Source: Eggerthella sp. YY7918
Lineage (GTDB): Bacteria > Actinomycetota > Coriobacteriia > Coriobacteriales > Eggerthellaceae
Length of the DNA stretch: 64,000 nucleotides
NCBI RefSeq assembly: GCF_000270285.1
Contig: NC_015738.1
Coordinates: forward strand, 744,001 to 808,000
Direction of reading: 5' to 3'
Positions within the stretch are counted from its first letter, which is position 1; every line of letters begins with the position of its first letter. Made by a program: the position numbers and the translations under genes. Shown piece after piece: positions 1-64,000 of this stretch. The notes beneath the pieces are model-generated. The model saw only the letters and a list, made by a program, of their open reading frames with translations, was not told the DNA's origin and made no database searches.

Positions 1-838
1 AGGCCTTTGTGGCAGCCGATGTCGTTTCCATTGAGCGCACCGCAATAGCTATCTCGCGGCTGGTTTCCACTTCGGGTGATACGACTGCGAGGGGAAACGG
101 CGTGTCGCGCAGAATGAGGTCAGGCAGCACGCTAAAGCCCAGCCCCGCGCTCACCATGCTCATGACCGCGTAATCGCTGTCGATGGTAAAGCGAACATTC
201 GGCTCCACCTTATTCTGGCGAAAGAGTTCTTCCATTTCCGACGAGGTGCCGCTTTTAAGGCGGATATAGGGCTCTTCAGCAAGCGCTTTGCGCGAAATAC
301 GGGGCTGATCAGCAAGGGGATGTTGAGGCGGCAGCACCACCAAGAGCGGGTCGCGACGAAGCGCAATGGCTTGCAAATCGCGCTTGATAGGGTAGACCAA
401 AAAGCCGCAGTCTGCATCGCCGCGCCACACCGCTTCTTCCAGCTCGTCCTCGTCATCGACGCATATCAGTTGCAGATCGATGCCCGGATGAAGCTTGAGG
501 AAGGCCTTTGCAATGCCTGGAAACCACTGAATGGCGGTACTGGTGAACGCCGCCACGCGCACGACGCCGCTGTCGAGGTGTTTGATTTCGGAAAGACGCG
601 TTTCCATCTGCCGCTCGGCATTGCAAACGTTTTGTATCCATGGCAGCAAATCTTTCCCGTCGGACGTGAGGTGGGTGGAACCGTAGTCGCGCACGAACAG
701 CGGCACATCCAACTCGCGCTCGAGCGTACTTATCAGGTAGCTCATGCCGGCTTGCGTGTAACCCAACTCAAGGGCCGCCTGCTTGAAGCTGCCGGTTTCT
801 GCCACTTTCAGAAACGCCTCATATTTCTGGCTTCCCAT
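1..838 (-). CDS. LysR-family transcriptional regulator, 3' end outside window
   Basis: Reading the minus strand from an ATG at 838 gives about 279 codons without a stop, running off the left edge, so the C-terminus is missing. The N-terminus is a LysR winged helix-turn-helix (starts MGSQKYEAFLKVAETGSF, then a TQAGMSYLISTLERELDVPLF segment), followed by a substrate-binding domain with the usual pattern VVRVAAFTST, GDADCGFLV and VSAGLGFSVLPDL. The start is supported by an AAGGGGA ribosome site just upstream. LysR proteins are usually DNA-binding activators or repressors controlled by a small ligand, which cannot be named here. The nearest gene to the right runs away from it on the plus strand; two parS sites lie in between. 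Family call is firm, target unknown. Confidence 0.9.
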   Translation of the reverse strand, partial: MGSQKYEAFLKVAETGSFKQAALELGYTQAGMSYLISTLERELDVPLFVRDYGSTHLTSDGKDLLPWIQNVCNAERQMETRLSEIKHLDSGVVRVAAFTSTAIQWFPGIAKAFLKLHPGIDLQLICVDDEDELEEAVWRGDADCGFLVYPIKRDLQAIALRRDPLLVVLPPQHPLADQPRISRKALAEEPYIRLKSGTSSEMEELFRQNKVEPNVRFTIDSDYAVMSMVSAGLGFSVLPDLILRDTPFPLAVVSPEVETSREIAIAVRSMETTSAATKA

Positions 839-858
839 GCTCTGTCCCCTTCTCAGAA

Positions 859-874
859 TGTTTCACGTGAAACA
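859..874. promoter_or_regulatory. parS centromere site (ParB binding)
   Basis: The perfect 16-base palindrome TGTTTCACGTGAAACA matches the widely conserved bacterial parS site bound by ParB/Spo0J for chromosome segregation. It lies in non-coding DNA about 20 bases upstream of the LysR start. Identical copies elsewhere in the window (8357) support a real centromere cluster rather than a chance palindrome. Confidence 0.9.
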
Positions 875-1041
875 TTCGTTCTACCTCTCTCTTTGGTGAC
901 AACGCCTTGTTGTTGTCGAGCGGAGTGGCTGAAGAGATTGGTGCGGTACCAGATGAGCTCTCTTGTGGGTGCCGCGCGGGTCTCTATTCCGGTGACTTCG
1001 CTGCCTCCGATCAAAATGACACGGACATTCTCTACACTGTA

Positions 1042-1057
1042 TGTTTCACATGAAACA
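1042..1057. promoter_or_regulatory. parS-like site, one base off the perfect palindrome
   Basis: TGTTTCACATGAAACA differs from the site at 859 by one central base (CACATG instead of CACGTG) and lies 183 bases from it in the same intergenic region. ParB commonly tolerates single changes, with reduced affinity. It is probably an accessory parS. Confidence 0.75.
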
Positions 1058-1285
1058 TTTGTTCTGTGCGATCTGCCGTGTTCGTGTTGTAGTTTCTTCC
1101 TTTTTATGCGCGCAAACAAGATGTTTGGCTTGGGAAAACAAGATTTACTTTAAATCTTTAAAAGAAATTCTCGTTTTACTTTTAACCAACGAACCCGTAC
1201 CATGTCAGTTGTCCCAATCACAGAAGATGAGGAAGGCCCCGTATAGCGAGGGCTTACGTTGTCGTGTGCCGAAAGGAGGCATCCC

Positions 1286-2263
1286 ATGGCAAATCGCTCC
1301 AATGCGCGTTGGCCCTATGTGGCGTGTGTCGTGTTGCAGACCGTCATTTTTGGCTCGGGTAACGCCATTACCAAAATGGCCTACGATAGCATTAGCCCCC
1401 TGTGGTGTCTCGCAATTCGTTTCGGCTTAGCGACGCTTGTGTTTGCAGCTTTGTTTGGGCCGCGCATTGTGCGCCAGCTGCGTCACGCCCAAGTGCGCGA
1501 TTGGCTACCCGCTGCATGTTGCATGGCGGTGTCCTATCTGACCTGCAACGTCGCCCTTGATTTAACGACCGCTACCAACGTGGGATTTCTCGTAGCGCTG
1601 CCGGTGGTATTTGCGCCGCTCTTGTCGATGGTTGTCGGTCGCGGGCGCTACCCACGTTCCTTCGTGCCGTTGCAGGTGGCGGTGGTTGGCGGGCTGTACC
1701 TGTTGTGCAGCAATGGCGGATCTTTCGACATGGGCTGGGGAGAGATACTGGCGCTCATATCGTCAGTAGCACTTGCCGGTGCGCTGGTGTTTGGCGAGCG
1801 CGGGCTTCAGCGTATCGACGCCATGGCGGTGGCAGGCACGCAAATTGCCGCCTCGTTTGCGCTCTCGCTCGCCTGCGCGCTCGCGCTCGAACCGCTGCCC
1901 AATCTTGCAACGGTGCAACCCTTCGCCTGGGGAACCATCGCGTTTCTGGCCCTGCTGAGCACCTGTCTCACGTTTGCGCTTCAGAATGTGTCTTTAACCG
2001 TGCTTCGTTCGACCACGGTGTCGCTTTTGCTGACGGGCGAGCCGGTATTCACGGCGTTGTTCTCGTGGATGCTGTTGGGCGAGACCCTTTCGATGGCTGG
2101 ATTCGTGGGCGCTGCGCTTATTGTTGCCAGCGTGATTGCGGCTACGCTCATCGAAAGCTACCAAGATCGTCTGGCTTCGGCATTTCCGCGCCGCATTCGG
2201 GCAGCCCGCCTTGTGCTGACGCAAGCCGTTCAGGGCCTTGCCGGGTTTGCCGCTCGCCTGTAG
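1286..2263 (+). CDS. EamA/DMT-superfamily membrane transporter
   Basis: A 325-residue, very hydrophobic protein with about ten predicted membrane helices in two homologous halves, the EamA (RhaT/YdcZ-like) architecture. The first half starts VVLQTVIFGSGNAITKMAY; the second contains STTVSLLLTGEPVFTALFSWMLLGE, the conserved EamA segment with a Glu-Pro in a helix. The ATG at 1286 is chosen because a strong GAAAGGAGG site lies 6 bases upstream; an in-frame ATG 27 bases earlier has none. Members export amino acids or other metabolites, but substrate cannot be predicted. It stands alone, with its own spacing on both sides. Confidence 0.88.
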   Translation: MANRSNARWPYVACVVLQTVIFGSGNAITKMAYDSISPLWCLAIRFGLATLVFAALFGPRIVRQLRHAQVRDWLPAACCMAVSYLTCNVALDLTTATNVGFLVALPVVFAPLLSMVVGRGRYPRSFVPLQVAVVGGLYLLCSNGGSFDMGWGEILALISSVALAGALVFGERGLQRIDAMAVAGTQIAASFALSLACALALEPLPNLATVQPFAWGTIAFLALLSTCLTFALQNVSLTVLRSTTVSLLLTGEPVFTALFSWMLLGETLSMAGFVGAALIVASVIAATLIESYQDRLASAFPRRIRAARLVLTQAVQGLAGFAARL

Positions 2264-2421
2264 TGGCCGCATCGTCTCTGTCTGGAAACGCTTGTCGAAC
2301 AGAGCTTCCTTTTCTTGGGTGTCGTGCCTTCTATGCATTGCCCTTTTCTCCGATTTGGTGCATCATGAATAGAAGGGCTGTCCGCGAAGCGGGCGGTCAA
2401 CCGCAAGCAAAGGAGGCTTCT

Positions 2422-2808
2422 ATGGCTAACCTCAGCGACGGATTCAAAGATATTTTCCTCGCGGGCATCGGCGCGATGGCGATTACCGGCGAGAAAACGA
2501 AGGAACTGGTTGATCAGTTTATCGCCAAGGGCGAGTTGACGGTTGATCAGGGTAAGCAGATCAATTCCGAGCTTAAGCACAAAGTGGATCAGACGACGAG
2601 CGCTGTGCGCTACGACCTGCTCGAGGCGCGCATGGCAGCCATGACGCCTGAAGAGCGGGCCGCCTTTGCGGCAAAAGCGGCCGAGTTTGCACAGAAGGCG
2701 AACGAACAGGCGGCTGCCGAGCCCGAGGTGGGCGACGCATCCGCTGTGGTGACTTCCGACGTCGACGGTGAGGCGCCCGAAGCTGCGCCGAAAGCGCCGG
2801 ACGCGTAA
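2422..2808 (+). CDS. Phasin-like / polyhydroxyalkanoate-regulator-like coiled-coil protein
   Basis: A 128-residue protein starting MANLSDGFKDIFLAGIGAMA, preceded by AAGGAGG 5 bases before the ATG. It has a short hydrophobic N-terminal segment, then GEKTKELVDQFIAKGELTVDQGKQINSEL-type amphipathic helices and an Ala/Glu-rich acidic tail. This matches small phasin-like proteins (PhaF/PhaI-related fold) often encoded beside UbiB/AarF kinases in Gram-positive bacteria; the UbiB gene follows 20 bases later, presumably in one operon. No PHA synthase is visible, so a granule role is doubtful; a scaffold or membrane-adaptor role for the kinase is an inference. The longer in-frame reading upstream lacks a ribosome site and is rejected. 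Confidence 0.75.
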   Translation: MANLSDGFKDIFLAGIGAMAITGEKTKELVDQFIAKGELTVDQGKQINSELKHKVDQTTSAVRYDLLEARMAAMTPEERAAFAAKAAEFAQKANEQAAAEPEVGDASAVVTSDVDGEAPEAAPKAPDA

Positions 2809-2828
2809 GCCTTCCCAAAACTGCACTT

Positions 2829-4481
2829 ATGGCCGAGAACACTCTGCTCAAGTACTTCTTCAGTGCCGGCAGCGACATCGATCCCGAAGATCGGTTCCAT
2901 CTGAACCGCAGGACGAGGTCGCGCCGGCTGAAGGAGATATACTCCATTTTGCAGAAGCACCACTTCCTCAAGGGCTTTTCGCCCGAGGAGTTTCGCGCCA
3001 TGCTGGAGGACTTGGGTCCAAGCTTCGTCAAGATCGGGCAGACGTTGTCCACGCGTTCGGAAATACTGCCGAAAGCATACTGCGATGAGCTGGCGAAGCT
3101 GCAGATGGAATGCGACCCCTTGCCGTTCGATCAGATTCTTGCCGCGCTTGACGACATTTATGGCGAACGGCAAGGCGAGCTGTTCGATGCCATCGATCCG
3201 ACGCCTCTTGGCAGCGCTTCTCTCGCTCAGGTTCACAAGGCGCGTCTTGTGGATGGCAGCATTGTGGCGGTAAAAATTCAGCGTCCGGGCGTGAAAGCCA
3301 CCATGGCGCTCGATATCGACATTATGCGCATGGTCGCCCGCCAGGCATCGCGTTTCATGAAAGACGAGCAGATGCTCGACATGCACGATGTCGTGGAAGA
3401 GCTGTGGGCGACGTTTCTGGAGGAAACGGACTTTCAGAAAGAAGCGGCGAACCTTCAGGAATTTGCGCTTCTGAACAAAGATGTCGCCTACATCGAATGT
3501 CCGAAGGTATATCCGGAACTTTGCGGCGAGTTCGTGCTGGTCATGGAATATATCGAAGGCATTCCCATCCTTGCGACCGATCGGCTGCGTGCGGCGGGTT
3601 ACGATCTTGGGGAAATTGGCGAGAAGATTCTCGATAACTACGCCACGCAGATTCTCGACCACGGGTTCTTCCACGCCGACCCGCATCCGGGCAATATTCT
3701 CATTCGCAACGGCAAGATTGTCTATATCGACCTGGGTATCATGGGAAGGCTTTCGCCGCGTGATCGTGCGGGGTTCGGCAACATCATCCAGGCCGTTGGC
3801 ATGGAAAGCGCTTCGGAGCTCAAAGAGGCGCTCATGTCCTTTGCTATCGCCAAAGACAACGCCTCCATCGATCATACCCGCCTGCTGGCCGATCTCGACC
3901 TGCTGCTGCATGACTACGGTTCGTGCGACGTTGCCGACATCGACATAGGCCTGTTCCTTAACGACATTCTCATGCTCACACGTTCGTGCAAGGTGACCCT
4001 TCCCTCATCCATCACCAGCGTGTCGCGCGGTATTGTGACCCTGGAGGGTGTTGTCGCGCCCTTCATTCCGAACGAGAACGTTATCTCCATCATCAATGCG
4101 CACATCCAACGTTCTAAGGGCATGCGCGACGAACTGGCATCCGCCATGGAGGATTTGGCGCTTTCCTTACGTTCGTCCTCGAAGGGAACACTGGATGCCA
4201 TGCGGTATTCGGGCGAGGTCCTTAAAATGCTCACGCGCGGCCAGGTGAAGGTGAACATGGAGATGCTCGGCAGCGAGGCGCCGCTTTTGAAGCTGTCGAA
4301 GATCATCAATCGGCTGACCATCGGCATTATTATTGCGGGCTTGTTCATCGGCTCAAGCATGCTTGCGCTTTCCACCATGGAACCGCGCCTACTCGGCGTA
4401 CCCGTCCTTGCGTTCTTCGGCTATCTGGGAGCTGCCATTCTGTCGGTATGGGTAATGGTAGACATTTGGCGTAAGAAGTAA
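2829..4481 (+). CDS. UbiB/AarF (ABC1) atypical kinase-like membrane protein
   Basis: A 550-residue member of the UbiB/ABC1/ADCK family. Visible family marks are the KxGQ segment (FVKIGQTLSTRSEILP, near residues 60-76), the Ala-rich nucleotide loop region (GSASLAQVHKA), the Lys of VAVKIQRPG, FHADPHPGNI as catalytic loop and YIDLGIMGRL as metal-binding loop. Two membrane helices close the C-terminus (IIIAGLFIGSSMLAL and LGAAILSVWVMVDI). In respiratory bacteria the family supports quinone synthesis or lipid homeostasis through ATPase activity; here the quinone would be menaquinone, so the exact role is unclear. It follows the phasin-like gene by 20 bases, probably co-transcribed. A weak inverted repeat (CCGCAA/TTGCGG at 4508-4526) lies just downstream. 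Confidence 0.88.
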   Translation: MAENTLLKYFFSAGSDIDPEDRFHLNRRTRSRRLKEIYSILQKHHFLKGFSPEEFRAMLEDLGPSFVKIGQTLSTRSEILPKAYCDELAKLQMECDPLPFDQILAALDDIYGERQGELFDAIDPTPLGSASLAQVHKARLVDGSIVAVKIQRPGVKATMALDIDIMRMVARQASRFMKDEQMLDMHDVVEELWATFLEETDFQKEAANLQEFALLNKDVAYIECPKVYPELCGEFVLVMEYIEGIPILATDRLRAAGYDLGEIGEKILDNYATQILDHGFFHADPHPGNILIRNGKIVYIDLGIMGRLSPRDRAGFGNIIQAVGMESASELKEALMSFAIAKDNASIDHTRLLADLDLLLHDYGSCDVADIDIGLFLNDILMLTRSCKVTLPSSITSVSRGIVTLEGVVAPFIPNENVISIINAHIQRSKGMRDELASAMEDLALSLRSSSKGTLDAMRYSGEVLKMLTRGQVKVNMEMLGSEAPLLKLSKIINRLTIGIIIAGLFIGSSMLALSTMEPRLLGVPVLAFFGYLGAAILSVWVMVDIWRKK

Positions 4482-4618
4482 CCCGGCAAAATCCCAGTTC
4501 CAATGCGCCGCAACCAATAATTGCGGAAAATTCCAACTAGAATCGGTCGCGTGGACTGTTTCGCAACCGTACCCTTTTTAGTGCGCTATGATGAACAAAA
4601 CGAGAAAGGGTATGAACG

Positions 4619-5821
4619 ATGAACGTCGAGATTGCGCAGCGCCTTGCGGCGCGTCGGAAGCAAGCGGGGCTGTCGCAGGAAGCGCTGGCCGAGCAATTGG
4701 GCGTGTCGCGCCAAGCGGTGTCGAAATGGGAGCGCTCGGAGTCCTCGCCTGACACGGATAATCTCATCGCGCTGGCGCAGCTCTACGGCGTATCGCTTGA
4801 CGAGTTGCTGTATGTGGATGATGAGCTGCGTGACGACGTGGTCTTTGAAGCGGCCGACCGTGCTGCTGAGCGCCAAGCTGCGTCCGCTCAGACGCCGCCT
4901 GCGCCTGGGGCACCGGAGCCGTCGGAAAATTCTGATGCCGCTTCTGCGGGCGCTGCCGATGCCGCAGATACCACATCGGCGGACGAACCTGCGGGTGAAA
5001 AGAAGCAGAAGGTCCATATCGGCTTGGGCGGTATTCATGTGGTTGACGGCGACGATTACGTACACGTATCGTGGCGCGATGGCGTACACGTGAAAGAAAG
5101 CAAGAAGGGCGATGAGGTGCACGTGGGTTGGGACGGCGTGCACGTCAAAGAAGGCGCGCGAGCCAGAGGTGCCGAACCTGAGCGTGGAGAAAGCGTTTTT
5201 GTAGGCGATGACGAAGGCAATGAGATTTTCGTCGACGGCGATAGCGTGGTTATCAACGGCGAGGAGTTCGACAGCTGGCAGGATGCGCATGAGCGCTACG
5301 GCTATGGACACATCCACGAAGATCGCTGGTACGAACCCTGCGGGTACACCGTCAATGGCGAGCGTTTTCGTACACTTGATGAAGCGCGGGCTAAATATGG
5401 CGATGAAGTGGGCAAAAGTATCCCTGTACGCAAGCACTATCTGCGTGAGTTTGAGAAATCGTGGACCAAGTTTCCCTATCCGCTCGTGGTGATTGTGGCG
5501 TATCTGTTGCTGGGTATCTTCCAAGGAGCGTGGGGTTTAGGCCTGTTCATGTTCTTTACCATTCCGCTCTACTACATGATCGGCCACGCGATCAGCCGCC
5601 GTCGCTTCGCCTCCTTTATAGGTGGCGCCTATCCGATCGTTGCCACCGCATGGTTTTGCTATATGGCGTTCGTGCTCAATCAGCCACATCCTGCATGGGC
5701 CATCTTTCTCACCATTCCCGTTGTGGAATGCCTCTTAGTCTGGCTTTCCCATTGGTGGCGCGGCCGCGCGCGCAGGAAAGCGGCAAAAGAAAACGCTCCC
5801 ATCGACGTGGAAGCGCAGTAA
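4619..5821 (+). CDS. XRE-type helix-turn-helix protein with repeats and C-terminal membrane domain
   Basis: Residues 1-65 form a classic Cro/CI helix-turn-helix (QEALAEQLGVSRQAVSKWER). A disordered Ala/Pro/Glu segment follows (about 75-125), then an unusual beta-rich repeat in which the motif HV, spaced by Gly/Asp turns, recurs (IHVVDGDDYVHVSWRDGVHV, then DEVHVGWDGVHV). Next comes an acidic segment and, at the C-terminus, about four membrane helices (FPYPLVVIVAYLLLGI onward) ending in a basic tail. This is a membrane-tethered DNA-binding protein, so it probably senses an envelope signal and regulates locally; targets are unknown. Start is the ATG at 4619 after an AGAAAGGG sequence. Family of the HTH is certain, the middle domain is unrecognised. 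Confidence 0.8.
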   Translation: MNVEIAQRLAARRKQAGLSQEALAEQLGVSRQAVSKWERSESSPDTDNLIALAQLYGVSLDELLYVDDELRDDVVFEAADRAAERQAASAQTPPAPGAPEPSENSDAASAGAADAADTTSADEPAGEKKQKVHIGLGGIHVVDGDDYVHVSWRDGVHVKESKKGDEVHVGWDGVHVKEGARARGAEPERGESVFVGDDEGNEIFVDGDSVVINGEEFDSWQDAHERYGYGHIHEDRWYEPCGYTVNGERFRTLDEARAKYGDEVGKSIPVRKHYLREFEKSWTKFPYPLVVIVAYLLLGIFQGAWGLGLFMFFTIPLYYMIGHAISRRRFASFIGGAYPIVATAWFCYMAFVLNQPHPAWAIFLTIPVVECLLVWLSHWWRGRARRKAAKENAPIDVEAQ

Positions 5822-5908
5822 GGTCTCTGTGCAGGAGTGCCGCTGGGCAAAGTCGGCCGAGCGGCGTACAATAGCGCGCACGGAGGGGTCACTGCAGGGG
5901 AGTACGCT

Positions 5909-6811
5909 ATGGTCAGTTCCTATATCGCGTGGTATTTATTTCTTGCCGGAGCTGGTGGTGGAGCCTTTTTGCTGGGATCATTTGTCGATTTCGTGCTGCG
6001 CTTCAGCGATCGACCATGGTTTGAGCGGGCGAGTTCTGTCACCGATGCGGGCTTGTATGTGGGGCCTGTGCTCGTAGCTTTGTCGGCGGTATTTCTGACG
6101 CTCGATCTGGGTGCACCCGAGCAGGCTTTTCGGCTATTCTTTTTCCCGACGGGTAGCCTGCTATCGATGGGGGCGTGGTCGATTGCCCTCTTCTGCATCA
6201 CGGCGGTTGGAGCGTTGGTGTGCGGTACGATGGATGGCGCTCCCTTCGCTCAGGTGGCAGAAACGGCCCTGAGCATCATCGCGACCTTATCTGCGGCATT
6301 TGTAGTGGTGTATGCAGGGGTGTTTCTGTCGCTGTATCCTTCGGTACCCTTTCTTAACACCGCGCTCGTTCCCATACTCTTCATCGCTTCGGCTCTGGCG
6401 ACGGGAGCCGCGGTACTCATCGTGATCGGATTTTTTAGATCGGTGCGTGCTGAAGTGCTTGATGGGCTCGACAGTCTTCTCAGGCTTGATATGGTTCTTA
6501 TCGTGCTGGAGGCAGTGGCCATCGCAGCTTTTGTAGCCGTCTCGTTTTTGGCTGGCGATCCGGCGGCGCAGTCGGCTTCTGCGATGGTTTCGGGCGAGTA
6601 CAGCATGCTGTTTTGGTTTGGCGTGGTGGTTGCTGGCCTTGTTGTTCCACTTTCGGTCGATGCGGTCTGCCTGCGGTTTCCGCAGGCGACGCTCTTGTTC
6701 GTCGGTGCTGCGAGCACGCTCGTAGGAGGCGTGTGTCTGCGGTTTGTTTTGTTGCTTGCCGCGCAGCGCTTTAGCCTCGTTGTCATGGGCGCCCTGACAT
6801 ACTGGATGTAG
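5909..6811 (+). CDS. NrfD/PsrC-type membrane subunit of a molybdo- or multiheme oxidoreductase
   Basis: About 300 residues with roughly eight membrane helices. WYLFLAGAGGGAFLLGS near the start and the LDLGAPEQAFRLFF...SLLSMGAWSI segment are hallmarks of the NrfD/PsrC/DmsC-like quinone-interacting anchor. These subunits pass electrons between menaquinol and a periplasmic iron-sulfur subunit. The ATG at 5909 follows a CAGGGGAG site; an earlier in-frame ATG (5837) would add 24 residues unlike the family. No catalytic or Fe-S gene is adjacent; the nearest are the molybdoenzyme and ferredoxin at 8778-12130, separated by a regulator and an SPFH gene. It may serve them or a partner elsewhere. Confidence 0.82.
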   Translation: MVSSYIAWYLFLAGAGGGAFLLGSFVDFVLRFSDRPWFERASSVTDAGLYVGPVLVALSAVFLTLDLGAPEQAFRLFFFPTGSLLSMGAWSIALFCITAVGALVCGTMDGAPFAQVAETALSIIATLSAAFVVVYAGVFLSLYPSVPFLNTALVPILFIASALATGAAVLIVIGFFRSVRAEVLDGLDSLLRLDMVLIVLEAVAIAAFVAVSFLAGDPAAQSASAMVSGEYSMLFWFGVVVAGLVVPLSVDAVCLRFPQATLLFVGAASTLVGGVCLRFVLLLAAQRFSLVVMGALTYWM

Positions 6812-6889
6812 GCCATTCCCTTTGTCGGCTTTCTCGAAGGGGTTCTTGAATGGCAATCAGTTCTGAATGTCATTGCGATATGTGATACT

Positions 6890-7333
6890 ATGACAATTAC
6901 TATGATTGAGACCATCGAAAAAGAAGCAACCATCGACGCTCTGGGAACGTTTCAGGTGGATGAGAAAAGCGGCGTGCCTATCTGGATTCAGATTCGCAAG
7001 CGCCTCATGTTCCTGATTTCTTCAGGGAAGTTTGAGCGTGGGGAGCGGCTGCCGTCTGTGCGCGAGCTGTCCGTGCGACTGGGCGTGAACTACAACACCA
7101 TAAACAAGGTGTACCAGGATCTTGAGCGTGACGGATACATTTTCACCAAACGAGGGCGCGGAACATATGTGTCGGACTTAAAAACCGTCGACTTTTCTTC
7201 AATAGATGGGGAAGTTGAAGCTCTGGCTGTCGATTTCGTGCAACAGGCGCTTGCGAAGGGTATGACAGACGAGGATATCCACGACATGGTTAGCGAGCAG
7301 ATACTTCTGCTGAGCGGAGACGTGCGCGCGTAA
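6890..7333 (+). CDS. GntR-family regulator, YtrA type
   Basis: A 147-residue protein with a GntR winged helix (VPIWIQIRKRLMFLISSGKF, then RLPSVRELSVRLGVNYNTIN and GYIFTKRGRGTYVS) and only a short C-terminal dimerisation helix. That short tail defines the YtrA subfamily, which typically represses small membrane-protein operons. It is 29 bases upstream of the SPFH gene and likely controls this pair. No good ribosome site precedes the ATG at 6890; an alternative ATG lies four codons downstream, and leaderless translation is possible. Confidence 0.88.
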   Translation: MTITMIETIEKEATIDALGTFQVDEKSGVPIWIQIRKRLMFLISSGKFERGERLPSVRELSVRLGVNYNTINKVYQDLERDGYIFTKRGRGTYVSDLKTVDFSSIDGEVEALAVDFVQQALAKGMTDEDIHDMVSEQILLLSGDVRA

Positions 7334-7362
7334 GCCGTCGGAGGCTGCGGGGGAGAGCCATC

Positions 7363-8286
7363 ATGCGAAGCAAATCAAAGCGAGCCGAAGAAAAGCGCAT
7401 CGACGCGCCGTCTATGCCGAAGGGCATGTCTGCACCGGGCGGACGAAAGACGTCACGCAACAGTGTGTATCTGTTCGCACTGGCACTTTTCCTTATTGTT
7501 GCGGGAGCCATTGTGGCGCTGTTCTGGGGTTCGCTTACCTCGGGCATCCTCATCTTCGCTATCGTCGTGGGTGTTGTTGTTGCGTTCAGCGTGCGCATCG
7601 CGCCCCAATGGGAGCGGGTGGTCGTGCTACGCCTTGGCAAGTTCAATCGGGTTGCGGGACCGGGGCTCTATTTCGTCATTCCCATCGTGGAGCATGCGAC
7701 CGCCCATGTCGACCAGCGCATGATTACAACGCCGTTTTCGGCCGAGCAGGCTCTTACGGCCGATTTAGTGCCGCTTGATATCGATGCCGTGCTGTTCTGG
7801 TTGGTGTGGAATCCCAAAGATGCCTGCGTCGAAGTGGAAGACTATCCGGCCGCCATCTGGTGGGCGGCGCAAACGGCGTTGCGCGATGCCATCGGCCGCA
7901 TCAATCTGGCGGAGGTGGCAACGCGTCGCGAGCAGATCGACACCGAGATCAAGGACATCCTTGAGGAGAAAACGCGTTCGTGGGGTATCTCTGTCGTGTC
8001 GGTGGAGATACGCGACATCGCCATTCCGAAAGATTTGCAGGATGCCATGTCGAAAGAGGCTCAGGCCGAGCGCGAGCGCAATGCACGTCTGTTGCTTGCC
8101 GAGATTGAAAAGGACATTTCCGAAATGTTCGTGGACGCCGCTGCCGTGTACGACCAAAACGACAAGGCACTCCAACTGCGTACGATGAATCTCATTTACG
8201 AGAGCGTGAAAGAAAAAGGCGGCCTCGTCATCGCGCCGAGCGCCTTCGGCGAGGCGTTTAACAACATCGAAGGATTCCTAAAGTAG
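7363..8286 (+). CDS. SPFH/Band 7 (slipin/stomatin-like) membrane protein
   Basis: A 307-residue protein: basic, disordered N-terminus (about 1-35), two close hydrophobic segments (YLFALALFLIVAGAIVALF and SGILIFAIVVGVVVAF), then a Band 7 domain (ERVVVLRLGKFNRVAGPGLY, WWAAQTALRDAIGRINLAEV, WGISVVSVEIRDIAIPKDLQ) and a helical C-terminus. The order and the GPGLY/IPKDLQ motifs match prokaryotic slipins, which oligomerise in membrane microdomains. Slipin genes are usually followed by an NfeD gene; none is present. A parS site begins 71 bases after the stop. Confidence 0.88.
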   Translation: MRSKSKRAEEKRIDAPSMPKGMSAPGGRKTSRNSVYLFALALFLIVAGAIVALFWGSLTSGILIFAIVVGVVVAFSVRIAPQWERVVVLRLGKFNRVAGPGLYFVIPIVEHATAHVDQRMITTPFSAEQALTADLVPLDIDAVLFWLVWNPKDACVEVEDYPAAIWWAAQTALRDAIGRINLAEVATRREQIDTEIKDILEEKTRSWGISVVSVEIRDIAIPKDLQDAMSKEAQAERERNARLLLAEIEKDISEMFVDAAAVYDQNDKALQLRTMNLIYESVKEKGGLVIAPSAFGEAFNNIEGFLK

Positions 8287-8356
8287 AGAAGTTGCTGCGC
8301 TTTCTCGCACAGCATCTGCACGGTACTGTGTGCTCGAACGTATTTTGGCAAACAAA

Positions 8357-8372
8357 TGTTTCACGTGAAACA
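8357..8372. promoter_or_regulatory. parS centromere site (ParB binding)
   Basis: A second perfect copy of the palindrome TGTTTCACGTGAAACA, in non-coding DNA after the SPFH gene and about 7.5 kb from the first. A repeated perfect copy of a 16-base palindrome in intergenic DNA is strong evidence of a parS cluster. Confidence 0.9.
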
Positions 8373-8672
8373 TTCTAACCGGATCAGGTTTTTTGGTGCC
8401 CAACGCTTGGTCTAATCTTAAGTGCAACGAGCGTTCGTGCCCGCAGGTTCCCGCGTGGGCGCAGGGGGGGTGGGCGAGTACCGGCCGCAGCCGGCGTTTG
8501 CGATTCTCCCAGTTGTTTTTTGACTCTTCGATCCTCGCCAATCCAAACCTTTCTCGTCCGTTTTCCTTAAGTCCGTCCCAACCGAATTACTTTCATACTC
8601 AACTACCTCTGATCAGCTTCGCTTACACGCCAACTTTTAGCCCCTATTCTCAAGATAGGATAATCAAAGTGA

Positions 8673-8707
8673 TTGACTGTCATACTACTATAGAGTACCT
8701 TGACAGT
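8673..8707 (+). promoter_or_regulatory. Candidate promoter and operator of the molybdoenzyme operon
   Basis: TTGACT (8673-8678), a 17-base spacer and TACCTT (8696-8701) resemble a sigma-70 promoter upstream of the gene at 8778. The -35 box lies inside the small palindrome TGACTGTCA (8674-8682), whose half ACTGTCA is repeated inverted as TGACAGT at 8701-8707 across the -10 region. Such placement fits a repressor or redox-regulator operator. Inferred from sequence only. Confidence 0.4.
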
Positions 8708-8777
8708 AGACACTAAGCGGTGTCGGAGGGGCATCCGCAATGTCGGGTGCTAGACGAGTGTTAAAGGGGGTAGCACC

Positions 8778-11507
8778 ATGAGCGTAGACGGTATGACTAT
8801 CAGCCGCAGAGGCTTTGTAGCCGGCGCAGGGGCCGCCGCAGTGGGCGTAGGCCTTGCTGGCAGCATTGCGGGATGTGCGCCAAGCGGCGAAAAGAAAGAG
8901 GAAACGCCCAGCGTCGAAAAAATGGCCTACGATCCGAACGCGGGGGAGTGGATTCCCACCACGTGCAACATGTGCTTCAACAACTGCTCCATCTTGGCTC
9001 ACGTGGTCGACGGCACCGTCGTCGAGCTCAAAGGAAATCCTGATAGTCCTATCGGGAGCGGCCATATCTGTGCCAAAGGCGCTGCGGGCATCATGATGCT
9101 GTACGATCCCAATCGCATTACCAAGCCGTTGAAGCGCACTAATCCCAAGAAAGGCTTTGACGAGGACCCGGGCTGGGAAGAAATTAGCTGGGACGAAGCT
9201 TATACGTTAATAGACGAAACGTTTAAAGCGGCGGCTGCTAAAGACCCTAAGTCTATCGGCGGTGCTTCCATGGTTGCAGGGCTGAACGGCAGCGTTATGC
9301 GTGCGCTGATGCTTGGGTGCGCTTTTGGTGCGACGGAGGGCTTTCTTTCAGACATTTGCGGTGCGGGTATTCATGTCGTCGAGGCGCTGTTTACGTCAAA
9401 TGGCAATGCTATGCCCGATTATCAGAACTGCAACTATCTTATTCAGTTTGGTACGCAAGCCGGAACCGCTACCCGTCACGGTTTCAATATGACTGCTGAC
9501 AGATTCGCTCAACGTCGCAAAGATGGCTTACGTCTCGTCAGCTTTGATCCCCATATGAGCGCCGGCGCCGAAAAGGCTGATTTGTGGGTACCTATTCGAC
9601 CTGGCAGTGATGCCGCGGCCGCTCTCGCCATTGCCAACGTGCTGGTCGAGCAAAATCTTATTGACCGAGATTATCTGATCAAACGCACTAACGCATGCGC
9701 GCTGGTCGATCCTGATACAAAACGACTTCTGCGTGCTTCTGATACCAATAAATCCTTGTACTGGGACAATGCCGCCAATGCTGCAAAACCATACGATGAG
9801 TGTAAAGACGCAGCTTTGGAAGGCGCGTTCGATATCGACGGAAAGTCCTATCGAACCGCGTTTGATGTGTATAAGGAACACATTGCAAGCATGACTCCCG
9901 AGTGGGCCGAGGAAATAACCACGATTCCGGCCGCCACGCTTCGTAAGGTTGCTCAGGAATTTGGCGAGGCTGCTTGTATTGGTGAGACCACTGAAATTGA
10001 TGGTGTGACTTTGCCGTATCGTCCCGCTGCAGTGGATATTTTTTCGGGTGTTTCGCGCCACAAGCATGCAATTCTCAGCACGTGGAGCTGTCTTATGCTG
10101 AACTTGCTTGTGGGTTCGGCAAATTCCGTTGGCGGTTTCGTCGGCTTCGCCCCTGCTTGTAATGGCTGGACTGACGACAATCCCAACGCGGGATTCCGTG
10201 CGGGAATCTGGGAAGAAGATGGCTTCATTGAAAATGTTTCTCTCATGATCGCTGCTCCGCATTCGTTCTACAGCAATATTCGAAACAACGATTACACGCC
10301 GACCACCATGGGCCTTATGGAGATACAGCCACTCTCCGAAGACGGACACTTCGTGCACATCGCACAAAGCGATCCTGATCGCTACCATACGGGCCAGATC
10401 AAAAACCTGTTCTGGTATGCCTGCAATCCCATTAAATGGTGGGCGAACGCCGATGAACAGGCCGAAGTTTTCAAAAAGATGGACTTTATTGTAGGGGTCG
10501 ATCTGTTTCTGAATGACATGTCGCTTTTCAGTGATCTCATGTTGCCGGAGGCGTGTTATCTGGAGCGTTATGACGTACTTCCTCATTTCTTCTTGAATCA
10601 TCGCCAAATTGGAGGCATGGGAACCCCGTGGACGGTTGGAATTTGGCAGCCGGTCGTTCCCGCTAAAGACGACGCACCGGGTTTCCTACAGTTGTTTAGT
10701 GAAATAGTCTATAGAGCTGGAGCCGAATCTAATGCGGCATTTATCTCTTCGCTTAACGGTATGTATCGTGTGAAAGAAGAGTATGCCGTTCCGGTTGATC
10801 AGAAGCTTGATCAGGAAGCATTTATCGATTCGGTGCTTAAATCCAACATAGATGACGAGCACGGGCTGGAATGGTTTAAGGCAAATAATGGCGTGTATAC
10901 GCACGAACGCACGGTAGACGAGGTCTACATTTGGAATGATGAAATTCCCGGTCGTGTTCCGTTCTACTGGGATTTCATGCTTGAAGCCAAAGAAAAGGTG
11001 GAAGCGAAGGTTGCGGAACTCGGCATTCCATGGGAAACCGACGACTACATTCCTCTGCCCGAGTGGCGTCCCGGCGTAGATTTCTATGCCGATGATCCGG
11101 CCTTTGACATTTTCCCCGTCTATTACACAAATGCTTCGAATACCGATAGCTGGACGGTTGAAAATCCTTGGCTCAACGAGGTTAACGAGAACGACGGTGT
11201 TACCTACTGTATCGAGATGAATTCTGCTACGGCCGCTGCAAAGGGGTTGGCCAGCGGCGATGAGGTCATCTTGACGAGCACGGCCGGATACCAGATTGAG
11301 GGAAAACTTGTTGTCACCGAGGGTATCCATCCGGAGTGCGTTTCCTCTGTTGTAGGAACGTGGGACAGTCGCTCCAAGCACATGACCATAGCTTACGGTA
11401 AGGGAGCGAATCTGGTAAGTCTACTTCCCGGTACTGATCCCAATCGACTAGATCATCTTGTTTCTGCGTTTGATCAGCTTATCCGTGTCAAAATCGAGAA
11501 GAAGTAG
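8778..11507 (+). CDS. Tat-exported molybdopterin (bis-MGD) oxidoreductase, catalytic subunit
   Basis: A 909-residue protein of the DMSO-reductase superfamily. It begins with a twin-arginine signal (ISRRGFVAG at 8-16, hydrophobic stretch to about 33), so it works outside the cytoplasmic membrane. A 4Fe-4S site is formed by C63, C66, C70 and C98. The molybdenum ligand is probably C194 in LSDICGAGIH, as in polysulfide/thiosulfate-type enzymes, rather than the Ser of DmsA; this is an inference from position. The C-terminus has the usual cofactor-binding beta domain (EMNSATAAAKGLASGDEVIL). The 4Fe-4S partner follows after 11 bases. Eggerthellaceae encode many such enzymes, including catechol dehydroxylases, so the electron acceptor may be an unusual organic compound; substrate cannot be named. 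Confidence 0.9.
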   Translation: MSVDGMTISRRGFVAGAGAAAVGVGLAGSIAGCAPSGEKKEETPSVEKMAYDPNAGEWIPTTCNMCFNNCSILAHVVDGTVVELKGNPDSPIGSGHICAKGAAGIMMLYDPNRITKPLKRTNPKKGFDEDPGWEEISWDEAYTLIDETFKAAAAKDPKSIGGASMVAGLNGSVMRALMLGCAFGATEGFLSDICGAGIHVVEALFTSNGNAMPDYQNCNYLIQFGTQAGTATRHGFNMTADRFAQRRKDGLRLVSFDPHMSAGAEKADLWVPIRPGSDAAAALAIANVLVEQNLIDRDYLIKRTNACALVDPDTKRLLRASDTNKSLYWDNAANAAKPYDECKDAALEGAFDIDGKSYRTAFDVYKEHIASMTPEWAEEITTIPAATLRKVAQEFGEAACIGETTEIDGVTLPYRPAAVDIFSGVSRHKHAILSTWSCLMLNLLVGSANSVGGFVGFAPACNGWTDDNPNAGFRAGIWEEDGFIENVSLMIAAPHSFYSNIRNNDYTPTTMGLMEIQPLSEDGHFVHIAQSDPDRYHTGQIKNLFWYACNPIKWWANADEQAEVFKKMDFIVGVDLFLNDMSLFSDLMLPEACYLERYDVLPHFFLNHRQIGGMGTPWTVGIWQPVVPAKDDAPGFLQLFSEIVYRAGAESNAAFISSLNGMYRVKEEYAVPVDQKLDQEAFIDSVLKSNIDDEHGLEWFKANNGVYTHERTVDEVYIWNDEIPGRVPFYWDFMLEAKEKVEAKVAELGIPWETDDYIPLPEWRPGVDFYADDPAFDIFPVYYTNASNTDSWTVENPWLNEVNENDGVTYCIEMNSATAAAKGLASGDEVILTSTAGYQIEGKLVVTEGIHPECVSSVVGTWDSRSKHMTIAYGKGANLVSLLPGTDPNRLDHLVSAFDQLIRVKIEKK

Positions 11508-11518
11508 AGGGGGTTGTC

Positions 11519-12130
11519 ATGACGTACGGAATGCTTATAGATCTTAAGAAATGTGTCGGCTGTCATGCATGCGCAGTGGCATGCAAGGAGGCTCATGGCA
11601 CCCGTCCCGGGGTCACGCGCTCTCATGTGGAACGCACGTTTGAAGGTACGTATCCGGAGGTTCGAAAAGATATCGTTCCCATGCTCTGCATGCATTGCGA
11701 AAACGCTCCTTGCATCGAGGCGTGCGCGGTGGAAGGCGCTACGTTCAAGCGCGACGACGGCATTGTGGTGATCGACAAGGAGAAATGCATCGGATGCAAG
11801 GCATGCATTGCCGCTTGTCCCTACGGCTCGCGCTACTACATCGAAACCGAGGACGGTTACTTTGGTGCCGAGCTGAATGAGTACGAATCGGTTATGTATG
11901 AAGTTATGCCGCAGGGAAGCGTGGACAAATGCACGTTCTGTGTCGAGCGAATCGATGCGGGCAATAACGAGCCGCAAGCGTGCGTTGCTGCCTGCCCGGC
12001 GCAAGCGCGCGTGTTTGGCGACCTTGAAACGCTTCGCAAGCAAGCGGAAGAAGCGGGAGGCTATCAACTGCTTCCCGATGAAGGGACGAATCCTTCGGTG
12101 TGGTATTTGCCGAATAACGTAAACGAATAA
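11519..12130 (+). CDS. 4Fe-4S dicluster electron-transfer subunit (DmsB/PsrB/NrfC type)
   Basis: A 203-residue ferredoxin-like subunit with four cysteine clusters: CVGCHACAVACKEAH near residue 12, CMHCENAPCIEAC near 60, CIGCKACIAACPYG near 90 and CTFCVERIDAGNNEPQACVAACP near 140. This pattern carries four [4Fe-4S] clusters and wires the molybdoenzyme encoded 11 bases upstream to a membrane anchor or soluble donor. AGAGGGGG precedes the ATG. It has no signal peptide, as expected for export as a complex with the Tat-tagged catalytic subunit. No NrfD/DmsC gene follows, unlike most such operons. Confidence 0.92.
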   Translation: MTYGMLIDLKKCVGCHACAVACKEAHGTRPGVTRSHVERTFEGTYPEVRKDIVPMLCMHCENAPCIEACAVEGATFKRDDGIVVIDKEKCIGCKACIAACPYGSRYYIETEDGYFGAELNEYESVMYEVMPQGSVDKCTFCVERIDAGNNEPQACVAACPAQARVFGDLETLRKQAEEAGGYQLLPDEGTNPSVWYLPNNVNE

Positions 12131-12164
12131 CGTAACTGACGGAACGTATTCTTTCCCTCCCCAG

Positions 12165-12199
12165 ACGAACGCCCCGCGAGTTTTTCGCGAGGCGTTCGT
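12165..12199. terminator. Strong hairpin between convergent genes, probable terminator
   Basis: ACGAACGCC (12165-12173) pairs with GGCGTTCGT (12191-12199), and CGCGA with TCGCG inside, around a T-rich loop. It sits between the ferredoxin stop and the end of the opposing helicase gene. No good U-run follows on either strand, so terminator strength is uncertain. Confidence 0.55.
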
Positions 12200-12244
12200 T
12201 GAACAAGCAAGATTGTTTACCATGCAAGCTTGGGTGGGGAATGC

Positions 12245-13777
12245 CTATCGCTCGACGGTTTCGAGATTGGCGGTGGCGAAACGGCTGTAGTTGTAGCCGC
12301 CTTTAACGGAGCGCTTTTCGCTCGTGTCCGCGCCAGCTTTGCGGGCGTTCGTGTTGCCCGCCGGGCGTTTGCCCTGCGTCTTCGCTGCGAACTTTTCCGT
12401 GCGTTCGACGCGGCGCTTAGCGTTTTCGCCGTTACGGCCGTGGCCAGTTGTGGCCTCAGCAGTACTGGAGCGCTTGCTTTCAGAACGTGTGCTTCGACCA
12501 GGGCGGTTGTCGCGTCCACCCGAGCCCTTGTTGTTGGAGCGCTCGGCGAACGCAGGGCGCCCGCTCTTTGCGCCTTTATAGCCGCCCTTTGCCGGACGGC
12601 CGTTGCGCGGGTTCTTGCTTTTCGCAGGTTTCTTCAGGTCTGACTCGTTGAGCGCGTAGTTTTCCAGACCCATGAAGGGGATATCCTTGCCGATCAAGCG
12701 CTCGATATCCTTCAAGGTGCGGTGCGTCTCGCTCGTGACGAACGAAATGGCAAAGCCCTCTTCGCCCGCGCGACCGGTACGGCCGATGCGATGCACGTAG
12801 TCCTCGGGCATGTCGGGCAGATCGAAGTTGATGACGTGGTTCACGTCGGGGACGTCGATACCGCGCGCCAGCACGTCGGTAGCCACGAGGATGGACGTTT
12901 TACCGCGACGGAAGTTGTCAAGTGCGCGCTTGCGCTGGCCCTGGGACTTATCCGAGTGGATGGACTCAACACTGTAACCAGAGCGGCGCAGCTCGTCAGC
13001 GCACTCCTCGGTACGGTTCTTGGTGCGCGCAAACACGATCACGCGCTCAGCGCCCTTCTCGTCCAATACCGCATGTAGAAGTTCCGGCTTTTTGCGGTTG
13101 GCGATGGGCATGACGTACTGCGCCACGGTTTCAGCCGTTTCACCGTTGCGAGCGATTTCGACAATGGCCGGATTGGTCAGAAGCGATCCAAGGTTTTTCT
13201 GGATGGAATGATCGATGGTGGCCGAGAACAGCAGCGTTTGACGGCACTCGGGCGTGGCGTCGACAATCGTGGTGACGTCGGGAAGAAAACCCATGTCGAG
13301 CATGCGGTCAGCCTCGTCCAAGACGAGCGTCTGTACACTGCTCAGGTCCACAACGCCACGTTTCATGAGGTCTTTGAGGCGACCCGGCGTTGCGATGAGC
13401 ACATCGGTGCCGCCGCGCAGTTCCTTAATTTGGGGACCGTATGGCGTGCCGCCGAACACTGTCGTGGTGAAATGTCCAGTCTTGCGTGATATCTGCATGC
13501 AGGTGCGCGCGATTTGCTGGGCAAGCTCACGCGTGGGGCTGACCACTAGCACGCGCGGCGCACGATTGCGGCCGCGTGCGCGGGGAAGCATGGACAGTAC
13601 GGGCAGCAAAAACGCGGCGGTCTTGCCGGTGCCGGTGCTGGCTGCCGCAATAAGGTCGCGGCCTTCAAGAACATGGGGGATAGCCTGTTCTTGTACGGGT
13701 GTTGGCTGGTCGTAACCCAAACGCTCCACGGCTGCGAGCGCAGCTTCAGATAGGCCGAGGTCGGCAAAATGTGTCAT
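12245..13777 (-). CDS. DEAD-box ATP-dependent RNA helicase (RhlE/DeaD type)
   Basis: A 510-residue helicase starting MTHFADLGLSEAALAAVERL. All motifs are present in order: Q motif (GYDQPTPVQEQAIP), motif I ASTGTGKT, Ia PTRELAQQ, TPGRL, II DEAD, III SAT, IV IVFARTKN, V TDVLARGIDVPDVNHV and VI HRIGRTGR. The last ~110 residues are a basic, Lys/Arg/Gly/Ser-rich tail that should bind RNA. Such proteins remodel structured RNA in ribosome assembly and decay. The ATG at 13777 matches the family start; a longer reading to 13936 has no conserved sequence. It is transcribed alone, convergent with the molybdoenzyme operon. Confidence 0.93.
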   Translation of the reverse strand: MTHFADLGLSEAALAAVERLGYDQPTPVQEQAIPHVLEGRDLIAAASTGTGKTAAFLLPVLSMLPRARGRNRAPRVLVVSPTRELAQQIARTCMQISRKTGHFTTTVFGGTPYGPQIKELRGGTDVLIATPGRLKDLMKRGVVDLSSVQTLVLDEADRMLDMGFLPDVTTIVDATPECRQTLLFSATIDHSIQKNLGSLLTNPAIVEIARNGETAETVAQYVMPIANRKKPELLHAVLDEKGAERVIVFARTKNRTEECADELRRSGYSVESIHSDKSQGQRKRALDNFRRGKTSILVATDVLARGIDVPDVNHVINFDLPDMPEDYVHRIGRTGRAGEEGFAISFVTSETHRTLKDIERLIGKDIPFMGLENYALNESDLKKPAKSKNPRNGRPAKGGYKGAKSGRPAFAERSNNKGSGGRDNRPGRSTRSESKRSSTAEATTGHGRNGENAKRRVERTEKFAAKTQGKRPAGNTNARKAGADTSEKRSVKGGYNYSRFATANLETVER

Positions 13778-14149
13778 AGGGTATTCCGTTTCTCTTCGCT
13801 GGCAGACGCGTTGCGTCGTGCCTTTCCTGGTCGCACCCGCTCCTGCGGCGTGCCTTGCGCTTGACTCGAGCCGCTTTCTGCAATCTGTTGGCGGTGTCTC
13901 AACGCGCGAAAAGAAACAGGAAAGAATTTCGTGCAAAGCTGTTGGCTAGTATGAACGTTCGCCTAGGCCTCACGCCGACGAAATCAGGAATGTGTACGAA
14001 TCTCCATGACCGGTGTCGTTAAATTTGCAATGTCGAAGCGCGTCAAACGCTTATAACGCTTGCATTTTTATGGAAGCCCTAGAACGACCAATTTCGCCTT
14101 AAGAATGCAATCAGTGTGAAGATGGAGTGAAGGATAGGCTAGGAAGGAC

Positions 14150-14160
14150 GGGGGGGGGGG
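14150..14160 (+). repeat. Homopolymer tract of 11 G
   Basis: An uninterrupted run of 11 G in the non-coding region 260 bases upstream of the first polysaccharide gene. Runs this long are prone to slipped-strand length change; an effect on expression is an inference. The length may also be misread by sequencing. Confidence 0.7.
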
Positions 14161-14333
14161 CGTATTTTAAGGCTCTAATTGTTGCCAAAATGATAGATAC
14201 CAGCTATCGTCTTAGAAGTTCGTCTACAAAATAGAAGTCGCATGTATACCGGAGAGTGCGCTACACTTAACACATAGATTACAATCCGTATTTTGGCAGG
14301 AAACGTATGATCTCTAGCTCAAACACATATTGC

Positions 14334-14387
14334 CAGCATCGTGGCATCAAGAGTCCCTGTTGGACGGGGACCCGCGTGCTGATGCTG
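14334..14387 (+). promoter_or_regulatory. Stem-loop in the leader of the LCP-wzz-cpsD-cpsB operon
   Basis: CAGCATC (14334-14340) pairs with GATGCTG (14381-14387), enclosing a second stem GTCCC (14353-14357) with GGGAC (14367-14371). It ends 31 bases before the LCP start codon and would be part of its mRNA leader. No riboswitch class is recognised; it may be a processing or anti-termination element. Confidence 0.4.
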
Positions 14388-14399
14388 CGTAATGTACCA

Positions 14400-14408
14400 G
14401 GGGGGGGG
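14400..14408 (+). repeat. Nine-G tract serving as the LCP ribosome-binding region
   Basis: Nine G in a row end 10 bases before the ATG at 14419 and form the only possible Shine-Dalgarno sequence of that gene. An in-frame TAA (14416-14418) immediately before the ATG excludes an upstream start, so a change in tract length would alter ribosome-site strength and spacing but not reading frame. Confidence 0.65.
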
Positions 14409-14418
14409 TTCTCTTTAA

Positions 14419-15645
14419 ATGAGAGAAAACTCCCACTTGTGGCATGGCGATGCGGATCGGTCGCCTGATTCCCAGTTTAATCGTAAAACACAATCTTCTT
14501 TTTCGTCTGTTCGCCCTGCTGATCCCATGCGGCAGAGAAATGACGACGGCTTAAAACAGAAGGGCCCAAAGACGCATAGTTCTGCGCCAGCCCATGGTTT
14601 TACGGGAGCGTCTGCCTTGCGTCCCGTGCCTGATCTCTCAAAGACAGAAGATATCATTCGTATTCGCAAAAAGCGCAAAAAGCATACGGGGCGCAAGGTT
14701 GCGCTCATCATGTTGGTATCGCTTATCTGCGTGTTTGGATTGGTCGGCGGCGCAGCCGCGCTGTACCTTAACTCGGTAAACCAAGCGCTTTCGTTCGACA
14801 ATCAACAGGATGCCGAAAACCTTCGGGCCGTTCTTGAACCGGTGCCCGTGGAAAACAAAGACAAGCCGTTCTATATGCTTGTGTTAGGTTCCGATGCGCG
14901 CGAGGGCGATGAAACATCCCGTTCGGACGTTATTATTCTTACACGTGTCGATCCTGCGCAAGGTGCCATTACTATGGTTTCGATTCCGCGCGATACCATG
15001 GTTGAAATTCCGGGTCATGGTCGTCAGAAAATCAATGCCGCTTACGCCTTCGACGGTGCGGCAGGTGCCGTGGATGCGGTGTCAAAGTTTGCTGGTGTCC
15101 CCATCTCCCACTATGCGGAGATTCACTTCCAAGAACTCGAAACCCTCGTGGATACGCTCGGCGGTGTTTGGGTGAACGTTCCTGTTTCCAACGATGAGAC
15201 CGGTTTGAGTAACTCGGGGATACAACTTGAAGCAGGTGAACAACTGCTCAACGGCGAGCAGGCTCTCGCCTTCGCACGTGAGCGTTATGGCTATTCACGC
15301 GGCGATTTCCAGCGTGCTGACAATCAGCGCATTTTGGCGCAGGCCATCGTCAAAAAGGTGCTCGACACTCCGCCGCTTGAACTTCCCGGCGTCATCCAGC
15401 AGCTTGCAAGCTGTGTGAGCACCGACTTCGGCCTGAATGACATTATCGACTTGGCTCAGAAATTCCAGAATGCACCAGGGACAACCTTCTACTCAGCGCT
15501 CGTGCCATCATCCACCACCATGATCGACGACGTGAGCTACGTTGTTACCGAATACCCCGAATGGCCCGAAATGATGCAGCGTGTTGACGCTGGCGCTGAT
15601 CCAAATGTGGCTGGCGCTGATCCGAACGCGGAGGGAGCTCAATGA
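14419..15645 (+). CDS. LytR-CpsA-Psr (LCP) family glycopolymer ligase
   Basis: A 408-residue protein: ~90-residue cytoplasmic N-terminus, basic stretch (RIRKKRKKHTGRK), one membrane helix (VALIMLVSLICVFGLVGGAAALYL), then an extracellular LCP domain with YMLVLGSDAREGDETSRSD, VSIPRDTMVEIPG and FARERYGYSRGDFQRADNQR, containing the Asp/Arg residues that bind pyrophosphate and lipid. LCP enzymes transfer undecaprenyl-linked polymers to peptidoglycan, anchoring capsule or wall polysaccharide. The C-terminus carries a short tandem repeat, GADPNVAGADPNAEGA. It opens the polysaccharide locus, its stop overlapping the next gene by four bases (ATGA). The ATG follows a G9 tract. Confidence 0.93.
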   Translation: MRENSHLWHGDADRSPDSQFNRKTQSSFSSVRPADPMRQRNDDGLKQKGPKTHSSAPAHGFTGASALRPVPDLSKTEDIIRIRKKRKKHTGRKVALIMLVSLICVFGLVGGAAALYLNSVNQALSFDNQQDAENLRAVLEPVPVENKDKPFYMLVLGSDAREGDETSRSDVIILTRVDPAQGAITMVSIPRDTMVEIPGHGRQKINAAYAFDGAAGAVDAVSKFAGVPISHYAEIHFQELETLVDTLGGVWVNVPVSNDETGLSNSGIQLEAGEQLLNGEQALAFARERYGYSRGDFQRADNQRILAQAIVKKVLDTPPLELPGVIQQLASCVSTDFGLNDIIDLAQKFQNAPGTTFYSALVPSSTTMIDDVSYVVTEYPEWPEMMQRVDAGADPNVAGADPNAEGAQ

Positions 15646-16295
15646 CTCTTCTTGAACTCATAAAGCTTATGCGAAAGCATTTGAAGCTTGTTATCGCACT
15701 TCCCATCGCGTGCGCCTTGGCGACCGCAATGGTTTCCTGGTTGTTCTTACCCAACCAGTACTCAGCAAGTGTTTCTATGTATGTGCTGACCAAATCAAGT
15801 TCCGAAGATGGTGCCATTGCGAGTGCCGACTTGACGGCAAGCCAAATGCTTACCAATGACGTGGCGACGCTCATCAAGAATGATCGTGTTCAAAACGATA
15901 CTGCTAAAGCTCTTCATATGGACTCTCTGAAGGGGTACAGTACTGCTGTTGAAAGCCAGGCCACGACGCGTGTTATCACCCTCACGGTAACCGGTGAGTC
16001 GGCGCAGACGGTGGCTATTGTGGCCAATCAGTTGGCTAAAACCGCCGACGATGTGGCTCAAGAAGTCATGGATGTTCGCAGTGTCAATGCCATCGATCAG
16101 GCGCTTGAACCCACGTCGCCCTCTGGTCCGCCTCGTACCATGTACACGGCAGTGGCTTTTCTTGCCGGGATCTTTTTGGCGATAGCTGTTGTTGTGCTGC
16201 TCGATATGTTGAACACGCGGGTGCGCAACCCCGAAGAAGCCGAAGAGTTGCTGGGCATACCGGTCATTGGCCGTATTCCCACCATCCGGAGTTAG
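15642..16295 (+). CDS. Wzz/YveK-type chain-length regulator and kinase activator
   Basis: A 217-residue protein with two membrane helices (LVIALPIACALATAMVSWLFL near 17-37; AVAFLAGIFLAIAVVVLLDML near 170-190) flanking an extracellular coiled region, the Wzz/CapA layout of Gram-positive polysaccharide co-polymerases. Such subunits set polymer length and activate the tyrosine kinase encoded next. The conserved Pro-rich segment before the second helix (EPTSPSGPPRTMY) is present. It overlaps the LCP stop by four bases and is followed 13 bases later by the kinase, so the proteins are probably co-expressed. Confidence 0.92.
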   Translation: MTLLELIKLMRKHLKLVIALPIACALATAMVSWLFLPNQYSASVSMYVLTKSSSEDGAIASADLTASQMLTNDVATLIKNDRVQNDTAKALHMDSLKGYSTAVESQATTRVITLTVTGESAQTVAIVANQLAKTADDVAQEVMDVRSVNAIDQALEPTSPSGPPRTMYTAVAFLAGIFLAIAVVVLLDMLNTRVRNPEEAEELLGIPVIGRIPTIRS

Positions 16296-16308
16296 GGAGG
16301 GGTTGAGC

Positions 16309-17166
16309 ATGGCAAAGAAAAAGAAGCAAACGTCCAATCAACTTGAAGTGCAAAATGCAGCGAAAACGTTGTTCGCGAACATCCGCTTCATGTCGCCCGA
16401 TAATCCCGTTCGTTCTCTTGTCCTGACCAGCTCGGTTCCCAACGAGGGAAAGTCAACGTGTGCGGTAGAGCTGGCGCGCGCCATTGCAACTTCAGGAAAA
16501 ACGGTCATTTTGGTGGAGGCGGATATGCGTCGTCGCACCCTCGCCTCGCTTTTGAACGTACGACCTGCCGCAGGGGTGTATTCGGTGCTGACTGATGCGA
16601 CACCGCTCAGTGCAGCAGTGGTCAGCACATCGACACCCAACCTGTCGTTTCTTGATGTGGAGCCGAACATCCCGAATCCGGCAGACATTCTTTCGTCGAA
16701 ACGCTACCGCAAGCTTGTGACGCTACTTGAAGAGAACTACGACTATGTACTGTTTGACACGCCGCCGGTGGGGACCTTCATCGATGCAGCTATTCTGTCC
16801 ACCCTCGTGGATGGCACAGTGATGGTAGTGAAGCCGAATTCAACGAAGCGGGCCGAGCTTGTAGACGCGTATGAGCAGCTAAAGAAGGCGGACGCGCATG
16901 TGTTGGGCATTTGCGCGACCTTCTGCGAAGGTACGGGGTCGGAATATTACTATGCGTATTACACCAATTCGGGCGAGCGTGTGAAACCAGACAAGGGTAG
17001 AGAGGTTTCGCAACAGAGCGTCGCAGTATCTCGCGGATCCCGCGCTCAAACACCGACACCGCATGTAGGGCAGGCGGATGTGCGTCGTACCGCTGCGACC
17101 CAGGCTTCGAATCGGGCGGGCTACGTTGCTGCAGCTACGAAGACGAAGGGTCGCGGTGCGCGATGA
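16309..17166 (+). CDS. CpsD/YwqD-type bacterial tyrosine kinase
   Basis: A 285-residue BY-kinase: Walker A SSVPNEGKST at 41-50, Walker A' ILVEADM at 67-73, Walker B YVLFDT at 146-151, and a tyrosine cluster at Y213-Y218 (SEYYYAYYT) that is the probable autophosphorylation site. Unusually, about 65 Arg/Gln/Ala-rich residues follow the cluster. The kinase works with the Wzz-like membrane activator to control polymer assembly and is reversed by the phosphatase encoded next. The start at 16309 follows GGGAGGGG; an earlier in-frame ATG at 16267 lies inside the previous gene. Its stop overlaps the next start (ATGA). Confidence 0.93.
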   Translation: MAKKKKQTSNQLEVQNAAKTLFANIRFMSPDNPVRSLVLTSSVPNEGKSTCAVELARAIATSGKTVILVEADMRRRTLASLLNVRPAAGVYSVLTDATPLSAAVVSTSTPNLSFLDVEPNIPNPADILSSKRYRKLVTLLEENYDYVLFDTPPVGTFIDAAILSTLVDGTVMVVKPNSTKRAELVDAYEQLKKADAHVLGICATFCEGTGSEYYYAYYTNSGERVKPDKGREVSQQSVAVSRGSRAQTPTPHVGQADVRRTAATQASNRAGYVAAATKTKGRGAR

Positions 17167-17816
17167 GAGATATGCACTGTCATATCCTGCCCGGCGTTGA
17201 TGATGGTGCCCGCAGCTTGAGCGAGTCGCTTGCCATGCTAGAGGCCGCTAAGCGTGCAGGTGTTACTTCAATCGTGTGTACGCCACATGTGCGCGACCCG
17301 TACTTCGACTATGAGGCGATGCTGGATGCCTTTGAGTTTCTGGTGGCGCATGCGGATGGGTTTCCTCTGACTATGGGCTGGGAGGTAAATCATGCGAAGC
17401 TGATGGATCTGGGTATGGAATGGATAGATAGACTGCACTTCGATGGCACGAAAGAGTTTTTGCTGGAACTGTCGACGAGGGCGCAAAAGTCTGATTTTCG
17501 AGAGTATGAGCGCACTATTTTCGAACTGCAGGGCAAGGGGTATCAGGTGATTATTGCGCATCCCGAGCGTTATCGGGCCATTCAGGAGGATGTCGAGATA
17601 GCACGGGAATTGGTGAAAATGGGATGCAAGTTACAAGCATCGGCAGACTTTGTGGCTGGCGGGCGTATGGGCGCCGAGAAGCGACCTGCACGACGACTGT
17701 TTGACGAGAATTTGTATACCTACATTGCAAGCGATGCTCATTGTGTACAGCACTACGACTACTTGGCTGAAGCACGGCAGAAATACCGTGTTCGCGGTGC
17801 ACACGCGCGTTTGTAA
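17163..17816 (+). CDS. CpsB/YwqE-type PHP-domain tyrosine-protein phosphatase
   Basis: A 217-residue PHP metallophosphatase. Metal-binding motifs are all seen: DMHCHILPGVDDGA at the N-terminus, CTPHVRDPYFDY near 40, a Glu at the WEVN segment, HPERYRAI near 137 and SDAHCVQHYDYLAEA near 187. This manganese-dependent enzyme dephosphorylates the BY-kinase encoded upstream, with which it overlaps by four bases. It closes the first, regulatory operon of the polysaccharide locus; a leader with hairpins and a terminator follows. Confidence 0.93.
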   Translation: MRDMHCHILPGVDDGARSLSESLAMLEAAKRAGVTSIVCTPHVRDPYFDYEAMLDAFEFLVAHADGFPLTMGWEVNHAKLMDLGMEWIDRLHFDGTKEFLLELSTRAQKSDFREYERTIFELQGKGYQVIIAHPERYRAIQEDVEIARELVKMGCKLQASADFVAGGRMGAEKRPARRLFDENLYTYIASDAHCVQHYDYLAEARQKYRVRGAHARL

Positions 17817-17829
17817 TGGGTGGCTTTTT

Positions 17830-17866
17830 GCTATGAGATCGCAGGCTTTGTCTGCGGTTTCATAGC
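17830..17866 (+). promoter_or_regulatory. Long hairpin in the leader of the antiterminator gene
   Basis: GCTATGA (17830-17836) pairs with TCATAGC (17860-17866) and CGCAG (17840-17844) with CTGCG (17852-17856), with small symmetric internal loops. A second short stem, GCCGC/GCGGC, follows at 17880-17893. It lies between the phosphatase and the LoaP-like gene, where an RNA target for antitermination would be expected; that role is an inference. Confidence 0.45.
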
Positions 17867-18036
17867 AGGAAACTGCGTCGCCGCATAAGCGGCACACCGC
17901 TTTCGGCGGCTGACTTTCGGGGCGGTTGTCGAGTGCGTACATATCTTGGGGAAAGCGGGATCGTCGCTGAGAGCGCGTTTCGGATCAGCCAAGAGGATAC
18001 ATATCGTTGTTGCATTGATTGCTTTGCCCAAAGGCT

Positions 18037-18063
18037 AAGGCGAAGCTTTGCCTTTTTGTCTTT
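18037..18063 (+). terminator. Intrinsic terminator just upstream of the LoaP-like gene
   Basis: AAGGC (18037-18041) pairs with GCCTT (18050-18054), enclosing AAG/CTT, and is followed by a T-rich run TTTGTCTTT. It stands only 19 bases before the start codon of the LoaP-like antiterminator, so it should end transcripts from the upstream operon unless bypassed. Confidence 0.6.
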
Positions 18064-18081
18064 GATCAAGGGGGTGATGCA

Positions 18082-18594
18082 ATGTGGTATGTCGTGCAAA
18101 CGATCGGAGGTCAGGAAAAGCACGTACTTGACCTGGTGCAAAAGTTTGTCGATGACGAGCTTATCCAAGAGTCCTTTATCCCGCGCTATGAGGTTATGAA
18201 GCGTATTCGCGGTACATGGCAAAAGCGTGCGGAAGTGCTTTTGCCTGGCTATATTTTCGTGGTGACTGATGTTCCCGAGCAGGTGCAGCAGGCTCTGCGA
18301 AGCGTTCCTAAATTCACGCGGTTGCTTGGCAACAACGATATGTTTACTCCTCTCGCTGATCAGGAAGTTGCTTTCATTAACGCCTTTATGAAGCCCAACA
18401 AGCGCGTTGTTGAGTTTTCAAGTGGTGTGATAGAAGGCGATGAAATCGTGATCCTCAATGGCCCGCTCATGAACCAGACGGGCCTCATCAAGAAGATCGA
18501 CCGCCACAAACGCTTGGCGTATCTGGAGATCGAAATTCTTGGCCGTACAAAAACCGTTAAAGTCGGATTGGAAATTGTTCAAAAACGACCCTGA
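18082..18594 (+). CDS. NusG-like specialised transcription antiterminator (LoaP/RfaH/UpxY type)
   Basis: A 170-residue NusG paralogue: N-terminal NGN domain (MWYVVQTIGGQEKHVLDLVQ ... LLPGYIFV), then a KOW domain (VIEGDEIVILNGPLMNQTGL, LAYLEIEILGRTKTVKVGLE). The MWYVVQT opening and location ahead of a polysaccharide cluster are typical of LoaP and UpxY, which bind RNA polymerase and let it read through terminators of long operons. It is followed without a gap by about 18 kb of same-strand sugar genes, presumably its target. The ATG at 18082 is preceded by AAGGGGGTGA; an earlier in-frame ATG at 18019 lies before the terminator and is rejected. Confidence 0.9.
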   Translation: MWYVVQTIGGQEKHVLDLVQKFVDDELIQESFIPRYEVMKRIRGTWQKRAEVLLPGYIFVVTDVPEQVQQALRSVPKFTRLLGNNDMFTPLADQEVAFINAFMKPNKRVVEFSSGVIEGDEIVILNGPLMNQTGLIKKIDRHKRLAYLEIEILGRTKTVKVGLEIVQKRP

Positions 18595-18634
18595 TAATGG
18601 AATAGATTTTGAGCCGGGCGGGGGAGCAGCTCTC

Positions 18635-19408
18635 TTGGAAGACTTTGCACCCGTGGCCGACGATGTAGTCGCAGAGGGTATTGCCGAAGAAGAGGTTTTC
18701 CCTCCTCGTCGAGTTCGACTTACGCGTGATGCCGTGATGGCAGAACGTTTGCATCCCGGAATTGAGGTACGCCCTCCGCTTACACGCATTCCGAGCAAGT
18801 ACTATGCTCATGCAAAGCGAGCAATGGATATCATATGCGCCTCGTTGGCGATCATTGTTCTTTTACCGCTTCTTCTTGCGTGTGCTGTTGCTGTTAAGGC
18901 TACGAGTCCGGGGCCAGTATTCTTTAGGCAGGAGCGTTGGGGTCGCAGCAAGTCGCATTTTCAATGTTGGAAGTTTCGTACGATGGTGGTAGAAACGCCT
19001 CCCAATTTACCTGCACAATCCTTCGGTGACAAAGCGCGCTACATGACGCCAGTCGGTGATTTTCTAAGACGGTGGTCGCTTGACGAGCTTCCGCAACTGC
19101 TCAATATCTTACGAGGCGATATGTCTGTAATTGGTCCGCGCCCTGTCATTATCCGAGAAAAGCGCCTGATCGATTTGCGCGAACCCCTCAACGCTAATGG
19201 CGTTCGCCCTGGTCTCACAGGATGGGCTCAAATTAACGGTCGCAATCTGGTCAACGACGAAGAAAAGGCCTTCCTCGACGGCGAGTACGTAGCCAATATG
19301 TCTCTCGCTTTCGATGCGCAAATATTTTTTAAAACCATTCTTGTAGTCCTTAGCCGCCGCGGTGTGGATAGGAAAGCGAAAAGAGACGACGACGAGGTGC
19401 CCTTTTAA
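18635..19408 (+). CDS. Initiating sugar-phosphate transferase (WcaJ/RfbP-type)
   Basis: A bacterial sugar transferase that places the first sugar phosphate on undecaprenyl phosphate at the inner membrane face. The conserved core is complete: AKRAMDIICASLAIIVLLPLL (membrane re-entrant helix), SPGPVFFRQERWGR, CWKFRTM, RRWSLDELPQLLNILRGDMS, VIGPRP and RPGLTGWAQINGR. The start is uncertain. TTG at 18635 is chosen for its GGGGGAG site 8 bases upstream; TTG at 18539 would overlap the previous gene by 56 bases, and ATG at 18737 would still contain the whole domain. The stop overlaps the next start (TAATG). The first sugar cannot be named from the sequence. Confidence 0.88.
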   Translation: MEDFAPVADDVVAEGIAEEEVFPPRRVRLTRDAVMAERLHPGIEVRPPLTRIPSKYYAHAKRAMDIICASLAIIVLLPLLLACAVAVKATSPGPVFFRQERWGRSKSHFQCWKFRTMVVETPPNLPAQSFGDKARYMTPVGDFLRRWSLDELPQLLNILRGDMSVIGPRPVIIREKRLIDLREPLNANGVRPGLTGWAQINGRNLVNDEEKAFLDGEYVANMSLAFDAQIFFKTILVVLSRRGVDRKAKRDDDEVPF

Positions 19409-20658
19409 TGCGCATTCTTGTTATTTGCGAGCATTACTATCCTTCCACTGATGCCTGCGCAAAAAGGATGACAACCCTTGTCGATTGCCTCCGTAAAAAG
19501 GGACATGATGTCTGTGTTCTAGCCTCGGAGACGAGCTTGGCGGAATCTCCGGATTATCGCAAGCCCGACTACGTGACCTTCTATTCGGCATACGCTATGA
19601 AGGAAAAGACAGTCATAAAGCGCTTTCTCAACAACTGGACGGAAATGCAAAACTCAAGCAAGGAAGCCCGACGTCTTGAAAAATTCGATGTTGTTATATG
19701 CACATCGCCGCCATTGATGTTGGTTTTGAGTGCAATGCGTGCAGCCAAAGCATCTGGTGCTGCCATTGTTTTTGATGTAAGAGATGTTTGGCCTGATGTT
19801 GCCTATGAAATGGGCAGTTTCACGAAAGACAGCATTTACGGAAAGATTTTTGCCCGTATCTCGAAGAAGGCGTACGATAGAGCTGACCTTATTACTACTG
19901 TAACACCTGGAAAAGTTAGCAAGATTAAATCGAAACTTTCGGATTCTGATGCGCGTAAAGTTGCGCTTGTCTCAAACGGACTGGATATTTCGTTTTTGGA
20001 GCAGGAAGAGCAAGCGGATCTTATCAGTAAGTACCGACTCGATGAGGATCCTCCCTGTGTCTATATTGGGAATATAGGGATGGCCCAGGGGCTTTCGTCT
20101 CTACTCACTATCGCCGAGAGAGTGGAGTCAAGTCGGTTCCTCCTATTTGGGAACGGAGCCGAAAAAGAAATTATTGCCACAGAGGTGGAGAAGCGAGGTC
20201 TGAGCAACGTTACAGTTTGTGGCAGGATCAGTCCTCAAGGTGCCTATACCATTCTTCGCCATGCTGCTTGCGCTTATGTACCCCTGAAAAACTCAAGTAT
20301 GAAAGACAGTATCCCTACAAAGCTCTACGAAGCTCTCGGATGCGGATGCCCCGTTCTTCTGGCTGCACAGGGCGACTCAGTTGATGTTCTTAGTGAGACA
20401 AAGTTGGGAGCAGTGGCTTCTCCGGAAAATAAAAAAGAGCTTTTCGATGCCTTCGAATGGGTAATTAAAAAAGAATGGACCTCGAAAGAGCGAGAAAAAG
20501 CCGCCTTGACGATCCAGAAAAAATATTCAAGGCAAGCTGCTGCCGAAACCTTCGAAGCCCTCCTAGTAGAGAGGTTCGAAGGTAGGTTCTTTGAGCTTAA
20601 GACCGAGGCTAGCCCTTGTTGCGTATATAGCAAGAATAGAATGGAGAGAGATGATTAA
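19408..20658 (+). CDS. Glycosyltransferase family 4 (WbuB-like)
   Basis: A 416-residue GT-B glycosyltransferase. The N-terminal half shows VICEHYYPSTDACAKRMTTL, a WbuB-like opening, then FDVRDVWPD. The C-terminal nucleotide-sugar domain has YIGNIGMAQGLSSLLTIAE, LFGNGAEKEII and PTKLYEALGCGCPVL, with the acidic/Gly motif of GT4 retaining enzymes. Related proteins transfer GlcNAc or acetamido sugars in O-antigen synthesis. It starts on the A of the preceding stop and overlaps wecC by 8 bases, so the genes are translationally coupled. The last ~30 residues look non-conserved. Donor and acceptor unknown. Confidence 0.88.
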   Translation: MRILVICEHYYPSTDACAKRMTTLVDCLRKKGHDVCVLASETSLAESPDYRKPDYVTFYSAYAMKEKTVIKRFLNNWTEMQNSSKEARRLEKFDVVICTSPPLMLVLSAMRAAKASGAAIVFDVRDVWPDVAYEMGSFTKDSIYGKIFARISKKAYDRADLITTVTPGKVSKIKSKLSDSDARKVALVSNGLDISFLEQEEQADLISKYRLDEDPPCVYIGNIGMAQGLSSLLTIAERVESSRFLLFGNGAEKEIIATEVEKRGLSNVTVCGRISPQGAYTILRHAACAYVPLKNSSMKDSIPTKLYEALGCGCPVLLAAQGDSVDVLSETKLGAVASPENKKELFDAFEWVIKKEWTSKEREKAALTIQKKYSRQAAAETFEALLVERFEGRFFELKTEASPCCVYSKNRMERDD

Positions 20659-21877
20659 TATAATAGGCCTAGGCTATATCGGTCTTCCTACAGCGCTCAT
20701 GTTTGCAAGTCACGGAGTAGATGTTGTTGGTACGGACTACAACAAAAACCTCGTAGCGACCCTTAACGCAGGCCACACTACTTTTAAAGAAGATGGAATC
20801 GATGAGCTTTTCGCTCAAGCAGTTGAGGCGGGAGTGAAGTTTTCGACTGAATACCAATCTTGTGGCACCTATATCATCTCCGTCCCAACTCCTTATGACA
20901 AAGCCTCGAAGAAAATCGATCCCTCTTATGTGGTTTCAGCTGTGGAAACTGTCTTGGATGTCGCTTCGAAAGAAGCGACCATTGTTATAGAGTCAACCGT
21001 ATCACCCGGTACTATAGATCGTTTTGTTCGTCCAGCCATTGAAAAACGTGGCCTGATTATTGGGGTCGATGTAAATCTGGTACATGCTCCCGAACGAATC
21101 ATTCCCGGCAACATGGTTCACGAGCTCACGAACAACAACCGCACGATCGGGGCGGACGACCCTCGGGTTGGCGAGCGGGTCAGGGAGCTGTACTCGTCCT
21201 TCTGCAAAGGGGAGATCGCGATCACCGACATCCGCACAGCGGAGATGACGAAGGTGGTCGAGAACACGTTTCGCGACATCAACATCGCTTTCGCGAACGA
21301 GCTCGCCAAGATATGCCGTTCGGACGGCATGGACGTCCATGAGATCATCCGTATCGCTAACAAGCATCCCCGCGTGAACATCCTGCAGCCCGGACCCGGG
21401 GTGGGGGGCCACTGCATCAGCGTCGACCCCTGGTTCCTCGTCGGGGACTACCCCGAGCTTGCGAGGCTTATTCGCAACGCGCGCGAGACAAACGACTCCA
21501 TGCCCGACTTCGTGCTTGAGAGGGCGAGTGAAATCATGGGGGCCAACGGCATAACAGACCCCTCCGAGGTCGGCATCTACGGCCTCACCTACAAGGAGGA
21601 TGTCGACGACGTGCGCGAATCGCCCACCCTGCAGATGATCGAGAGCATGGCCCGCCATCTGTCCGGCAGCGCCTGCAAGGTCTACGATCCGTGGGTCAAG
21701 GACGATATCGTGCCAAACCAGGTCCATTCCCTGGGCGAATTCCTCGAAGGCCTCCGCATGGTCATAGTTATGGTGGGCCATTCCGAGCTGAGGCAGAACC
21801 CGTCCCTGTTCGACGGGCTCGTCATCCTCGATACGCGCAATATCTGCGGCCAAGGGGATCTTGTCCATAAGCTATGA
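20651..21877 (+). CDS. wecC: UDP-N-acetyl-D-mannosamine dehydrogenase
   Basis: A 408-residue UDP-sugar dehydrogenase that oxidises UDP-ManNAc to UDP-ManNAcA with two NAD+. Visible are the Rossmann motif GLGYIGLPTALMFASHGVDV, ESTVSPGTID, the HAPERIIPGNMVHEL segment typical of WecC, and the catalytic Cys in GPGVGGHCISVDPWFLV. Immediately downstream is the epimerase that makes its substrate, supporting the assignment. Composition changes abruptly inside the gene near 21,110: the first third is AT-rich, the remainder very GC-rich (one 60-base line is about 70% GC), although the protein stays intact. ATG at 20651 has a GGAGAGAG site. Confidence 0.92.
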   Translation: MINIIGLGYIGLPTALMFASHGVDVVGTDYNKNLVATLNAGHTTFKEDGIDELFAQAVEAGVKFSTEYQSCGTYIISVPTPYDKASKKIDPSYVVSAVETVLDVASKEATIVIESTVSPGTIDRFVRPAIEKRGLIIGVDVNLVHAPERIIPGNMVHELTNNNRTIGADDPRVGERVRELYSSFCKGEIAITDIRTAEMTKVVENTFRDINIAFANELAKICRSDGMDVHEIIRIANKHPRVNILQPGPGVGGHCISVDPWFLVGDYPELARLIRNARETNDSMPDFVLERASEIMGANGITDPSEVGIYGLTYKEDVDDVRESPTLQMIESMARHLSGSACKVYDPWVKDDIVPNQVHSLGEFLEGLRMVIVMVGHSELRQNPSLFDGLVILDTRNICGQGDLVHKL

Positions 21878-23001
21878 GAGGGAACGCTACGCACTCCCAC
21901 AAGAAGAAGGTCATGCTTGTCTTCGGCACGCGTCCGGAGGCAATCAAGATGTGCCCCCTTGTCAACGAGCTCAAGGGCAGACCCGACGTATTCGAGACCG
22001 TCGTGTGTGTCACCGGGCAGCATCGCGAGATGCTCGACCAGGTGCTGCAGGCGTTCTCGGTCGTTCCCGACCACGACCTTGCCATCATGAAGCCCGGGCA
22101 GACTCTGTTCGATGTGACGTGCGACGTGCTCCTCGACATCAAGGCGGTGCTCGAAGAAGAGCGGCCCGAGGTGGTGCTCGTCCACGGGGATACGACGACC
22201 TCGTTCGCGGCGGCGCTCGCGTGCTTCTACCTGCACATACCCGTCGGGCACGTCGAGGCGGGGCTAAGGACCCGCAACATGCTGTCGCCCTGGCCTGAGG
22301 AGTTCAACCGCCAGGTGGTCGATATCCTGGCCGAGCACTACTTCGCCCCAACCGATCAGTCGAGGCGGAATCTGCTCGACGAGGGAAAGCCCGCCGAGAA
22401 GATACTCGTAACGGGGAATACCGGCATCGATGCGCTCCGGACAACGGTTCGCAGCGGCTACCGCAACAAGCACCTCGACTGGGCCGCAGGCTCTCGCCTC
22501 ATTCTCGTTACGGCCCATCGGCGCGAGAACTTGGGCGATCCCATGCACCGGATGTTCAGAGCCATACGGAGGGTGATGGAGGAGCACCCCGACGTCAAGG
22601 CCGTCTACCCGGTGCATATGAACCCCCAGGTACGGGACGCGGCCCATGCCGAGTTGGACGGGTTTGACCGGCTGCGTATCATTGAGCCGCTCGAGGTGGT
22701 AGACTTTCACAACTTCATGGCGGCAAGCCACCTCATCCTCACCGATTCGGGCGGCATACAAGAAGAGGCGCCCGCCCTTGGCAAGCCGGTGCTGGTCATG
22801 CGGGATACGACTGAGCGTCCCGAGGGGGTTGCGGCGGGAACGCTCAAGCTGGTAGGCACTGGCGAGAGTGCGATCTACGAGGCCTTTACTGAACTCCTAG
22901 ACAGCGAGGCTGCCTATGCGTCCATGTCGCGTGCGTCTAACCCGTACGGCGACGGGCATGCCAGCGAGCGCATCGCCGATGCCTTGGAAGGCGAGGTATA
23001 G
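21874..23001 (+). CDS. wecB: UDP-N-acetylglucosamine 2-epimerase (non-hydrolysing)
   Basis: A 375-residue epimerase converting UDP-GlcNAc to UDP-ManNAc. The family signature is clear: VFGTRPEAIKMCPLV, TGQHREMLDQ, VHGDTTTSFAAALA, VGHVEAGLRTRN, EFNRQVVD, VTAHRRENLG and LTDSGGIQEEAPALGKPVLV, including the Asp, Glu and His residues of the active site. It overlaps wecC by four bases, and together they supply UDP-ManNAcA. The whole gene belongs to the GC-rich cassette, so its codon use differs from the genes at about 19.4-21 kb and 24.3-30.6 kb. Confidence 0.95.
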   Translation: MRGNATHSHKKKVMLVFGTRPEAIKMCPLVNELKGRPDVFETVVCVTGQHREMLDQVLQAFSVVPDHDLAIMKPGQTLFDVTCDVLLDIKAVLEEERPEVVLVHGDTTTSFAAALACFYLHIPVGHVEAGLRTRNMLSPWPEEFNRQVVDILAEHYFAPTDQSRRNLLDEGKPAEKILVTGNTGIDALRTTVRSGYRNKHLDWAAGSRLILVTAHRRENLGDPMHRMFRAIRRVMEEHPDVKAVYPVHMNPQVRDAAHAELDGFDRLRIIEPLEVVDFHNFMAASHLILTDSGGIQEEAPALGKPVLVMRDTTERPEGVAAGTLKLVGTGESAIYEAFTELLDSEAAYASMSRASNPYGDGHASERIADALEGEV

Positions 23002-23003
23002 GC

Positions 23004-24647
23004 GTGGGTGTTCTCAACGCAGTAAGACTTCGCGTGAGTACCGCGCTGCATCTCAAGCCTAGCCAGATCGCCTATCGGGTATGGCGTAGACTCGGGGGGA
23101 AGACCCCGCTCAAGGTCGGCTACGCCCCCCGTGTCATTGCGAAACGCGCCGACATCTCCCGCATTCCCGTGCTCCCCGAGCTCGACTACGACCCGGTCTT
23201 CCTTGCCCGCTTCGACTGCGATGCGATCTTGGGCGGCGAGATGAGGCTGCTCCACCATGCCGAGCGCATCGATTGGGGTACCTGCTGGCGCGAGCCCCTG
23301 GCGACCCCCCTCTGGCGGTTCAACCTGCACTACTGCGAGTACCTGCTGCCGTTGGCGAAGCGCTATGCGGACACCCGCGACATGCGTTACCTGGATGCGG
23401 CCAAGGCTATCGTCCTTTCCTGGATCGGGGGCAACCCGGAAGGCGGGGGCGGGGACGGATGGAGCTCCTACACCATCGCCATGCGCACTGTGAACTGGCT
23501 CGCCTTCTACGGCGAGCTGCGCGACGAGCTTGCAGCCGATGGTGCGTTCACCCGCTCCTTCAACGACTCGCTTGCTGCACAGTACCGGCATCTGGCGACC
23601 CATTTGGAGAAGGACTTGCTGGCTAACCACTACCTTGAAGACCTCAAGGCTCTGGTGCTCGGCGCGCTCTTCTTCGGGGACGAAGAGACGCTCTCCCTGG
23701 CCCTTCCCCTCCTTGAGGGCGAAGTGGAGGAACAGATCCTCGCCGATGGGATGCACTTTGAGCTCAGCCCAATGTATCACAAGATAGTTCTGGAAGACTT
23801 GCTGCGGGTCGCCGTCGCGCTCAGGGCAAACGGACGCCCCACGGTTGCAATCGAGGAGCGTTTGCAGCTCATGTGCGATTGTCTCTACTCGATGGAGCGC
23901 AACGCGAACCGCACGCCGCTGTTCAATGATTCTGGCGACAACGTGGCGAAACACAAAGACGCGCTTTTGGCCTGCGCGCGCAGGTGTTTCGGGGTCGAAC
24001 CGCGCTACCGGGAGGACTTTCCCGATGCGGGCTACTACCTTATGGAGCGCACGTGCGCAGGGAGGACCGTCAAGGTCATTTTTGATGCCGGCCAGCCCGG
24101 TCCCAGGTACGCCATGGGCCACGCCCACTGCGATGCGCTCTCGTTCGAGTGCTTCGTAGACGGGGAGCCCTGGATTGTCAATTGCGGCACCTACGCCTAC
24201 CAAGACGAATTGCGGCTTGCGTTCAAGTCCACGAGATCGCACAGCACCGTTATGACTGACGGCCAGGAACATTCGGAATGTTGGGCACCATTCAGAGTAG
24301 CGCGCTTCGGAAGACCACTAGAGACTTGCCATGAATCAGAAACCTTTATTATAAATGCCAAATTTGTCAATTATCGCAAAACGACTATTAACAGAATTAT
24401 CGCGCTTAAATCTGACAAAATCTGCGTTCATGATCGAATTTCGCAAGGAGCTTTAGTCAGTACGTTCATTTACTCCCAAAAACCCCCTTTCTTAACAGAG
24501 GGGAAAATTGAAATAGTTAATTATTCTCCTGATTTCGGAAGCATATTACCGGCTTGGCAGGCAAAGAACAGATTTGTCAAAGGAGACGGTTTTGTTGAGA
24601 TACCACTTTATGAGACATTTCCATTGGTGGCAAAAAGAAGGAGCTAG
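23004..24647 (+). CDS. Heparinase II/III-like polysaccharide lyase or modifying protein
   Basis: A 547-residue protein with an alpha-toroid N-terminal region (HYCEYLLPLAKRYADTRD, WSSYTIAMRTVNWLAF, LAANHYLEDLKAL-like segment, FELSPMYHKIVLEDLL) and a heparinase II/III C-terminal beta domain (MGHAHCDALSFECFVDGEPWIVNCGTYAY). Such proteins occur in many capsule and O-antigen loci and may cleave or edit uronic-acid polymers, which fits a ManNAcA-containing polysaccharide. There is no signal peptide. Start is GTG at 23004, two bases after the wecB stop. From about 24,290 the DNA turns abruptly from GC-rich to AT-rich (one 60-base line about 30% GC), so the C-terminal quarter may come from a different allele. 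Confidence 0.82.
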   Translation: MGVLNAVRLRVSTALHLKPSQIAYRVWRRLGGKTPLKVGYAPRVIAKRADISRIPVLPELDYDPVFLARFDCDAILGGEMRLLHHAERIDWGTCWREPLATPLWRFNLHYCEYLLPLAKRYADTRDMRYLDAAKAIVLSWIGGNPEGGGGDGWSSYTIAMRTVNWLAFYGELRDELAADGAFTRSFNDSLAAQYRHLATHLEKDLLANHYLEDLKALVLGALFFGDEETLSLALPLLEGEVEEQILADGMHFELSPMYHKIVLEDLLRVAVALRANGRPTVAIEERLQLMCDCLYSMERNANRTPLFNDSGDNVAKHKDALLACARRCFGVEPRYREDFPDAGYYLMERTCAGRTVKVIFDAGQPGPRYAMGHAHCDALSFECFVDGEPWIVNCGTYAYQDELRLAFKSTRSHSTVMTDGQEHSECWAPFRVARFGRPLETCHESETFIINAKFVNYRKTTINRIIALKSDKICVHDRISQGALVSTFIYSQKPPFLTEGKIEIVNYSPDFGSILPAWQAKNRFVKGDGFVEIPLYETFPLVAKRRS

Positions 24648-24722
24648 TCCTATGCAACTTAAAAAGGCAGCAGCATTATCTAGGAAGATGATCCAAGCGA
24701 AGACTATAGAAAAGATGCAAAC

Positions 24723-25181
24723 ATGTTAAATTGCATGTCTTTTTATAGAGCCGGGCATGCGTGCTACATAAAGCACATTCCTATACTTCCTGCATTGTTA
24801 AAATACGTGGGATTTTTGGTATTCAACTCGGTTATTCCACCAACGGCCGAAATTGGGAAGCAGTCAAAGTGCGCTTATGGGGGAATAGGCTGCGTAATTC
24901 ATGCAAGAGCAGTTATTGGAGAAAGAGTGGTCATCGGTCAGAATACAACGATTGGGCGTTCTCTTGATCCTGAAGATTTTCCAACAATTGGAGATGATGT
25001 TTATATTTCAGCGGGAGCTCGCATTATAGGCAATATCTCTGTTGGTAACAACGTTATTGTTGGCGCAAATGCCGTGGTCAATAAATCAGTTCCAGATAAT
25101 TCGATCGTTGCGGGTGTTCCAGCGAAAGTGATAAGGACCGTAGATAAAAGCATATGGGATTTACTAAAAAACATGTATTAG
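24723..25181 (+). CDS. Hexapeptide-repeat acyltransferase (serine acetyltransferase-like)
   Basis: A 152-residue left-handed beta-helix transferase: AYGGIGCVIHARAVIGERVVIGQNTTIG, then YISAGARIIGNISVGNNVIVGANAVV and the VAGVPAKVI end typical of sugar or serine O-acetyltransferases. In this context it probably acetylates a sugar of the repeat unit. It is 15-25 residues shorter than relatives at the N-terminus. An out-of-frame ATG at 24652 opens a 24-codon peptide (MQLKKAAALSRKMIQ...) ending just before this start; a frameshift of a longer original gene is possible. No clear ribosome site precedes 24723. Confidence 0.8.
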   Translation: MLNCMSFYRAGHACYIKHIPILPALLKYVGFLVFNSVIPPTAEIGKQSKCAYGGIGCVIHARAVIGERVVIGQNTTIGRSLDPEDFPTIGDDVYISAGARIIGNISVGNNVIVGANAVVNKSVPDNSIVAGVPAKVIRTVDKSIWDLLKNMY

Positions 25182-25191
25182 GTGAAATGCT

Positions 25192-26355
25192 ATGAAATCA
25201 GTGCTACTTATTAATCATGCCCCAAATCCTCGCATGCAAAAACGAGCCAAGGTTTTGCATGAGTTAGGTGAAGTGCACCTTGTTTGCTTGAAGCGCGTTG
25301 ACATGGATATCTGGGATATTGATTCAATGTTTTATGACTCAAACACGGTCATCGAGGCTAGTGTTCCATCTTCGGAGGATGTTTTAAAAAGGTTGATTGC
25401 GACAGGGCCCTTTTTTAAAAAAGCTCTTCACGCTATCAGGACTATTTGCCCGGATATTATTTATACGGAGAATCTGGACTGCCTTTGCGTGGCGAGGTTA
25501 GCTAGAAATTGCTCCCGAAAACCCAAAATTCTTTATGAGGTTGCAGATATTCGCGAAGTACTACTTGTAAAAAATAGTCATTTAATAGGAAAGCTAAAAC
25601 AATCACTGATAAAGACGGTAGAGCGGAAAGTTATCTCTATCGTTGATTGCTTAGTGGTAACCTCGGAACGTTTCTATACAGACTATTATGAGTCGATTAT
25701 GCCTAATGTAAAAGTAATTTTTGCGCCAAACGCCCCTTCGTTACAGCAGTTCGAATCGTATAAGGAGGCGAAGCACAAGGATTTCGTTGTGGGTTATATT
25801 GGAGCGATCAAGTATTTAGATCAATTGAAACTGCTAATTGATTCCGCTGATAGTGCCGGTGTATCGGTAATGATTGCCGGAGCAGGAATTTCTGATAGTT
25901 CAACAGAAGAAATCGCTGAATACGCAAAGCATAAGAATGTCAAAGTTTTAGGAAAATATGATTACTCCAAAGACATAATCGAGCTCTATGAATCGGTAGA
26001 TTGCGTATATGCGGTATACGATGCCGATAATCCAAATGTAAGAATTGCTCTACCGAACAAGCTGTATGAAGCTATTCTTTGCAGCAAGCCCATCATTGTT
26101 GCTAGAGGAACATATCTTTCTGAACTTGTGGAAAAATGGGGTATTGGAGTTAGCGTCTCTCACTCTTCCGCTAATGAGTTGCGGGATGTTTTCATCGAAT
26201 TAAAAGCTGACTTTGAAGGTTCGCGAAAAAGACAGGATGATTTCAAAAGAGCCTGTATGGCTTTAAAAGAACAGGCAAGTTGGCTCGATTGGGAAGACGA
26301 TCTTATCAAATTTTGCCTTAGCACAACGAATGAGTCGTTCATTGAAAGCAATTGA
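25192..26355 (+). CDS. Glycosyltransferase family 4-like protein
   Basis: A 387-residue GT-B protein. The N-terminus is MKSVLLINHAPNPRMQKRAKVL; the second half contains VVGYIGAIKYLDQLKLLIDSA, MIAGAGISD and RIALPNKLYEAILCSKPIIV, the GT4-type donor-site Asn-Lys-(L)-YE motif. AGGTGAAATGCT precedes the ATG, 10 bases after the acetyltransferase stop. It is AT-rich like its neighbours to 30.6 kb. It overlaps the next gene by 26 bases. It adds one sugar of the repeat unit; which one is unknown. Confidence 0.82.
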   Translation: MKSVLLINHAPNPRMQKRAKVLHELGEVHLVCLKRVDMDIWDIDSMFYDSNTVIEASVPSSEDVLKRLIATGPFFKKALHAIRTICPDIIYTENLDCLCVARLARNCSRKPKILYEVADIREVLLVKNSHLIGKLKQSLIKTVERKVISIVDCLVVTSERFYTDYYESIMPNVKVIFAPNAPSLQQFESYKEAKHKDFVVGYIGAIKYLDQLKLLIDSADSAGVSVMIAGAGISDSSTEEIAEYAKHKNVKVLGKYDYSKDIIELYESVDCVYAVYDADNPNVRIALPNKLYEAILCSKPIIVARGTYLSELVEKWGIGVSVSHSSANELRDVFIELKADFEGSRKRQDDFKRACMALKEQASWLDWEDDLIKFCLSTTNESFIESN

Positions 26356-27961
26356 CACTATAGGATCGGATTCCTACTCGAAAGAGGGAAGCAACCCGAG
26401 ATTGCTAAAATCGGATAATCACCGTGAGCGAGTTTTTTATCAGCGAAATGAAAAAGAAATAGCTTACCAATCGCAAAATGCGAGTTCTTTTTTGAAGGTA
26501 TTCGGGAACTCTCCCCTGTATGCCCTAGTCGCTTTGGCTAACATAGTCGGCACTCAGTATCCTCAATTTGGACTTGCGATAGGCTGTTTGTCGGTTTTTG
26601 GAGTATTGCTCACGCTAGTGTTAAAAGGTCCCCAGCCTGCCTTTCTCTTGCTTCTCGTACTAGTGAGTTGTTCTTTCGAGTCGGAAGCTTATGTAATGGG
26701 AGTGTCCTCGTCAAATCTTCTTTTTGGATTTATGAATCTGCCCTATATAGGATCATTCGGCGCTGTAGTCCTTCTCCTCCTTTGCTATTTTGCGCTAATT
26801 TGGAACAACAAACCTCCAAAGACGTCATTAGCTTCTCATTCTTTGTTAAGAGCAGTGAACGCATGCCTTAATGTAATGATGGTAAGCGGTGTTATTTTCT
26901 TTGCCATTTCTTATCTGACAAACGACAATGATGTATCGCATCTTGATTGGTATTTGAGAACCATAATAGGAGAGACGTCAAAAGGTATATTTTGCGTATT
27001 TGTTTTAAAATTCGTGACAATTCAGTTGCTTATTGATCGATCATTTCCAAGCAAGCTCGCTCACCTTTTGACAGATACTCTAATTGCATTGTCATGGGTT
27101 GGCGTAGTCACATCTGCGCTGGACTGGCACGGCTATTATTATGACGACCGAACTGCAGTAGCGCTCTTGCCCCTAGCTCATATTTTCGCTTCAAGTCTAC
27201 TGATTGTTGGACTTTTTGAAAAGGGCGCAAGGCGAGCAGTATGCCTTGTGTCAGGTGGAATTTCGCTTATAACGTTGTTGGTGGTTTTCCCTTCACCATT
27301 GAGTGGGACATGGTCCACGATGCAGGTAGTGATGATTTTGGTAGTGCTTTTAGTTTTACTTAGTCCTCGTAGATTGATCGTCGCTTTATTGTCTATTGGA
27401 ATGGTCATTGTGTTGGCCCCCTCGGCTCTCGAGGTAATTAAAGTCGATCAGCTCGTTGTATACAAATTCGGCCAAGTCATCGAACTTGTGAAAGGCGTTT
27501 CTGCTGGATCGGATTCTTTTGATACGGCCCATAGCGCCTATACTCGTGTTGACGAATTTGCGAATGTTGCACTTGAGTACGCTGAAAAGCCTTGGTTCAT
27601 CGTTTTCGGCAAAGGTTTTGGAGGGTCGATCGCGCATCACACACTTTCCGAATGGAGTAATCAAGGCGACTTTTCCACAGATCAAGTTGCATCGGGATCT
27701 TTTGTGCGACTGCATACGACGCCTAGTTTAATTTTTCTTAAACACGGCCTCATCGGTTTAATGTTGTTCGTTGCTCTGTTTTCTTTCGCGGTGTTGCATA
27801 TAAGAAAAACGCCATGGTTGTTCATTGGCATATTTTGGTTTTCGTTCTACTACAGCTCATTTGCAACACTCGCATTAGTGGGAGGAACTGCCCTAATTTT
27901 GGGCATCTACAATGTAGAGAACAATAGTGTAGATCGAGCTACGATTAATCATGCCTTATAG
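26330..27961 (+). CDS. Wzy-like polysaccharide polymerase
   Basis: A 543-residue protein with about 12 membrane helices after an ~50-residue polar N-terminus, and a large extracytoplasmic loop around residues 380-450 (YTRVDEFANVALEYAEKPWF, VFGKGFGGSIAHHTLSEW, RLHTTPSLIFLKHGLIG). The G-x-G-F-G then H..P..I..KHG pattern resembles O-antigen ligase/polymerase (Wzy/WaaL) proteins, whose loop carries catalytic residues. Its place between glycosyltransferases and a flippase supports Wzy, joining repeat units outside the membrane. It overlaps both neighbours (26 and 11 bases). Sequence divergence is normal for this family. The start could be later than 26330, as the first ~50 residues are unremarkable. 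Confidence 0.8.
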   Translation: MSRSLKAIDTIGSDSYSKEGSNPRLLKSDNHRERVFYQRNEKEIAYQSQNASSFLKVFGNSPLYALVALANIVGTQYPQFGLAIGCLSVFGVLLTLVLKGPQPAFLLLLVLVSCSFESEAYVMGVSSSNLLFGFMNLPYIGSFGAVVLLLLCYFALIWNNKPPKTSLASHSLLRAVNACLNVMMVSGVIFFAISYLTNDNDVSHLDWYLRTIIGETSKGIFCVFVLKFVTIQLLIDRSFPSKLAHLLTDTLIALSWVGVVTSALDWHGYYYDDRTAVALLPLAHIFASSLLIVGLFEKGARRAVCLVSGGISLITLLVVFPSPLSGTWSTMQVVMILVVLLVLLSPRRLIVALLSIGMVIVLAPSALEVIKVDQLVVYKFGQVIELVKGVSAGSDSFDTAHSAYTRVDEFANVALEYAEKPWFIVFGKGFGGSIAHHTLSEWSNQGDFSTDQVASGSFVRLHTTPSLIFLKHGLIGLMLFVALFSFAVLHIRKTPWLFIGIFWFSFYYSSFATLALVGGTALILGIYNVENNSVDRATINHAL

Positions 27962-29117
27962 AATCATGCTGACAGATTTTTTGCTTCCAGCAGGTCATAT
28001 ACGCTTTAATACAAGGTTGGCCAACGCGTTGTCTCAAGTAGCAGATGTCCAGTTTGCTGCAAGCGAGCGCTATGTGGAATTGTTAATGGACACAAGAATC
28101 GAGCTTATCCCGAAACTAGACGATGTGATAAAACCTCGGGTCATAGAGGATAAACGACGCGTTTTCCAAAACATGCGACGAACTGCTCGGTTAATTGATA
28201 GGCGAAAGTGTGATGCCGTTATTGTGGCAGCAAGCGATCCTGTCCTTTTTATTGTCGCTCCCTATATTTTTCATTGCGGGAACCTTCCGATTTTTATGAT
28301 TCACCATCGAAGTATTGACGTTCTTATGCGTTCACGGATTGCTCGCAACTTATTTAAGATCTATATGAGTCGTATTTTCCATATCGTAGGTGAAAAATTC
28401 ATTGCCGATGCCCTCATCAACATCATCGGTGTGCCCCGCGATCACGTTTTCGTATGTCCTCATGCAATGGGTGTCGAAAAGGAGGGGAGCTTGCGGGATC
28501 GCTCGACAATGACAACATCGTTGTCAGGGTCCGATCCTTCTTCAAATTTATATGATGCGATTAGCTTAAGCGGCAATAGTGATCCGGATTTGGTTCGAGA
28601 TTTTATTTCCTACGAAAAGAAGACGAACACGTTGCGCAAAGCGGGATTTAAAGTTTACATAAAGGGTTCCCCGGCATTTGACAATGGACATCTTGTGGTA
28701 TCGCCAAACCGGCTTTCCGACCAAGAATATGACCACATGTTCACCAGTGCGCAAGTGTCGATTTCTCTTATGGGCTCGTATTTCCGCTTCCGTGTAAGCG
28801 GTTCCCTCCTTGATGCCGTTGAACACAACTGTAGAATCGTTGCATCAAAGTATCCGATGGCCATAGAGTTCTCCAAAACCTATCCTCATCTTGTCTCTTG
28901 CTTTGATGATGTACCTCAAGCCTTTAATCAAATTATACGAGCAGTATCAAGCAATTGCATGTCAGATGACATGGATTGCGATATGGAGCCTCAGATCTTC
29001 AATCAAGAAAAGTGGCATCAGGAAGCTAAGGCGATACAAGCATCTCACAGTCAGCAGACCTTAGCTGACTCGCTTGACGATGCTCTTGGAAGGGTTTTGT
29101 GCAAAGGATGCAAATGA
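27951..29117 (+). CDS. Glycosyltransferase-like protein of the polysaccharide locus
   Basis: A 388-residue protein of AT-rich composition. It opens MPYRIMLTDFLLPAGHIRFNTRLANAL and includes FMIHHRSIDVLMRSRIARNLF, VCPHAMGVEKEGS and VSGSLLDAVEHNCRIVASKYP, the last resembling the donor-binding segment of GT4 glycosyltransferases. Motifs are weak and I do not recognise a precise family. It overlaps the polymerase by 11 bases and the flippase by about 38. Location makes a glycosyltransferase the best guess. Confidence 0.65.
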   Translation: MPYRIMLTDFLLPAGHIRFNTRLANALSQVADVQFAASERYVELLMDTRIELIPKLDDVIKPRVIEDKRRVFQNMRRTARLIDRRKCDAVIVAASDPVLFIVAPYIFHCGNLPIFMIHHRSIDVLMRSRIARNLFKIYMSRIFHIVGEKFIADALINIIGVPRDHVFVCPHAMGVEKEGSLRDRSTMTTSLSGSDPSSNLYDAISLSGNSDPDLVRDFISYEKKTNTLRKAGFKVYIKGSPAFDNGHLVVSPNRLSDQEYDHMFTSAQVSISLMGSYFRFRVSGSLLDAVEHNCRIVASKYPMAIEFSKTYPHLVSCFDDVPQAFNQIIRAVSSNCMSDDMDCDMEPQIFNQEKWHQEAKAIQASHSQQTLADSLDDALGRVLCKGCK

Positions 29118-30582
29118 AACGCATCTGGTTCGATCTGAAAGAGACTTTTTGTCAATACTGACAAGCAAGCAAGATGTGATTTGGGGTTATGCAGGAACCT
29201 CTCTTTCTATGGGGGCAAATCTGTTGCTCCTTCCATTTCTTTTGTACTGTATTTCTTCCGATTATCTCGGACTCTGGTATGTGTTCGTAAGTATAGGTGC
29301 GCTGTCGGCCCTATTTGATTTCGGGTTCAATCCGGCAATTGCACGCAATGTTGCCTTTATATGGTCCGGTGCGAAAGAGCTTGAAAAAGAGGGTGTTCGG
29401 CTTTCGATCAAAGATTGCAATTGCTCGGTTGATTACGAACTGATGCAAAAGCTTTATAAAGCATGCAGGATTCTCTACATGGGTATCGCGATTACTGCAT
29501 TACTTTTGATCGGTGCTTTTGGAACGCTATACGTAAGTCATTTATCTTTAGGATTGGATCAAAGTATAGTGTTCTGCTCATGGGGAGTGTATTTAGCAGC
29601 TTTGTTTTTGAGCCTCTACTATGGGTATTATGCAACGTTGCTTCGCGGCGTAGGAGCTGTTGCTCGCTACAATCAGATATTGGTGCTTTCAAGATGTCTG
29701 CAACTCATCTTCACTATAGTTTTATTGTTTGCTGGGTTTGGGATCATAGCACCTGCTGTTGGATACCTTGTTTACGGCTTATTCGTTCGTCTTGCTTCTA
29801 AGATTGCCTTTAACAATTACAAAAACATCGGTGACAGGTTGCGCAAAGTCGAAAACCCGGCGAGTTTCCGGGATGCGATAAATCTTTTGAGGGTTATGTG
29901 GCACAATGCATGGCGAGATGGTTTAGTGGCTCTCTCAAACTACCTAGCTAGTCAGGCCACGGTAATAGTAGCTTCATTCTGGCTAACTCTCTCCGAAACA
30001 GGCACATACTCCGTGACTATTCAGCTGCTAACTGCACTGGCAACTATCGCATCTGTACCGTATTCTACTGCCCAGCCATCGTTATCTTCAGCCTATGTTG
30101 AAGGGCGTTCGCGCTACGTGCGCGAAACAGTATCAATGTGCATGATAGTATACGCGTTTACGTATATCATCGGTTTGGCGCTTTTGGAGCTGATTGGCGC
30201 TCCGATGCTTGCTTTAATAAAACCCGAAGCTTCGCTCAATGGGGCGGTTCTGCTTGTATTCGGTTCATACTATTTCTTTTACAAACGTCAACAGCTCTAT
30301 GCTTCGTGCATAGCGAATACAAACCATCTACCATATGTCGGTTCATATGTTATTTCTAGTGTTGCAGTAGTTGTTTTCAGCGCCTATTTTACAGGCGCAT
30401 GCCACCTGGGCGTCTGGGGGCTTGTTCTTGGGCAGGCCATACCTCAACTTACATACAATTGTTGGCATTGGCCTATCTGCGTGCATAGAGATATGGGATT
30501 ATCGAGCATCCGCGTTGCGCAGCTTGGAATCACGACCCTTCGGCAAAAGCTTATCCGATCCAAGAAAGATACCTCTACATGA
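29080..30582 (+). CDS. Wzx-type lipid-linked oligosaccharide flippase
   Basis: A 500-residue integral membrane protein with 12-14 helices, of the MOP/polysaccharide transport superfamily: WGYAGTSLSMGANLLLLPFLL, LYYGYYATLLRGVGAVARYN, NAWRDGLVALSNYLASQATV and VPYSTAQPSLSSAYVEGRSRYV match the Wzx pattern of helix breaks and polar residues. It should turn undecaprenyl-linked repeat units outward for the polymerase. The start is uncertain: TTG 29074, ATG 29080 and later codons all overlap the previous gene. A well-spaced AAAGGA site points to an ATG at 29114 that opens only a 15-codon out-of-frame peptide. The end overlaps the kinase start by four bases. Confidence 0.85.
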   Translation: MLLEGFCAKDANETHLVRSERDFLSILTSKQDVIWGYAGTSLSMGANLLLLPFLLYCISSDYLGLWYVFVSIGALSALFDFGFNPAIARNVAFIWSGAKELEKEGVRLSIKDCNCSVDYELMQKLYKACRILYMGIAITALLLIGAFGTLYVSHLSLGLDQSIVFCSWGVYLAALFLSLYYGYYATLLRGVGAVARYNQILVLSRCLQLIFTIVLLFAGFGIIAPAVGYLVYGLFVRLASKIAFNNYKNIGDRLRKVENPASFRDAINLLRVMWHNAWRDGLVALSNYLASQATVIVASFWLTLSETGTYSVTIQLLTALATIASVPYSTAQPSLSSAYVEGRSRYVRETVSMCMIVYAFTYIIGLALLELIGAPMLALIKPEASLNGAVLLVFGSYYFFYKRQQLYASCIANTNHLPYVGSYVISSVAVVVFSAYFTGACHLGVWGLVLGQAIPQLTYNCWHWPICVHRDMGLSSIRVAQLGITTLRQKLIRSKKDTST

Positions 30583-31574
30583 TTATCACCAAAACGCCGT
30601 TTCGCATGTCCTTCTTTGGTGGAGGGACGGATATGCCGGAGTTTTTCTCGGAAAACGGAGGAGCCGTTCTTTCGACGACGTTCGACAAGTACTGCTATGT
30701 GACCGTGAGGCACATACCGCAGTTTTTCGAATACTCGACGGAGGTGGTTTACTCGAAGATAGAGAGGGTTTCCAACGCTGACGAGCTCGAACATCCCTTG
30801 GTTCGTAATGCGATGCGATTCTGCGATATGCATGAGCTTCGCGTTGGCTACGATGCAGATCTACCAGCTCGCAGCGGCTTGGGCACTTCCAGCTCGTTTG
30901 CGGTCGGGCTGCTGAACGCCTTCCATTCACTTAAAGGCTCGTTCGCCTCGAAGAAGAAGCTTGCGGAAGAGGCGATTTTCCTTGAACGTGAGATGTGCGC
31001 GGAATCAGGCGGATGGCAGGACCAGATCGCCGCAGCGTACGGGGGTTTGAACAGGATATCGTTTCAAGGAGAATCGTTCGAGGTGAATCCCGTGATCGTT
31101 CGTCTTGAACGAAAGAAGATGCTCGAAGAGCGACTCCTGCTTTTCTTCACGGGGTTCACGCGCTTCTCAAGCGATGTCCAGCGAGAGCAGCGCTATTCCG
31201 AAAAGACCGCTCGGCTTCGCGCGATGCTCCAGCTCGTCGATGAAGCGGAACGGGTACTGACCGATAAAAGCGCATCGCTCGAAACCTTCGGCGAGCTTCT
31301 CGATGAGTCATGGAATCTCAAACGCGGTCTGGGAGCGAACATATCGACCGATCCTATCGACGATCTTTACCGGGCAGCGCTGCGGGCAGGCGCTACGGGG
31401 GGCAAGCTTCTCGGCGCCGGCGGAGGAGGCTTCTTGCTTTTCTATTGTGAGCCTGAGGTCCAGGCGAACGTGCGCGATGTCCTCGATTGCCTCATGGAAG
31501 TCCCTTTCGAGTTCGAAGACGAGGGTACGCGCGTCATCCACTATTCACCGGAGGAATATGAAACGACCTTATGA
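30579..31574 (+). CDS. hddA: D-glycero-alpha-D-manno-heptose-7-phosphate kinase (GHMP family)
   Basis: A 331-residue GHMP kinase: IITKTPFRMSFFGGGTDMPEFF (sugar-site opening typical of HddA), the ATP loop DLPARSGLGTSSSFAVGLLNAF near residues 94-115, and the C-terminal glycine motif GATGGKLLGAGGGGFLLF. HddA phosphorylates C1 of heptose-7-phosphate in GDP-heptose synthesis. The next gene encodes the three other enzymes of that route, which makes this assignment stronger than family alone (fucokinase or GlcNAc kinase otherwise). Its end overlaps the fusion gene by 17 bases. From here composition returns to moderate GC. Confidence 0.92.
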   Translation: MIITKTPFRMSFFGGGTDMPEFFSENGGAVLSTTFDKYCYVTVRHIPQFFEYSTEVVYSKIERVSNADELEHPLVRNAMRFCDMHELRVGYDADLPARSGLGTSSSFAVGLLNAFHSLKGSFASKKKLAEEAIFLEREMCAESGGWQDQIAAAYGGLNRISFQGESFEVNPVIVRLERKKMLEERLLLFFTGFTRFSSDVQREQRYSEKTARLRAMLQLVDEAERVLTDKSASLETFGELLDESWNLKRGLGANISTDPIDDLYRAALRAGATGGKLLGAGGGGFLLFYCEPEVQANVRDVLDCLMEVPFEFEDEGTRVIHYSPEEYETTL

Positions 31575-33381
31575 GATATTAGCGGAAGCGATTGATCGCT
31601 ATCCCAATCTGAAACCGTGTGCTCAAGCTATGGAAGAAGCGTTCGGGGTGTTGGCGAGGTCTTACCGAAGCGGAAGGAAAGTGCTGGTTTGTGGCAACGG
31701 CGGATCTGCATCCGATGCGGAGCATATCGTCGGCGAGCTGATGAAGAGCTTCAAAGAGGAGCGCAGTCTTCCCTCGAGCTTTTTTGACCAGTTTAGCGTC
31801 GTCAACCCGGGCGTCGATCCGCCGGGATGGCTGGAGGGCGCGTTGCCGACGATAAGTCTGGTTTCGCAAACATCGCTCATGACCGCTTTTTCTAACGACG
31901 AATCCGCCGCGGGAGTGTTCGCACAGCAGGTGTACGGATACGGTCGACCCGGAGATACGCTGATCGCCATCTCCACGTCGGGTACTTCTCCGAATTGCGT
32001 GCATGCCGCGCGCGTTGCGCGGACATTGGGGATGAAGGTCGTAGTGCTCACTGGAAGCGCCCCATCTCCGCTTTCCGAGATTTCCGACGTTGCCATCATG
32101 GTCCCCGAAACGGAAACCTACCGCATCCAAGAACTCCATTTGCCCGTCTACCATGCGCTTTGTGCTGCATTGGAGGCGGAATTTTTCTGCGAATCGCTCC
32201 GAGCTTGCTTTCCTGTCAGAGAAGCTGTCGTCCTTGTTGGAGGAAGGGGAACTCGTCTCCGAAGCGTCGTTTCCGACGTTCCGAAGCCGATGGCGCCCGT
32301 GAACGGAAAGCCCTTTCTACATTATGTGCTTGAAAAGCTGTGCATGATGGGTTTGGAACGCATCGTGCTGGCAATAGGATATAAAGGGAACTGCATAAAA
32401 GAATACTTCGGCAGCAGCTTCCAAGGAATGGAGATCGTCTACAGCCAGGAAGCTGAGCCCCTTGGAACGGGAGGCGCTATCAAAAAGGCTCTCCAAAACG
32501 TTCACAACGAATGGGCATATGTGCTCAACGGCGATACGTACCAAGATATCGATGCTGAAAAATTCGCCTCCTATGCTTCATACGCGCAAGTAAAAGCCGT
32601 TTTGGGTACGCGAGTTGTTCAAGATTGCTCTCGCTACGGCACGATAGATGTCTCCAAAGACGGCAGAATAGAGGCGTTTCGCGAGAAAATGCCCGTCAAA
32701 AATGGGCGAATTAGCAGCGGTGTGTACCTCATGAGAAAAGACGCTCTATTTGGAATGCCCTCGGTGTTTTCTTTGGAGTCCAACTGGCTCGAGCCGTTGG
32801 CCCCGAGCGGTGTGCTCGGCGCCGTTGACCTGGTGGGTTCTTTTATCGATATTGGTATACCCAAAGACTACGAGCAGGCTCAAAGCGTTCTTCCGGCATG
32901 CTCAAAAAGACCAAAATTGGCATTCTTCGATCGCGACGGAACCATCAACGTCGACACAGGACATCTCTTCCAGCCGGAAGAGCTCGAGCTCATCCCCGAA
33001 ACAGTGGATCTGATGCGCTCCTACAACCGACGAGGCGATTGGCGGGTCGTGGTCGTCACCAATCAGGCGGGCATCGCCAAAGGACTGTACGATGAACCAC
33101 AGATGCATCGGCTGCATGCCGCCCTCGATAAATTGTTGGCGGCAAAGGGCGCCTCTGTGGATGCGTATTATTTCTGCCCTCATCATCCAGATTATACGGG
33201 GCCGTGCGAGTGCCGCAAGCCGGCGGCTGGTCTTTTGCAGAAAGCCTTGCACGAATTCGGGGCTATTCCTTCTGAATGCATGATGTATGGCGATAAGGAT
33301 ACGGATCGGCTTGCAGCTGAAGCCGCAGGTGTGCCGTTCGTTTGGATTCAAGATGTGCTAGAGAAAGAGGCATTGCAATGA
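31558..33381 (+). CDS. Trifunctional GmhA-HddC-GmhB fusion for GDP-heptose synthesis
   Basis: One 607-residue reading frame carries three enzymes normally encoded separately. Residues ~1-215: sedoheptulose-7-phosphate isomerase (GmhA, SIS fold) with CGNGGSASDAEH at 45-56 and AISTSGTSPN at 137-146. Residues ~220-440: nucleotidyltransferase (HddC type) with GGRGTRLR at 228-235, VPKPMAPVNGKPFLHYVL and VLNGDTYQDID. Residues ~452-605: HAD bisphosphatase (GmhB) with FFDRDGTIN (D458, D460), VVVTNQAGIAKG, the zinc-loop Cys/His segment CPHHPDYTGPCECRKP and MYGDKDTD. With HddA these steps convert sedoheptulose-7-phosphate to GDP-D-glycero-alpha-D-manno-heptose. The ATG at 31558 follows GGAGG by 3-5 bases. 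No internal stop or ribosome site separates the domains. Confidence 0.93.
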   Translation: MKRPYEILAEAIDRYPNLKPCAQAMEEAFGVLARSYRSGRKVLVCGNGGSASDAEHIVGELMKSFKEERSLPSSFFDQFSVVNPGVDPPGWLEGALPTISLVSQTSLMTAFSNDESAAGVFAQQVYGYGRPGDTLIAISTSGTSPNCVHAARVARTLGMKVVVLTGSAPSPLSEISDVAIMVPETETYRIQELHLPVYHALCAALEAEFFCESLRACFPVREAVVLVGGRGTRLRSVVSDVPKPMAPVNGKPFLHYVLEKLCMMGLERIVLAIGYKGNCIKEYFGSSFQGMEIVYSQEAEPLGTGGAIKKALQNVHNEWAYVLNGDTYQDIDAEKFASYASYAQVKAVLGTRVVQDCSRYGTIDVSKDGRIEAFREKMPVKNGRISSGVYLMRKDALFGMPSVFSLESNWLEPLAPSGVLGAVDLVGSFIDIGIPKDYEQAQSVLPACSKRPKLAFFDRDGTINVDTGHLFQPEELELIPETVDLMRSYNRRGDWRVVVVTNQAGIAKGLYDEPQMHRLHAALDKLLAAKGASVDAYYFCPHHPDYTGPCECRKPAAGLLQKALHEFGAIPSECMMYGDKDTDRLAAEAAGVPFVWIQDVLEKEALQ

Positions 33382-34412
33382 AAAAAGCGCTTATTACGGG
33401 AGTCACCGGCATGGTCGGAAGCCATCTGGCTGACTATCTGCTTGAAAACACCGACTGGGATATTTACGGTGTCTGCCGTTGGCGCAGCCCTCTCGACAAC
33501 GTCGAGCAGCTCCTGTCTCGTGCCAACGCGCACGATCGGGTGTTTTTCGAGTATGCCGACCTAAATGACTCAGTGTCGCTGATGAGGGTGGTAGACGAGG
33601 TGATGCCCGACTACGTATTCCATCTGGCGGCCCAAAGCTACCCGCTTACGAGCTTCACGGCCCCTCTCGACACACTTGAGACGAACGTCAACGGTACGGC
33701 TCGGCTGTTGGAAGCGCTGCGCGCTGCCATCTCCCGCACAAAAGGATATGAGCCCGTGATCCATGTGTGCGCATCTTCGGAAGTGTTCGGCAAAATACCT
33801 GCCGATGCGAAACCTGAAGAGGGAATACATGAGGATTGCCCCTTCCACCCGGCGTCTCCCTATGCGATATCCAAGGTGGGTACGGATCTGCTTGGCCGCT
33901 ATTACGCCGAAGCCTACGGCATGACGGTGATGACCACGCGCATGTTCACTCATACCGGTCCGCGCCGCGGTGATGTGTTTCATGAATCGACTTTTGCCAA
34001 GCAGATCGCTATGGCAGAAGCAGGGCTTATCGAACCTAAGGTCATGGTAGGGAACTTGGACTCGCTGCGCACCTATGCTGACGTTCGCGATGCCGTGCGC
34101 GCTTATTACATGCTGGTCACGAAGGATCCCGTGCCGGGCGAGTACTACAACATCGGTGGTTCGTATACGTGCAAAGTAGGTGACACCTTGCGCACGCTCA
34201 TTTCTTTCTCGCCGCTCGCCGACGAACTCAAGGTCGAGATCGACCCTGCACGGTTGCGCCCCATTGACGCCGATCTCCAAGTGCCCGATTGCCGGAAGTT
34301 TAAAGCCCATGCTGGATGGGAGCCGGAGATTCCTTTCGAGAAAACCATGCACGACTTGCTTGATTACTGGCGAGATCGCGTCGCAGCAGGGCAGCAATTT
34401 CTCACCAGGTAA
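33378..34412 (+). CDS. GDP-sugar 4,6-dehydratase, probably acting on GDP-heptose
   Basis: A 344-residue extended short-chain dehydrogenase. ITGVTGMVGSHLADYLL binds NAD(P), CASSEVFG and YAISKVGTD hold the catalytic Ser/Thr, Tyr and Lys, and TRMFTHTGPRRGDVF matches GDP-mannose 4,6-dehydratases (GMD). Since it overlaps the GDP-heptose fusion gene by four bases and no GDP-mannose supply gene is present, the likely substrate is GDP-heptose, as for WcbK/DmhA-type enzymes. The product would be GDP-4-keto-6-deoxyheptose. Start at 33378; an in-frame ATG 36 bases earlier lies inside the previous gene. Confidence 0.88.
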   Translation: MKKALITGVTGMVGSHLADYLLENTDWDIYGVCRWRSPLDNVEQLLSRANAHDRVFFEYADLNDSVSLMRVVDEVMPDYVFHLAAQSYPLTSFTAPLDTLETNVNGTARLLEALRAAISRTKGYEPVIHVCASSEVFGKIPADAKPEEGIHEDCPFHPASPYAISKVGTDLLGRYYAEAYGMTVMTTRMFTHTGPRRGDVFHESTFAKQIAMAEAGLIEPKVMVGNLDSLRTYADVRDAVRAYYMLVTKDPVPGEYYNIGGSYTCKVGDTLRTLISFSPLADELKVEIDPARLRPIDADLQVPDCRKFKAHAGWEPEIPFEKTMHDLLDYWRDRVAAGQQFLTR

Positions 34413-34461
34413 AACCATTAATGAATATGTATCGCACGGCAGAGTAGAAGGAAGGTAACAG

Positions 34462-35640
34462 ATGCTGGACATCCCATTGATGCAGGACAATATAGTCGAA
34501 GAAGACAAGCGCGCTTTGATCGACTTTTTAGAGCAAACCGATCGATTTACTCAAGGTCCGCAGGTGCGGGCATTCGAAAGAGAGTGGTCCGAGTGGCTCG
34601 GTTGCAGGCACAGCGTGTTTGTGAACTCAGGCGCTTCTGCAAACCTGATCACGATGATGGCGCTAGCCGAGACATTGGGAAAAGGCGAAATCATCGTGCC
34701 TGCTATCACGTGGTCGAGCGATATATCCAGCGTTCTGCTGGCGGGACATACCCCCGTTTTCGTCGACATCGATTTCAAGAATCTCGCCATGGATGAAAAC
34801 GAGGTTCTCAATGCAATCAGCGAGCGGACGAAAGCGGTGTTTTTGACGCATGTCTTAGGCTTCAACGGCTTAACGGAAAACCTTGAGCTTGAGCTCAGAA
34901 AACGCGGCGTCGTGCTTATAGAGGATGCGTGCGAGTCCCATGGAACGCGTTTCGCGCGGGATGGCCGCGATGCAAAGGTCGGCTCGGTTGGCTTCGCGTC
35001 CAATTTCTCCTTTTACTATGCCCATCATATGAGCACAGTTGAAGGCGGCATGGTGTGCACAGATGATGGCGAGTTTTACCAGCTCGTTTGCATGTTGAGA
35101 AGCCATGGGATGCTTCGAGAGAACCCTGATCCGGCGGTGCGGGAGCTTGAAAGTGCACGTTGGCCTGACTTGAATCCGGAATTCACATTCATGATGCCGG
35201 GATTCAATGTTCGAAGCAGTGAGATGAACGCCGTCATCGGGAGAAAACAGCTGCCGAGGCTGGACAATGCGATCCGACAAAGGCGCGAGAATTGCGAGCT
35301 GTTCGTCGAAAACCTGCGAAGCGATCGCTACTTCACGGACTTCGACTTGAGAGGCCAGAGTAACTATGCGCTGGTGACTCTGTTGCGCGAGGCAGATTCC
35401 GAGCTGTTCGCTCGCGTGTGTGAAAAGCTGCGTAGCGAGAACGTTGAGTTCAGACGAGGCACAGCGGGCGGTGGGAACATGACCAGGCAGCCGTTTGTTC
35501 GCAGAGCTCTACCCGATGTCTGTCCAGAGAGCTTTCCTCATGCAGATCACGTGCACTCCTTCGGACTGTATACGGGGAACTATCCAGGTTTGGAAAAGGG
35601 GAAGATCGAACGACTCTGCACTCTGCTGAACACATTGTAG
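34462..35640 (+). CDS. PLP-dependent sugar 3-dehydratase-like enzyme (ColD/RfbH-like, His in place of Lys)
   Basis: A 392-residue DegT/DnrJ/EryC1-fold protein. PLP-site features are present: NSGASANLITMMAL, EDACESHG (D155) and SFYYAHHMSTVEGG. In ordinary aminotransferases of this fold the position occupied here by H188 is the Schiff-base Lys (SFxxxKxxxxGEGG). A His there is the mark of the C3-dehydratases ColD (colitose) and RfbH (3,6-dideoxyhexoses), which remove the C3 hydroxyl of a 4-keto-6-deoxy sugar. Predicted reaction: GDP-4-keto-6-deoxyheptose to GDP-4-keto-3,6-dideoxyheptose. It lies after the dehydratase and before the reductase, in reaction order. AGGAAGG precedes the ATG. The His is read directly; substrate is inferred. 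Confidence 0.85.
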   Translation: MLDIPLMQDNIVEEDKRALIDFLEQTDRFTQGPQVRAFEREWSEWLGCRHSVFVNSGASANLITMMALAETLGKGEIIVPAITWSSDISSVLLAGHTPVFVDIDFKNLAMDENEVLNAISERTKAVFLTHVLGFNGLTENLELELRKRGVVLIEDACESHGTRFARDGRDAKVGSVGFASNFSFYYAHHMSTVEGGMVCTDDGEFYQLVCMLRSHGMLRENPDPAVRELESARWPDLNPEFTFMMPGFNVRSSEMNAVIGRKQLPRLDNAIRQRRENCELFVENLRSDRYFTDFDLRGQSNYALVTLLREADSELFARVCEKLRSENVEFRRGTAGGGNMTRQPFVRRALPDVCPESFPHADHVHSFGLYTGNYPGLEKGKIERLCTLLNTL

Positions 35641-35707
35641 AGCGTCGAGAGTCATGCCTTTTTCGATGTAGGCTGCCATATTTAGACGTATGAAGCGAAG
35701 GTCGGTA

Positions 35708-36631
35708 ATGGATCTGAATTCAAAGATTTATATCGCTGGAAGGGGCATGGTTGGATCCGCCCTAGTTCGCAAGCTCCAAGATGCCGGTTATCGAAGCATC
35801 GTTGCGCCAACCTCGAAGGAGCTCGATTTGAGGAACCAGAGCGAGGTGATGCGCTTTTTTCGGCAGGAACAACCCGATTACGTGTTTCTGACAGCGGCCA
35901 AAGTGGGAAGCGTACAGGCGAATATCGAGTCCCCGCTCGATTTCCTGTACGACAATGCGATGATTATACTGAACGTGATGCATGCTGCTTTGACATCAGC
36001 TATGCATCGTTTGATGCTTATCGCTTCGACGGCTGTGTATCCGAGAGATGCCGTACAGCCTGTCTCCGAAGCATCTCTTTTAACAGGTGCGTTCGAGCCA
36101 TCAAACGAGGCTTATGCTTTGGCCAAGACCATGGGGATTAAATTTTGCCAATATGCGGCGCAGCAGGATCCGGGCAGATTCGTAGCGGTGACGCCGTCGA
36201 ATATCTACGGACCTGGAGACAGGTACGACGAAAAAACCGCCCACGTCGTTCCTGCAATGGTCAAAAGATTCCATGAGGCAAAGCTCTCGGGTGCGAACGC
36301 CGTGACTGTATGGGGTTCAGGAAAGCAGGTGCGCGAGTTCCTTTACGTGGACGATGTCGCAGAAGCTTGCCTGCTACTTATGGGTACGCATAAGGGAGGC
36401 GGGCCGGTAAACATCGGTCCGGGTACGCCTACAACGATAATGCAGCTTGCCGACGCTATTGCCCGCGTAGTTGGGTTTGCTGGCAATATTCTATATGACG
36501 TGTCGAAACCTGAAGGAGCTCCCAGCCGCACTTCCGACGTTTCTATTCTGAATTCCTATGATTGGAAGCCCGCAGTTTCCCTTGAAGAAGGGCTCAATCT
36601 GACATATCTCGATTTTCTGAAAAGAGCGTAA
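35708..36631 (+). CDS. GDP-fucose-synthase-like 4-ketoreductase lacking epimerase residues
   Basis: A 307-residue short-chain dehydrogenase close to GDP-L-fucose synthase/ColC: GRGMVGSALV, FLTAAKVGSVQANIESPLDF, YALAKTMGIKFC (catalytic Tyr and Lys) and VWGSGKQVREFLYVDDVAEA. In E. coli Fcl, Cys109 (SSCIYP) and His179 (YGPHD) perform the C3/C5 epimerisation; here the matching segments are STAVYP and YGPGD, so both residues are missing while the reductase triad remains. This suggests C4 reduction without epimerisation, the last step to a GDP-3,6-dideoxyheptose. Start at ATG 35708 with AAGG upstream; ATG 35690 has no site. It is the last gene of the locus. Confidence 0.85.
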   Translation: MDLNSKIYIAGRGMVGSALVRKLQDAGYRSIVAPTSKELDLRNQSEVMRFFRQEQPDYVFLTAAKVGSVQANIESPLDFLYDNAMIILNVMHAALTSAMHRLMLIASTAVYPRDAVQPVSEASLLTGAFEPSNEAYALAKTMGIKFCQYAAQQDPGRFVAVTPSNIYGPGDRYDEKTAHVVPAMVKRFHEAKLSGANAVTVWGSGKQVREFLYVDDVAEACLLLMGTHKGGGPVNIGPGTPTTIMQLADAIARVVGFAGNILYDVSKPEGAPSRTSDVSILNSYDWKPAVSLEEGLNLTYLDFLKRA

Positions 36632-37124
36632 CTGTGTATTTCCCGGAAGATAAGATATTGAATCGCAACCCCGTTTCCACTCCTTTTGAGACACATGAGG
36701 ATGGTGGTATAGTTCTTGTGGGCAGCGGGTAATTTTTTGTATTCGATGCAGGTTTAAGGCTTTGGATGTGCATCGACCATAAATGTCACCCCTGGCGCTT
36801 TCAAGATCACATTGCTCTAGCGTTGCGTTTGGTTGTTATAAAGCTATGGTGGGCCGTGAACGCTGTCGAGCGTACGTAGGCATGCTCGTGGTAACAGAAG
36901 GCCCTGCATAGTTCCCGAGAAATGTGCTTCTCTGCCATCGAAACCCTCCAAAAAAAGCAAGGTAGGTGAGAAAACGTGCACCCGAAAAGTATGTCTGCGC
37001 GATGTGTAAAAAGAGTACGATCTTCTGATCAGGTACTTTTATAACCGTGAAATTTCACACTGCCTTAAATAGCTCAAAAAGCCATGGCGCTGATGCGCAT
37101 TTCTCAAGTACATTGCAGAGCCTT
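36632..37124. other. Gene-free stretch after the polysaccharide locus
   Basis: About 490 bases between the reductase stop and the end of the opposing toxin gene. The sequence looks like decayed or non-coding DNA: no frame with a ribosome site and no transposase motif was recognised. A probable bidirectional terminator lies at its right side (listed separately). Confidence 0.5.
37014..37040. terminator. Probable bidirectional terminator between polysaccharide locus and toxin-antitoxin pair
   Basis: AGTAC (37014-37018) plus GATC pairs with GATC and GTACT (37033-37037) around a TTCT loop. A-rich sequence on the left (GTAAAAAG) and TTTTAT on the right give U-runs on both strands, so it can end both the plus-strand polysaccharide transcript and the minus-strand toxin transcript. 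Confidence 0.55.
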
Positions 37125-37394
37125 CTACTTCACCCTGCGTTGATGAATAAGTGCTTCGATGCGAGCCAAATCGGAGTTTGGGTAGAAGGTATAGATGAGG
37201 TCGAATGGATCGACGACAACCTTGCGCACTCCATCGCCAAAGGCTTGTTTAATAGATGTGGGTACATTGGATGACCCGAATTCGCCGAAGCGTTCTATGT
37301 TGTCGAAGGCATTCATGATGCGCGCTTCGACGTTAGGCGAGGCGACTTGCGCAAGGTCTTCCGCAAATCGTTCTGCAAATTCGAGCCTAGGCAT
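37125..37394 (-). CDS. RelE/ParE-superfamily toxin
   Basis: An 89-residue protein starting MPRLEFAERFAEDLAQVASP and ending IEALIHQRRVK. The helical N-terminus, the FGSSNVPTSIKQAFGDGVRKVVVDPFDLIYTFY core and the short basic C-terminus match RelE/ParE-type toxins (mRNA interferase or gyrase poison). ATG at 37394 overlaps the antitoxin stop by 8 bases, giving coupled translation in the usual antitoxin-first order. A longer reading to 37517 lies inside the antitoxin gene. Subtype not determined. Confidence 0.82.
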   Translation of the reverse strand: MPRLEFAERFAEDLAQVASPNVEARIMNAFDNIERFGEFGSSNVPTSIKQAFGDGVRKVVVDPFDLIYTFYPNSDLARIEALIHQRRVK

Positions 37395-37677
37395 GCGCGG
37401 CTCGCTTGCTAGCAACTGCTGCGGCAAGTTCCTCTCGCGAAGAATAGTAGCGTCCCTCTTCAAAGTCATTTCTGGATTCCTGCAAAGCCTGAAACATGCG
37501 CTGCTCGTAAAGCGCATCTTCTATAGCTTCATTAATCTTCTGCTGAAGTACTTCTTCGGACATGAATGCATATTTGCCTCGGCCATTTTCGGTAATGTAG
37601 ACAATCTCTGTATCGGCTATTGCTTTTATTTCGCGCTGCTGGTTCTTTAGTGCAACAGATGGATAAATTGCGGGCAT
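37387..37677 (-). CDS. Antitoxin of the RelE/ParE pair (Phd/YefM-like)
   Basis: A 96-residue protein. Its N-terminal half (SVALKNQQREIKAIADTEIVYITENGRGKYAFMSEEVLQ) resembles Phd/YefM DNA-binding domains; the C-terminal helices (ALYEQRMFQALQESRNDFEEGRYYSSREEL) should wrap the toxin. ATG at 37677 follows GGGAGGGTGATT. The ribosome site lies inside a small inverted repeat (CACCC 37681-37685 / GGGTG 37695-37699), and a palindrome CTTAATTAAG is at 37711-37720; either may be the autoregulatory operator. A start further upstream (37773) has no ribosome site. Confidence 0.8.
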   Translation of the reverse strand: MPAIYPSVALKNQQREIKAIADTEIVYITENGRGKYAFMSEEVLQQKINEAIEDALYEQRMFQALQESRNDFEEGRYYSSREELAAAVASKRAAHA

Positions 37678-37842
37678 AATCACCCTCCCTTTTTGGGTGC
37701 CAAATACGGTCTTAATTAAGGTCTCTATTTTACCCATAAGTATTTTCCTATTCAAGGGCGTGAACTTATACAAGCCAACGTGCCTTGATTACGAAGTTGT
37801 CGATTTTGAAGCACATCAGCGAGATTAGCCGATTCTCAAAAA

Positions 37843-38799
37843 TCACTTCACCACTCTCCAGTAGCCAGCGCGGGGGCTGCCTTCTCGGATGAGGCGGCCT
37901 GTTTTTCTTAGGTTCGCGAGTGTTCGTTCGATAGTGCGTTGGGGGGTGCTGGTTGCTTCCGCTAAGGCGGCTGCGGTCATGTGGGGGTTGTCTTCCAGGA
38001 GCGTTAACACCGCTCGTTCACGAAGTTCCTGTTCGCTGACAGGTTCAACGTATGGTTTCAGTGCGTCGCGGATGACTTCGAGCATAAACGTTACGAATGG
38101 CTCAGACGAGCCTCTTTCATTACTTTGAGCAATCGAGGCGTAGTAGTCTCGCTGTCTTTCAAGGATAACGCTTTCTACTGGCAGCCACGCCAGAGAAGGC
38201 CTCCATCGGGCAAGGAGCAGCGTGTGCCACAATCGGCCGGTTCTCCCATTGCCGTCCGAAAACGGATGGATAAACTCGAACTCGTAGTGGAAAATGCAGG
38301 AGACAAGCAGCGGATGAAGCTGCGTTTCCGACATCCAGTCGAAGAGGTTTTTCATAACTTCGGGCACGTAGTTCGCTGGCGTACCGGCATGAATGAGAGC
38401 ATCACCATCAAACACACCAGCGTTTTTTGATCGGAATGAGCCCGCTTCGCTTACAAGACCATCCATCATTGCGTGATGCGCGCGCAGAAGATCGCGCAGA
38501 CTCAAGGGGTCAAACTCACTCATAAGGTCATAGGCGCGTTTGGCATTCTCGACCTCGCGAATATCGTTGGCGTCTCCAAGAACCCGTTTTCCATCGAGTA
38601 TGGCGGTGACAGCATCTTCACTCAAAGTGTTGCCTTCAATCATGAGTGAGGAACGAATGGTTCTGATTCTTAGTTCGCGATGAAGACGAATATTGTCACC
38701 CATATCTGACGCAAACGAAAGCGCACCGACCATCTCGGCAATTTCCATTGCGAGAGCGTCAATTTCCGGCGTTCTTGTAAAGGGCGGTTCGTATGACAT
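37843..38799 (-). CDS. Fic-domain protein with C-terminal winged helix
   Basis: A 318-residue Fic protein with the complete catalytic motif HPFSDGNGRTGR (about residues 180-191), so it should be able to transfer AMP or a related group. An inhibitory motif of the (S/T)xxxE(G/N) type is visible near the N-terminus (SSLMIEGN), marking a class II, self-inhibited Fic. The C-terminus is a winged helix (ALAEATSTPQRTIERTLANLRKTGRL) suggesting DNA binding and autoregulation. GGAG precedes the ATG, and repeated operator-like sequences lie 16-50 bases upstream. Targets unknown. Confidence 0.92.
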   Translation of the reverse strand: MSYEPPFTRTPEIDALAMEIAEMVGALSFASDMGDNIRLHRELRIRTIRSSLMIEGNTLSEDAVTAILDGKRVLGDANDIREVENAKRAYDLMSEFDPLSLRDLLRAHHAMMDGLVSEAGSFRSKNAGVFDGDALIHAGTPANYVPEVMKNLFDWMSETQLHPLLVSCIFHYEFEFIHPFSDGNGRTGRLWHTLLLARWRPSLAWLPVESVILERQRDYYASIAQSNERGSSEPFVTFMLEVIRDALKPYVEPVSEQELRERAVLTLLEDNPHMTAAALAEATSTPQRTIERTLANLRKTGRLIREGSPRAGYWRVVK

Positions 38800-38814
38800 G
38801 AGTGCTCCATTCTT

Positions 38815-38849
38815 TTTACCGCCACTAGTTTACCGCCAATGGCGGTGAA
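38815..38849 (-). promoter_or_regulatory. Repeated operator-like sites upstream of the Fic gene
   Basis: TTTACCGCCA occurs twice with 14-base spacing (38815-38824 and 38829-38838), and an inverted copy, TGGCGGTGAA, follows at 38840-38849, making a near-perfect palindrome with the second copy. The position just upstream of the Fic start suits a regulator site, plausibly for the Fic protein's own winged helix. Confidence 0.6.
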
Positions 38850-38979
38850 GTTGAAGGGATTGAAGGTATACGCAAAAGAACCCCGCATGTTTGTGCGAGG
38901 TTGATTGAGCCCGCAACCCGTCCTGTGTTCGGCATCGCCTGTATTTCTTCAGGTTGCATGAGATGTTCATGAAAAGGTG

Positions 38980-39009
38980 TTGTAGGATTTAATCTTCTTG
39001 TCGTATAAT
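38980..39009 (+). promoter_or_regulatory. Promoter of the candidate antisense RNA
   Basis: TTGTAG (38980-38985), an 18-base spacer and a perfect TATAAT (39004-39009) form the best promoter-like sequence in this island. It reads plus-strand, towards the 3' end of the small hydrophobic ORF on the other strand. Confidence 0.65.
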
Positions 39010-39015
39010 GCAGGC

Positions 39016-39081
39016 GAGCCGCAAGGAGCGCTAACTCCTCACGGCTCCGGAATCGCTTAGCGGTTCGGATCTTTTGTTATT
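39016..39081 (+). ncRNA. Candidate small antisense RNA (type I antitoxin RNA)
   Basis: Starting about 7 bases after TATAAT, the transcript would fold into a hairpin GAGCCG/CGGCTC (39016-39021 with 39042-39047) containing AGGAG/CTCCT, followed by a terminator hairpin (CCG 39047-39049 with CGG 39066-39068, CG inside) and TCTTTTGTTATT. It ends on the stop codon of the 52-residue ORF on the minus strand and would be fully complementary to the 3' untranslated part of that mRNA. This is the layout of TxpA/RatA-type systems. Function is inferred. Confidence 0.55.
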
Positions 39082-39235
39082 GCCTCGGTTCGTCCTCTTG
39101 GGACGACCGGGGCGTATCGTTCGATACGAGCGATTTTCCAAGCTCGATCGCCTTGAACACAAGTCCGGCAATAGCAACATTGAGTCCAAGCACCTGCAGG
39201 ATAACCCCAGTAAAAGCAAAAACAAAATCATCCAT
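39077..39235 (-). CDS. 52-residue hydrophobic peptide, candidate type I toxin
   Basis: ATG at 39235 is preceded by an excellent GGGAGGTG site and opens 52 codons ending in TAA at 39077. The peptide has one strongly hydrophobic helix (DDFVFAFTGVILQVLGLNVA then IAGLVFKAIELGKS) and a polar tail (NDTPRSSQEDEPRQ), like small membrane toxins. Its mRNA leader can form a stem that hides the ribosome site (39242-39290), and the coding part contains tight hairpins (for example CGTATCG/CGATACG). The 3' end faces a small antisense RNA. I recognise no named family. Confidence 0.6.
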   Translation of the reverse strand: MDDFVFAFTGVILQVLGLNVAIAGLVFKAIELGKSLVSNDTPRSSQEDEPRQ

Positions 39236-39241
39236 AGAGGA

Positions 39242-39290
39242 CACCTCCCTTCCGTATCTAGAATTCGGAAATGGACTGTAAAGAGAGGTG
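39242..39290 (-). promoter_or_regulatory. Leader stem that sequesters the small ORF's ribosome site
   Basis: In the minus-strand mRNA, CACCTC (complement of 39285-39290) can pair with GAGGTG of the ribosome site (39242-39247), and TTCCG with CGGAA (39266-39270 with 39250-39254) inside it. Hidden ribosome sites are typical of type I toxin mRNAs, which need processing before translation. Confidence 0.45.
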
Positions 39291-39362
39291 CTATCCTCCC
39301 CGCCTTAGGCGGTTCCGTATCTTTATTGTAGTAAGCAGACCTTGCGCACAGATGGCGCGTAT

Positions 39363-39474
39363 CCAGCATCTGTCTAGCGATTATTCAGCGTGTTTCCAGT
39401 GCATTCATAACGCATTCCAAGCGAAAATCTAGCAATAATCCAGCAAGAACCAAGCAAAAATCAAGCAAGCCCAA
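39363..39474. repeat. 11-bp phased imperfect repeat array, about ten units
   Basis: The core AGC (or a one-base variant: AGT, AAC) recurs exactly every 11 bases at 39365, 39376, 39387, 39398, 39409, 39420, 39431, 39442, 39453 and 39464. Units have the form C-A-AGC followed by A/T-rich bases, for example CAGCAAGAAC and AAGCAAAAATC. Since 11 is not a multiple of three this is not coding; it looks like protein-binding iterons or helically phased DNA. Confidence 0.7.
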
Positions 39475-39722
39475 ATGCTATTGCTTAGCGTTGGCACACG
39501 AGCGCCTCTCTGCAATCCAAATCGTGTGTAGAGTAGAGGACACCCCCGCCACTTCCAATACTCGAAAACGCAGCATATCGGGACCTTGCGGCGTGGCGAA
39601 ACGCTGAAGAAGCTGACTTGCGTCCGTTCAAATGGCTGAGCGTCTGGCATAATAGCCGCAACAACGATGCTCCGTTCGATACCCTTCCCGGATCGACTCG
39701 GGCGAGGGAAGAGGAAACAACC

Positions 39723-40478
39723 ATGGCTGATTTTATAGAGGGCAAGCGGCCCATTATTGAGGCGCTGCGTACCGGTGTGCCCATCAAACGCATTCTGATG
39801 GCCGACAACGTGCAGCGCGATGGCCTCATTGAAGACATCCTGCGCAAAGCAAAGCGCGCCGAGATTACGGTGGAGTTCGTGCCTCGCCGCATCCTTGATG
39901 AGCGCTCAGATCGTGGAAGCCATCAGGGCGTCATCGCGAAGGCAGCGCCGTTTCCTTACGTGGGCATCGGCGACATCATCGATGCATCTTCCCATTATGC
40001 GGAAGATCACGACGGTCGTGCCCTCGTTGTCATTCTCGATCACATCACCGACGCGGGAAACTTGGGCGCCATCTCACGCAGCGCTGAAGCGGTGGGGGCG
40101 TGCGGCCTGGTCATTCCCAACAAACGTAGCGCTCATGTGGAAGCGTCCACCTACAAAAGCTCGGCGGGCGCCATTGCGCACGTGCCGGTGGCGCAGGTAT
40201 CTAACCTGGTGCAGGTCATCGGCCGCCTTAAAGAGGAAGGTTTCTGGATAGCTTCTGCGACCGAACATGCCGAAGATCTTATCTGGAACACCAATCTTAA
40301 GGGCAAGATCGCGCTTGTCATGGGCAATGAGCAGGAGGGTGTGTCGCGTCTCGTGCTGGAAAAGAGCGACTTTTTGGTGAAACTGCCGCTCGAAGGCGAA
40401 GTTGCGTCACTCAATGTAGCCCAAGCGGCAACCGCCTGCATGTACGAATGGCTGAGACAAAATGCTCCGACGGCGTAA
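39723..40478 (+). CDS. rlmB: TrmH-family rRNA 2'-O-methyltransferase (RlmB type)
   Basis: A 251-residue SPOUT methyltransferase with an N-terminal substrate-binding domain (DFIEGKRPIIEALRTGVPIK) and the three SPOUT motifs: ILDHITDAGNLGAISRSAEA, VMGNEQEGVSR and LPLEGEVASLNVAQAA. RlmB methylates the ribose of a guanosine in 23S rRNA (G2251 in E. coli). The neighbouring YacP-like nuclease gene, 46 bases downstream, is a common companion. ATG at 39723 has GAGGAAAC upstream. TrmH-like proteins can act on tRNA instead, but length and N-terminal domain fit RlmB. Confidence 0.92.
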   Translation: MADFIEGKRPIIEALRTGVPIKRILMADNVQRDGLIEDILRKAKRAEITVEFVPRRILDERSDRGSHQGVIAKAAPFPYVGIGDIIDASSHYAEDHDGRALVVILDHITDAGNLGAISRSAEAVGACGLVIPNKRSAHVEASTYKSSAGAIAHVPVAQVSNLVQVIGRLKEEGFWIASATEHAEDLIWNTNLKGKIALVMGNEQEGVSRLVLEKSDFLVKLPLEGEVASLNVAQAATACMYEWLRQNAPTA

Positions 40479-40524
40479 CAGCCGCCGTCTTTCACTGGTT
40501 GATACCTATTTGTGAGCAAGCATT

Positions 40525-41061
40525 ATGTCGAAGCAACGAAAAAAACTGCTGATAGTGGACGGGTATAACGTCCTGCGTTCGGGAAGTCGGTATCGCGAGA
40601 TCACGGGGCCTGACTATACCGACGACACGTTCAATACCGCGCGCGAGACGCTCGTGAACGACGTGATCAACTATGCGGGCCGGGAATGGAGCGCCATCAT
40701 CGTGTTCGATGGCGCGCAGAACGAGTTTTCCACCGGCGAAGCGGAAACGGTGGGTGGTGTTCGTATTATGTTCTCGCCTGCGGGCCAATCGGCAGACAAG
40801 GTCATCGAGAAGCTGGCGCACGACGCGCGCGAGCGCCAGGTAGAAACGCTTGTGGTTACAAGCGACGCCACCGTCCAAGATACCGTGTTCGGCTCCGGTG
40901 TCGACCGTATGAGTGCAAACGGTTTTTCGCGCGAAGTGGGAATGCATTACGAAGATGTGCGTCTTGATGAAACTCCCAAGGTGTCCGAAAAGCGCACGGT
41001 TGCCGATCGTATCGATGCAGGGACACTTGCCAAACTCAAGACTCTTCGCGACACCATGTAA
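40525..41061 (+). CDS. NYN-domain ribonuclease, YacP/Rae1-like
   Basis: A 178-residue PIN-like nuclease. Acidic metal-site residues are seen in LLIVDGYNVLRS, IIVFDGAQNE and VVTSDATVQDTVFG. YacP (Rae1) in Bacillus is a ribosome-associated endonuclease and, as here, its gene sits next to the RlmB gene. Likely co-transcribed with rlmB; a stem (CCCGACAC 41151-41158 / GTGTCGGG 41170-41177) without a U-run follows. Confidence 0.88.
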   Translation: MSKQRKKLLIVDGYNVLRSGSRYREITGPDYTDDTFNTARETLVNDVINYAGREWSAIIVFDGAQNEFSTGEAETVGGVRIMFSPAGQSADKVIEKLAHDARERQVETLVVTSDATVQDTVFGSGVDRMSANGFSREVGMHYEDVRLDETPKVSEKRTVADRIDAGTLAKLKTLRDTM

Positions 41062-41264
41062 GGCTTGCGTGCTGGCAAACGTTTGATCGTCCGCTATCCG
41101 TCTGCGTTGCGTCTCTCAATCGCGAGTTATATCTGGGCGTTTCGTGAATCCCCGACACTTCGCCGCGATGTGTCGGGATATGGGCAGGTCGCCACCCATT
41201 TGTTGGTTGTTTCGCTACACGGTGTTGGTTATCATGCAAAGTGTAGAGCAATCAACGTGAACGG

Positions 41265-43394
41265 GTGTGCAGCGTGAGCAACGTCATCGACACAATCATC
41301 CAGGGCATTATCGCGAAGCGTAAAATCGTCGTCGCGGTATTTCTGGCTGTTGCGCTTGGTTGTGCGGCTATGATCCCGTTTGTTAAGGTCAACTATGACA
41401 TGGCGGACTATTTGCCGCCCAGCGCGCAGTCCACTACGGCTGTTCAAATCATGGAAAGTGAATTCACCCAACCCATGCCCAACACGAACGTGCTCGTGCG
41501 CAACGTGGACGTGCCGGGTGCAGTTGCCATGAAAGAACGCATCGCTCAGGTAGAGGGCGTGGAATCGGTTATGTGGCTCGACGATGTAGTCGATGTTACG
41601 GTGCCGCTTGCCCTGCAAGATGCATCCACGGTGGAAACCTACTACCGCGATGGCAACGCTTTGTTCCAGGTGACCATTGCCGATGGGGCGGAAAGCGAAG
41701 CGGTTGACGCGCTGCGGGCGCTTATCGACGAGGCAGGCGAGGGCAACGCTGTTTCGGGCGAGGCGGCCGACTCGGCACAGATGCAGGCGAGCATGGTCGA
41801 TCAGGTGCTTATGGCTGTGATCATTCTTGTGCCTGCCATCTTGTTGCTGCTGATCCTGTCCACGCTCTCATGGATCGAGCCGGTGCTGTTCATCGCTGCT
41901 ATCGGCGTGTCCATCCTCATCAATATGGGGACGAATCTTGCGCTTGGCGAAGTGTCGTTCGTCACGTTTTCTGTGAGTCCCATTCTGCAATTGGCGGTGT
42001 CGCTGGACTACGCCATTTTTCTGCTGCACGCCTTCGCTGCCGAACGCGCGGACGGTTTGGATGCGGTCAGCGCGATGGCGCGCGCAATGCGAAAATCTCT
42101 GTCCACCATAGCAGCGAGCGCCACCACCACGCTTTTCGGCTTTGCAGCGCTTGCGTTCATGCAGTTCCAGATTGGCGCCGACCTTGGTATCAATCTGGTC
42201 AAGGGCATCGTATTCAGCTTCGTGACCGTCATGGTATTTCTGCCGGCGCTCACGCTTCTGCTCTATAGGCTCATCGACAAAACAGCCCATCGGCCCCTTA
42301 TGCCGTCGTTTCGCAATGTTGACACGGGCTTGCGCAAAGTGCGCATCCCCGCGCTCGTTATCGTATTGGTGCTGATCGTTCCTGCTTTTTTGGGGCAGTC
42401 GCACACGGTATTCACCTATCAGAATAGCATTCCGGATACCAGTTTGCGCTCCGGGGTCGATACGCAGGCCATCCATGACGAATTCGGCCTTCAGAATGCT
42501 GTTGTGGTACTCGTACCGCGCGGCGATGTGGCGGCCGAGGCGGCACTCTCTGACGACCTTGCACAGGTTGACAATGTGACGAGCGTGATTTCGTATGCGT
42601 CCGCCGTGGGCGCCGGCATTCCAGAGGGCTTCCTCGATAAGAGCGTCCTTGAGCAGTTCTATTCTCCGAATTATGCGCGCATCATTGCGTATGTGGACAC
42701 CGAGGTGGAAGGGGACACGGCGTTTGCTACCGTTGAAGCCATCCAGCAGACGGCTGCTCATCACTACGATACGTTCTATGCGGCGGGGCAGTCGGCGAAT
42801 CTCTACGATATGAAGAACATCGTGTCGGTCGACAACGTGGTGGTGAGCCTGGTGGCTATCATCGCTATCTTCTTGGTTATCCTCATAACGTTTCGCTCGC
42901 TTGCGCTGCCGTTTGTGCTGCTGCTTACCATCGAATCGGGTATTTGGATCAACCTTGCTATTCCATACTTTACGGGTACTGGGGTAAACTTCATCGGCTA
43001 TTTAGTCATTAATACGGTGCAGCTGGGTGCCACTATCGACTACGGGATTTTGCTGACTACTCACTATCTGAACCATCGTCGCAACGTTCCTGCGCGTCAG
43101 GCAGTGCGGGTTGCCTTGGGCGAAACCTTCCCCTCACTTGTGGTGTCGGCCGGCATTCTGGCTACGGCCGGGTTTGCGCTGGCGTTCTCGTCGTCCCTGT
43201 CGGCCGTTTCCAGTTTGGGTTTGCTGCTGGGTCGCGGCGCATTGCTCTCGCTCGTGCTGGTGACGTGCTTTTTGCCGGGCTTGCTGGTCTATCTTGATGG
43301 CTTTATCCGTCGTACCACGTGGCACGCGCGATTTGCCCCCAATAAACCTTCCCCTACCTCATCCCTGCCTTCGAGTGAAGGAGATGCTTCATGA
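41265..43394 (+). CDS. MMPL/RND-family membrane transporter
   Basis: A 709-residue RND-like protein with two repeats, each of a large extracellular loop and five to six membrane helices: first helix IVVAVFLAVALGCAAMIPFV, loop ~35-195, helices to ~365, loop ~385-530, helices to ~690. ISVSLDYAIFLLHAF-like (AVSLDYAIFLLH) and ATIDYGILLTTHYL are the paired Asp-containing helices that move protons. MMPL proteins export lipids or other hydrophobic compounds. The next gene overlaps by four bases and encodes its likely secreted partner. GTG at 41265 is uncertain; GTG at 41274 (MSNVIDTII) is an equal choice. Confidence 0.88.
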   Translation: MCSVSNVIDTIIQGIIAKRKIVVAVFLAVALGCAAMIPFVKVNYDMADYLPPSAQSTTAVQIMESEFTQPMPNTNVLVRNVDVPGAVAMKERIAQVEGVESVMWLDDVVDVTVPLALQDASTVETYYRDGNALFQVTIADGAESEAVDALRALIDEAGEGNAVSGEAADSAQMQASMVDQVLMAVIILVPAILLLLILSTLSWIEPVLFIAAIGVSILINMGTNLALGEVSFVTFSVSPILQLAVSLDYAIFLLHAFAAERADGLDAVSAMARAMRKSLSTIAASATTTLFGFAALAFMQFQIGADLGINLVKGIVFSFVTVMVFLPALTLLLYRLIDKTAHRPLMPSFRNVDTGLRKVRIPALVIVLVLIVPAFLGQSHTVFTYQNSIPDTSLRSGVDTQAIHDEFGLQNAVVVLVPRGDVAAEAALSDDLAQVDNVTSVISYASAVGAGIPEGFLDKSVLEQFYSPNYARIIAYVDTEVEGDTAFATVEAIQQTAAHHYDTFYAAGQSANLYDMKNIVSVDNVVVSLVAIIAIFLVILITFRSLALPFVLLLTIESGIWINLAIPYFTGTGVNFIGYLVINTVQLGATIDYGILLTTHYLNHRRNVPARQAVRVALGETFPSLVVSAGILATAGFALAFSSSLSAVSSLGLLLGRGALLSLVLVTCFLPGLLVYLDGFIRRTTWHARFAPNKPSPTSSLPSSEGDAS

Positions 43395-45277
43395 AAAACC
43401 GCCAAACTCATCGACCCCATCGTGCTTTTCGAACGGGCCTTATTGCATTGCTTACTGTGACGCTGTCGATTGCGTGCATTCCCAGTGCGCTCGCGTTTTC
43501 TCAAGAGGGCGTGAAGGCCGCGTCGGCATCTCGTAGCGCAGGCACCTCATCAGCGCCTCGCTCGACCGCCGTATTTGAGAAGTCCGAAGTAGTATACGCG
43601 AACCTTGCCGCCGATGGCGCGCCTGAGGCGGTCTATGTGGTTAATCGCTTCGATGTGGAGCAGGCGGGCACGGTGGTCGACTACGGAAACTATTCCTCGG
43701 TACAGAATTTGACCAACGAGGAAACAGTAACGCATGAAGGCGATGTGACAACGTTTGACGTTGAGAAGGGGACGTTTTTCTACCAGGGCGATGCGGGTCA
43801 GAAGAAGCTTCCTTGGAATGTTTCGCTGGCGTATGAACTGAATGGTAAGAAGGTTACCGCCGATCAGCTGGCTGGTGCGTCGGGCGATCTTTCAATTCAT
43901 CTGACCACGACGCGCAATACGGCAGTAGATCCTGCGTTTTTCGACAGCTTCATGATGCAGATCACCTTCACGCTTCCGGGCGATGTGGCTTCCAACGTTG
44001 CGGCTTCGGAAGGTGCCACGGTTGCAAGTGCGGGTCAGGATACCACGGTGGCGTTTACGGTACTGCCTGGTCACGAGGGCGATGCGACCTTGACCGCGCA
44101 CGTGAATGATTTCTCGATGACAGGCGCGCAGATAGCGGCTTTGCCGTATTCGTCGGTGGTTAAGGTGCCTGATACGAGCGATATGACCAAAGGCATGGAC
44201 AATCTGTCCAGCGCGGTAAGTCAGTTGACCGAAGGCACCACGTCGCTTGCCGCGGGTGTGAATGAGTTGACGAGCGGCGCGCGCGATCTGTCGTCGGGTA
44301 CGGCGGCGTTTGGTCAGGGGCTCTCGAAGCTGAACGGTTCGTCCGGCGATATCGTGAACGCCTCCAGCCAGATTAAAGGAGCGCTTTCCCAAATTGCGAC
44401 CGAGCTTGCGTCTGCCGATTTTTCGCAGCTTGATCAGCTGGGGCAGCTGCCTGACGCACTCAACCAGATGGCTGACGGGTTGGAGACGCTTCGCGACAAT
44501 GCGGCACTGACGCAGCAGGGGTACGATCAGGCACTTGCAGCGCTTGATGGAGGAATAAACTCGTTTTTAAGCAATGCTCTGAACGGGGATGAAATTGCAA
44601 GTCTTCAAGCATTTGTCTCTGCCAATCCTGCGCAAAAGGATACCGTTGATAAACTCGTTGCTACATATGAGGCGGCTCAGGAGCTTCAGGCTACTAAACC
44701 TGCCTTCATCGGTGCAAACAAACTTCTTAAGCTGTTTGCAGCCGACAAAACTGAGCCCGGCTCTCTTGCGCAGCAGGCGGCAGCTCTGCGCGACATGGCA
44801 TCGTCGCTCGACAGCGCTGCGGGACAGCTTGACCAGCTGCCGCAACTTGTCGCAGGTATCTCCCGCCTCTCCGGCGAGTATAGCCAATTCCACGACGGTC
44901 TTGCCCAGTATGCTACGGGTCTTTCGACGCTCTCATCCAACTATGCAGCGCTTGAATCCGGCACGGCGACCTTCGCTCAAGGAACTGGCCAGCTTGCTTC
45001 GGGAGCGAATGAGCTCAGTGGCGGCATGGGCGAACTCAATGCGGCTACTATCAAAATCCCCGACGAGATGCGTAAGCAGATTGAAGAGATGACGGCCGAA
45101 TTCGACTTCCCCGAATTCAAGCCAGTGTCGTTTGTATCTGAGCAGAATGAAAACGTAAGCGCCGTGCAGTTTGTCATGAGTACCGCCGCTATCGAAAAGC
45201 CCCCGGTAAAAGAGGTCGAGGAACCTGAGGTCGAACCTACCATATGGGAGCGCTTCGTGGCGCTCTTTACGGGCTAG
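43391..45277 (+). CDS. Secreted protein with helical repeats, partner of the MMPL transporter
   Basis: A 628-residue protein with a signal peptide (FRTGLIALLTVTLSIACIPSALAF). Residues ~50-260 are beta-rich; residues ~265-560 consist of repeated amphipathic helices with a Leu/Gly/Ser pattern (LTEGTTSLAAGVNELTSGAR, LSSGTAAFGQGLSKLNGSSG, FAQGTGQLASGANELSGGMG), similar to the coiled-coil part of YhgE/Pip-type proteins. A Pro/Glu-rich C-terminus ends in a short hydrophobic stretch (TIWERFVALFTG). It overlaps the MMPL stop by four bases; such pairs recur in Gram-positive genomes. It may form an extracellular conduit or stalk for the transporter; this is an inference. Confidence 0.78.
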   Translation: MKNRQTHRPHRAFRTGLIALLTVTLSIACIPSALAFSQEGVKAASASRSAGTSSAPRSTAVFEKSEVVYANLAADGAPEAVYVVNRFDVEQAGTVVDYGNYSSVQNLTNEETVTHEGDVTTFDVEKGTFFYQGDAGQKKLPWNVSLAYELNGKKVTADQLAGASGDLSIHLTTTRNTAVDPAFFDSFMMQITFTLPGDVASNVAASEGATVASAGQDTTVAFTVLPGHEGDATLTAHVNDFSMTGAQIAALPYSSVVKVPDTSDMTKGMDNLSSAVSQLTEGTTSLAAGVNELTSGARDLSSGTAAFGQGLSKLNGSSGDIVNASSQIKGALSQIATELASADFSQLDQLGQLPDALNQMADGLETLRDNAALTQQGYDQALAALDGGINSFLSNALNGDEIASLQAFVSANPAQKDTVDKLVATYEAAQELQATKPAFIGANKLLKLFAADKTEPGSLAQQAAALRDMASSLDSAAGQLDQLPQLVAGISRLSGEYSQFHDGLAQYATGLSTLSSNYAALESGTATFAQGTGQLASGANELSGGMGELNAATIKIPDEMRKQIEEMTAEFDFPEFKPVSFVSEQNENVSAVQFVMSTAAIEKPPVKEVEEPEVEPTIWERFVALFTG

Positions 45278-45325
45278 CAAACAAGGGTTCAGACATGAGC
45301 GGCCGATCAAAACGTAAGCTGCCGC

Positions 45326-45880
45326 CTACGTGCGCTCCTCAATGCCATGTTGAATCAGGCGCATCAGCAGCTCCGACATTTCGGCGGGGGACTGCGGCGT
45401 ACCCTTTTTAAGCCAATGTGACAGCATGCCGAGTGCACCGGACACTGCAAACAAATACATGTATTCCTGGTTGTCTGCAGCAACTGCCCCCGAATGATCG
45501 GACATCTGCAGATCCACAAGGTGGGCCAGTTCCATAATCTGTTGCTGAAAACTTCCGTCGCTTTCTTCGAGCAGCATGATGAACAGGTCGGCGTTCTCCT
45601 GCGCATATTCAAGAATGCGTTCGACATCACGCGTGCGCGATTCGCTACTCGAGAGCAGGTATGCTTTCAGGTCGTCAAGAACTTCGGCCTCGATGTGCGA
45701 CAACAGATCGTACTGGTTCTGAAAGTGGGCATAAAAGGTGCTGCGGTTCACATCAGCCGCCGCGCAGAGCGCCTTCACTGATATCTTTGATATATGGTTG
45801 TCATGCATAAGATCGATGAGCGCATCGGTAAGCGCCCGCTTCGTGTAGCGCACCCGCCGATCAACCGATGAACCTTCCAT
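45326..45880 (-). CDS. TetR-family transcriptional regulator
   Basis: A 184-residue TetR protein. The N-terminal helix-turn-helix is clear (RYTKRALTDALIDLMHDNHI, SVKALCAAADVNRSTFYAHF), and the helical C-terminal ligand domain is of the TetR_C_8 kind (HIEAEVLDDLKAYLLSS onward). It converges on the MMPL operon and may repress it in response to a toxic lipid or drug. ATG at 45880 has no strong ribosome site; a start at the later RRVRYTK is unlikely. Confidence 0.88.
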   Translation of the reverse strand: MEGSSVDRRVRYTKRALTDALIDLMHDNHISKISVKALCAAADVNRSTFYAHFQNQYDLLSHIEAEVLDDLKAYLLSSSESRTRDVERILEYAQENADLFIMLLEESDGSFQQQIMELAHLVDLQMSDHSGAVAADNQEYMYLFAVSGALGMLSHWLKKGTPQSPAEMSELLMRLIQHGIEERT

Positions 45881-46042
45881 ATGTCACTCCCATCAGCATG
45901 CCTGCACGCTCCTTCATTGTACCTGCTTCTTCACAAATACCCAACACGGTGTCCAGCTTTCTTGCTTCGCGGCTCCGGCGGCGATCGCCGCTTTTCGGCT
46001 CTGATACAATGGTCGCTTGTTGAAAGTAGGTAGAAAGCAGCT

Positions 46043-46951
46043 ATGAACTTCAGAACGTTACAGCTTTCCGATAAAGAAGCCATCAACGCTATTCTGCAGC
46101 CTTTGCGGCGCAATGACTCAGCGTTGGGCTTTGCCAACCTATATTCGTTGACCGAAAAGTATGGCACCGAAATCTGCCTCGATAACGAGGTATTGTACGT
46201 ACGCCAGCTCGATCGCGTGTTAGATGCAGTGGCCTACTATCCGCCACTGGGTACGCGCGATCTTGCTCGCGATATAGCCGCTCTTCTTGAAAGCGCAACA
46301 GCGGCGGGAGAGCGTCCGGTTTTGGTCGGTCTTTCGTTCGAAGACCAGCAGCGCTTGGCGGCTGCTTTACCCGGTGTGTTCGACTTCTCGTCCGATCGCA
46401 ATTTTGCCGACTACCTGTATCGCACGCAGACAATTGCCTCTTATGAGGGCCACGATCTTGCGAAAAAGCGTCGCGAGGTGAATAAGTTCTTTCAGCAGTA
46501 CGGCGAGAGCGCGGTATTTGAGCCTATCGAACCCCAGGTCATGGACGAGTTGCGCGCATACCAGCAGCGCTGGTTCGAAACCAGCCGCCAACGTGGAACC
46601 GACGAGCACCCTTTAGAGCTGGAACATCGAAAAATCCTGCTCGATATGAACCACTTCCAGGAGCTCGACCTTGAAGGCATCCTGCTGCGTATCAATGGTG
46701 TGGTAGAGGGCTACGCCTACGGCAGCCTATTGCCCGGCGGCGCTTTCGACGTGATGGTGCTTAAAGGCACGCTCAGCTATCAGTTCATCTGGCGCGTACT
46801 GTTGCAAGAGCTGGCACGTTTCTGTCTTGGTCGTGCAGAATTTCTCAACCTTGAGGAAGATCTCGGCCTACCCGGTCTTCGCGAAAACAAAATGAGCTAT
46901 CAACCCTGCGCTCTCATGGAGAAGTTCCAAGCTATTCCGAAACAAACGTAG
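46043..46951 (+). CDS. DUF2156 protein related to the LPG-synthase acyltransferase domain
   Basis: A 302-residue soluble GNAT-like protein of the DUF2156 type, related to the catalytic domain of MprF but with no membrane part. Typical segments are NDSALGFANLYSLTEKYGTEIC, KKRREVNKFFQQYGES, YGSLLPGGAFDVMVLKG and FLNLEEDLGLPGLRENKMSYQP. Relatives transfer aminoacyl groups from tRNA or have unknown activity. It precedes rpoB on the same strand with a hairpin and a promoter in between, so it is probably a separate unit. Biochemical role unknown. Confidence 0.85.
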   Translation: MNFRTLQLSDKEAINAILQPLRRNDSALGFANLYSLTEKYGTEICLDNEVLYVRQLDRVLDAVAYYPPLGTRDLARDIAALLESATAAGERPVLVGLSFEDQQRLAAALPGVFDFSSDRNFADYLYRTQTIASYEGHDLAKKRREVNKFFQQYGESAVFEPIEPQVMDELRAYQQRWFETSRQRGTDEHPLELEHRKILLDMNHFQELDLEGILLRINGVVEGYAYGSLLPGGAFDVMVLKGTLSYQFIWRVLLQELARFCLGRAEFLNLEEDLGLPGLRENKMSYQPCALMEKFQAIPKQT

Positions 46952-46969
46952 GCGCGGCGAATGCCGTTC

Positions 46970-46996
46970 TATTCTCCGCATGGTGTGCGGAGAATA
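46970..46996 (+). terminator. Hairpin after the DUF2156 gene
   Basis: A perfect 11-base stem, TATTCTCCGCA (46970-46980) with TGCGGAGAATA (46986-46996), around a TGGTG loop. The sequence after it (TTGCAATAATTT) is only moderately T-rich. It would separate the DUF2156 transcript from rpoBC. Confidence 0.6.
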
Positions 46997-47134
46997 TTGC
47001 AATAATTTCCGCACCTCCTATCTGCCTGCTCGTTAGGGGTGCGAACGCGCGTAAATTGGAAAAAATCTTACCTTAATATCCCCAGATAAACACGCTAATC
47101 AACAGCAAATTTACACAGTTCGTAAAAATTTTTC

Positions 47135-47163
47135 TTGACACGGGGTCTCCGCGCCACTATTTT
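47135..47163 (+). promoter_or_regulatory. Promoter of rpoBC
   Basis: Consensus -35 TTGACA (47135-47140), a 17-base spacer and TATTTT (47158-47163). It lies 57 bases before the GTG of rpoB, behind an A/T-rich upstream tract (47100-47134) that could act as an UP element. The best sigma-70 promoter in the window. Confidence 0.75.
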
Positions 47164-47219
47164 TAGAACTTGCGACTTTTTCGCAGTTTTGCGGGTGCTC
47201 ATGAAGGAGGAAAAGCCTC

Positions 47220-55160
<7,941 letters not shown>

Positions 55161-55168
55161 CATTGATG

Positions 55169-55198
55169 GGGGCGCGCTTTTGGCGCGCCCCTTCCTGT
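55169..55198 (+). terminator. Intrinsic terminator of rpoBC
   Basis: GGGGCGCGC (55169-55177) pairs perfectly with GCGCGCCCC (55183-55191) around TTTTG, followed by TTCCTGTT. It lies 9 bases after the rpoC stop. Confidence 0.85.
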
Positions 55199-55312
55199 TG
55201 GGGGCTTTCGGGGCGGAGCTCGCCGGGCAACGTCCAGTCGCTCAGACAGTCCTCGCTGCGCTGCGGAACTCGCTTGGTGGACGCTGCCCGGCGAACTCCT
55301 TCGCAAGCCCAC

Positions 55313-55385
55313 TGTCATCCTGAGCGAAGGGGCTGCAAGCTCTGTCATCCTGAGTGTAGCGCGTAGCGCGGAGTCGAAGGATCCC
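55313..55385. repeat. Dispersed intergenic repeat (TCATCCTGAG-type), two partial copies
   Basis: TGTCATCCTGAGCGAAGG (about 55315) and TGTCATCCTGAGTG (about 55345) stand next to each other, the second ending in AGTCGAAGGATCCCG. Sequences of this type (TCATCCTGAGCG...GTCGAAGGATC) occur in many copies between genes of diverse bacteria. It contains a short palindrome (GCGCGTAGCGCG). Function unknown. Confidence 0.55.
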
Positions 55386-55472
55386 GTGCGGCGTCAGCGA
55401 ATTGGCTTTCAACGTGTGAGAGGCGGTCAGGCCGGCTTTCACTGGGGCGGGTTCAACCTGGAAGGAATATCT

Positions 55473-55973
55473 ATGTCTCAGAAAACTTACATTCCCGAAG
55501 GTGAAGCGGCGCCTTCGTCGCAGATTGGGGCGACGTTGGAGGCGTTGGCTTCTACCATTGCGGCGCGGCGTGAGGCGGGGGAGGAGAGCTATACGTATCG
55601 CTTGCTCACCGACTCGCCCGATACAGTGCTGAAGAAGGTCATGGAAGAGGCGGGCGAAGTCGCGCTGGCGGCGAAAGACGTGGAGTCGTGGGCGACCTCG
55701 TCGCTCGCGTCCGCTCTTGCGTTTGAAATCGGCATGGGTAATGAGTCGGCCGAGGATTCGCTTGATGTCGAACTGCCTGCTGAGTACTTCGAGGCGGTTG
55801 ACCACTTGCGGTACGAGGCGGCCGACGTGGTATATCACCTTCTGGTAGTGTTGGAGCGCTACGGCATCTCGCTCGACGAGTTTGCCGCCGAGTTGAACAC
55901 AAGGATGACCGAGGATGAACGCCCCACCGGTGGCGTTCGTTTGCATGATGAGTACGTCAAGAGAGGGAAGTAA
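55473..55973 (+). CDS. hisE: Phosphoribosyl-ATP pyrophosphatase
   Basis: A 166-residue HisE-type MazG-fold enzyme that hydrolyses phosphoribosyl-ATP in histidine synthesis. The core is recognisable: LEALASTIAARREAGEESYT, VLKKVMEEAGEVALAAKD (metal-binding Glu residues) and EAADVVYHLLVVLERYGISLDE. It is longer than the usual 90-110 residues because of an acidic insertion (about residues 72-105, ALAFEIGMGNESAEDSLDVE) and a ~20-residue C-terminal extension. ATG at 55473 is preceded by GGAAGGAA. glmM follows after one base; no other his gene is present. Confidence 0.88.
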   Translation: MSQKTYIPEGEAAPSSQIGATLEALASTIAARREAGEESYTYRLLTDSPDTVLKKVMEEAGEVALAAKDVESWATSSLASALAFEIGMGNESAEDSLDVELPAEYFEAVDHLRYEAADVVYHLLVVLERYGISLDEFAAELNTRMTEDERPTGGVRLHDEYVKRGK

Positions 55974-55974
55974 C

Positions 55975-57309
55975 ATGGCGCGTTTATTTGGAACAGACGG
56001 TGTGCGAGGCGTTGCGAACAAGGAGTTGACGTGCGACCTGGCCTTCAAGTTAGGCCAAGCGGCCGTGGCGTTTCAGGGGCGTACCATCCTTATCGGCAAA
56101 GACACGCGTCTCTCGGGGGATATGCTGGAATCTGCGGTAGCGGCTGGCATTATGTCGATGGGTGGTACGGCGCTGCTCGCAGGCATCATTCCCACGCCAG
56201 CTATCGCCCTTCTCGTGCGCGAACTGCACTGCGACGGCGGCATTGTCATTTCCGCTTCGCACAATCCGCCGGAGTACAACGGCATTAAATTGTTCGACAG
56301 CAAGGGCTTCAAGCTGCCCGACGCTGTAGAAGATGACATCGAAGCGTTCGTGCAGTCTGACGGTGCGTCGCCAGACGCTCTGCCCGCAGGCGATGCTGTA
56401 GGGGTGTCCATTCCGGTGGATGATGCGTGCGAACTCTACATCGCCCATGCCGTGGCAACCGTGGCTGATGAAGGTATCGACTTTAAGGGGCTCAAGGTGG
56501 CGCTTGATGTGGGGCATGGCGCCTCGTGTGCGACGAGTGCCGAAGCCTTGCGTCGTTTGGGTGCCGATGTCACCGTCATCAACGAAGAGTTCGATGGTAC
56601 CGATATCAACGTGAAGTGCGGTTCCACGCACCTTGAGCCGCTGCGTCAGCTGGTGGCCGAAATCGGTGCCGATGTGGGGATCGCGCATGATGGCGACGCC
56701 GACCGCGTCATGCTTATGGACGCGCAGGGCAACGAGATTGACGGCGATGTGGTGGAAGCTGTATGCGCCATCGACCTCAAGCAGCGCGACCTTCTGCCTG
56801 GTAATACGGCCGTGTCCACAGTCATGTGCAACTTGGGCCTTACCCATGCGATGCGCGACGCAGGCATCGAGCTCATCCAGACGAAGGTGGGCGACCGTTA
56901 TGTGCTGGAAGCTATGCGCGAAGGCGGCTATGTTATCGGTGGCGAGCAGAGTGGCCACATGATCTTCCTTGAGCACAACTCTACGGGAGATGGTCTGGTC
57001 ACGGCGCTGCAATTCCTTGCCGCATGCAAGCGCACGGGCAAATCCATCGAAGAAGCCGCCGCGGTCATGACGCGCTTCCCGCAGACGCTCATCAACGTGC
57101 ACGTACAAGACAAGCATGCGGTCGACGGCAATGCGGCCGTGCAGGCGGCCGTCGCTGCCGCAGAGGCGGAGCTGGGGGATTCCGGCCGCGTGCTCTTGCG
57201 TCCCTCCGGCACCGAACCGGTCGTGCGCGTTATGGTGGAAGCTGCCAGCGCCGAAGATGCCGACCGTCACGCCCAAGCCATCGCCGAGGTAGTCGAACGC
57301 GAAGTGTAG
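55975..57309 (+). CDS. glmM: Phosphoglucosamine mutase
   Basis: A 444-residue alpha-phosphohexomutase. It opens MARLFGTDGVRGVANKELT, carries the phospho-serine loop SASHNPPEYNGIK, the metal loop IAHDGDADRVML, the sugar-binding GGEQSGHMIF and the phosphate loop RPSGTEPVVRVMVE. The GTDGVRG opening and length identify GlmM, which makes glucosamine-1-phosphate for UDP-GlcNAc and hence peptidoglycan and the wecB substrate. ATG at 55975 starts one base after the hisE stop with a GAGAGGGAAG site inside hisE, so the two are probably coupled. A strong hairpin follows. Confidence 0.97.
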   Translation: MARLFGTDGVRGVANKELTCDLAFKLGQAAVAFQGRTILIGKDTRLSGDMLESAVAAGIMSMGGTALLAGIIPTPAIALLVRELHCDGGIVISASHNPPEYNGIKLFDSKGFKLPDAVEDDIEAFVQSDGASPDALPAGDAVGVSIPVDDACELYIAHAVATVADEGIDFKGLKVALDVGHGASCATSAEALRRLGADVTVINEEFDGTDINVKCGSTHLEPLRQLVAEIGADVGIAHDGDADRVMLMDAQGNEIDGDVVEAVCAIDLKQRDLLPGNTAVSTVMCNLGLTHAMRDAGIELIQTKVGDRYVLEAMREGGYVIGGEQSGHMIFLEHNSTGDGLVTALQFLAACKRTGKSIEEAAAVMTRFPQTLINVHVQDKHAVDGNAAVQAAVAAAEAELGDSGRVLLRPSGTEPVVRVMVEAASAEDADRHAQAIAEVVEREV

Positions 57310-57357
57310 GGCTGCCAGTTAGCTCCTTGGGCAGTGACTTAATGAGTACCATTGCTT

Positions 57358-57396
57358 ACGAAGAGTCCCCGAACATGCTTCGAGGACTCTTCGTTT
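57358..57396. terminator. Terminator hairpin after glmM
   Basis: ACGAAGAGTCC (57358-57368) pairs perfectly with GGACTCTTCGT (57384-57394); CGAA/TTCG extend it around a short loop, and TTT follows. It sits between glmM and the convergent flavoprotein gene and may act for both. Confidence 0.75.
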
Positions 57397-57455
57397 CGGG
57401 ACCCCGGGGAGGGGAAGGGGGCCCAAGCTTGCACCTGTCAACGTTTCCGCGCTAG

Positions 57456-59033
57456 TTACTTTCCGGTTATATAGGCGTGCGCGGTGTTAGCGGCGGTGCG
57501 GGCGCTGTAAAAGCCATTGCAGCTCATGGAGCCATTGATGTCGAGGCCATAGACGTTGTTCCACAGCATGGCGCCGTCTGCCCCTATGGCAAACAGGTTT
57601 TCAAACGCTAGATCTCGACCTGGTTTTTTTACCCGGAACCAGCGGTCGGTCTTTACGCCTCCAGCGTAGGAGCCTTCCAGCACGCTGGAGATCCGCGCTG
57701 CATAGAAGGGTGGCGTGGCTAATTCCATCAAATACTGCGGGTCTTTACCGTACACGTCGTCGCGTCCTTTTCGAGCTTGTTCGTTGTACTCTTCAATCGT
57801 GGCGTTCAGAATGTCTTTATCGAGACCGATAATATCGGCCAAGGCATTGATCGTGTCTGCCTTGTAGGCATCATCTCCATCAGCAATCATGGAATTCCAG
57901 GTATCGAGCGTCTCGGTATCACCGTCGATCATAGCGTCGAGTACACTCTGGTCCATGATGCTCCAGCACGAGCCACCGTTTAAGCGTACAGGGACGTTCT
58001 GTAGTTCCATGTTGTGCGTGTAGGTTGATACTGCTTCGTCTGAAAAGCGTTCACCGTTGATGTCGACCCAGAGGGAAGGGCCACCCCAGCACAAATGATC
58101 CCAGATGCCGCCCCAAGGCTCGGCCGAACCGATGATATTCGTGCATCCGAGCGCGGGCTGGCCATGCCAGATGCCGCCCGCATTGATGGCCATATTAATG
58201 CCGTCTCCATAATGACCTGGGGTCCCGATAAAACGTATTTCGTCTAGATTGACGCCGAGTAGCCCCATACGATCCTTATCTTCTCCGAACCCGCCAGTTC
58301 CGATGATGACAGCTTTTGCGTTGATCTTAATGACGTCATCGTAGTTGTCGGTAGCATAGGCACCGGCGACGTTGCCGTTTTCGTCGAGGAAGAGCTGACG
58401 TCCTCGAGTGTTCAGACGCAACCGCGCGCCGTACTCCTTCAACTTCTTCTTCATTGCCGGGAAGTATCCGACGCCGGCGGCTCCGTCCTTGTACACGAAT
58501 TCGAAGCTGTACTCGGCTCGGTAGCGACCTTCTTTGTACATGGTCAGATATTCTTCGCTAATCTCTTCGGTGGGCTGATATTCCACGCCGTTACTCATGA
58601 GCCACTCAATGTTCTTCCCAGCGTTCTCCAGAAGATCTCGGTAAAACAGCGGGTTGATCGCGTACGCCTGGGATTTCACTTCGTATGAGATGATCTCTCC
58701 AAGGGGGGTACTTGCTGTGTTTGGGTGCAGCCCGTAGCCGCACGTGCATTCGACACCCAGTCCGTTGCCTCCCATGGCTGCCTGCGCTTCGATGATGAGC
58801 ACGTCATCGCCGTTCTCGCCCGCCTGAACCGCCGCGCAGACGCCGGTGAGACCTCCTCCGATGACCAAAATATCGCACGATATCTCTTCATCGACGTTGT
58901 TCTCATAATCCGCCTGTTCAAGAGCTTCTTTCGAAGCAGCGAATGCTGTTTGCCCAGCGAGTCCTATCGCTAAGGCTGCTCCGGTGGCTCCTGCTGCGCC
59001 AAGCAGGAAGCTCCGTCTCGTTATCTCTGCCAT
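57456..59033 (-). CDS. Tat-exported FAD-dependent reductase (fumarate reductase flavoprotein-like)
   Basis: A 525-residue FAD_binding_2 protein with a twin-arginine signal (ITRRSFLLGAAGATGAALAIG), so it acts outside the membrane. ISCDILVIGGGLTGVCAAVQ and VLIIEAQAAMGGNG bind FAD; AVIIGTGGFGEDK, GHYGDGINMAINAGG and a C-terminal FAIGADGAMLWNNVYGLDI segment match fumarate/urocanate/cinnamate-type reductases. There is no FMN-binding or heme domain in this chain. Eggerthellaceae encode many such enzymes for varied organic electron acceptors; substrate unknown. A small lipoprotein and a membrane LuxR regulator are encoded upstream on the same strand, the usual regulatory neighbourhood. Confidence 0.9.
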   Translation of the reverse strand: MAEITRRSFLLGAAGATGAALAIGLAGQTAFAASKEALEQADYENNVDEEISCDILVIGGGLTGVCAAVQAGENGDDVLIIEAQAAMGGNGLGVECTCGYGLHPNTASTPLGEIISYEVKSQAYAINPLFYRDLLENAGKNIEWLMSNGVEYQPTEEISEEYLTMYKEGRYRAEYSFEFVYKDGAAGVGYFPAMKKKLKEYGARLRLNTRGRQLFLDENGNVAGAYATDNYDDVIKINAKAVIIGTGGFGEDKDRMGLLGVNLDEIRFIGTPGHYGDGINMAINAGGIWHGQPALGCTNIIGSAEPWGGIWDHLCWGGPSLWVDINGERFSDEAVSTYTHNMELQNVPVRLNGGSCWSIMDQSVLDAMIDGDTETLDTWNSMIADGDDAYKADTINALADIIGLDKDILNATIEEYNEQARKGRDDVYGKDPQYLMELATPPFYAARISSVLEGSYAGGVKTDRWFRVKKPGRDLAFENLFAIGADGAMLWNNVYGLDINGSMSCNGFYSARTAANTAHAYITGK

Positions 59034-59102
59034 ATCAACTCTCTTTCGTTGCCCAGTGTTTGCATCTGTATCGTTCCGATATCATCCTGCTATCTGTGGC
59101 GA

Positions 59103-59558
59103 TCACTTAAAGCCGTCTTTCTCGGTGTACGAGATATCGTGAGAGCCCGCGACGGCGTTGAGGCTTTCGACCGTATATATGTATTGCGTCGAATCGGCGC
59201 TTCCTGCGCCTAGAACGGCACCTGTTGAAGATGTGACCCGCACCTGCATGGTCACGCTCTCGATGTCAAGGCCCGAATGATCCTTCAGGTCTTGAATGAA
59301 GTCGGCGTATGTTGGGTCGTCGCTTGAAATAGTCACCGGGCTGTTCTCAGGATCAAGGTCAAGGTCCGAGAGAACGAGATCGTTCGAAGCGGTCTTGACG
59401 AGTGTTTTAGCGATACGCGTAGCATCGTCCGATCCAGCTCCCGCATTTGGCGCCGCCGAACAGCCGCCTATTGTCGTGCATGCCAGTGTTGCTGCAAGGG
59501 CGCATGCGATCACTGCGGCCCTCTTCGTCGGTGCAGTCTGTGCTGCTCTGTGTTTCAT
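59103..59558 (-). CDS. Small lipoprotein of unknown function next to the flavoprotein reductase
   Basis: A 151-residue protein with a lipoprotein signal peptide (VIACALAATLACTTIGGCSA), the lipobox Cys being in IGGC. The mature part (DDATRIAKTLVKTASNDLVL, FIQDLKDHSGLDIESVTMQV, STQYIYTVESLNAVAGSHDI) has no heme or flavin motif that I recognise. ATG at 59558 has GGGAGG 7 bases upstream; a reading from 59621 lacks one. It is 69 bases upstream of the reductase, likely co-transcribed, and could be an accessory or substrate-binding subunit. Confidence 0.7.
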   Translation of the reverse strand: MKHRAAQTAPTKRAAVIACALAATLACTTIGGCSAAPNAGAGSDDATRIAKTLVKTASNDLVLSDLDLDPENSPVTISSDDPTYADFIQDLKDHSGLDIESVTMQVRVTSSTGAVLGAGSADSTQYIYTVESLNAVAGSHDISYTEKDGFK

Positions 59559-59772
59559 ATGCATCCTCCCTGTCCATGTATGGAAGTCGCCCCGCGGCGG
59601 CTTGAGATGATTGAACACCACATTTGACGTTCGGTAATCATCATCTCTAAGCGAGTTGTCATGAAATCATCAGAAAGTGATGAGCGAAAAAGCGAAAGGG
59701 CTGAAGTGGTTCCGTATTCAATGCGGGATTAGACTGAGCGCACGCACCTAGATGGGTCAGGCAGGGATGAGC

Positions 59773-60111
59773 TCAGTCGTTGCTGGGTAGCATCAGGTCG
59801 AGCAATTCCTGACGGTTATGCACGTCGAGTTTCGTGTAAATATGCCGAACGTGCGTTTTGACAGTGTTGTCGGAAAGGAGCATATGTTCGGCAATGTAGG
59901 GTACACTGCGCCCCGCAAGGAGCAATGCAAGCACTTCTGTTTCGCGAGTTGTCAGGAAGAAGCGGGCAGCCAATTTTGCCGTGCCTTCATGGAAGGAGTC
60001 TAGAGTAAGGGCGCTGTCTGATGTCTTAGGCTCGGTTTCAGTGTCGAAGATCGCAACCTCCTGCTTCTTCAAGTTTCTCCGTAACGAAGACGAGTTGAAG
60101 AAAATTTGCAC
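59773..60111 (-). CDS. LuxR-type DNA-binding half of a frameshifted membrane regulator
   Basis: A 112-codon frame with a C-terminal LuxR/GerE helix-turn-helix (FFLTTRETEVLALLLAGRSV, HMLLSDNTVKTHVRHIYTKL, HNRQELLDLM). Its own GTG at 60111 has no ribosome site. Reading upstream in this frame gives FLLLAVQIFFNSSSLRR, which continues the last membrane helix of the neighbouring frame, so this is the C-terminal half of one protein broken by a frameshift at the A6 run 60122-60127. Such LuxR proteins often regulate adjacent flavoprotein reductase genes in Eggerthellaceae. Confidence 0.75.
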   Translation of the reverse strand: MQIFFNSSSLRRNLKKQEVAIFDTETEPKTSDSALTLDSFHEGTAKLAARFFLTTRETEVLALLLAGRSVPYIAEHMLLSDNTVKTHVRHIYTKLDVHNRQELLDLMLPSND

Positions 60112-60113
60112 GG

Positions 60114-61247
60114 CTAGTAATAAAAAACGCTGAACGCGGCATATGCGACAAGGGCGAGACTGCTGTCTGAGCCGATATATAGCCCAAGCACGGTTCCTGC
60201 AAGCATGCCGAATTCATCAAGCGCCTCTACGACACAGATGATCCTTAGAAGTGAAGTGCCCGATCGGTAGCGAGACATGATCATGATCGCCCAGATCAGA
60301 AGATCGAAGCAGGCGAATCCAATAAACACGGGACTCTCGCTGAACAGGTTTCCTGCCCTTCCGAAGGCGGATACGAGTGCGGTGAGAAGGAGACCGATCA
60401 CGATAAGGAACATGCTTCCTCGCAAGATTGAGTATGGTCTCCATGAAAGGAAGAGGTAGCCCACGAGTACGCCGAAGCTCGTGACGGCTCGCCAGACGAT
60501 GGGCGCGTAGGATGCAAGCGCGCTGTTGGGGGTATCGAAAATGGTGGCGTAGTAGTTTACGAAACCGAATGCGGCTGTGACTATCAGGACGAAGAACAGA
60601 AATGATCGGTCACACCCTAGGATTCTGTGCCGTCCTTCCGATATCGCTGAAGAGGCCGGTTGTACGATCTTCACTGATCCGAAGGTAGCGCGATTGTCTG
60701 ATCTGATGACATACACAGCAAAGGATACAGTGGACAGCAAAGGAAGGCTGGCGATGAAGATGACCGATGCAATGGGTTGTAGAAATACCACGAGCAGGAT
60801 GGCGACGATGTTGAGAGGAAGAGCGGCGGCGAGATGGACGAGAGCATTTGTCGTTCCTTCGCATGTCGCGACGCTTCCGACAAGAATGATCCCGGCACCT
60901 TGGTACACACCGACGAGAAGACACCCTGCAATGAACAGCATGTGGCTCTGGCCGATACCGAAAAAAATCGCAAGGGTGCCCAGGCTGCCGAAGATGAGGG
61001 ATACGAGCGCGAAGGTCTTCGGTTCGAGGAGGCTTGTTCGTAGTCTAACGCTTGCAGCGCAGAGTACCATGAACATTGTGCCAGCAGCGAACGAGATCAT
61101 GAAAAGCTTTGGGTCGATTGGGCTGCCGCGTGCGAAGAATAGGGCGGGACTGAAAGGAACGACATCGAACCACGACCAGAAAAAGCTCGAAACGAGCAAT
61201 GCTGTCGGAGAGATGTTGCCAACGAATCTATCAAGTATTTCGCTCAT
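60114..61247 (-). CDS. Membrane sensor half of a frameshifted LuxR-family regulator
   Basis: A 377-codon frame with 11-12 membrane helices of MFS-like layout (ALLVSSFFWSWFDVVPFSPA, LFIAGCLLVGVYQGAGIILV, LLRIICVVEALDEFGMLAGT). It ends YAAFSVFYY and a stop in the middle of the final helix. Adding one T to the T6 run of the minus strand (60122-60127) turns this into FSVFLLLAVQIFF and joins the LuxR half in frame. The membrane half presumably senses a compound that the neighbouring reductase uses. As given, the regulator is broken unless slippage occurs or the read is wrong. Confidence 0.75.
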   Translation of the reverse strand: MSEILDRFVGNISPTALLVSSFFWSWFDVVPFSPALFFARGSPIDPKLFMISFAAGTMFMVLCAASVRLRTSLLEPKTFALVSLIFGSLGTLAIFFGIGQSHMLFIAGCLLVGVYQGAGIILVGSVATCEGTTNALVHLAAALPLNIVAILLVVFLQPIASVIFIASLPLLSTVSFAVYVIRSDNRATFGSVKIVQPASSAISEGRHRILGCDRSFLFFVLIVTAAFGFVNYYATIFDTPNSALASYAPIVWRAVTSFGVLVGYLFLSWRPYSILRGSMFLIVIGLLLTALVSAFGRAGNLFSESPVFIGFACFDLLIWAIMIMSRYRSGTSLLRIICVVEALDEFGMLAGTVLGLYIGSDSSLALVAYAAFSVFYY

Positions 61248-61315
61248 AGGGCGAAGTATACGCCTTCAAGTTTAGGATGCGGTTCTCGAGGCGGAAATAT
61301 AGATGAATCAATCAA

Positions 61316-61352
61316 GCGAACTCCCCCCTTCTGTTTGAACGGGGGAGTTCGC
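61316..61352 (-). terminator. Terminator hairpin of ppk
   Basis: GCGAACTCCCCC (61316-61327) pairs perfectly with GGGGGAGTTCGC (61341-61352). On the minus strand it is followed by TTGATTGATTC. It lies 12 bases beyond the ppk stop. Confidence 0.8.
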
Positions 61353-61364
61353 CGCATAAGAATC

Positions 61365-63893
61365 CTAGCGCACAAACTTGCTGAGGATGCGTACGAGAAG
61401 GCTGGGCTTGCGGTTTCCCCTTGAGGCCATAGGGGGTGGCGACACGACGATGCGCCCCTGCGGCTCGGGCGAAGGTTCAGGTTGTGCAGGGTTGTTTTTC
61501 TCGGCAAGAAGCGGCTCAATGGAGTCGGCTTCAAGTGCGTTTGCCGCACTCGTCTTAGTTTCGGAGCTCGTGTCTTCTGACATTTCGTGCGCAGCCATTA
61601 GCTGCGCTTCGCGCCTGCGAGCCACATCGCGCGCTGCTTCCTCTTCGGCGGCCTCCAGGCGGCGCTGCTGGGCGCGCTTGATAAGGAAGTCCTGCGACTC
61701 AAACAGTTCAGTGACGCCCTCGTCGTTCTCCTTTGCGAACGCACCAAGGGGCGTGTAGCTTTTGTCGGGCATGAGCTCGCGCAGCTTCGCCGTGTCGTTC
61801 ATGCACAAGTTCAGATAGCCGATAATCTGGCCGCGCAGCTCGTCGTCGAGGATCGGCCATGCGATCTCAATGCGCTTATCCATGTTGCGTGTCATGAGGT
61901 CGGCGCTCGATAGATAGAGCTTCATGTTGTCGTGTTCGCCAAACCCATAGATACGGCTGTGCTCCAACAGGCGCCCGACAATGGACACCACGCGCACCCC
62001 TTCGGTGTACTGTTCAATGCCTGGCACGATGCAGCTGATGCCACGCACCAGCAGCGTTACCGGCACGCCCGCTTGCGATGCCTCGGCAAGCTTGTCGATA
62101 ACGTCTTTGTCGGTGACGGAATTCGTCTTGAAGAACAGTCCACATGGTTCACCGGCCCGTGCTCGTTCGATCTGCGCGTCTATGCCTGCAAGAATCATAG
62201 GCTTGATCTGCAGCGGCGCCACCCACATGATGTCGTAGTTGTCAGACGTGTTTTCAAGCCCCATATTGCGGAAGAATTCAACCGCATCGCGTCCGAACGT
62301 TTCGTCGGTGGTGATAAACGACAGATCGGTGTAGAGCTTCGCCGTCTTTTCGTTGTAGTTGCCGGTGCCCAGCTGCGTGATGTGCTGCAAGCCGTGGTCG
62401 GTCTGGCGCGTAATGCAGCAGATTTTCGAGTGCACTTTAAAATCGCGGAAGCCGTAAATCACCTTGCAGCCGGCCTGTTCAAAGCGCTGCGACCACTCGA
62501 TATTGTTGCTTTCGTCGAAGCGCGCACGCAGCTCGAACAGTGCCGTGACTTCCTTGCCGTTTTCGGCCGCGGCAATAAGCGCCTCGGCCAAATGCGATTG
62601 GCTGGCCAAACGGTACAGCGTGATCTTGATGGAAATGACTGTGGGGTCGTTCGCCGCCTCGCGCAGAAGCTGCACGAACGCGTCCATCGTCTCGTAGGGG
62701 TAGGACAGCAGCACCTCTTTCTCGCAAACCTGATCGATGACCGGACGGTTGCGATCGAGGCAGGCGGGCCACTGCGGCGTAAACGGCGTATTCGTCAGCG
62801 CGATGCGCTTCTTTTCCGGCAAGAATCCCGGAAGGCCCCACGTATAGCTCATGTCAAGCGGCACGGTGGTAACGTAGGATTGATATGCTTTGAGGTTGAG
62901 TCGTTTCAGCAGGAGTTTTTCCACGGTTGAAGACAGGGGACGCTCGCTTTCCAGACGCACCGGCGCCAGTCGCGAGCGCTTCTTAAGGATGCGTTTCATG
63001 TGCTCGCGGTAGTCTTCGTCCTGCTCGTCGGTGCCTTCGGTGGCGTCAAGGTCGGCGTTGCGCGTGACGCAGATAACGTTGGTGTGCTTGACGGTGTACA
63101 TCGAGAACACCTCGGCGGCCACCATTTCGATAACGTGCTCAAGCAAAATGAACTGAAGGCCGTCGCCCGGCAATTCAATAACGCGCGCGCACTGGCGCGG
63201 CATAGGAATAAGCCCGAGCGTGACGCCCTGCGCCCCCATGTTTTTCGCTTTCTTCGCCTCTTTGATTGCAGCCTTGTATTCCTTGTCGGAAACGTCGCTC
63301 TTGTCGACCTTCACCTTTGATTTCTTGATGTCCTCTTCCTCGTTGAGGCGAACAACCACATACAACGCCCCATTTTCCAGGTGGGGGAAGGGGTGACGGG
63401 CATTGATGATCTGCGGCGAGAGGAATGGCATGACGTTTTGATGCACGTAGTCGGACAGGAAAGCGCGCTGCTGGTCATCCAGATCTTCGGGGCGCAAATG
63501 GCACACGCCCTGCTCGTGCAGCAGACGGCGAACCTCTTCAAACGTGCGCTCTTGTGTGGGGTACAGCTCGTGGCAGCGCGCGTAGATGGCATCGAGCTGC
63601 TCGGCGGGCGTCATGCCTGACTTCGAATCGATGATATGCTTCTTGACCAGCGCGAGGTCGGTCAAGCTGCCGACGCGCACCATAAAGAATTCCTGCAAGT
63701 TGCTCCAGAAGATGGAGATGAAGTTCAAACGCTCCAGTAAAGGCACCGTTTCGTCAGCGCCTTGGTCAAGCACACGCTCGTTAAAGGTCAGCCACGAAAG
63801 CTCGCGATTCTGTAGGTAGGGAGCGGTCTTTTCGCGCGTCTCTTCCTGCGCGTCCGATACCTCGTTCAAAGGTTTTTCCAATGTTGTATCCAT
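61365..63893 (-). CDS. ppk: Polyphosphate kinase 1
   Basis: An 842-residue PPK1, reversibly making polyphosphate from ATP. Four-domain layout: N domain from YLQNRELSWLTFNERVLDQ, head domain, and two phospholipase-D-like C domains with the phosphorylated His in FKVHSKICC and a second His in RLLEHSRIYGFGE. It carries a ~45-residue Lys/Asp/Glu insertion in the head region (KKSKVKVDKSDVSDKEYKAA) and a ~120-residue disordered C-terminal tail, so it is longer than the usual ~690. ATG at 63893 is chosen for its AAAGGGGA site; ATG at 63911, touching the ppx stop, is possible. Encoded after ppx, an antagonistic pair. Confidence 0.95.
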   Translation of the reverse strand: MDTTLEKPLNEVSDAQEETREKTAPYLQNRELSWLTFNERVLDQGADETVPLLERLNFISIFWSNLQEFFMVRVGSLTDLALVKKHIIDSKSGMTPAEQLDAIYARCHELYPTQERTFEEVRRLLHEQGVCHLRPEDLDDQQRAFLSDYVHQNVMPFLSPQIINARHPFPHLENGALYVVVRLNEEEDIKKSKVKVDKSDVSDKEYKAAIKEAKKAKNMGAQGVTLGLIPMPRQCARVIELPGDGLQFILLEHVIEMVAAEVFSMYTVKHTNVICVTRNADLDATEGTDEQDEDYREHMKRILKKRSRLAPVRLESERPLSSTVEKLLLKRLNLKAYQSYVTTVPLDMSYTWGLPGFLPEKKRIALTNTPFTPQWPACLDRNRPVIDQVCEKEVLLSYPYETMDAFVQLLREAANDPTVISIKITLYRLASQSHLAEALIAAAENGKEVTALFELRARFDESNNIEWSQRFEQAGCKVIYGFRDFKVHSKICCITRQTDHGLQHITQLGTGNYNEKTAKLYTDLSFITTDETFGRDAVEFFRNMGLENTSDNYDIMWVAPLQIKPMILAGIDAQIERARAGEPCGLFFKTNSVTDKDVIDKLAEASQAGVPVTLLVRGISCIVPGIEQYTEGVRVVSIVGRLLEHSRIYGFGEHDNMKLYLSSADLMTRNMDKRIEIAWPILDDELRGQIIGYLNLCMNDTAKLRELMPDKSYTPLGAFAKENDEGVTELFESQDFLIKRAQQRRLEAAEEEAARDVARRREAQLMAAHEMSEDTSSETKTSAANALEADSIEPLLAEKNNPAQPEPSPEPQGRIVVSPPPMASRGNRKPSLLVRILSKFVR

Positions 63894-63911
63894 GCCGTCC
63901 CCTTTCGCCAT

Positions 63912-64000
63912 TTATCCCAGCATACGTTCGATAAGAAAACCCTCGCGTACGCCATATTTGCAAATTTCGAGCCGTTCGGCGCCAAGTTCTTCGAAAAGCG
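63912..64000 (-). CDS. ppx: Exopolyphosphatase (Ppx/GppA family), C-terminal end only
   Basis: The last 28 codons of a minus-strand gene that begins outside the window: LFEELGAERLEICKYGVREG followed by FLIERMLG and TAA (63912-63914). The KYGVREG segment near the end is characteristic of Ppx/GppA phosphatases, which degrade polyphosphate or pppGpp. Its stop directly precedes an ATG of ppk, so the two genes form one operon. Confidence 0.75.
   Translation of the reverse strand, partial: LFEELGAERLEICKYGVREGFLIERMLG

Follow-up and report, generated by a model that had tools for sequence, protein, structure and literature searches.

A five-gene cassette predicted to make a GDP-3,6-dideoxyheptose in a polysaccharide locus of Eggerthella sp. 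YY7918

A pathway to GDP-3,6-dideoxyheptoses has been published for Campylobacter jejuni HS:5 and HS:11 (PMC10440746), which were shown to make L-series sugars. D-arabino and D-lyxo GDP-3,6-dideoxyheptoses, described as previously unknown, are reported in the same and a related paper as products of mixing C. jejuni enzymes in vitro (PMC10440746, PMC10680097). It is further reported that C. jejuni has one group of reductases that epimerise (PMC10680097), that DdahC, with Thr/His, is a GDP-fucose synthase (GFS)-like reductase without epimerase activity (PMC7949155), and that GDP-mannose is a second, poorer substrate of the 4,6-dehydratase DdahA in vitro.

A combination of open reading frame listing and family searches confirmed a cassette of five intact plus-strand genes at 30579–36631 of the 64-kb stretch of Eggerthella sp. 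YY7918 DNA analysed here (the window), embedded in a polysaccharide locus (Table 1). The first-pass annotation had proposed these five families, with genes overlapping or separated by short gaps, and both proposals were borne out by family matches, motifs and coordinates: hddA overlaps the fusion gene by 14 bases, the fusion gene overlaps the dehydratase gene by 4 bases, and gaps of 49 bases each separate the dehydratase gene from the PLP gene and the latter from the reductase gene. The flippase gene in turn overlaps hddA by 4 bases. The most likely start of the fusion gene is 31561; the longer listed frame, from 31303, starts within hddA. As judged from sequence matches, the five family assignments hold far beyond chance, the catalytic motifs searched for being present in HddA and in the fusion domains; none of the five proteins reached an NCBIfam equivalog cut-off. 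The UDP-ManNAc dehydrogenase-like and UDP-GlcNAc 2-epimerase genes may provide a second sugar of the glycan.

Table 1. Features of the locus (window coordinates)
Feature	Position	Strand	Basis
LCP transferase, chain-length protein, tyrosine kinase, Cps4B-like phosphatase, LoaP antiterminator	14419..18594	+	Profiles; LCP domain, tyrosine kinase and LoaP over cut-off, chain-length protein and Cps4B-like phosphatase below
Initiating polyprenyl sugar phosphotransferase	18587..19408	+	Bac_transf 199 bits
Glycosyltransferase	19408..20658	+	Glycos_transf_1
UDP-ManNAc dehydrogenase-like and UDP-GlcNAc 2-epimerase genes	20648..23001	+	Nucleotide sugar dehydrogenase 430 bits (cut-off 190); WecB 501 bits (cut-off 210)
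Glycosyltransferase	25192..26355	+	Glycos_transf_1
Wzy-type polymerase (probable)	26330..27961	+	Position and hydrophobic translation; no family match
Glycosyltransferase (probable)	27951..29117	+	Position; no family match
Wzx-like flippase	29074..30582	+	NCBIfam WZX_like 394 bits (cut-off 300)
HddA (heptose kinase)	30579..31574	+	NCBIfam and PDB matches, GHMP motifs
GmhA-HddC-GmhB fusion	31561..33381	+	606 aa; GmhA isomerase aa 1–210, HddC guanylyltransferase aa 216–445, GmhB phosphatase aa 449–606
GDP-heptose-type 4,6-dehydratase	33378..34412	+	7us5 match, tree
PLP/PMP-dependent sugar 3-dehydratase, His188 replacing the aminotransferase Lys	34462..35640	+	ColD match, alignment
GFS-like C4-reductase	35690..36631	+	PDB/NCBIfam matches, residue alignment

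We consider it likely that the five genes supply a GDP-3,6-dideoxyheptose for incorporation into a cell-surface polysaccharide of the Wzx/Wzy type. In the proposed scheme, GmhA would convert sedoheptulose 7-phosphate to heptose 7-phosphate, HddA would phosphorylate C1, GmhB would remove the 7-phosphate and HddC would act next; the dehydratase would then yield a 6-deoxy-4-keto sugar, the PMP enzyme would remove the C3 hydroxyl and the reductase would reduce C4. Gene order had been equated with reaction order, which holds for the last three steps and fails for the earlier ones. Every reaction, their order, the stereochemistry and the use in a polysaccharide are what we infer from the genes.

Two genes are thus predicted to encode all four activities leading to the GDP-heptose precursor, and these enzymes match heptose enzymes best. 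For HddA, the best model was NCBIfam HddA (133 bits, under the cut-off of 600), and the best solved relatives were 4usm (136 bits, a putative sugar kinase that we take to be WcbL), 3k85 (124 bits) and 4n3o (116 bits), the last two being heptose kinases by name. The HddC domain matched 5xhw ('6-deoxy-D-mannoheptose pathway protein') best in the PDB, at 136 bits, while the top chain bearing the name mannose-1-phosphate guanyltransferase reached 92 bits. Among the loci checked, the triple fusion was seen in the window only, and HddC-GmhB fusions in 18 others. The window contains no transketolase match; two adjacent partial matches lie at 2.117 Mb of the same genome and, read as a split enzyme, could serve as the source of sedoheptulose 7-phosphate.

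The dehydratase aligned to 7us5 (the GDP-D-glycero-D-manno-heptose 4,6-dehydratase DdahA of C. jejuni) with 365 bits, compared with 147 bits for the best chain named GMD, and scored 169 bits against TIGR01472 (GMD), below the cut-off of 415. In a tree built without the partial dehydratase of locus L030, it fell into a clade with 7us5 (support 100/99), separate from the GMDs. Of 62 positions at which the GMD rows share a residue (at least 9 of 11 with a letter) that 7us5 does not have, the protein sides with 7us5 at 31, with GMD at 11 and with neither at 20. The grouping with true GMDs that would have spoken against a heptose substrate was therefore absent. An Azospirillum plasmid carries a dehydratase 68% identical to that of the window, and the 17 kb of it that were examined gave no match to HddA.

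The PLP protein is a DegT-family member with His in place of the PLP-binding Lys, as the first-pass annotation had stated and as alignment at the ColD His188 place confirmed, and has the features expected of a PMP-dependent sugar 3-dehydratase. Histidine occupies this place in 87/87 aligned rows (80 loci, ColD, the window three times and genome G354 three times), a figure biased by the fact that one search pattern covered the His motif. A role as aminotransferase was rejected, as Lys is missing from the catalytic place. ColD was the best PDB match (176 bits, 30% identity), compared with the 62–67% identity to ColD given for the C. jejuni 3-dehydratases in PMC10440746. On the tree, the protein belongs to a subfamily separate from ColD: it grouped with seven Bacillota rows (96/86), while ColD separated together with the G354 protein (100/100), which places the window protein outside the ColD/C. 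jejuni HS:5 C3-dehydratase subfamily. It also lies outside RfbH (NF011936, 180 bits, cut-off 423). Another PLP protein elsewhere in the genome, accompanied by RfbF, exceeded that cut-off with 693 bits; supply to a CDP-hexose route is unlikely, because the CDP-hexose locus has its own RfbH.

The best solved matches of the reductase were 8du0/7ll6 (299 bits) and 1bsv (258 bits), followed by DdahC 7anh (243 bits) and MlghC 7anc (183 bits); it scored 351 bits against NCBIfam GFS (cut-off 500). By overall sequence its closest affinity is with GDP-fucose synthases, ahead of DdahC; the C. jejuni sequences compared were those in the PDB (7us5, 7anh and 7anc). In the tree it sat on a long, unplaced branch. 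The Ser-Tyr-Lys triad is kept, and the Cys109/His179 pair of GDP-fucose synthase and ColC has become Ala/His, so that the earlier description of a reductase 'without epimerase residues' stands for Cys109 and falls for His179. A conserved triad with a non-Cys/His pair is the DdahC-like pattern, as far as residues can tell. The only PF00908 (RmlC-type) epimerase of the genome lies away from the locus, at 1014195. With neither the epimerase Cys in the reductase nor a separate epimerase in the locus, the C5 configuration is probably kept, and the likeliest product would be GDP-3,6-dideoxy-alpha-D-arabino- or D-lyxo-heptose. The same pathway could end instead in a C5-inverting reductase and an L-series product as in HS:5/HS:11, a reading favoured by the retained His179, the affinity to GFS and the existence of an epimerising C. 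jejuni group; set against the Ala at 109, the non-epimerising Thr/His DdahC and the lack of a locus epimerase, we regard it as unlikely.

The glycine loop of the reductase is one residue shorter than in the other 52 rows, leaving GxGxxG. Together with the long branch, this deletion would suit a strain in which the reductase or the PLP enzyme is inactive, the end product being a 4-keto sugar or a 6-deoxyheptose that retains its C3 hydroxyl. The same reading is favoured by G027 (L106), a genome of the same family, which has HddA, GmhA, HddC-GmhB and a sister dehydratase (81%) as in the window, an RmlD-like SDR replacing the GFS-like reductase, and no PLP match on the stretch examined. In the window, however, the PLP gene is open and encodes His188, and the reductase triad is intact, which makes inactivity improbable.

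To place the cassette among its relatives, we used the best 80 of 268 loci retrieved using six short patterns drawn from the PLP protein of the window. HddA occurred in 65/80 of these and the present dehydratase in 22/80, nearly all Bacillota (22 by tblastn; 18 by ORF labels, which miss genes under longer reverse frames), and 21 of the 22 dehydratase-bearing loci had HddA on the stretch; absences are soft, because many contigs are truncated. The 22 cassettes (L021–L038, L040, L041, L059 and L072) resemble that of the window in their PLP protein (53–64% identical) and dehydratase (70–82%); HddC-GmhB is fused in 11, with no GmhA-HddC-GmhB triple fusion seen. They differ in having GFS-like proteins with Cys, or Phe with Asn, and in L026 and L027 an SDR like that of G027 replaces the GFS-like protein. 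The PLP substrate could differ across the family, because 58/80 relatives lack this dehydratase and most of those carry a gene for a TPP or a radical SAM enzyme. ORF labels marked TPP enzymes in 44/80 loci and radical SAM in 45/80, and L028 and L035 combine the dehydratase with transketolase-like genes, raising the thought that a TPP enzyme extends or branches a C3-deoxy-4-keto-heptose; against this, TPP labels occur in just 3/22 dehydratase loci, the window is devoid of transketolase matches and the genomic pair is only 27–46% identical to the subunits of three loci compared, so that we give this very little weight.

A colitose-type hexose route in disguise (GDP-mannose, GMD, ColD, ColC) is also highly improbable: the three late enzymes are related to GMD, ColD and GFS, hexose enzymes are the best solved matches of the PLP protein and reductase, and DdahA can use GDP-mannose, but the dehydratase lies outside the GMD clade, the ColC-type Cys is absent and the profile search of the genome returned no GMP/PMI match. 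G354, a genome of the same order, has a colitose-type locus that looks different from the window: the same GMP/PMI and GMD models reach 215 and 522 bits there, the latter over its cut-off, the GFS has the Cys, the PLP protein shares 53% identity with ColD, and a GMP/PMI part is contained in a 1025-aa protein. In the Eggerthella genome, three GMD-family matches were all under the cut-off, and the seven guanylyltransferase-family places comprised HddC itself (the best), RmlA, RfbF, GlmU and three weak ones. The GDP-mannose supply named as a possible refutation was thus not encountered in these searches. The GDP-3,6-dideoxyheptose reading is supported by the clustering of the dehydratase with 7us5, by the lack of a GMP/PMI-type supply and by the linkage to HddA. 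What the analysis shows directly is which genes these are, their catalytic residues, where the dehydratase and the PLP protein fall and that the neighbourhood is conserved.

Gut bacterial surface sugars matter in immune recognition and phage binding. If correct, the assignment would widen the range of dideoxyheptoses beyond a few Campylobacter capsules to bacteria with Gram-positive-type capsule loci, define a large uncharacterised sugar 3-dehydratase family by context and offer a directly testable enzyme set for sugars so far known in vitro. A broader proposal is plausible, and we stop short of favouring it: a natural D-series GDP-3,6-dideoxyheptose pathway that uses a distinct heptose-linked PMP 3-dehydratase family and that Bacillota and this lineage have shared through gene exchange. 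Early work reportedly described 6-deoxyheptoses in antigens of Eubacterium saburreum, a Gram-positive species; our search of open-licence literature for them in that species returned nothing. The novelty suggested at first pass for an actinobacterial dideoxyheptose is narrowed by the published C. jejuni pathway (PMC10440746) and by the 22 similar cassettes, on account of which the window is not the sole Gram-positive-type case. Among the matches listed in a search of open-licence titles and abstract beginnings, no 3,6-dideoxyheptose paper outside Campylobacter appeared, which does not establish absence.

Compared with known systems, the locus shares with the colitose pathway (GMD, ColD, ColC) related reaction types on a GDP-4-keto sugar, while that pathway differs in its six-carbon substrate, true GMD and retained Cys/His epimerase pair. 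C. jejuni HS:5/HS:11 (PMC10440746) likewise have a capsule locus that combines the making of GDP-heptose with a PLP 3-dehydratase, a C4-reductase and a 4,6-dehydratase from the clade to which that of the window belongs. HS:5, HS:11 and HS:45 have a separate C5-epimerase, which the window locus lacks; HS:60 has the 3-dehydratase and neither epimerase nor reductase; and gmhB lies outside the C. jejuni cluster, whereas in the window GmhA, HddC and GmhB form one protein.

Homology, phylogenetic placement and genomic context together make the predicted 3,6-dideoxyheptose route well supported at the sequence level. Upstream of the five genes lie those for an LCP transferase, a chain-length protein, a tyrosine kinase, a Cps4B-like phosphatase, the LoaP antiterminator, an initiating phosphotransferase, a nucleotide-sugar dehydrogenase, a UDP-GlcNAc 2-epimerase, glycosyltransferases and a Wzx-like flippase. 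Capsule loci of the Gram-positive type typically carry such genes. Neighbours among the five either overlap or are separated by 49 bases, consistent with a single transcript; consensus scans gave practically no excess of promoters (6 sites versus a shuffle mean of 5.4) or terminators (8 versus 7.8). Separately, a heparinase II/III-like protein was seen within the locus, and an apparent small RelE/RelB-type pair with a Fic-family protein, read from translations only, follows the operon.

Coordinates of features in the window, the YY7918 genome and fetched loci
Feature	Sequence	Position	Strand	Remark
Five consecutive genes	window	30579-36631	+	end of Wzx/Wzy-type polysaccharide locus
LoaP antiterminator	window	18070-18594		polysaccharide locus; score over its cut-off
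Heparinase II/III-like protein	window	23004-24647		
Glycine loop of reductase	window	35726-35761		
RelE/RelB-type pair, Fic-family protein	window	37125-38799	-	
RmlC-type epimerase	YY7918 genome	1014195		off the locus
Second glycan locus (L141)	YY7918 genome, G000:C1	~1786900-1793900		
Colitose-type gene set	L107 (G354)	7038-13386		genome of same order
HddA, HddC, GmhA, GmhB	L133 (G467)	2155-9648		same phylum; near 51% identical dehydratase
Related SDR	L026	7050-8003		
Related SDR	L027	7017-8003		
Related SDR	L106 (G027)	12375-13301		RmlD-like by Pfam

The catalytic motifs searched for were found in every domain of the precursor proteins. HddA scored 136 bits against the solved sugar kinase 4usm, and 124 and 116 bits against two chains named heptose kinase (3k85 and 4n3o). 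The second protein is a GmhA-HddC-GmhB fusion, the only such triple fusion among fetched loci (HddC-GmhB fusions occur in 18 others), and its HddC part scored 136 bits with a solved enzyme of the 6-deoxy-mannoheptose pathway and at most 92 with any chain named mannose-1-phosphate guanyltransferase. The first-pass annotation had equated gene order with reaction order; the reactions run GmhA, HddA, GmhB, HddC, so the match is not strict.

Among solved relatives, the 4,6-dehydratase came closest to 7us5, a GDP-D-glycero-D-manno-heptose 4,6-dehydratase, with 365 bits; chains named GDP-mannose 4,6-dehydratase (GMD) reached 147 bits at most, less than an RMD at 176. A 95-row tree joined the enzyme of the window, its counterpart in G027 (a genome of the same family), 7us5 and 21 of 22 dehydratase loci in one group (100/99), while the E. 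coli and Arabidopsis GMDs fell in a separate group of 11 rows (100/100), the placement anticipated by the first-pass annotation. Of 62 positions that distinguish 7us5 from a residue shared by the GMD rows, the window enzyme has the 7us5 residue at 31, the GMD residue at 11 and neither at 20. The proposal had also hinged on the genome's GDP-mannose supply: a GMP/PMI profile search of the YY7918 genome gave no match, and none of its three GMD-family matches passed the cut-off, the best being the window dehydratase itself (163 bits). The same models scored 215 and 522 bits on the G354 locus. A search of the YY7918 genome for mannose-1-phosphate guanylyltransferase returned seven places, namely the HddC domain, RmlA, RfbF, GlmU and three weak matches. 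C. jejuni DdahA is described as able to use GDP-mannose in vitro (excerpts of PMC7949155). Dehydratases 68-69% identical to the window's were also observed on an Azospirillum plasmid (labelled GDP-mannose dehydratase, with transketolase-like genes nearby and no HddA match within the 17 kb fetched) and an Ensifer plasmid (weak HddA match, 29%, and weak GmhB match).

The PLP protein shares 30% identity with ColD across 377 columns and carries His at the ColD site altered in chains 3b8x, 2r0t and 3gr9, which we take to be His188; His occupied this place in 87 of 87 aligned rows, a count biased by a search pattern spanning the motif. Since C. jejuni 3-dehydratases are given as 62-67% identical to ColD (excerpts of PMC10440746), the window protein is, by sequence, of a different subfamily. 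In the PLP tree ColD and the G354 protein stood apart (100/100), and the window protein fell with seven Bacillota rows, of which six carry Lachnospiraceae in their titles (96/86, with bootstrap values that had not fully settled). Among the best 80 of 268 PLP loci, 65 had HddA (at least 180 bits) and 22 the dehydratase (at least 290 bits), 21 of these 22 also having HddA. By label, a two-subunit TPP enzyme was present in 44 and a radical SAM gene in 45 of the same best 80 of 268, and in 3 and 1, respectively, of the 22 dehydratase loci. In L043, L045, L047, L053, L054, L084, L091, L099 and others, from several phyla, the PLP 3-dehydratase and HddA were seen beside this TPP enzyme, which is transketolase-like or E1-like there; such loci often also have an SDR and a radical SAM gene, the latter with a B12 domain in L039, and possibly make a branched or chain-extended 3-deoxyheptose of a kind not yet known.

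A colitose or CDP-hexose identity for the window set is unlikely, because three control sets differ from it. G027 has a heptose set and an RmlD-like SDR, with no PLP match on the fetched stretch. The G354 set comprises a GMD over cut-off, a GDP-fucose synthase (GFS) with Cys, a ColD-like protein and a protein of 1025 aa that combines mutase and GMP/PMI parts. The second YY7918 glycan locus encodes RfbH over cut-off (693 bits), RfbF, a nucleotide-sugar dehydrogenase and a fusion resembling PseF-PseG (below cut-offs), and would represent a route of CDP-dideoxyhexose type that includes a Pse-like gene.

PLP relatives were found in 1 of 396 phylum-sample genomes (1e-70; YY7918 itself) and 2 of 396 class-sample genomes (1e-60; YY7918 and G354), the G354 protein being 36% identical and closer to ColD; in these samples a close relative was thus seen in YY7918 alone. 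Dehydratase relatives occurred in 2 of 396 class-sample genomes (1e-80; YY7918 and G027) and 51 of 396 phylum-sample genomes (1e-70) including YY7918, the others 44-53% identical and many with a stop within the match. Eight of the latter stretches were fetched (L133-L140). The L133 genes are likely a 6-deoxyheptose set, and L139 has HddA, HddC, GmhA and GmhB ~8 kb from its dehydratase. The remaining stretches gave no HddA match as fetched: L134, L136, L138 and L140 had HddC-like matches, L135 HddC, GmhA and GmhB, and L137 HddC-like, weak reductase-like and PLP-like (25%) matches. GDP-heptose routes therefore probably exist elsewhere in the sampled phylum. Because the window dehydratase and its G027 sister (99/98) nest in a set otherwise of dehydratase loci (100/99), and the PLP protein among Bacillota, horizontal exchange is the simplest reading.

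The reductase is the weakest link of the predicted route. Its closest solved relatives, 8du0/7ll6 (299 bits) and 1bsv (258 bits; presumably E. coli GFS), outscored DdahC (7anh, 243 bits) and MlghC (7anc, 183 bits), making it GFS-like in overall sequence. It retains Ser107, Tyr136, Lys140 and His179, with Cys109 replaced by Ala; among 53 distinct rows the Cys109 place held Cys in 48, Phe in 4 and Ala in the window alone, and the His179 place held His in 46. One residue of its glycine loop, present in each of the remaining 52 rows, is missing. In L026, L027 and L106, which gave no GFS-like match, related SDRs (36-37% identical) may act as the C4-reductase; the reductase seems to be the component of these cassettes that varies.

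The RmlC-type epimerase listed in the table is the genome's only one. C. jejuni DdahC (Thr/His) and MlghC (Tyr/Arg) are described as reducing without epimerisation (excerpts of PMC7949155). Excerpts of PMC10680097 assign a separate C5-epimerase to C. jejuni HS:5, HS:11 and HS:45, L-series products to HS:5 and HS:11, and a 3-dehydratase without epimerase or reductase to HS:60, and call D-arabino and D-lyxo compounds, obtained in vitro, previously unknown. The Ala at Cys109, the non-epimerising DdahC and MlghC and the locus without an epimerase point, by inference, to a D-series product. As read from sequence, the window route is for the most part homologous to the 3,6-dideoxyheptose pathway of C. 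jejuni and would work in a similar way, but differs in its 3-dehydratase subfamily, its gene fusion and the lack of an epimerase in the locus.
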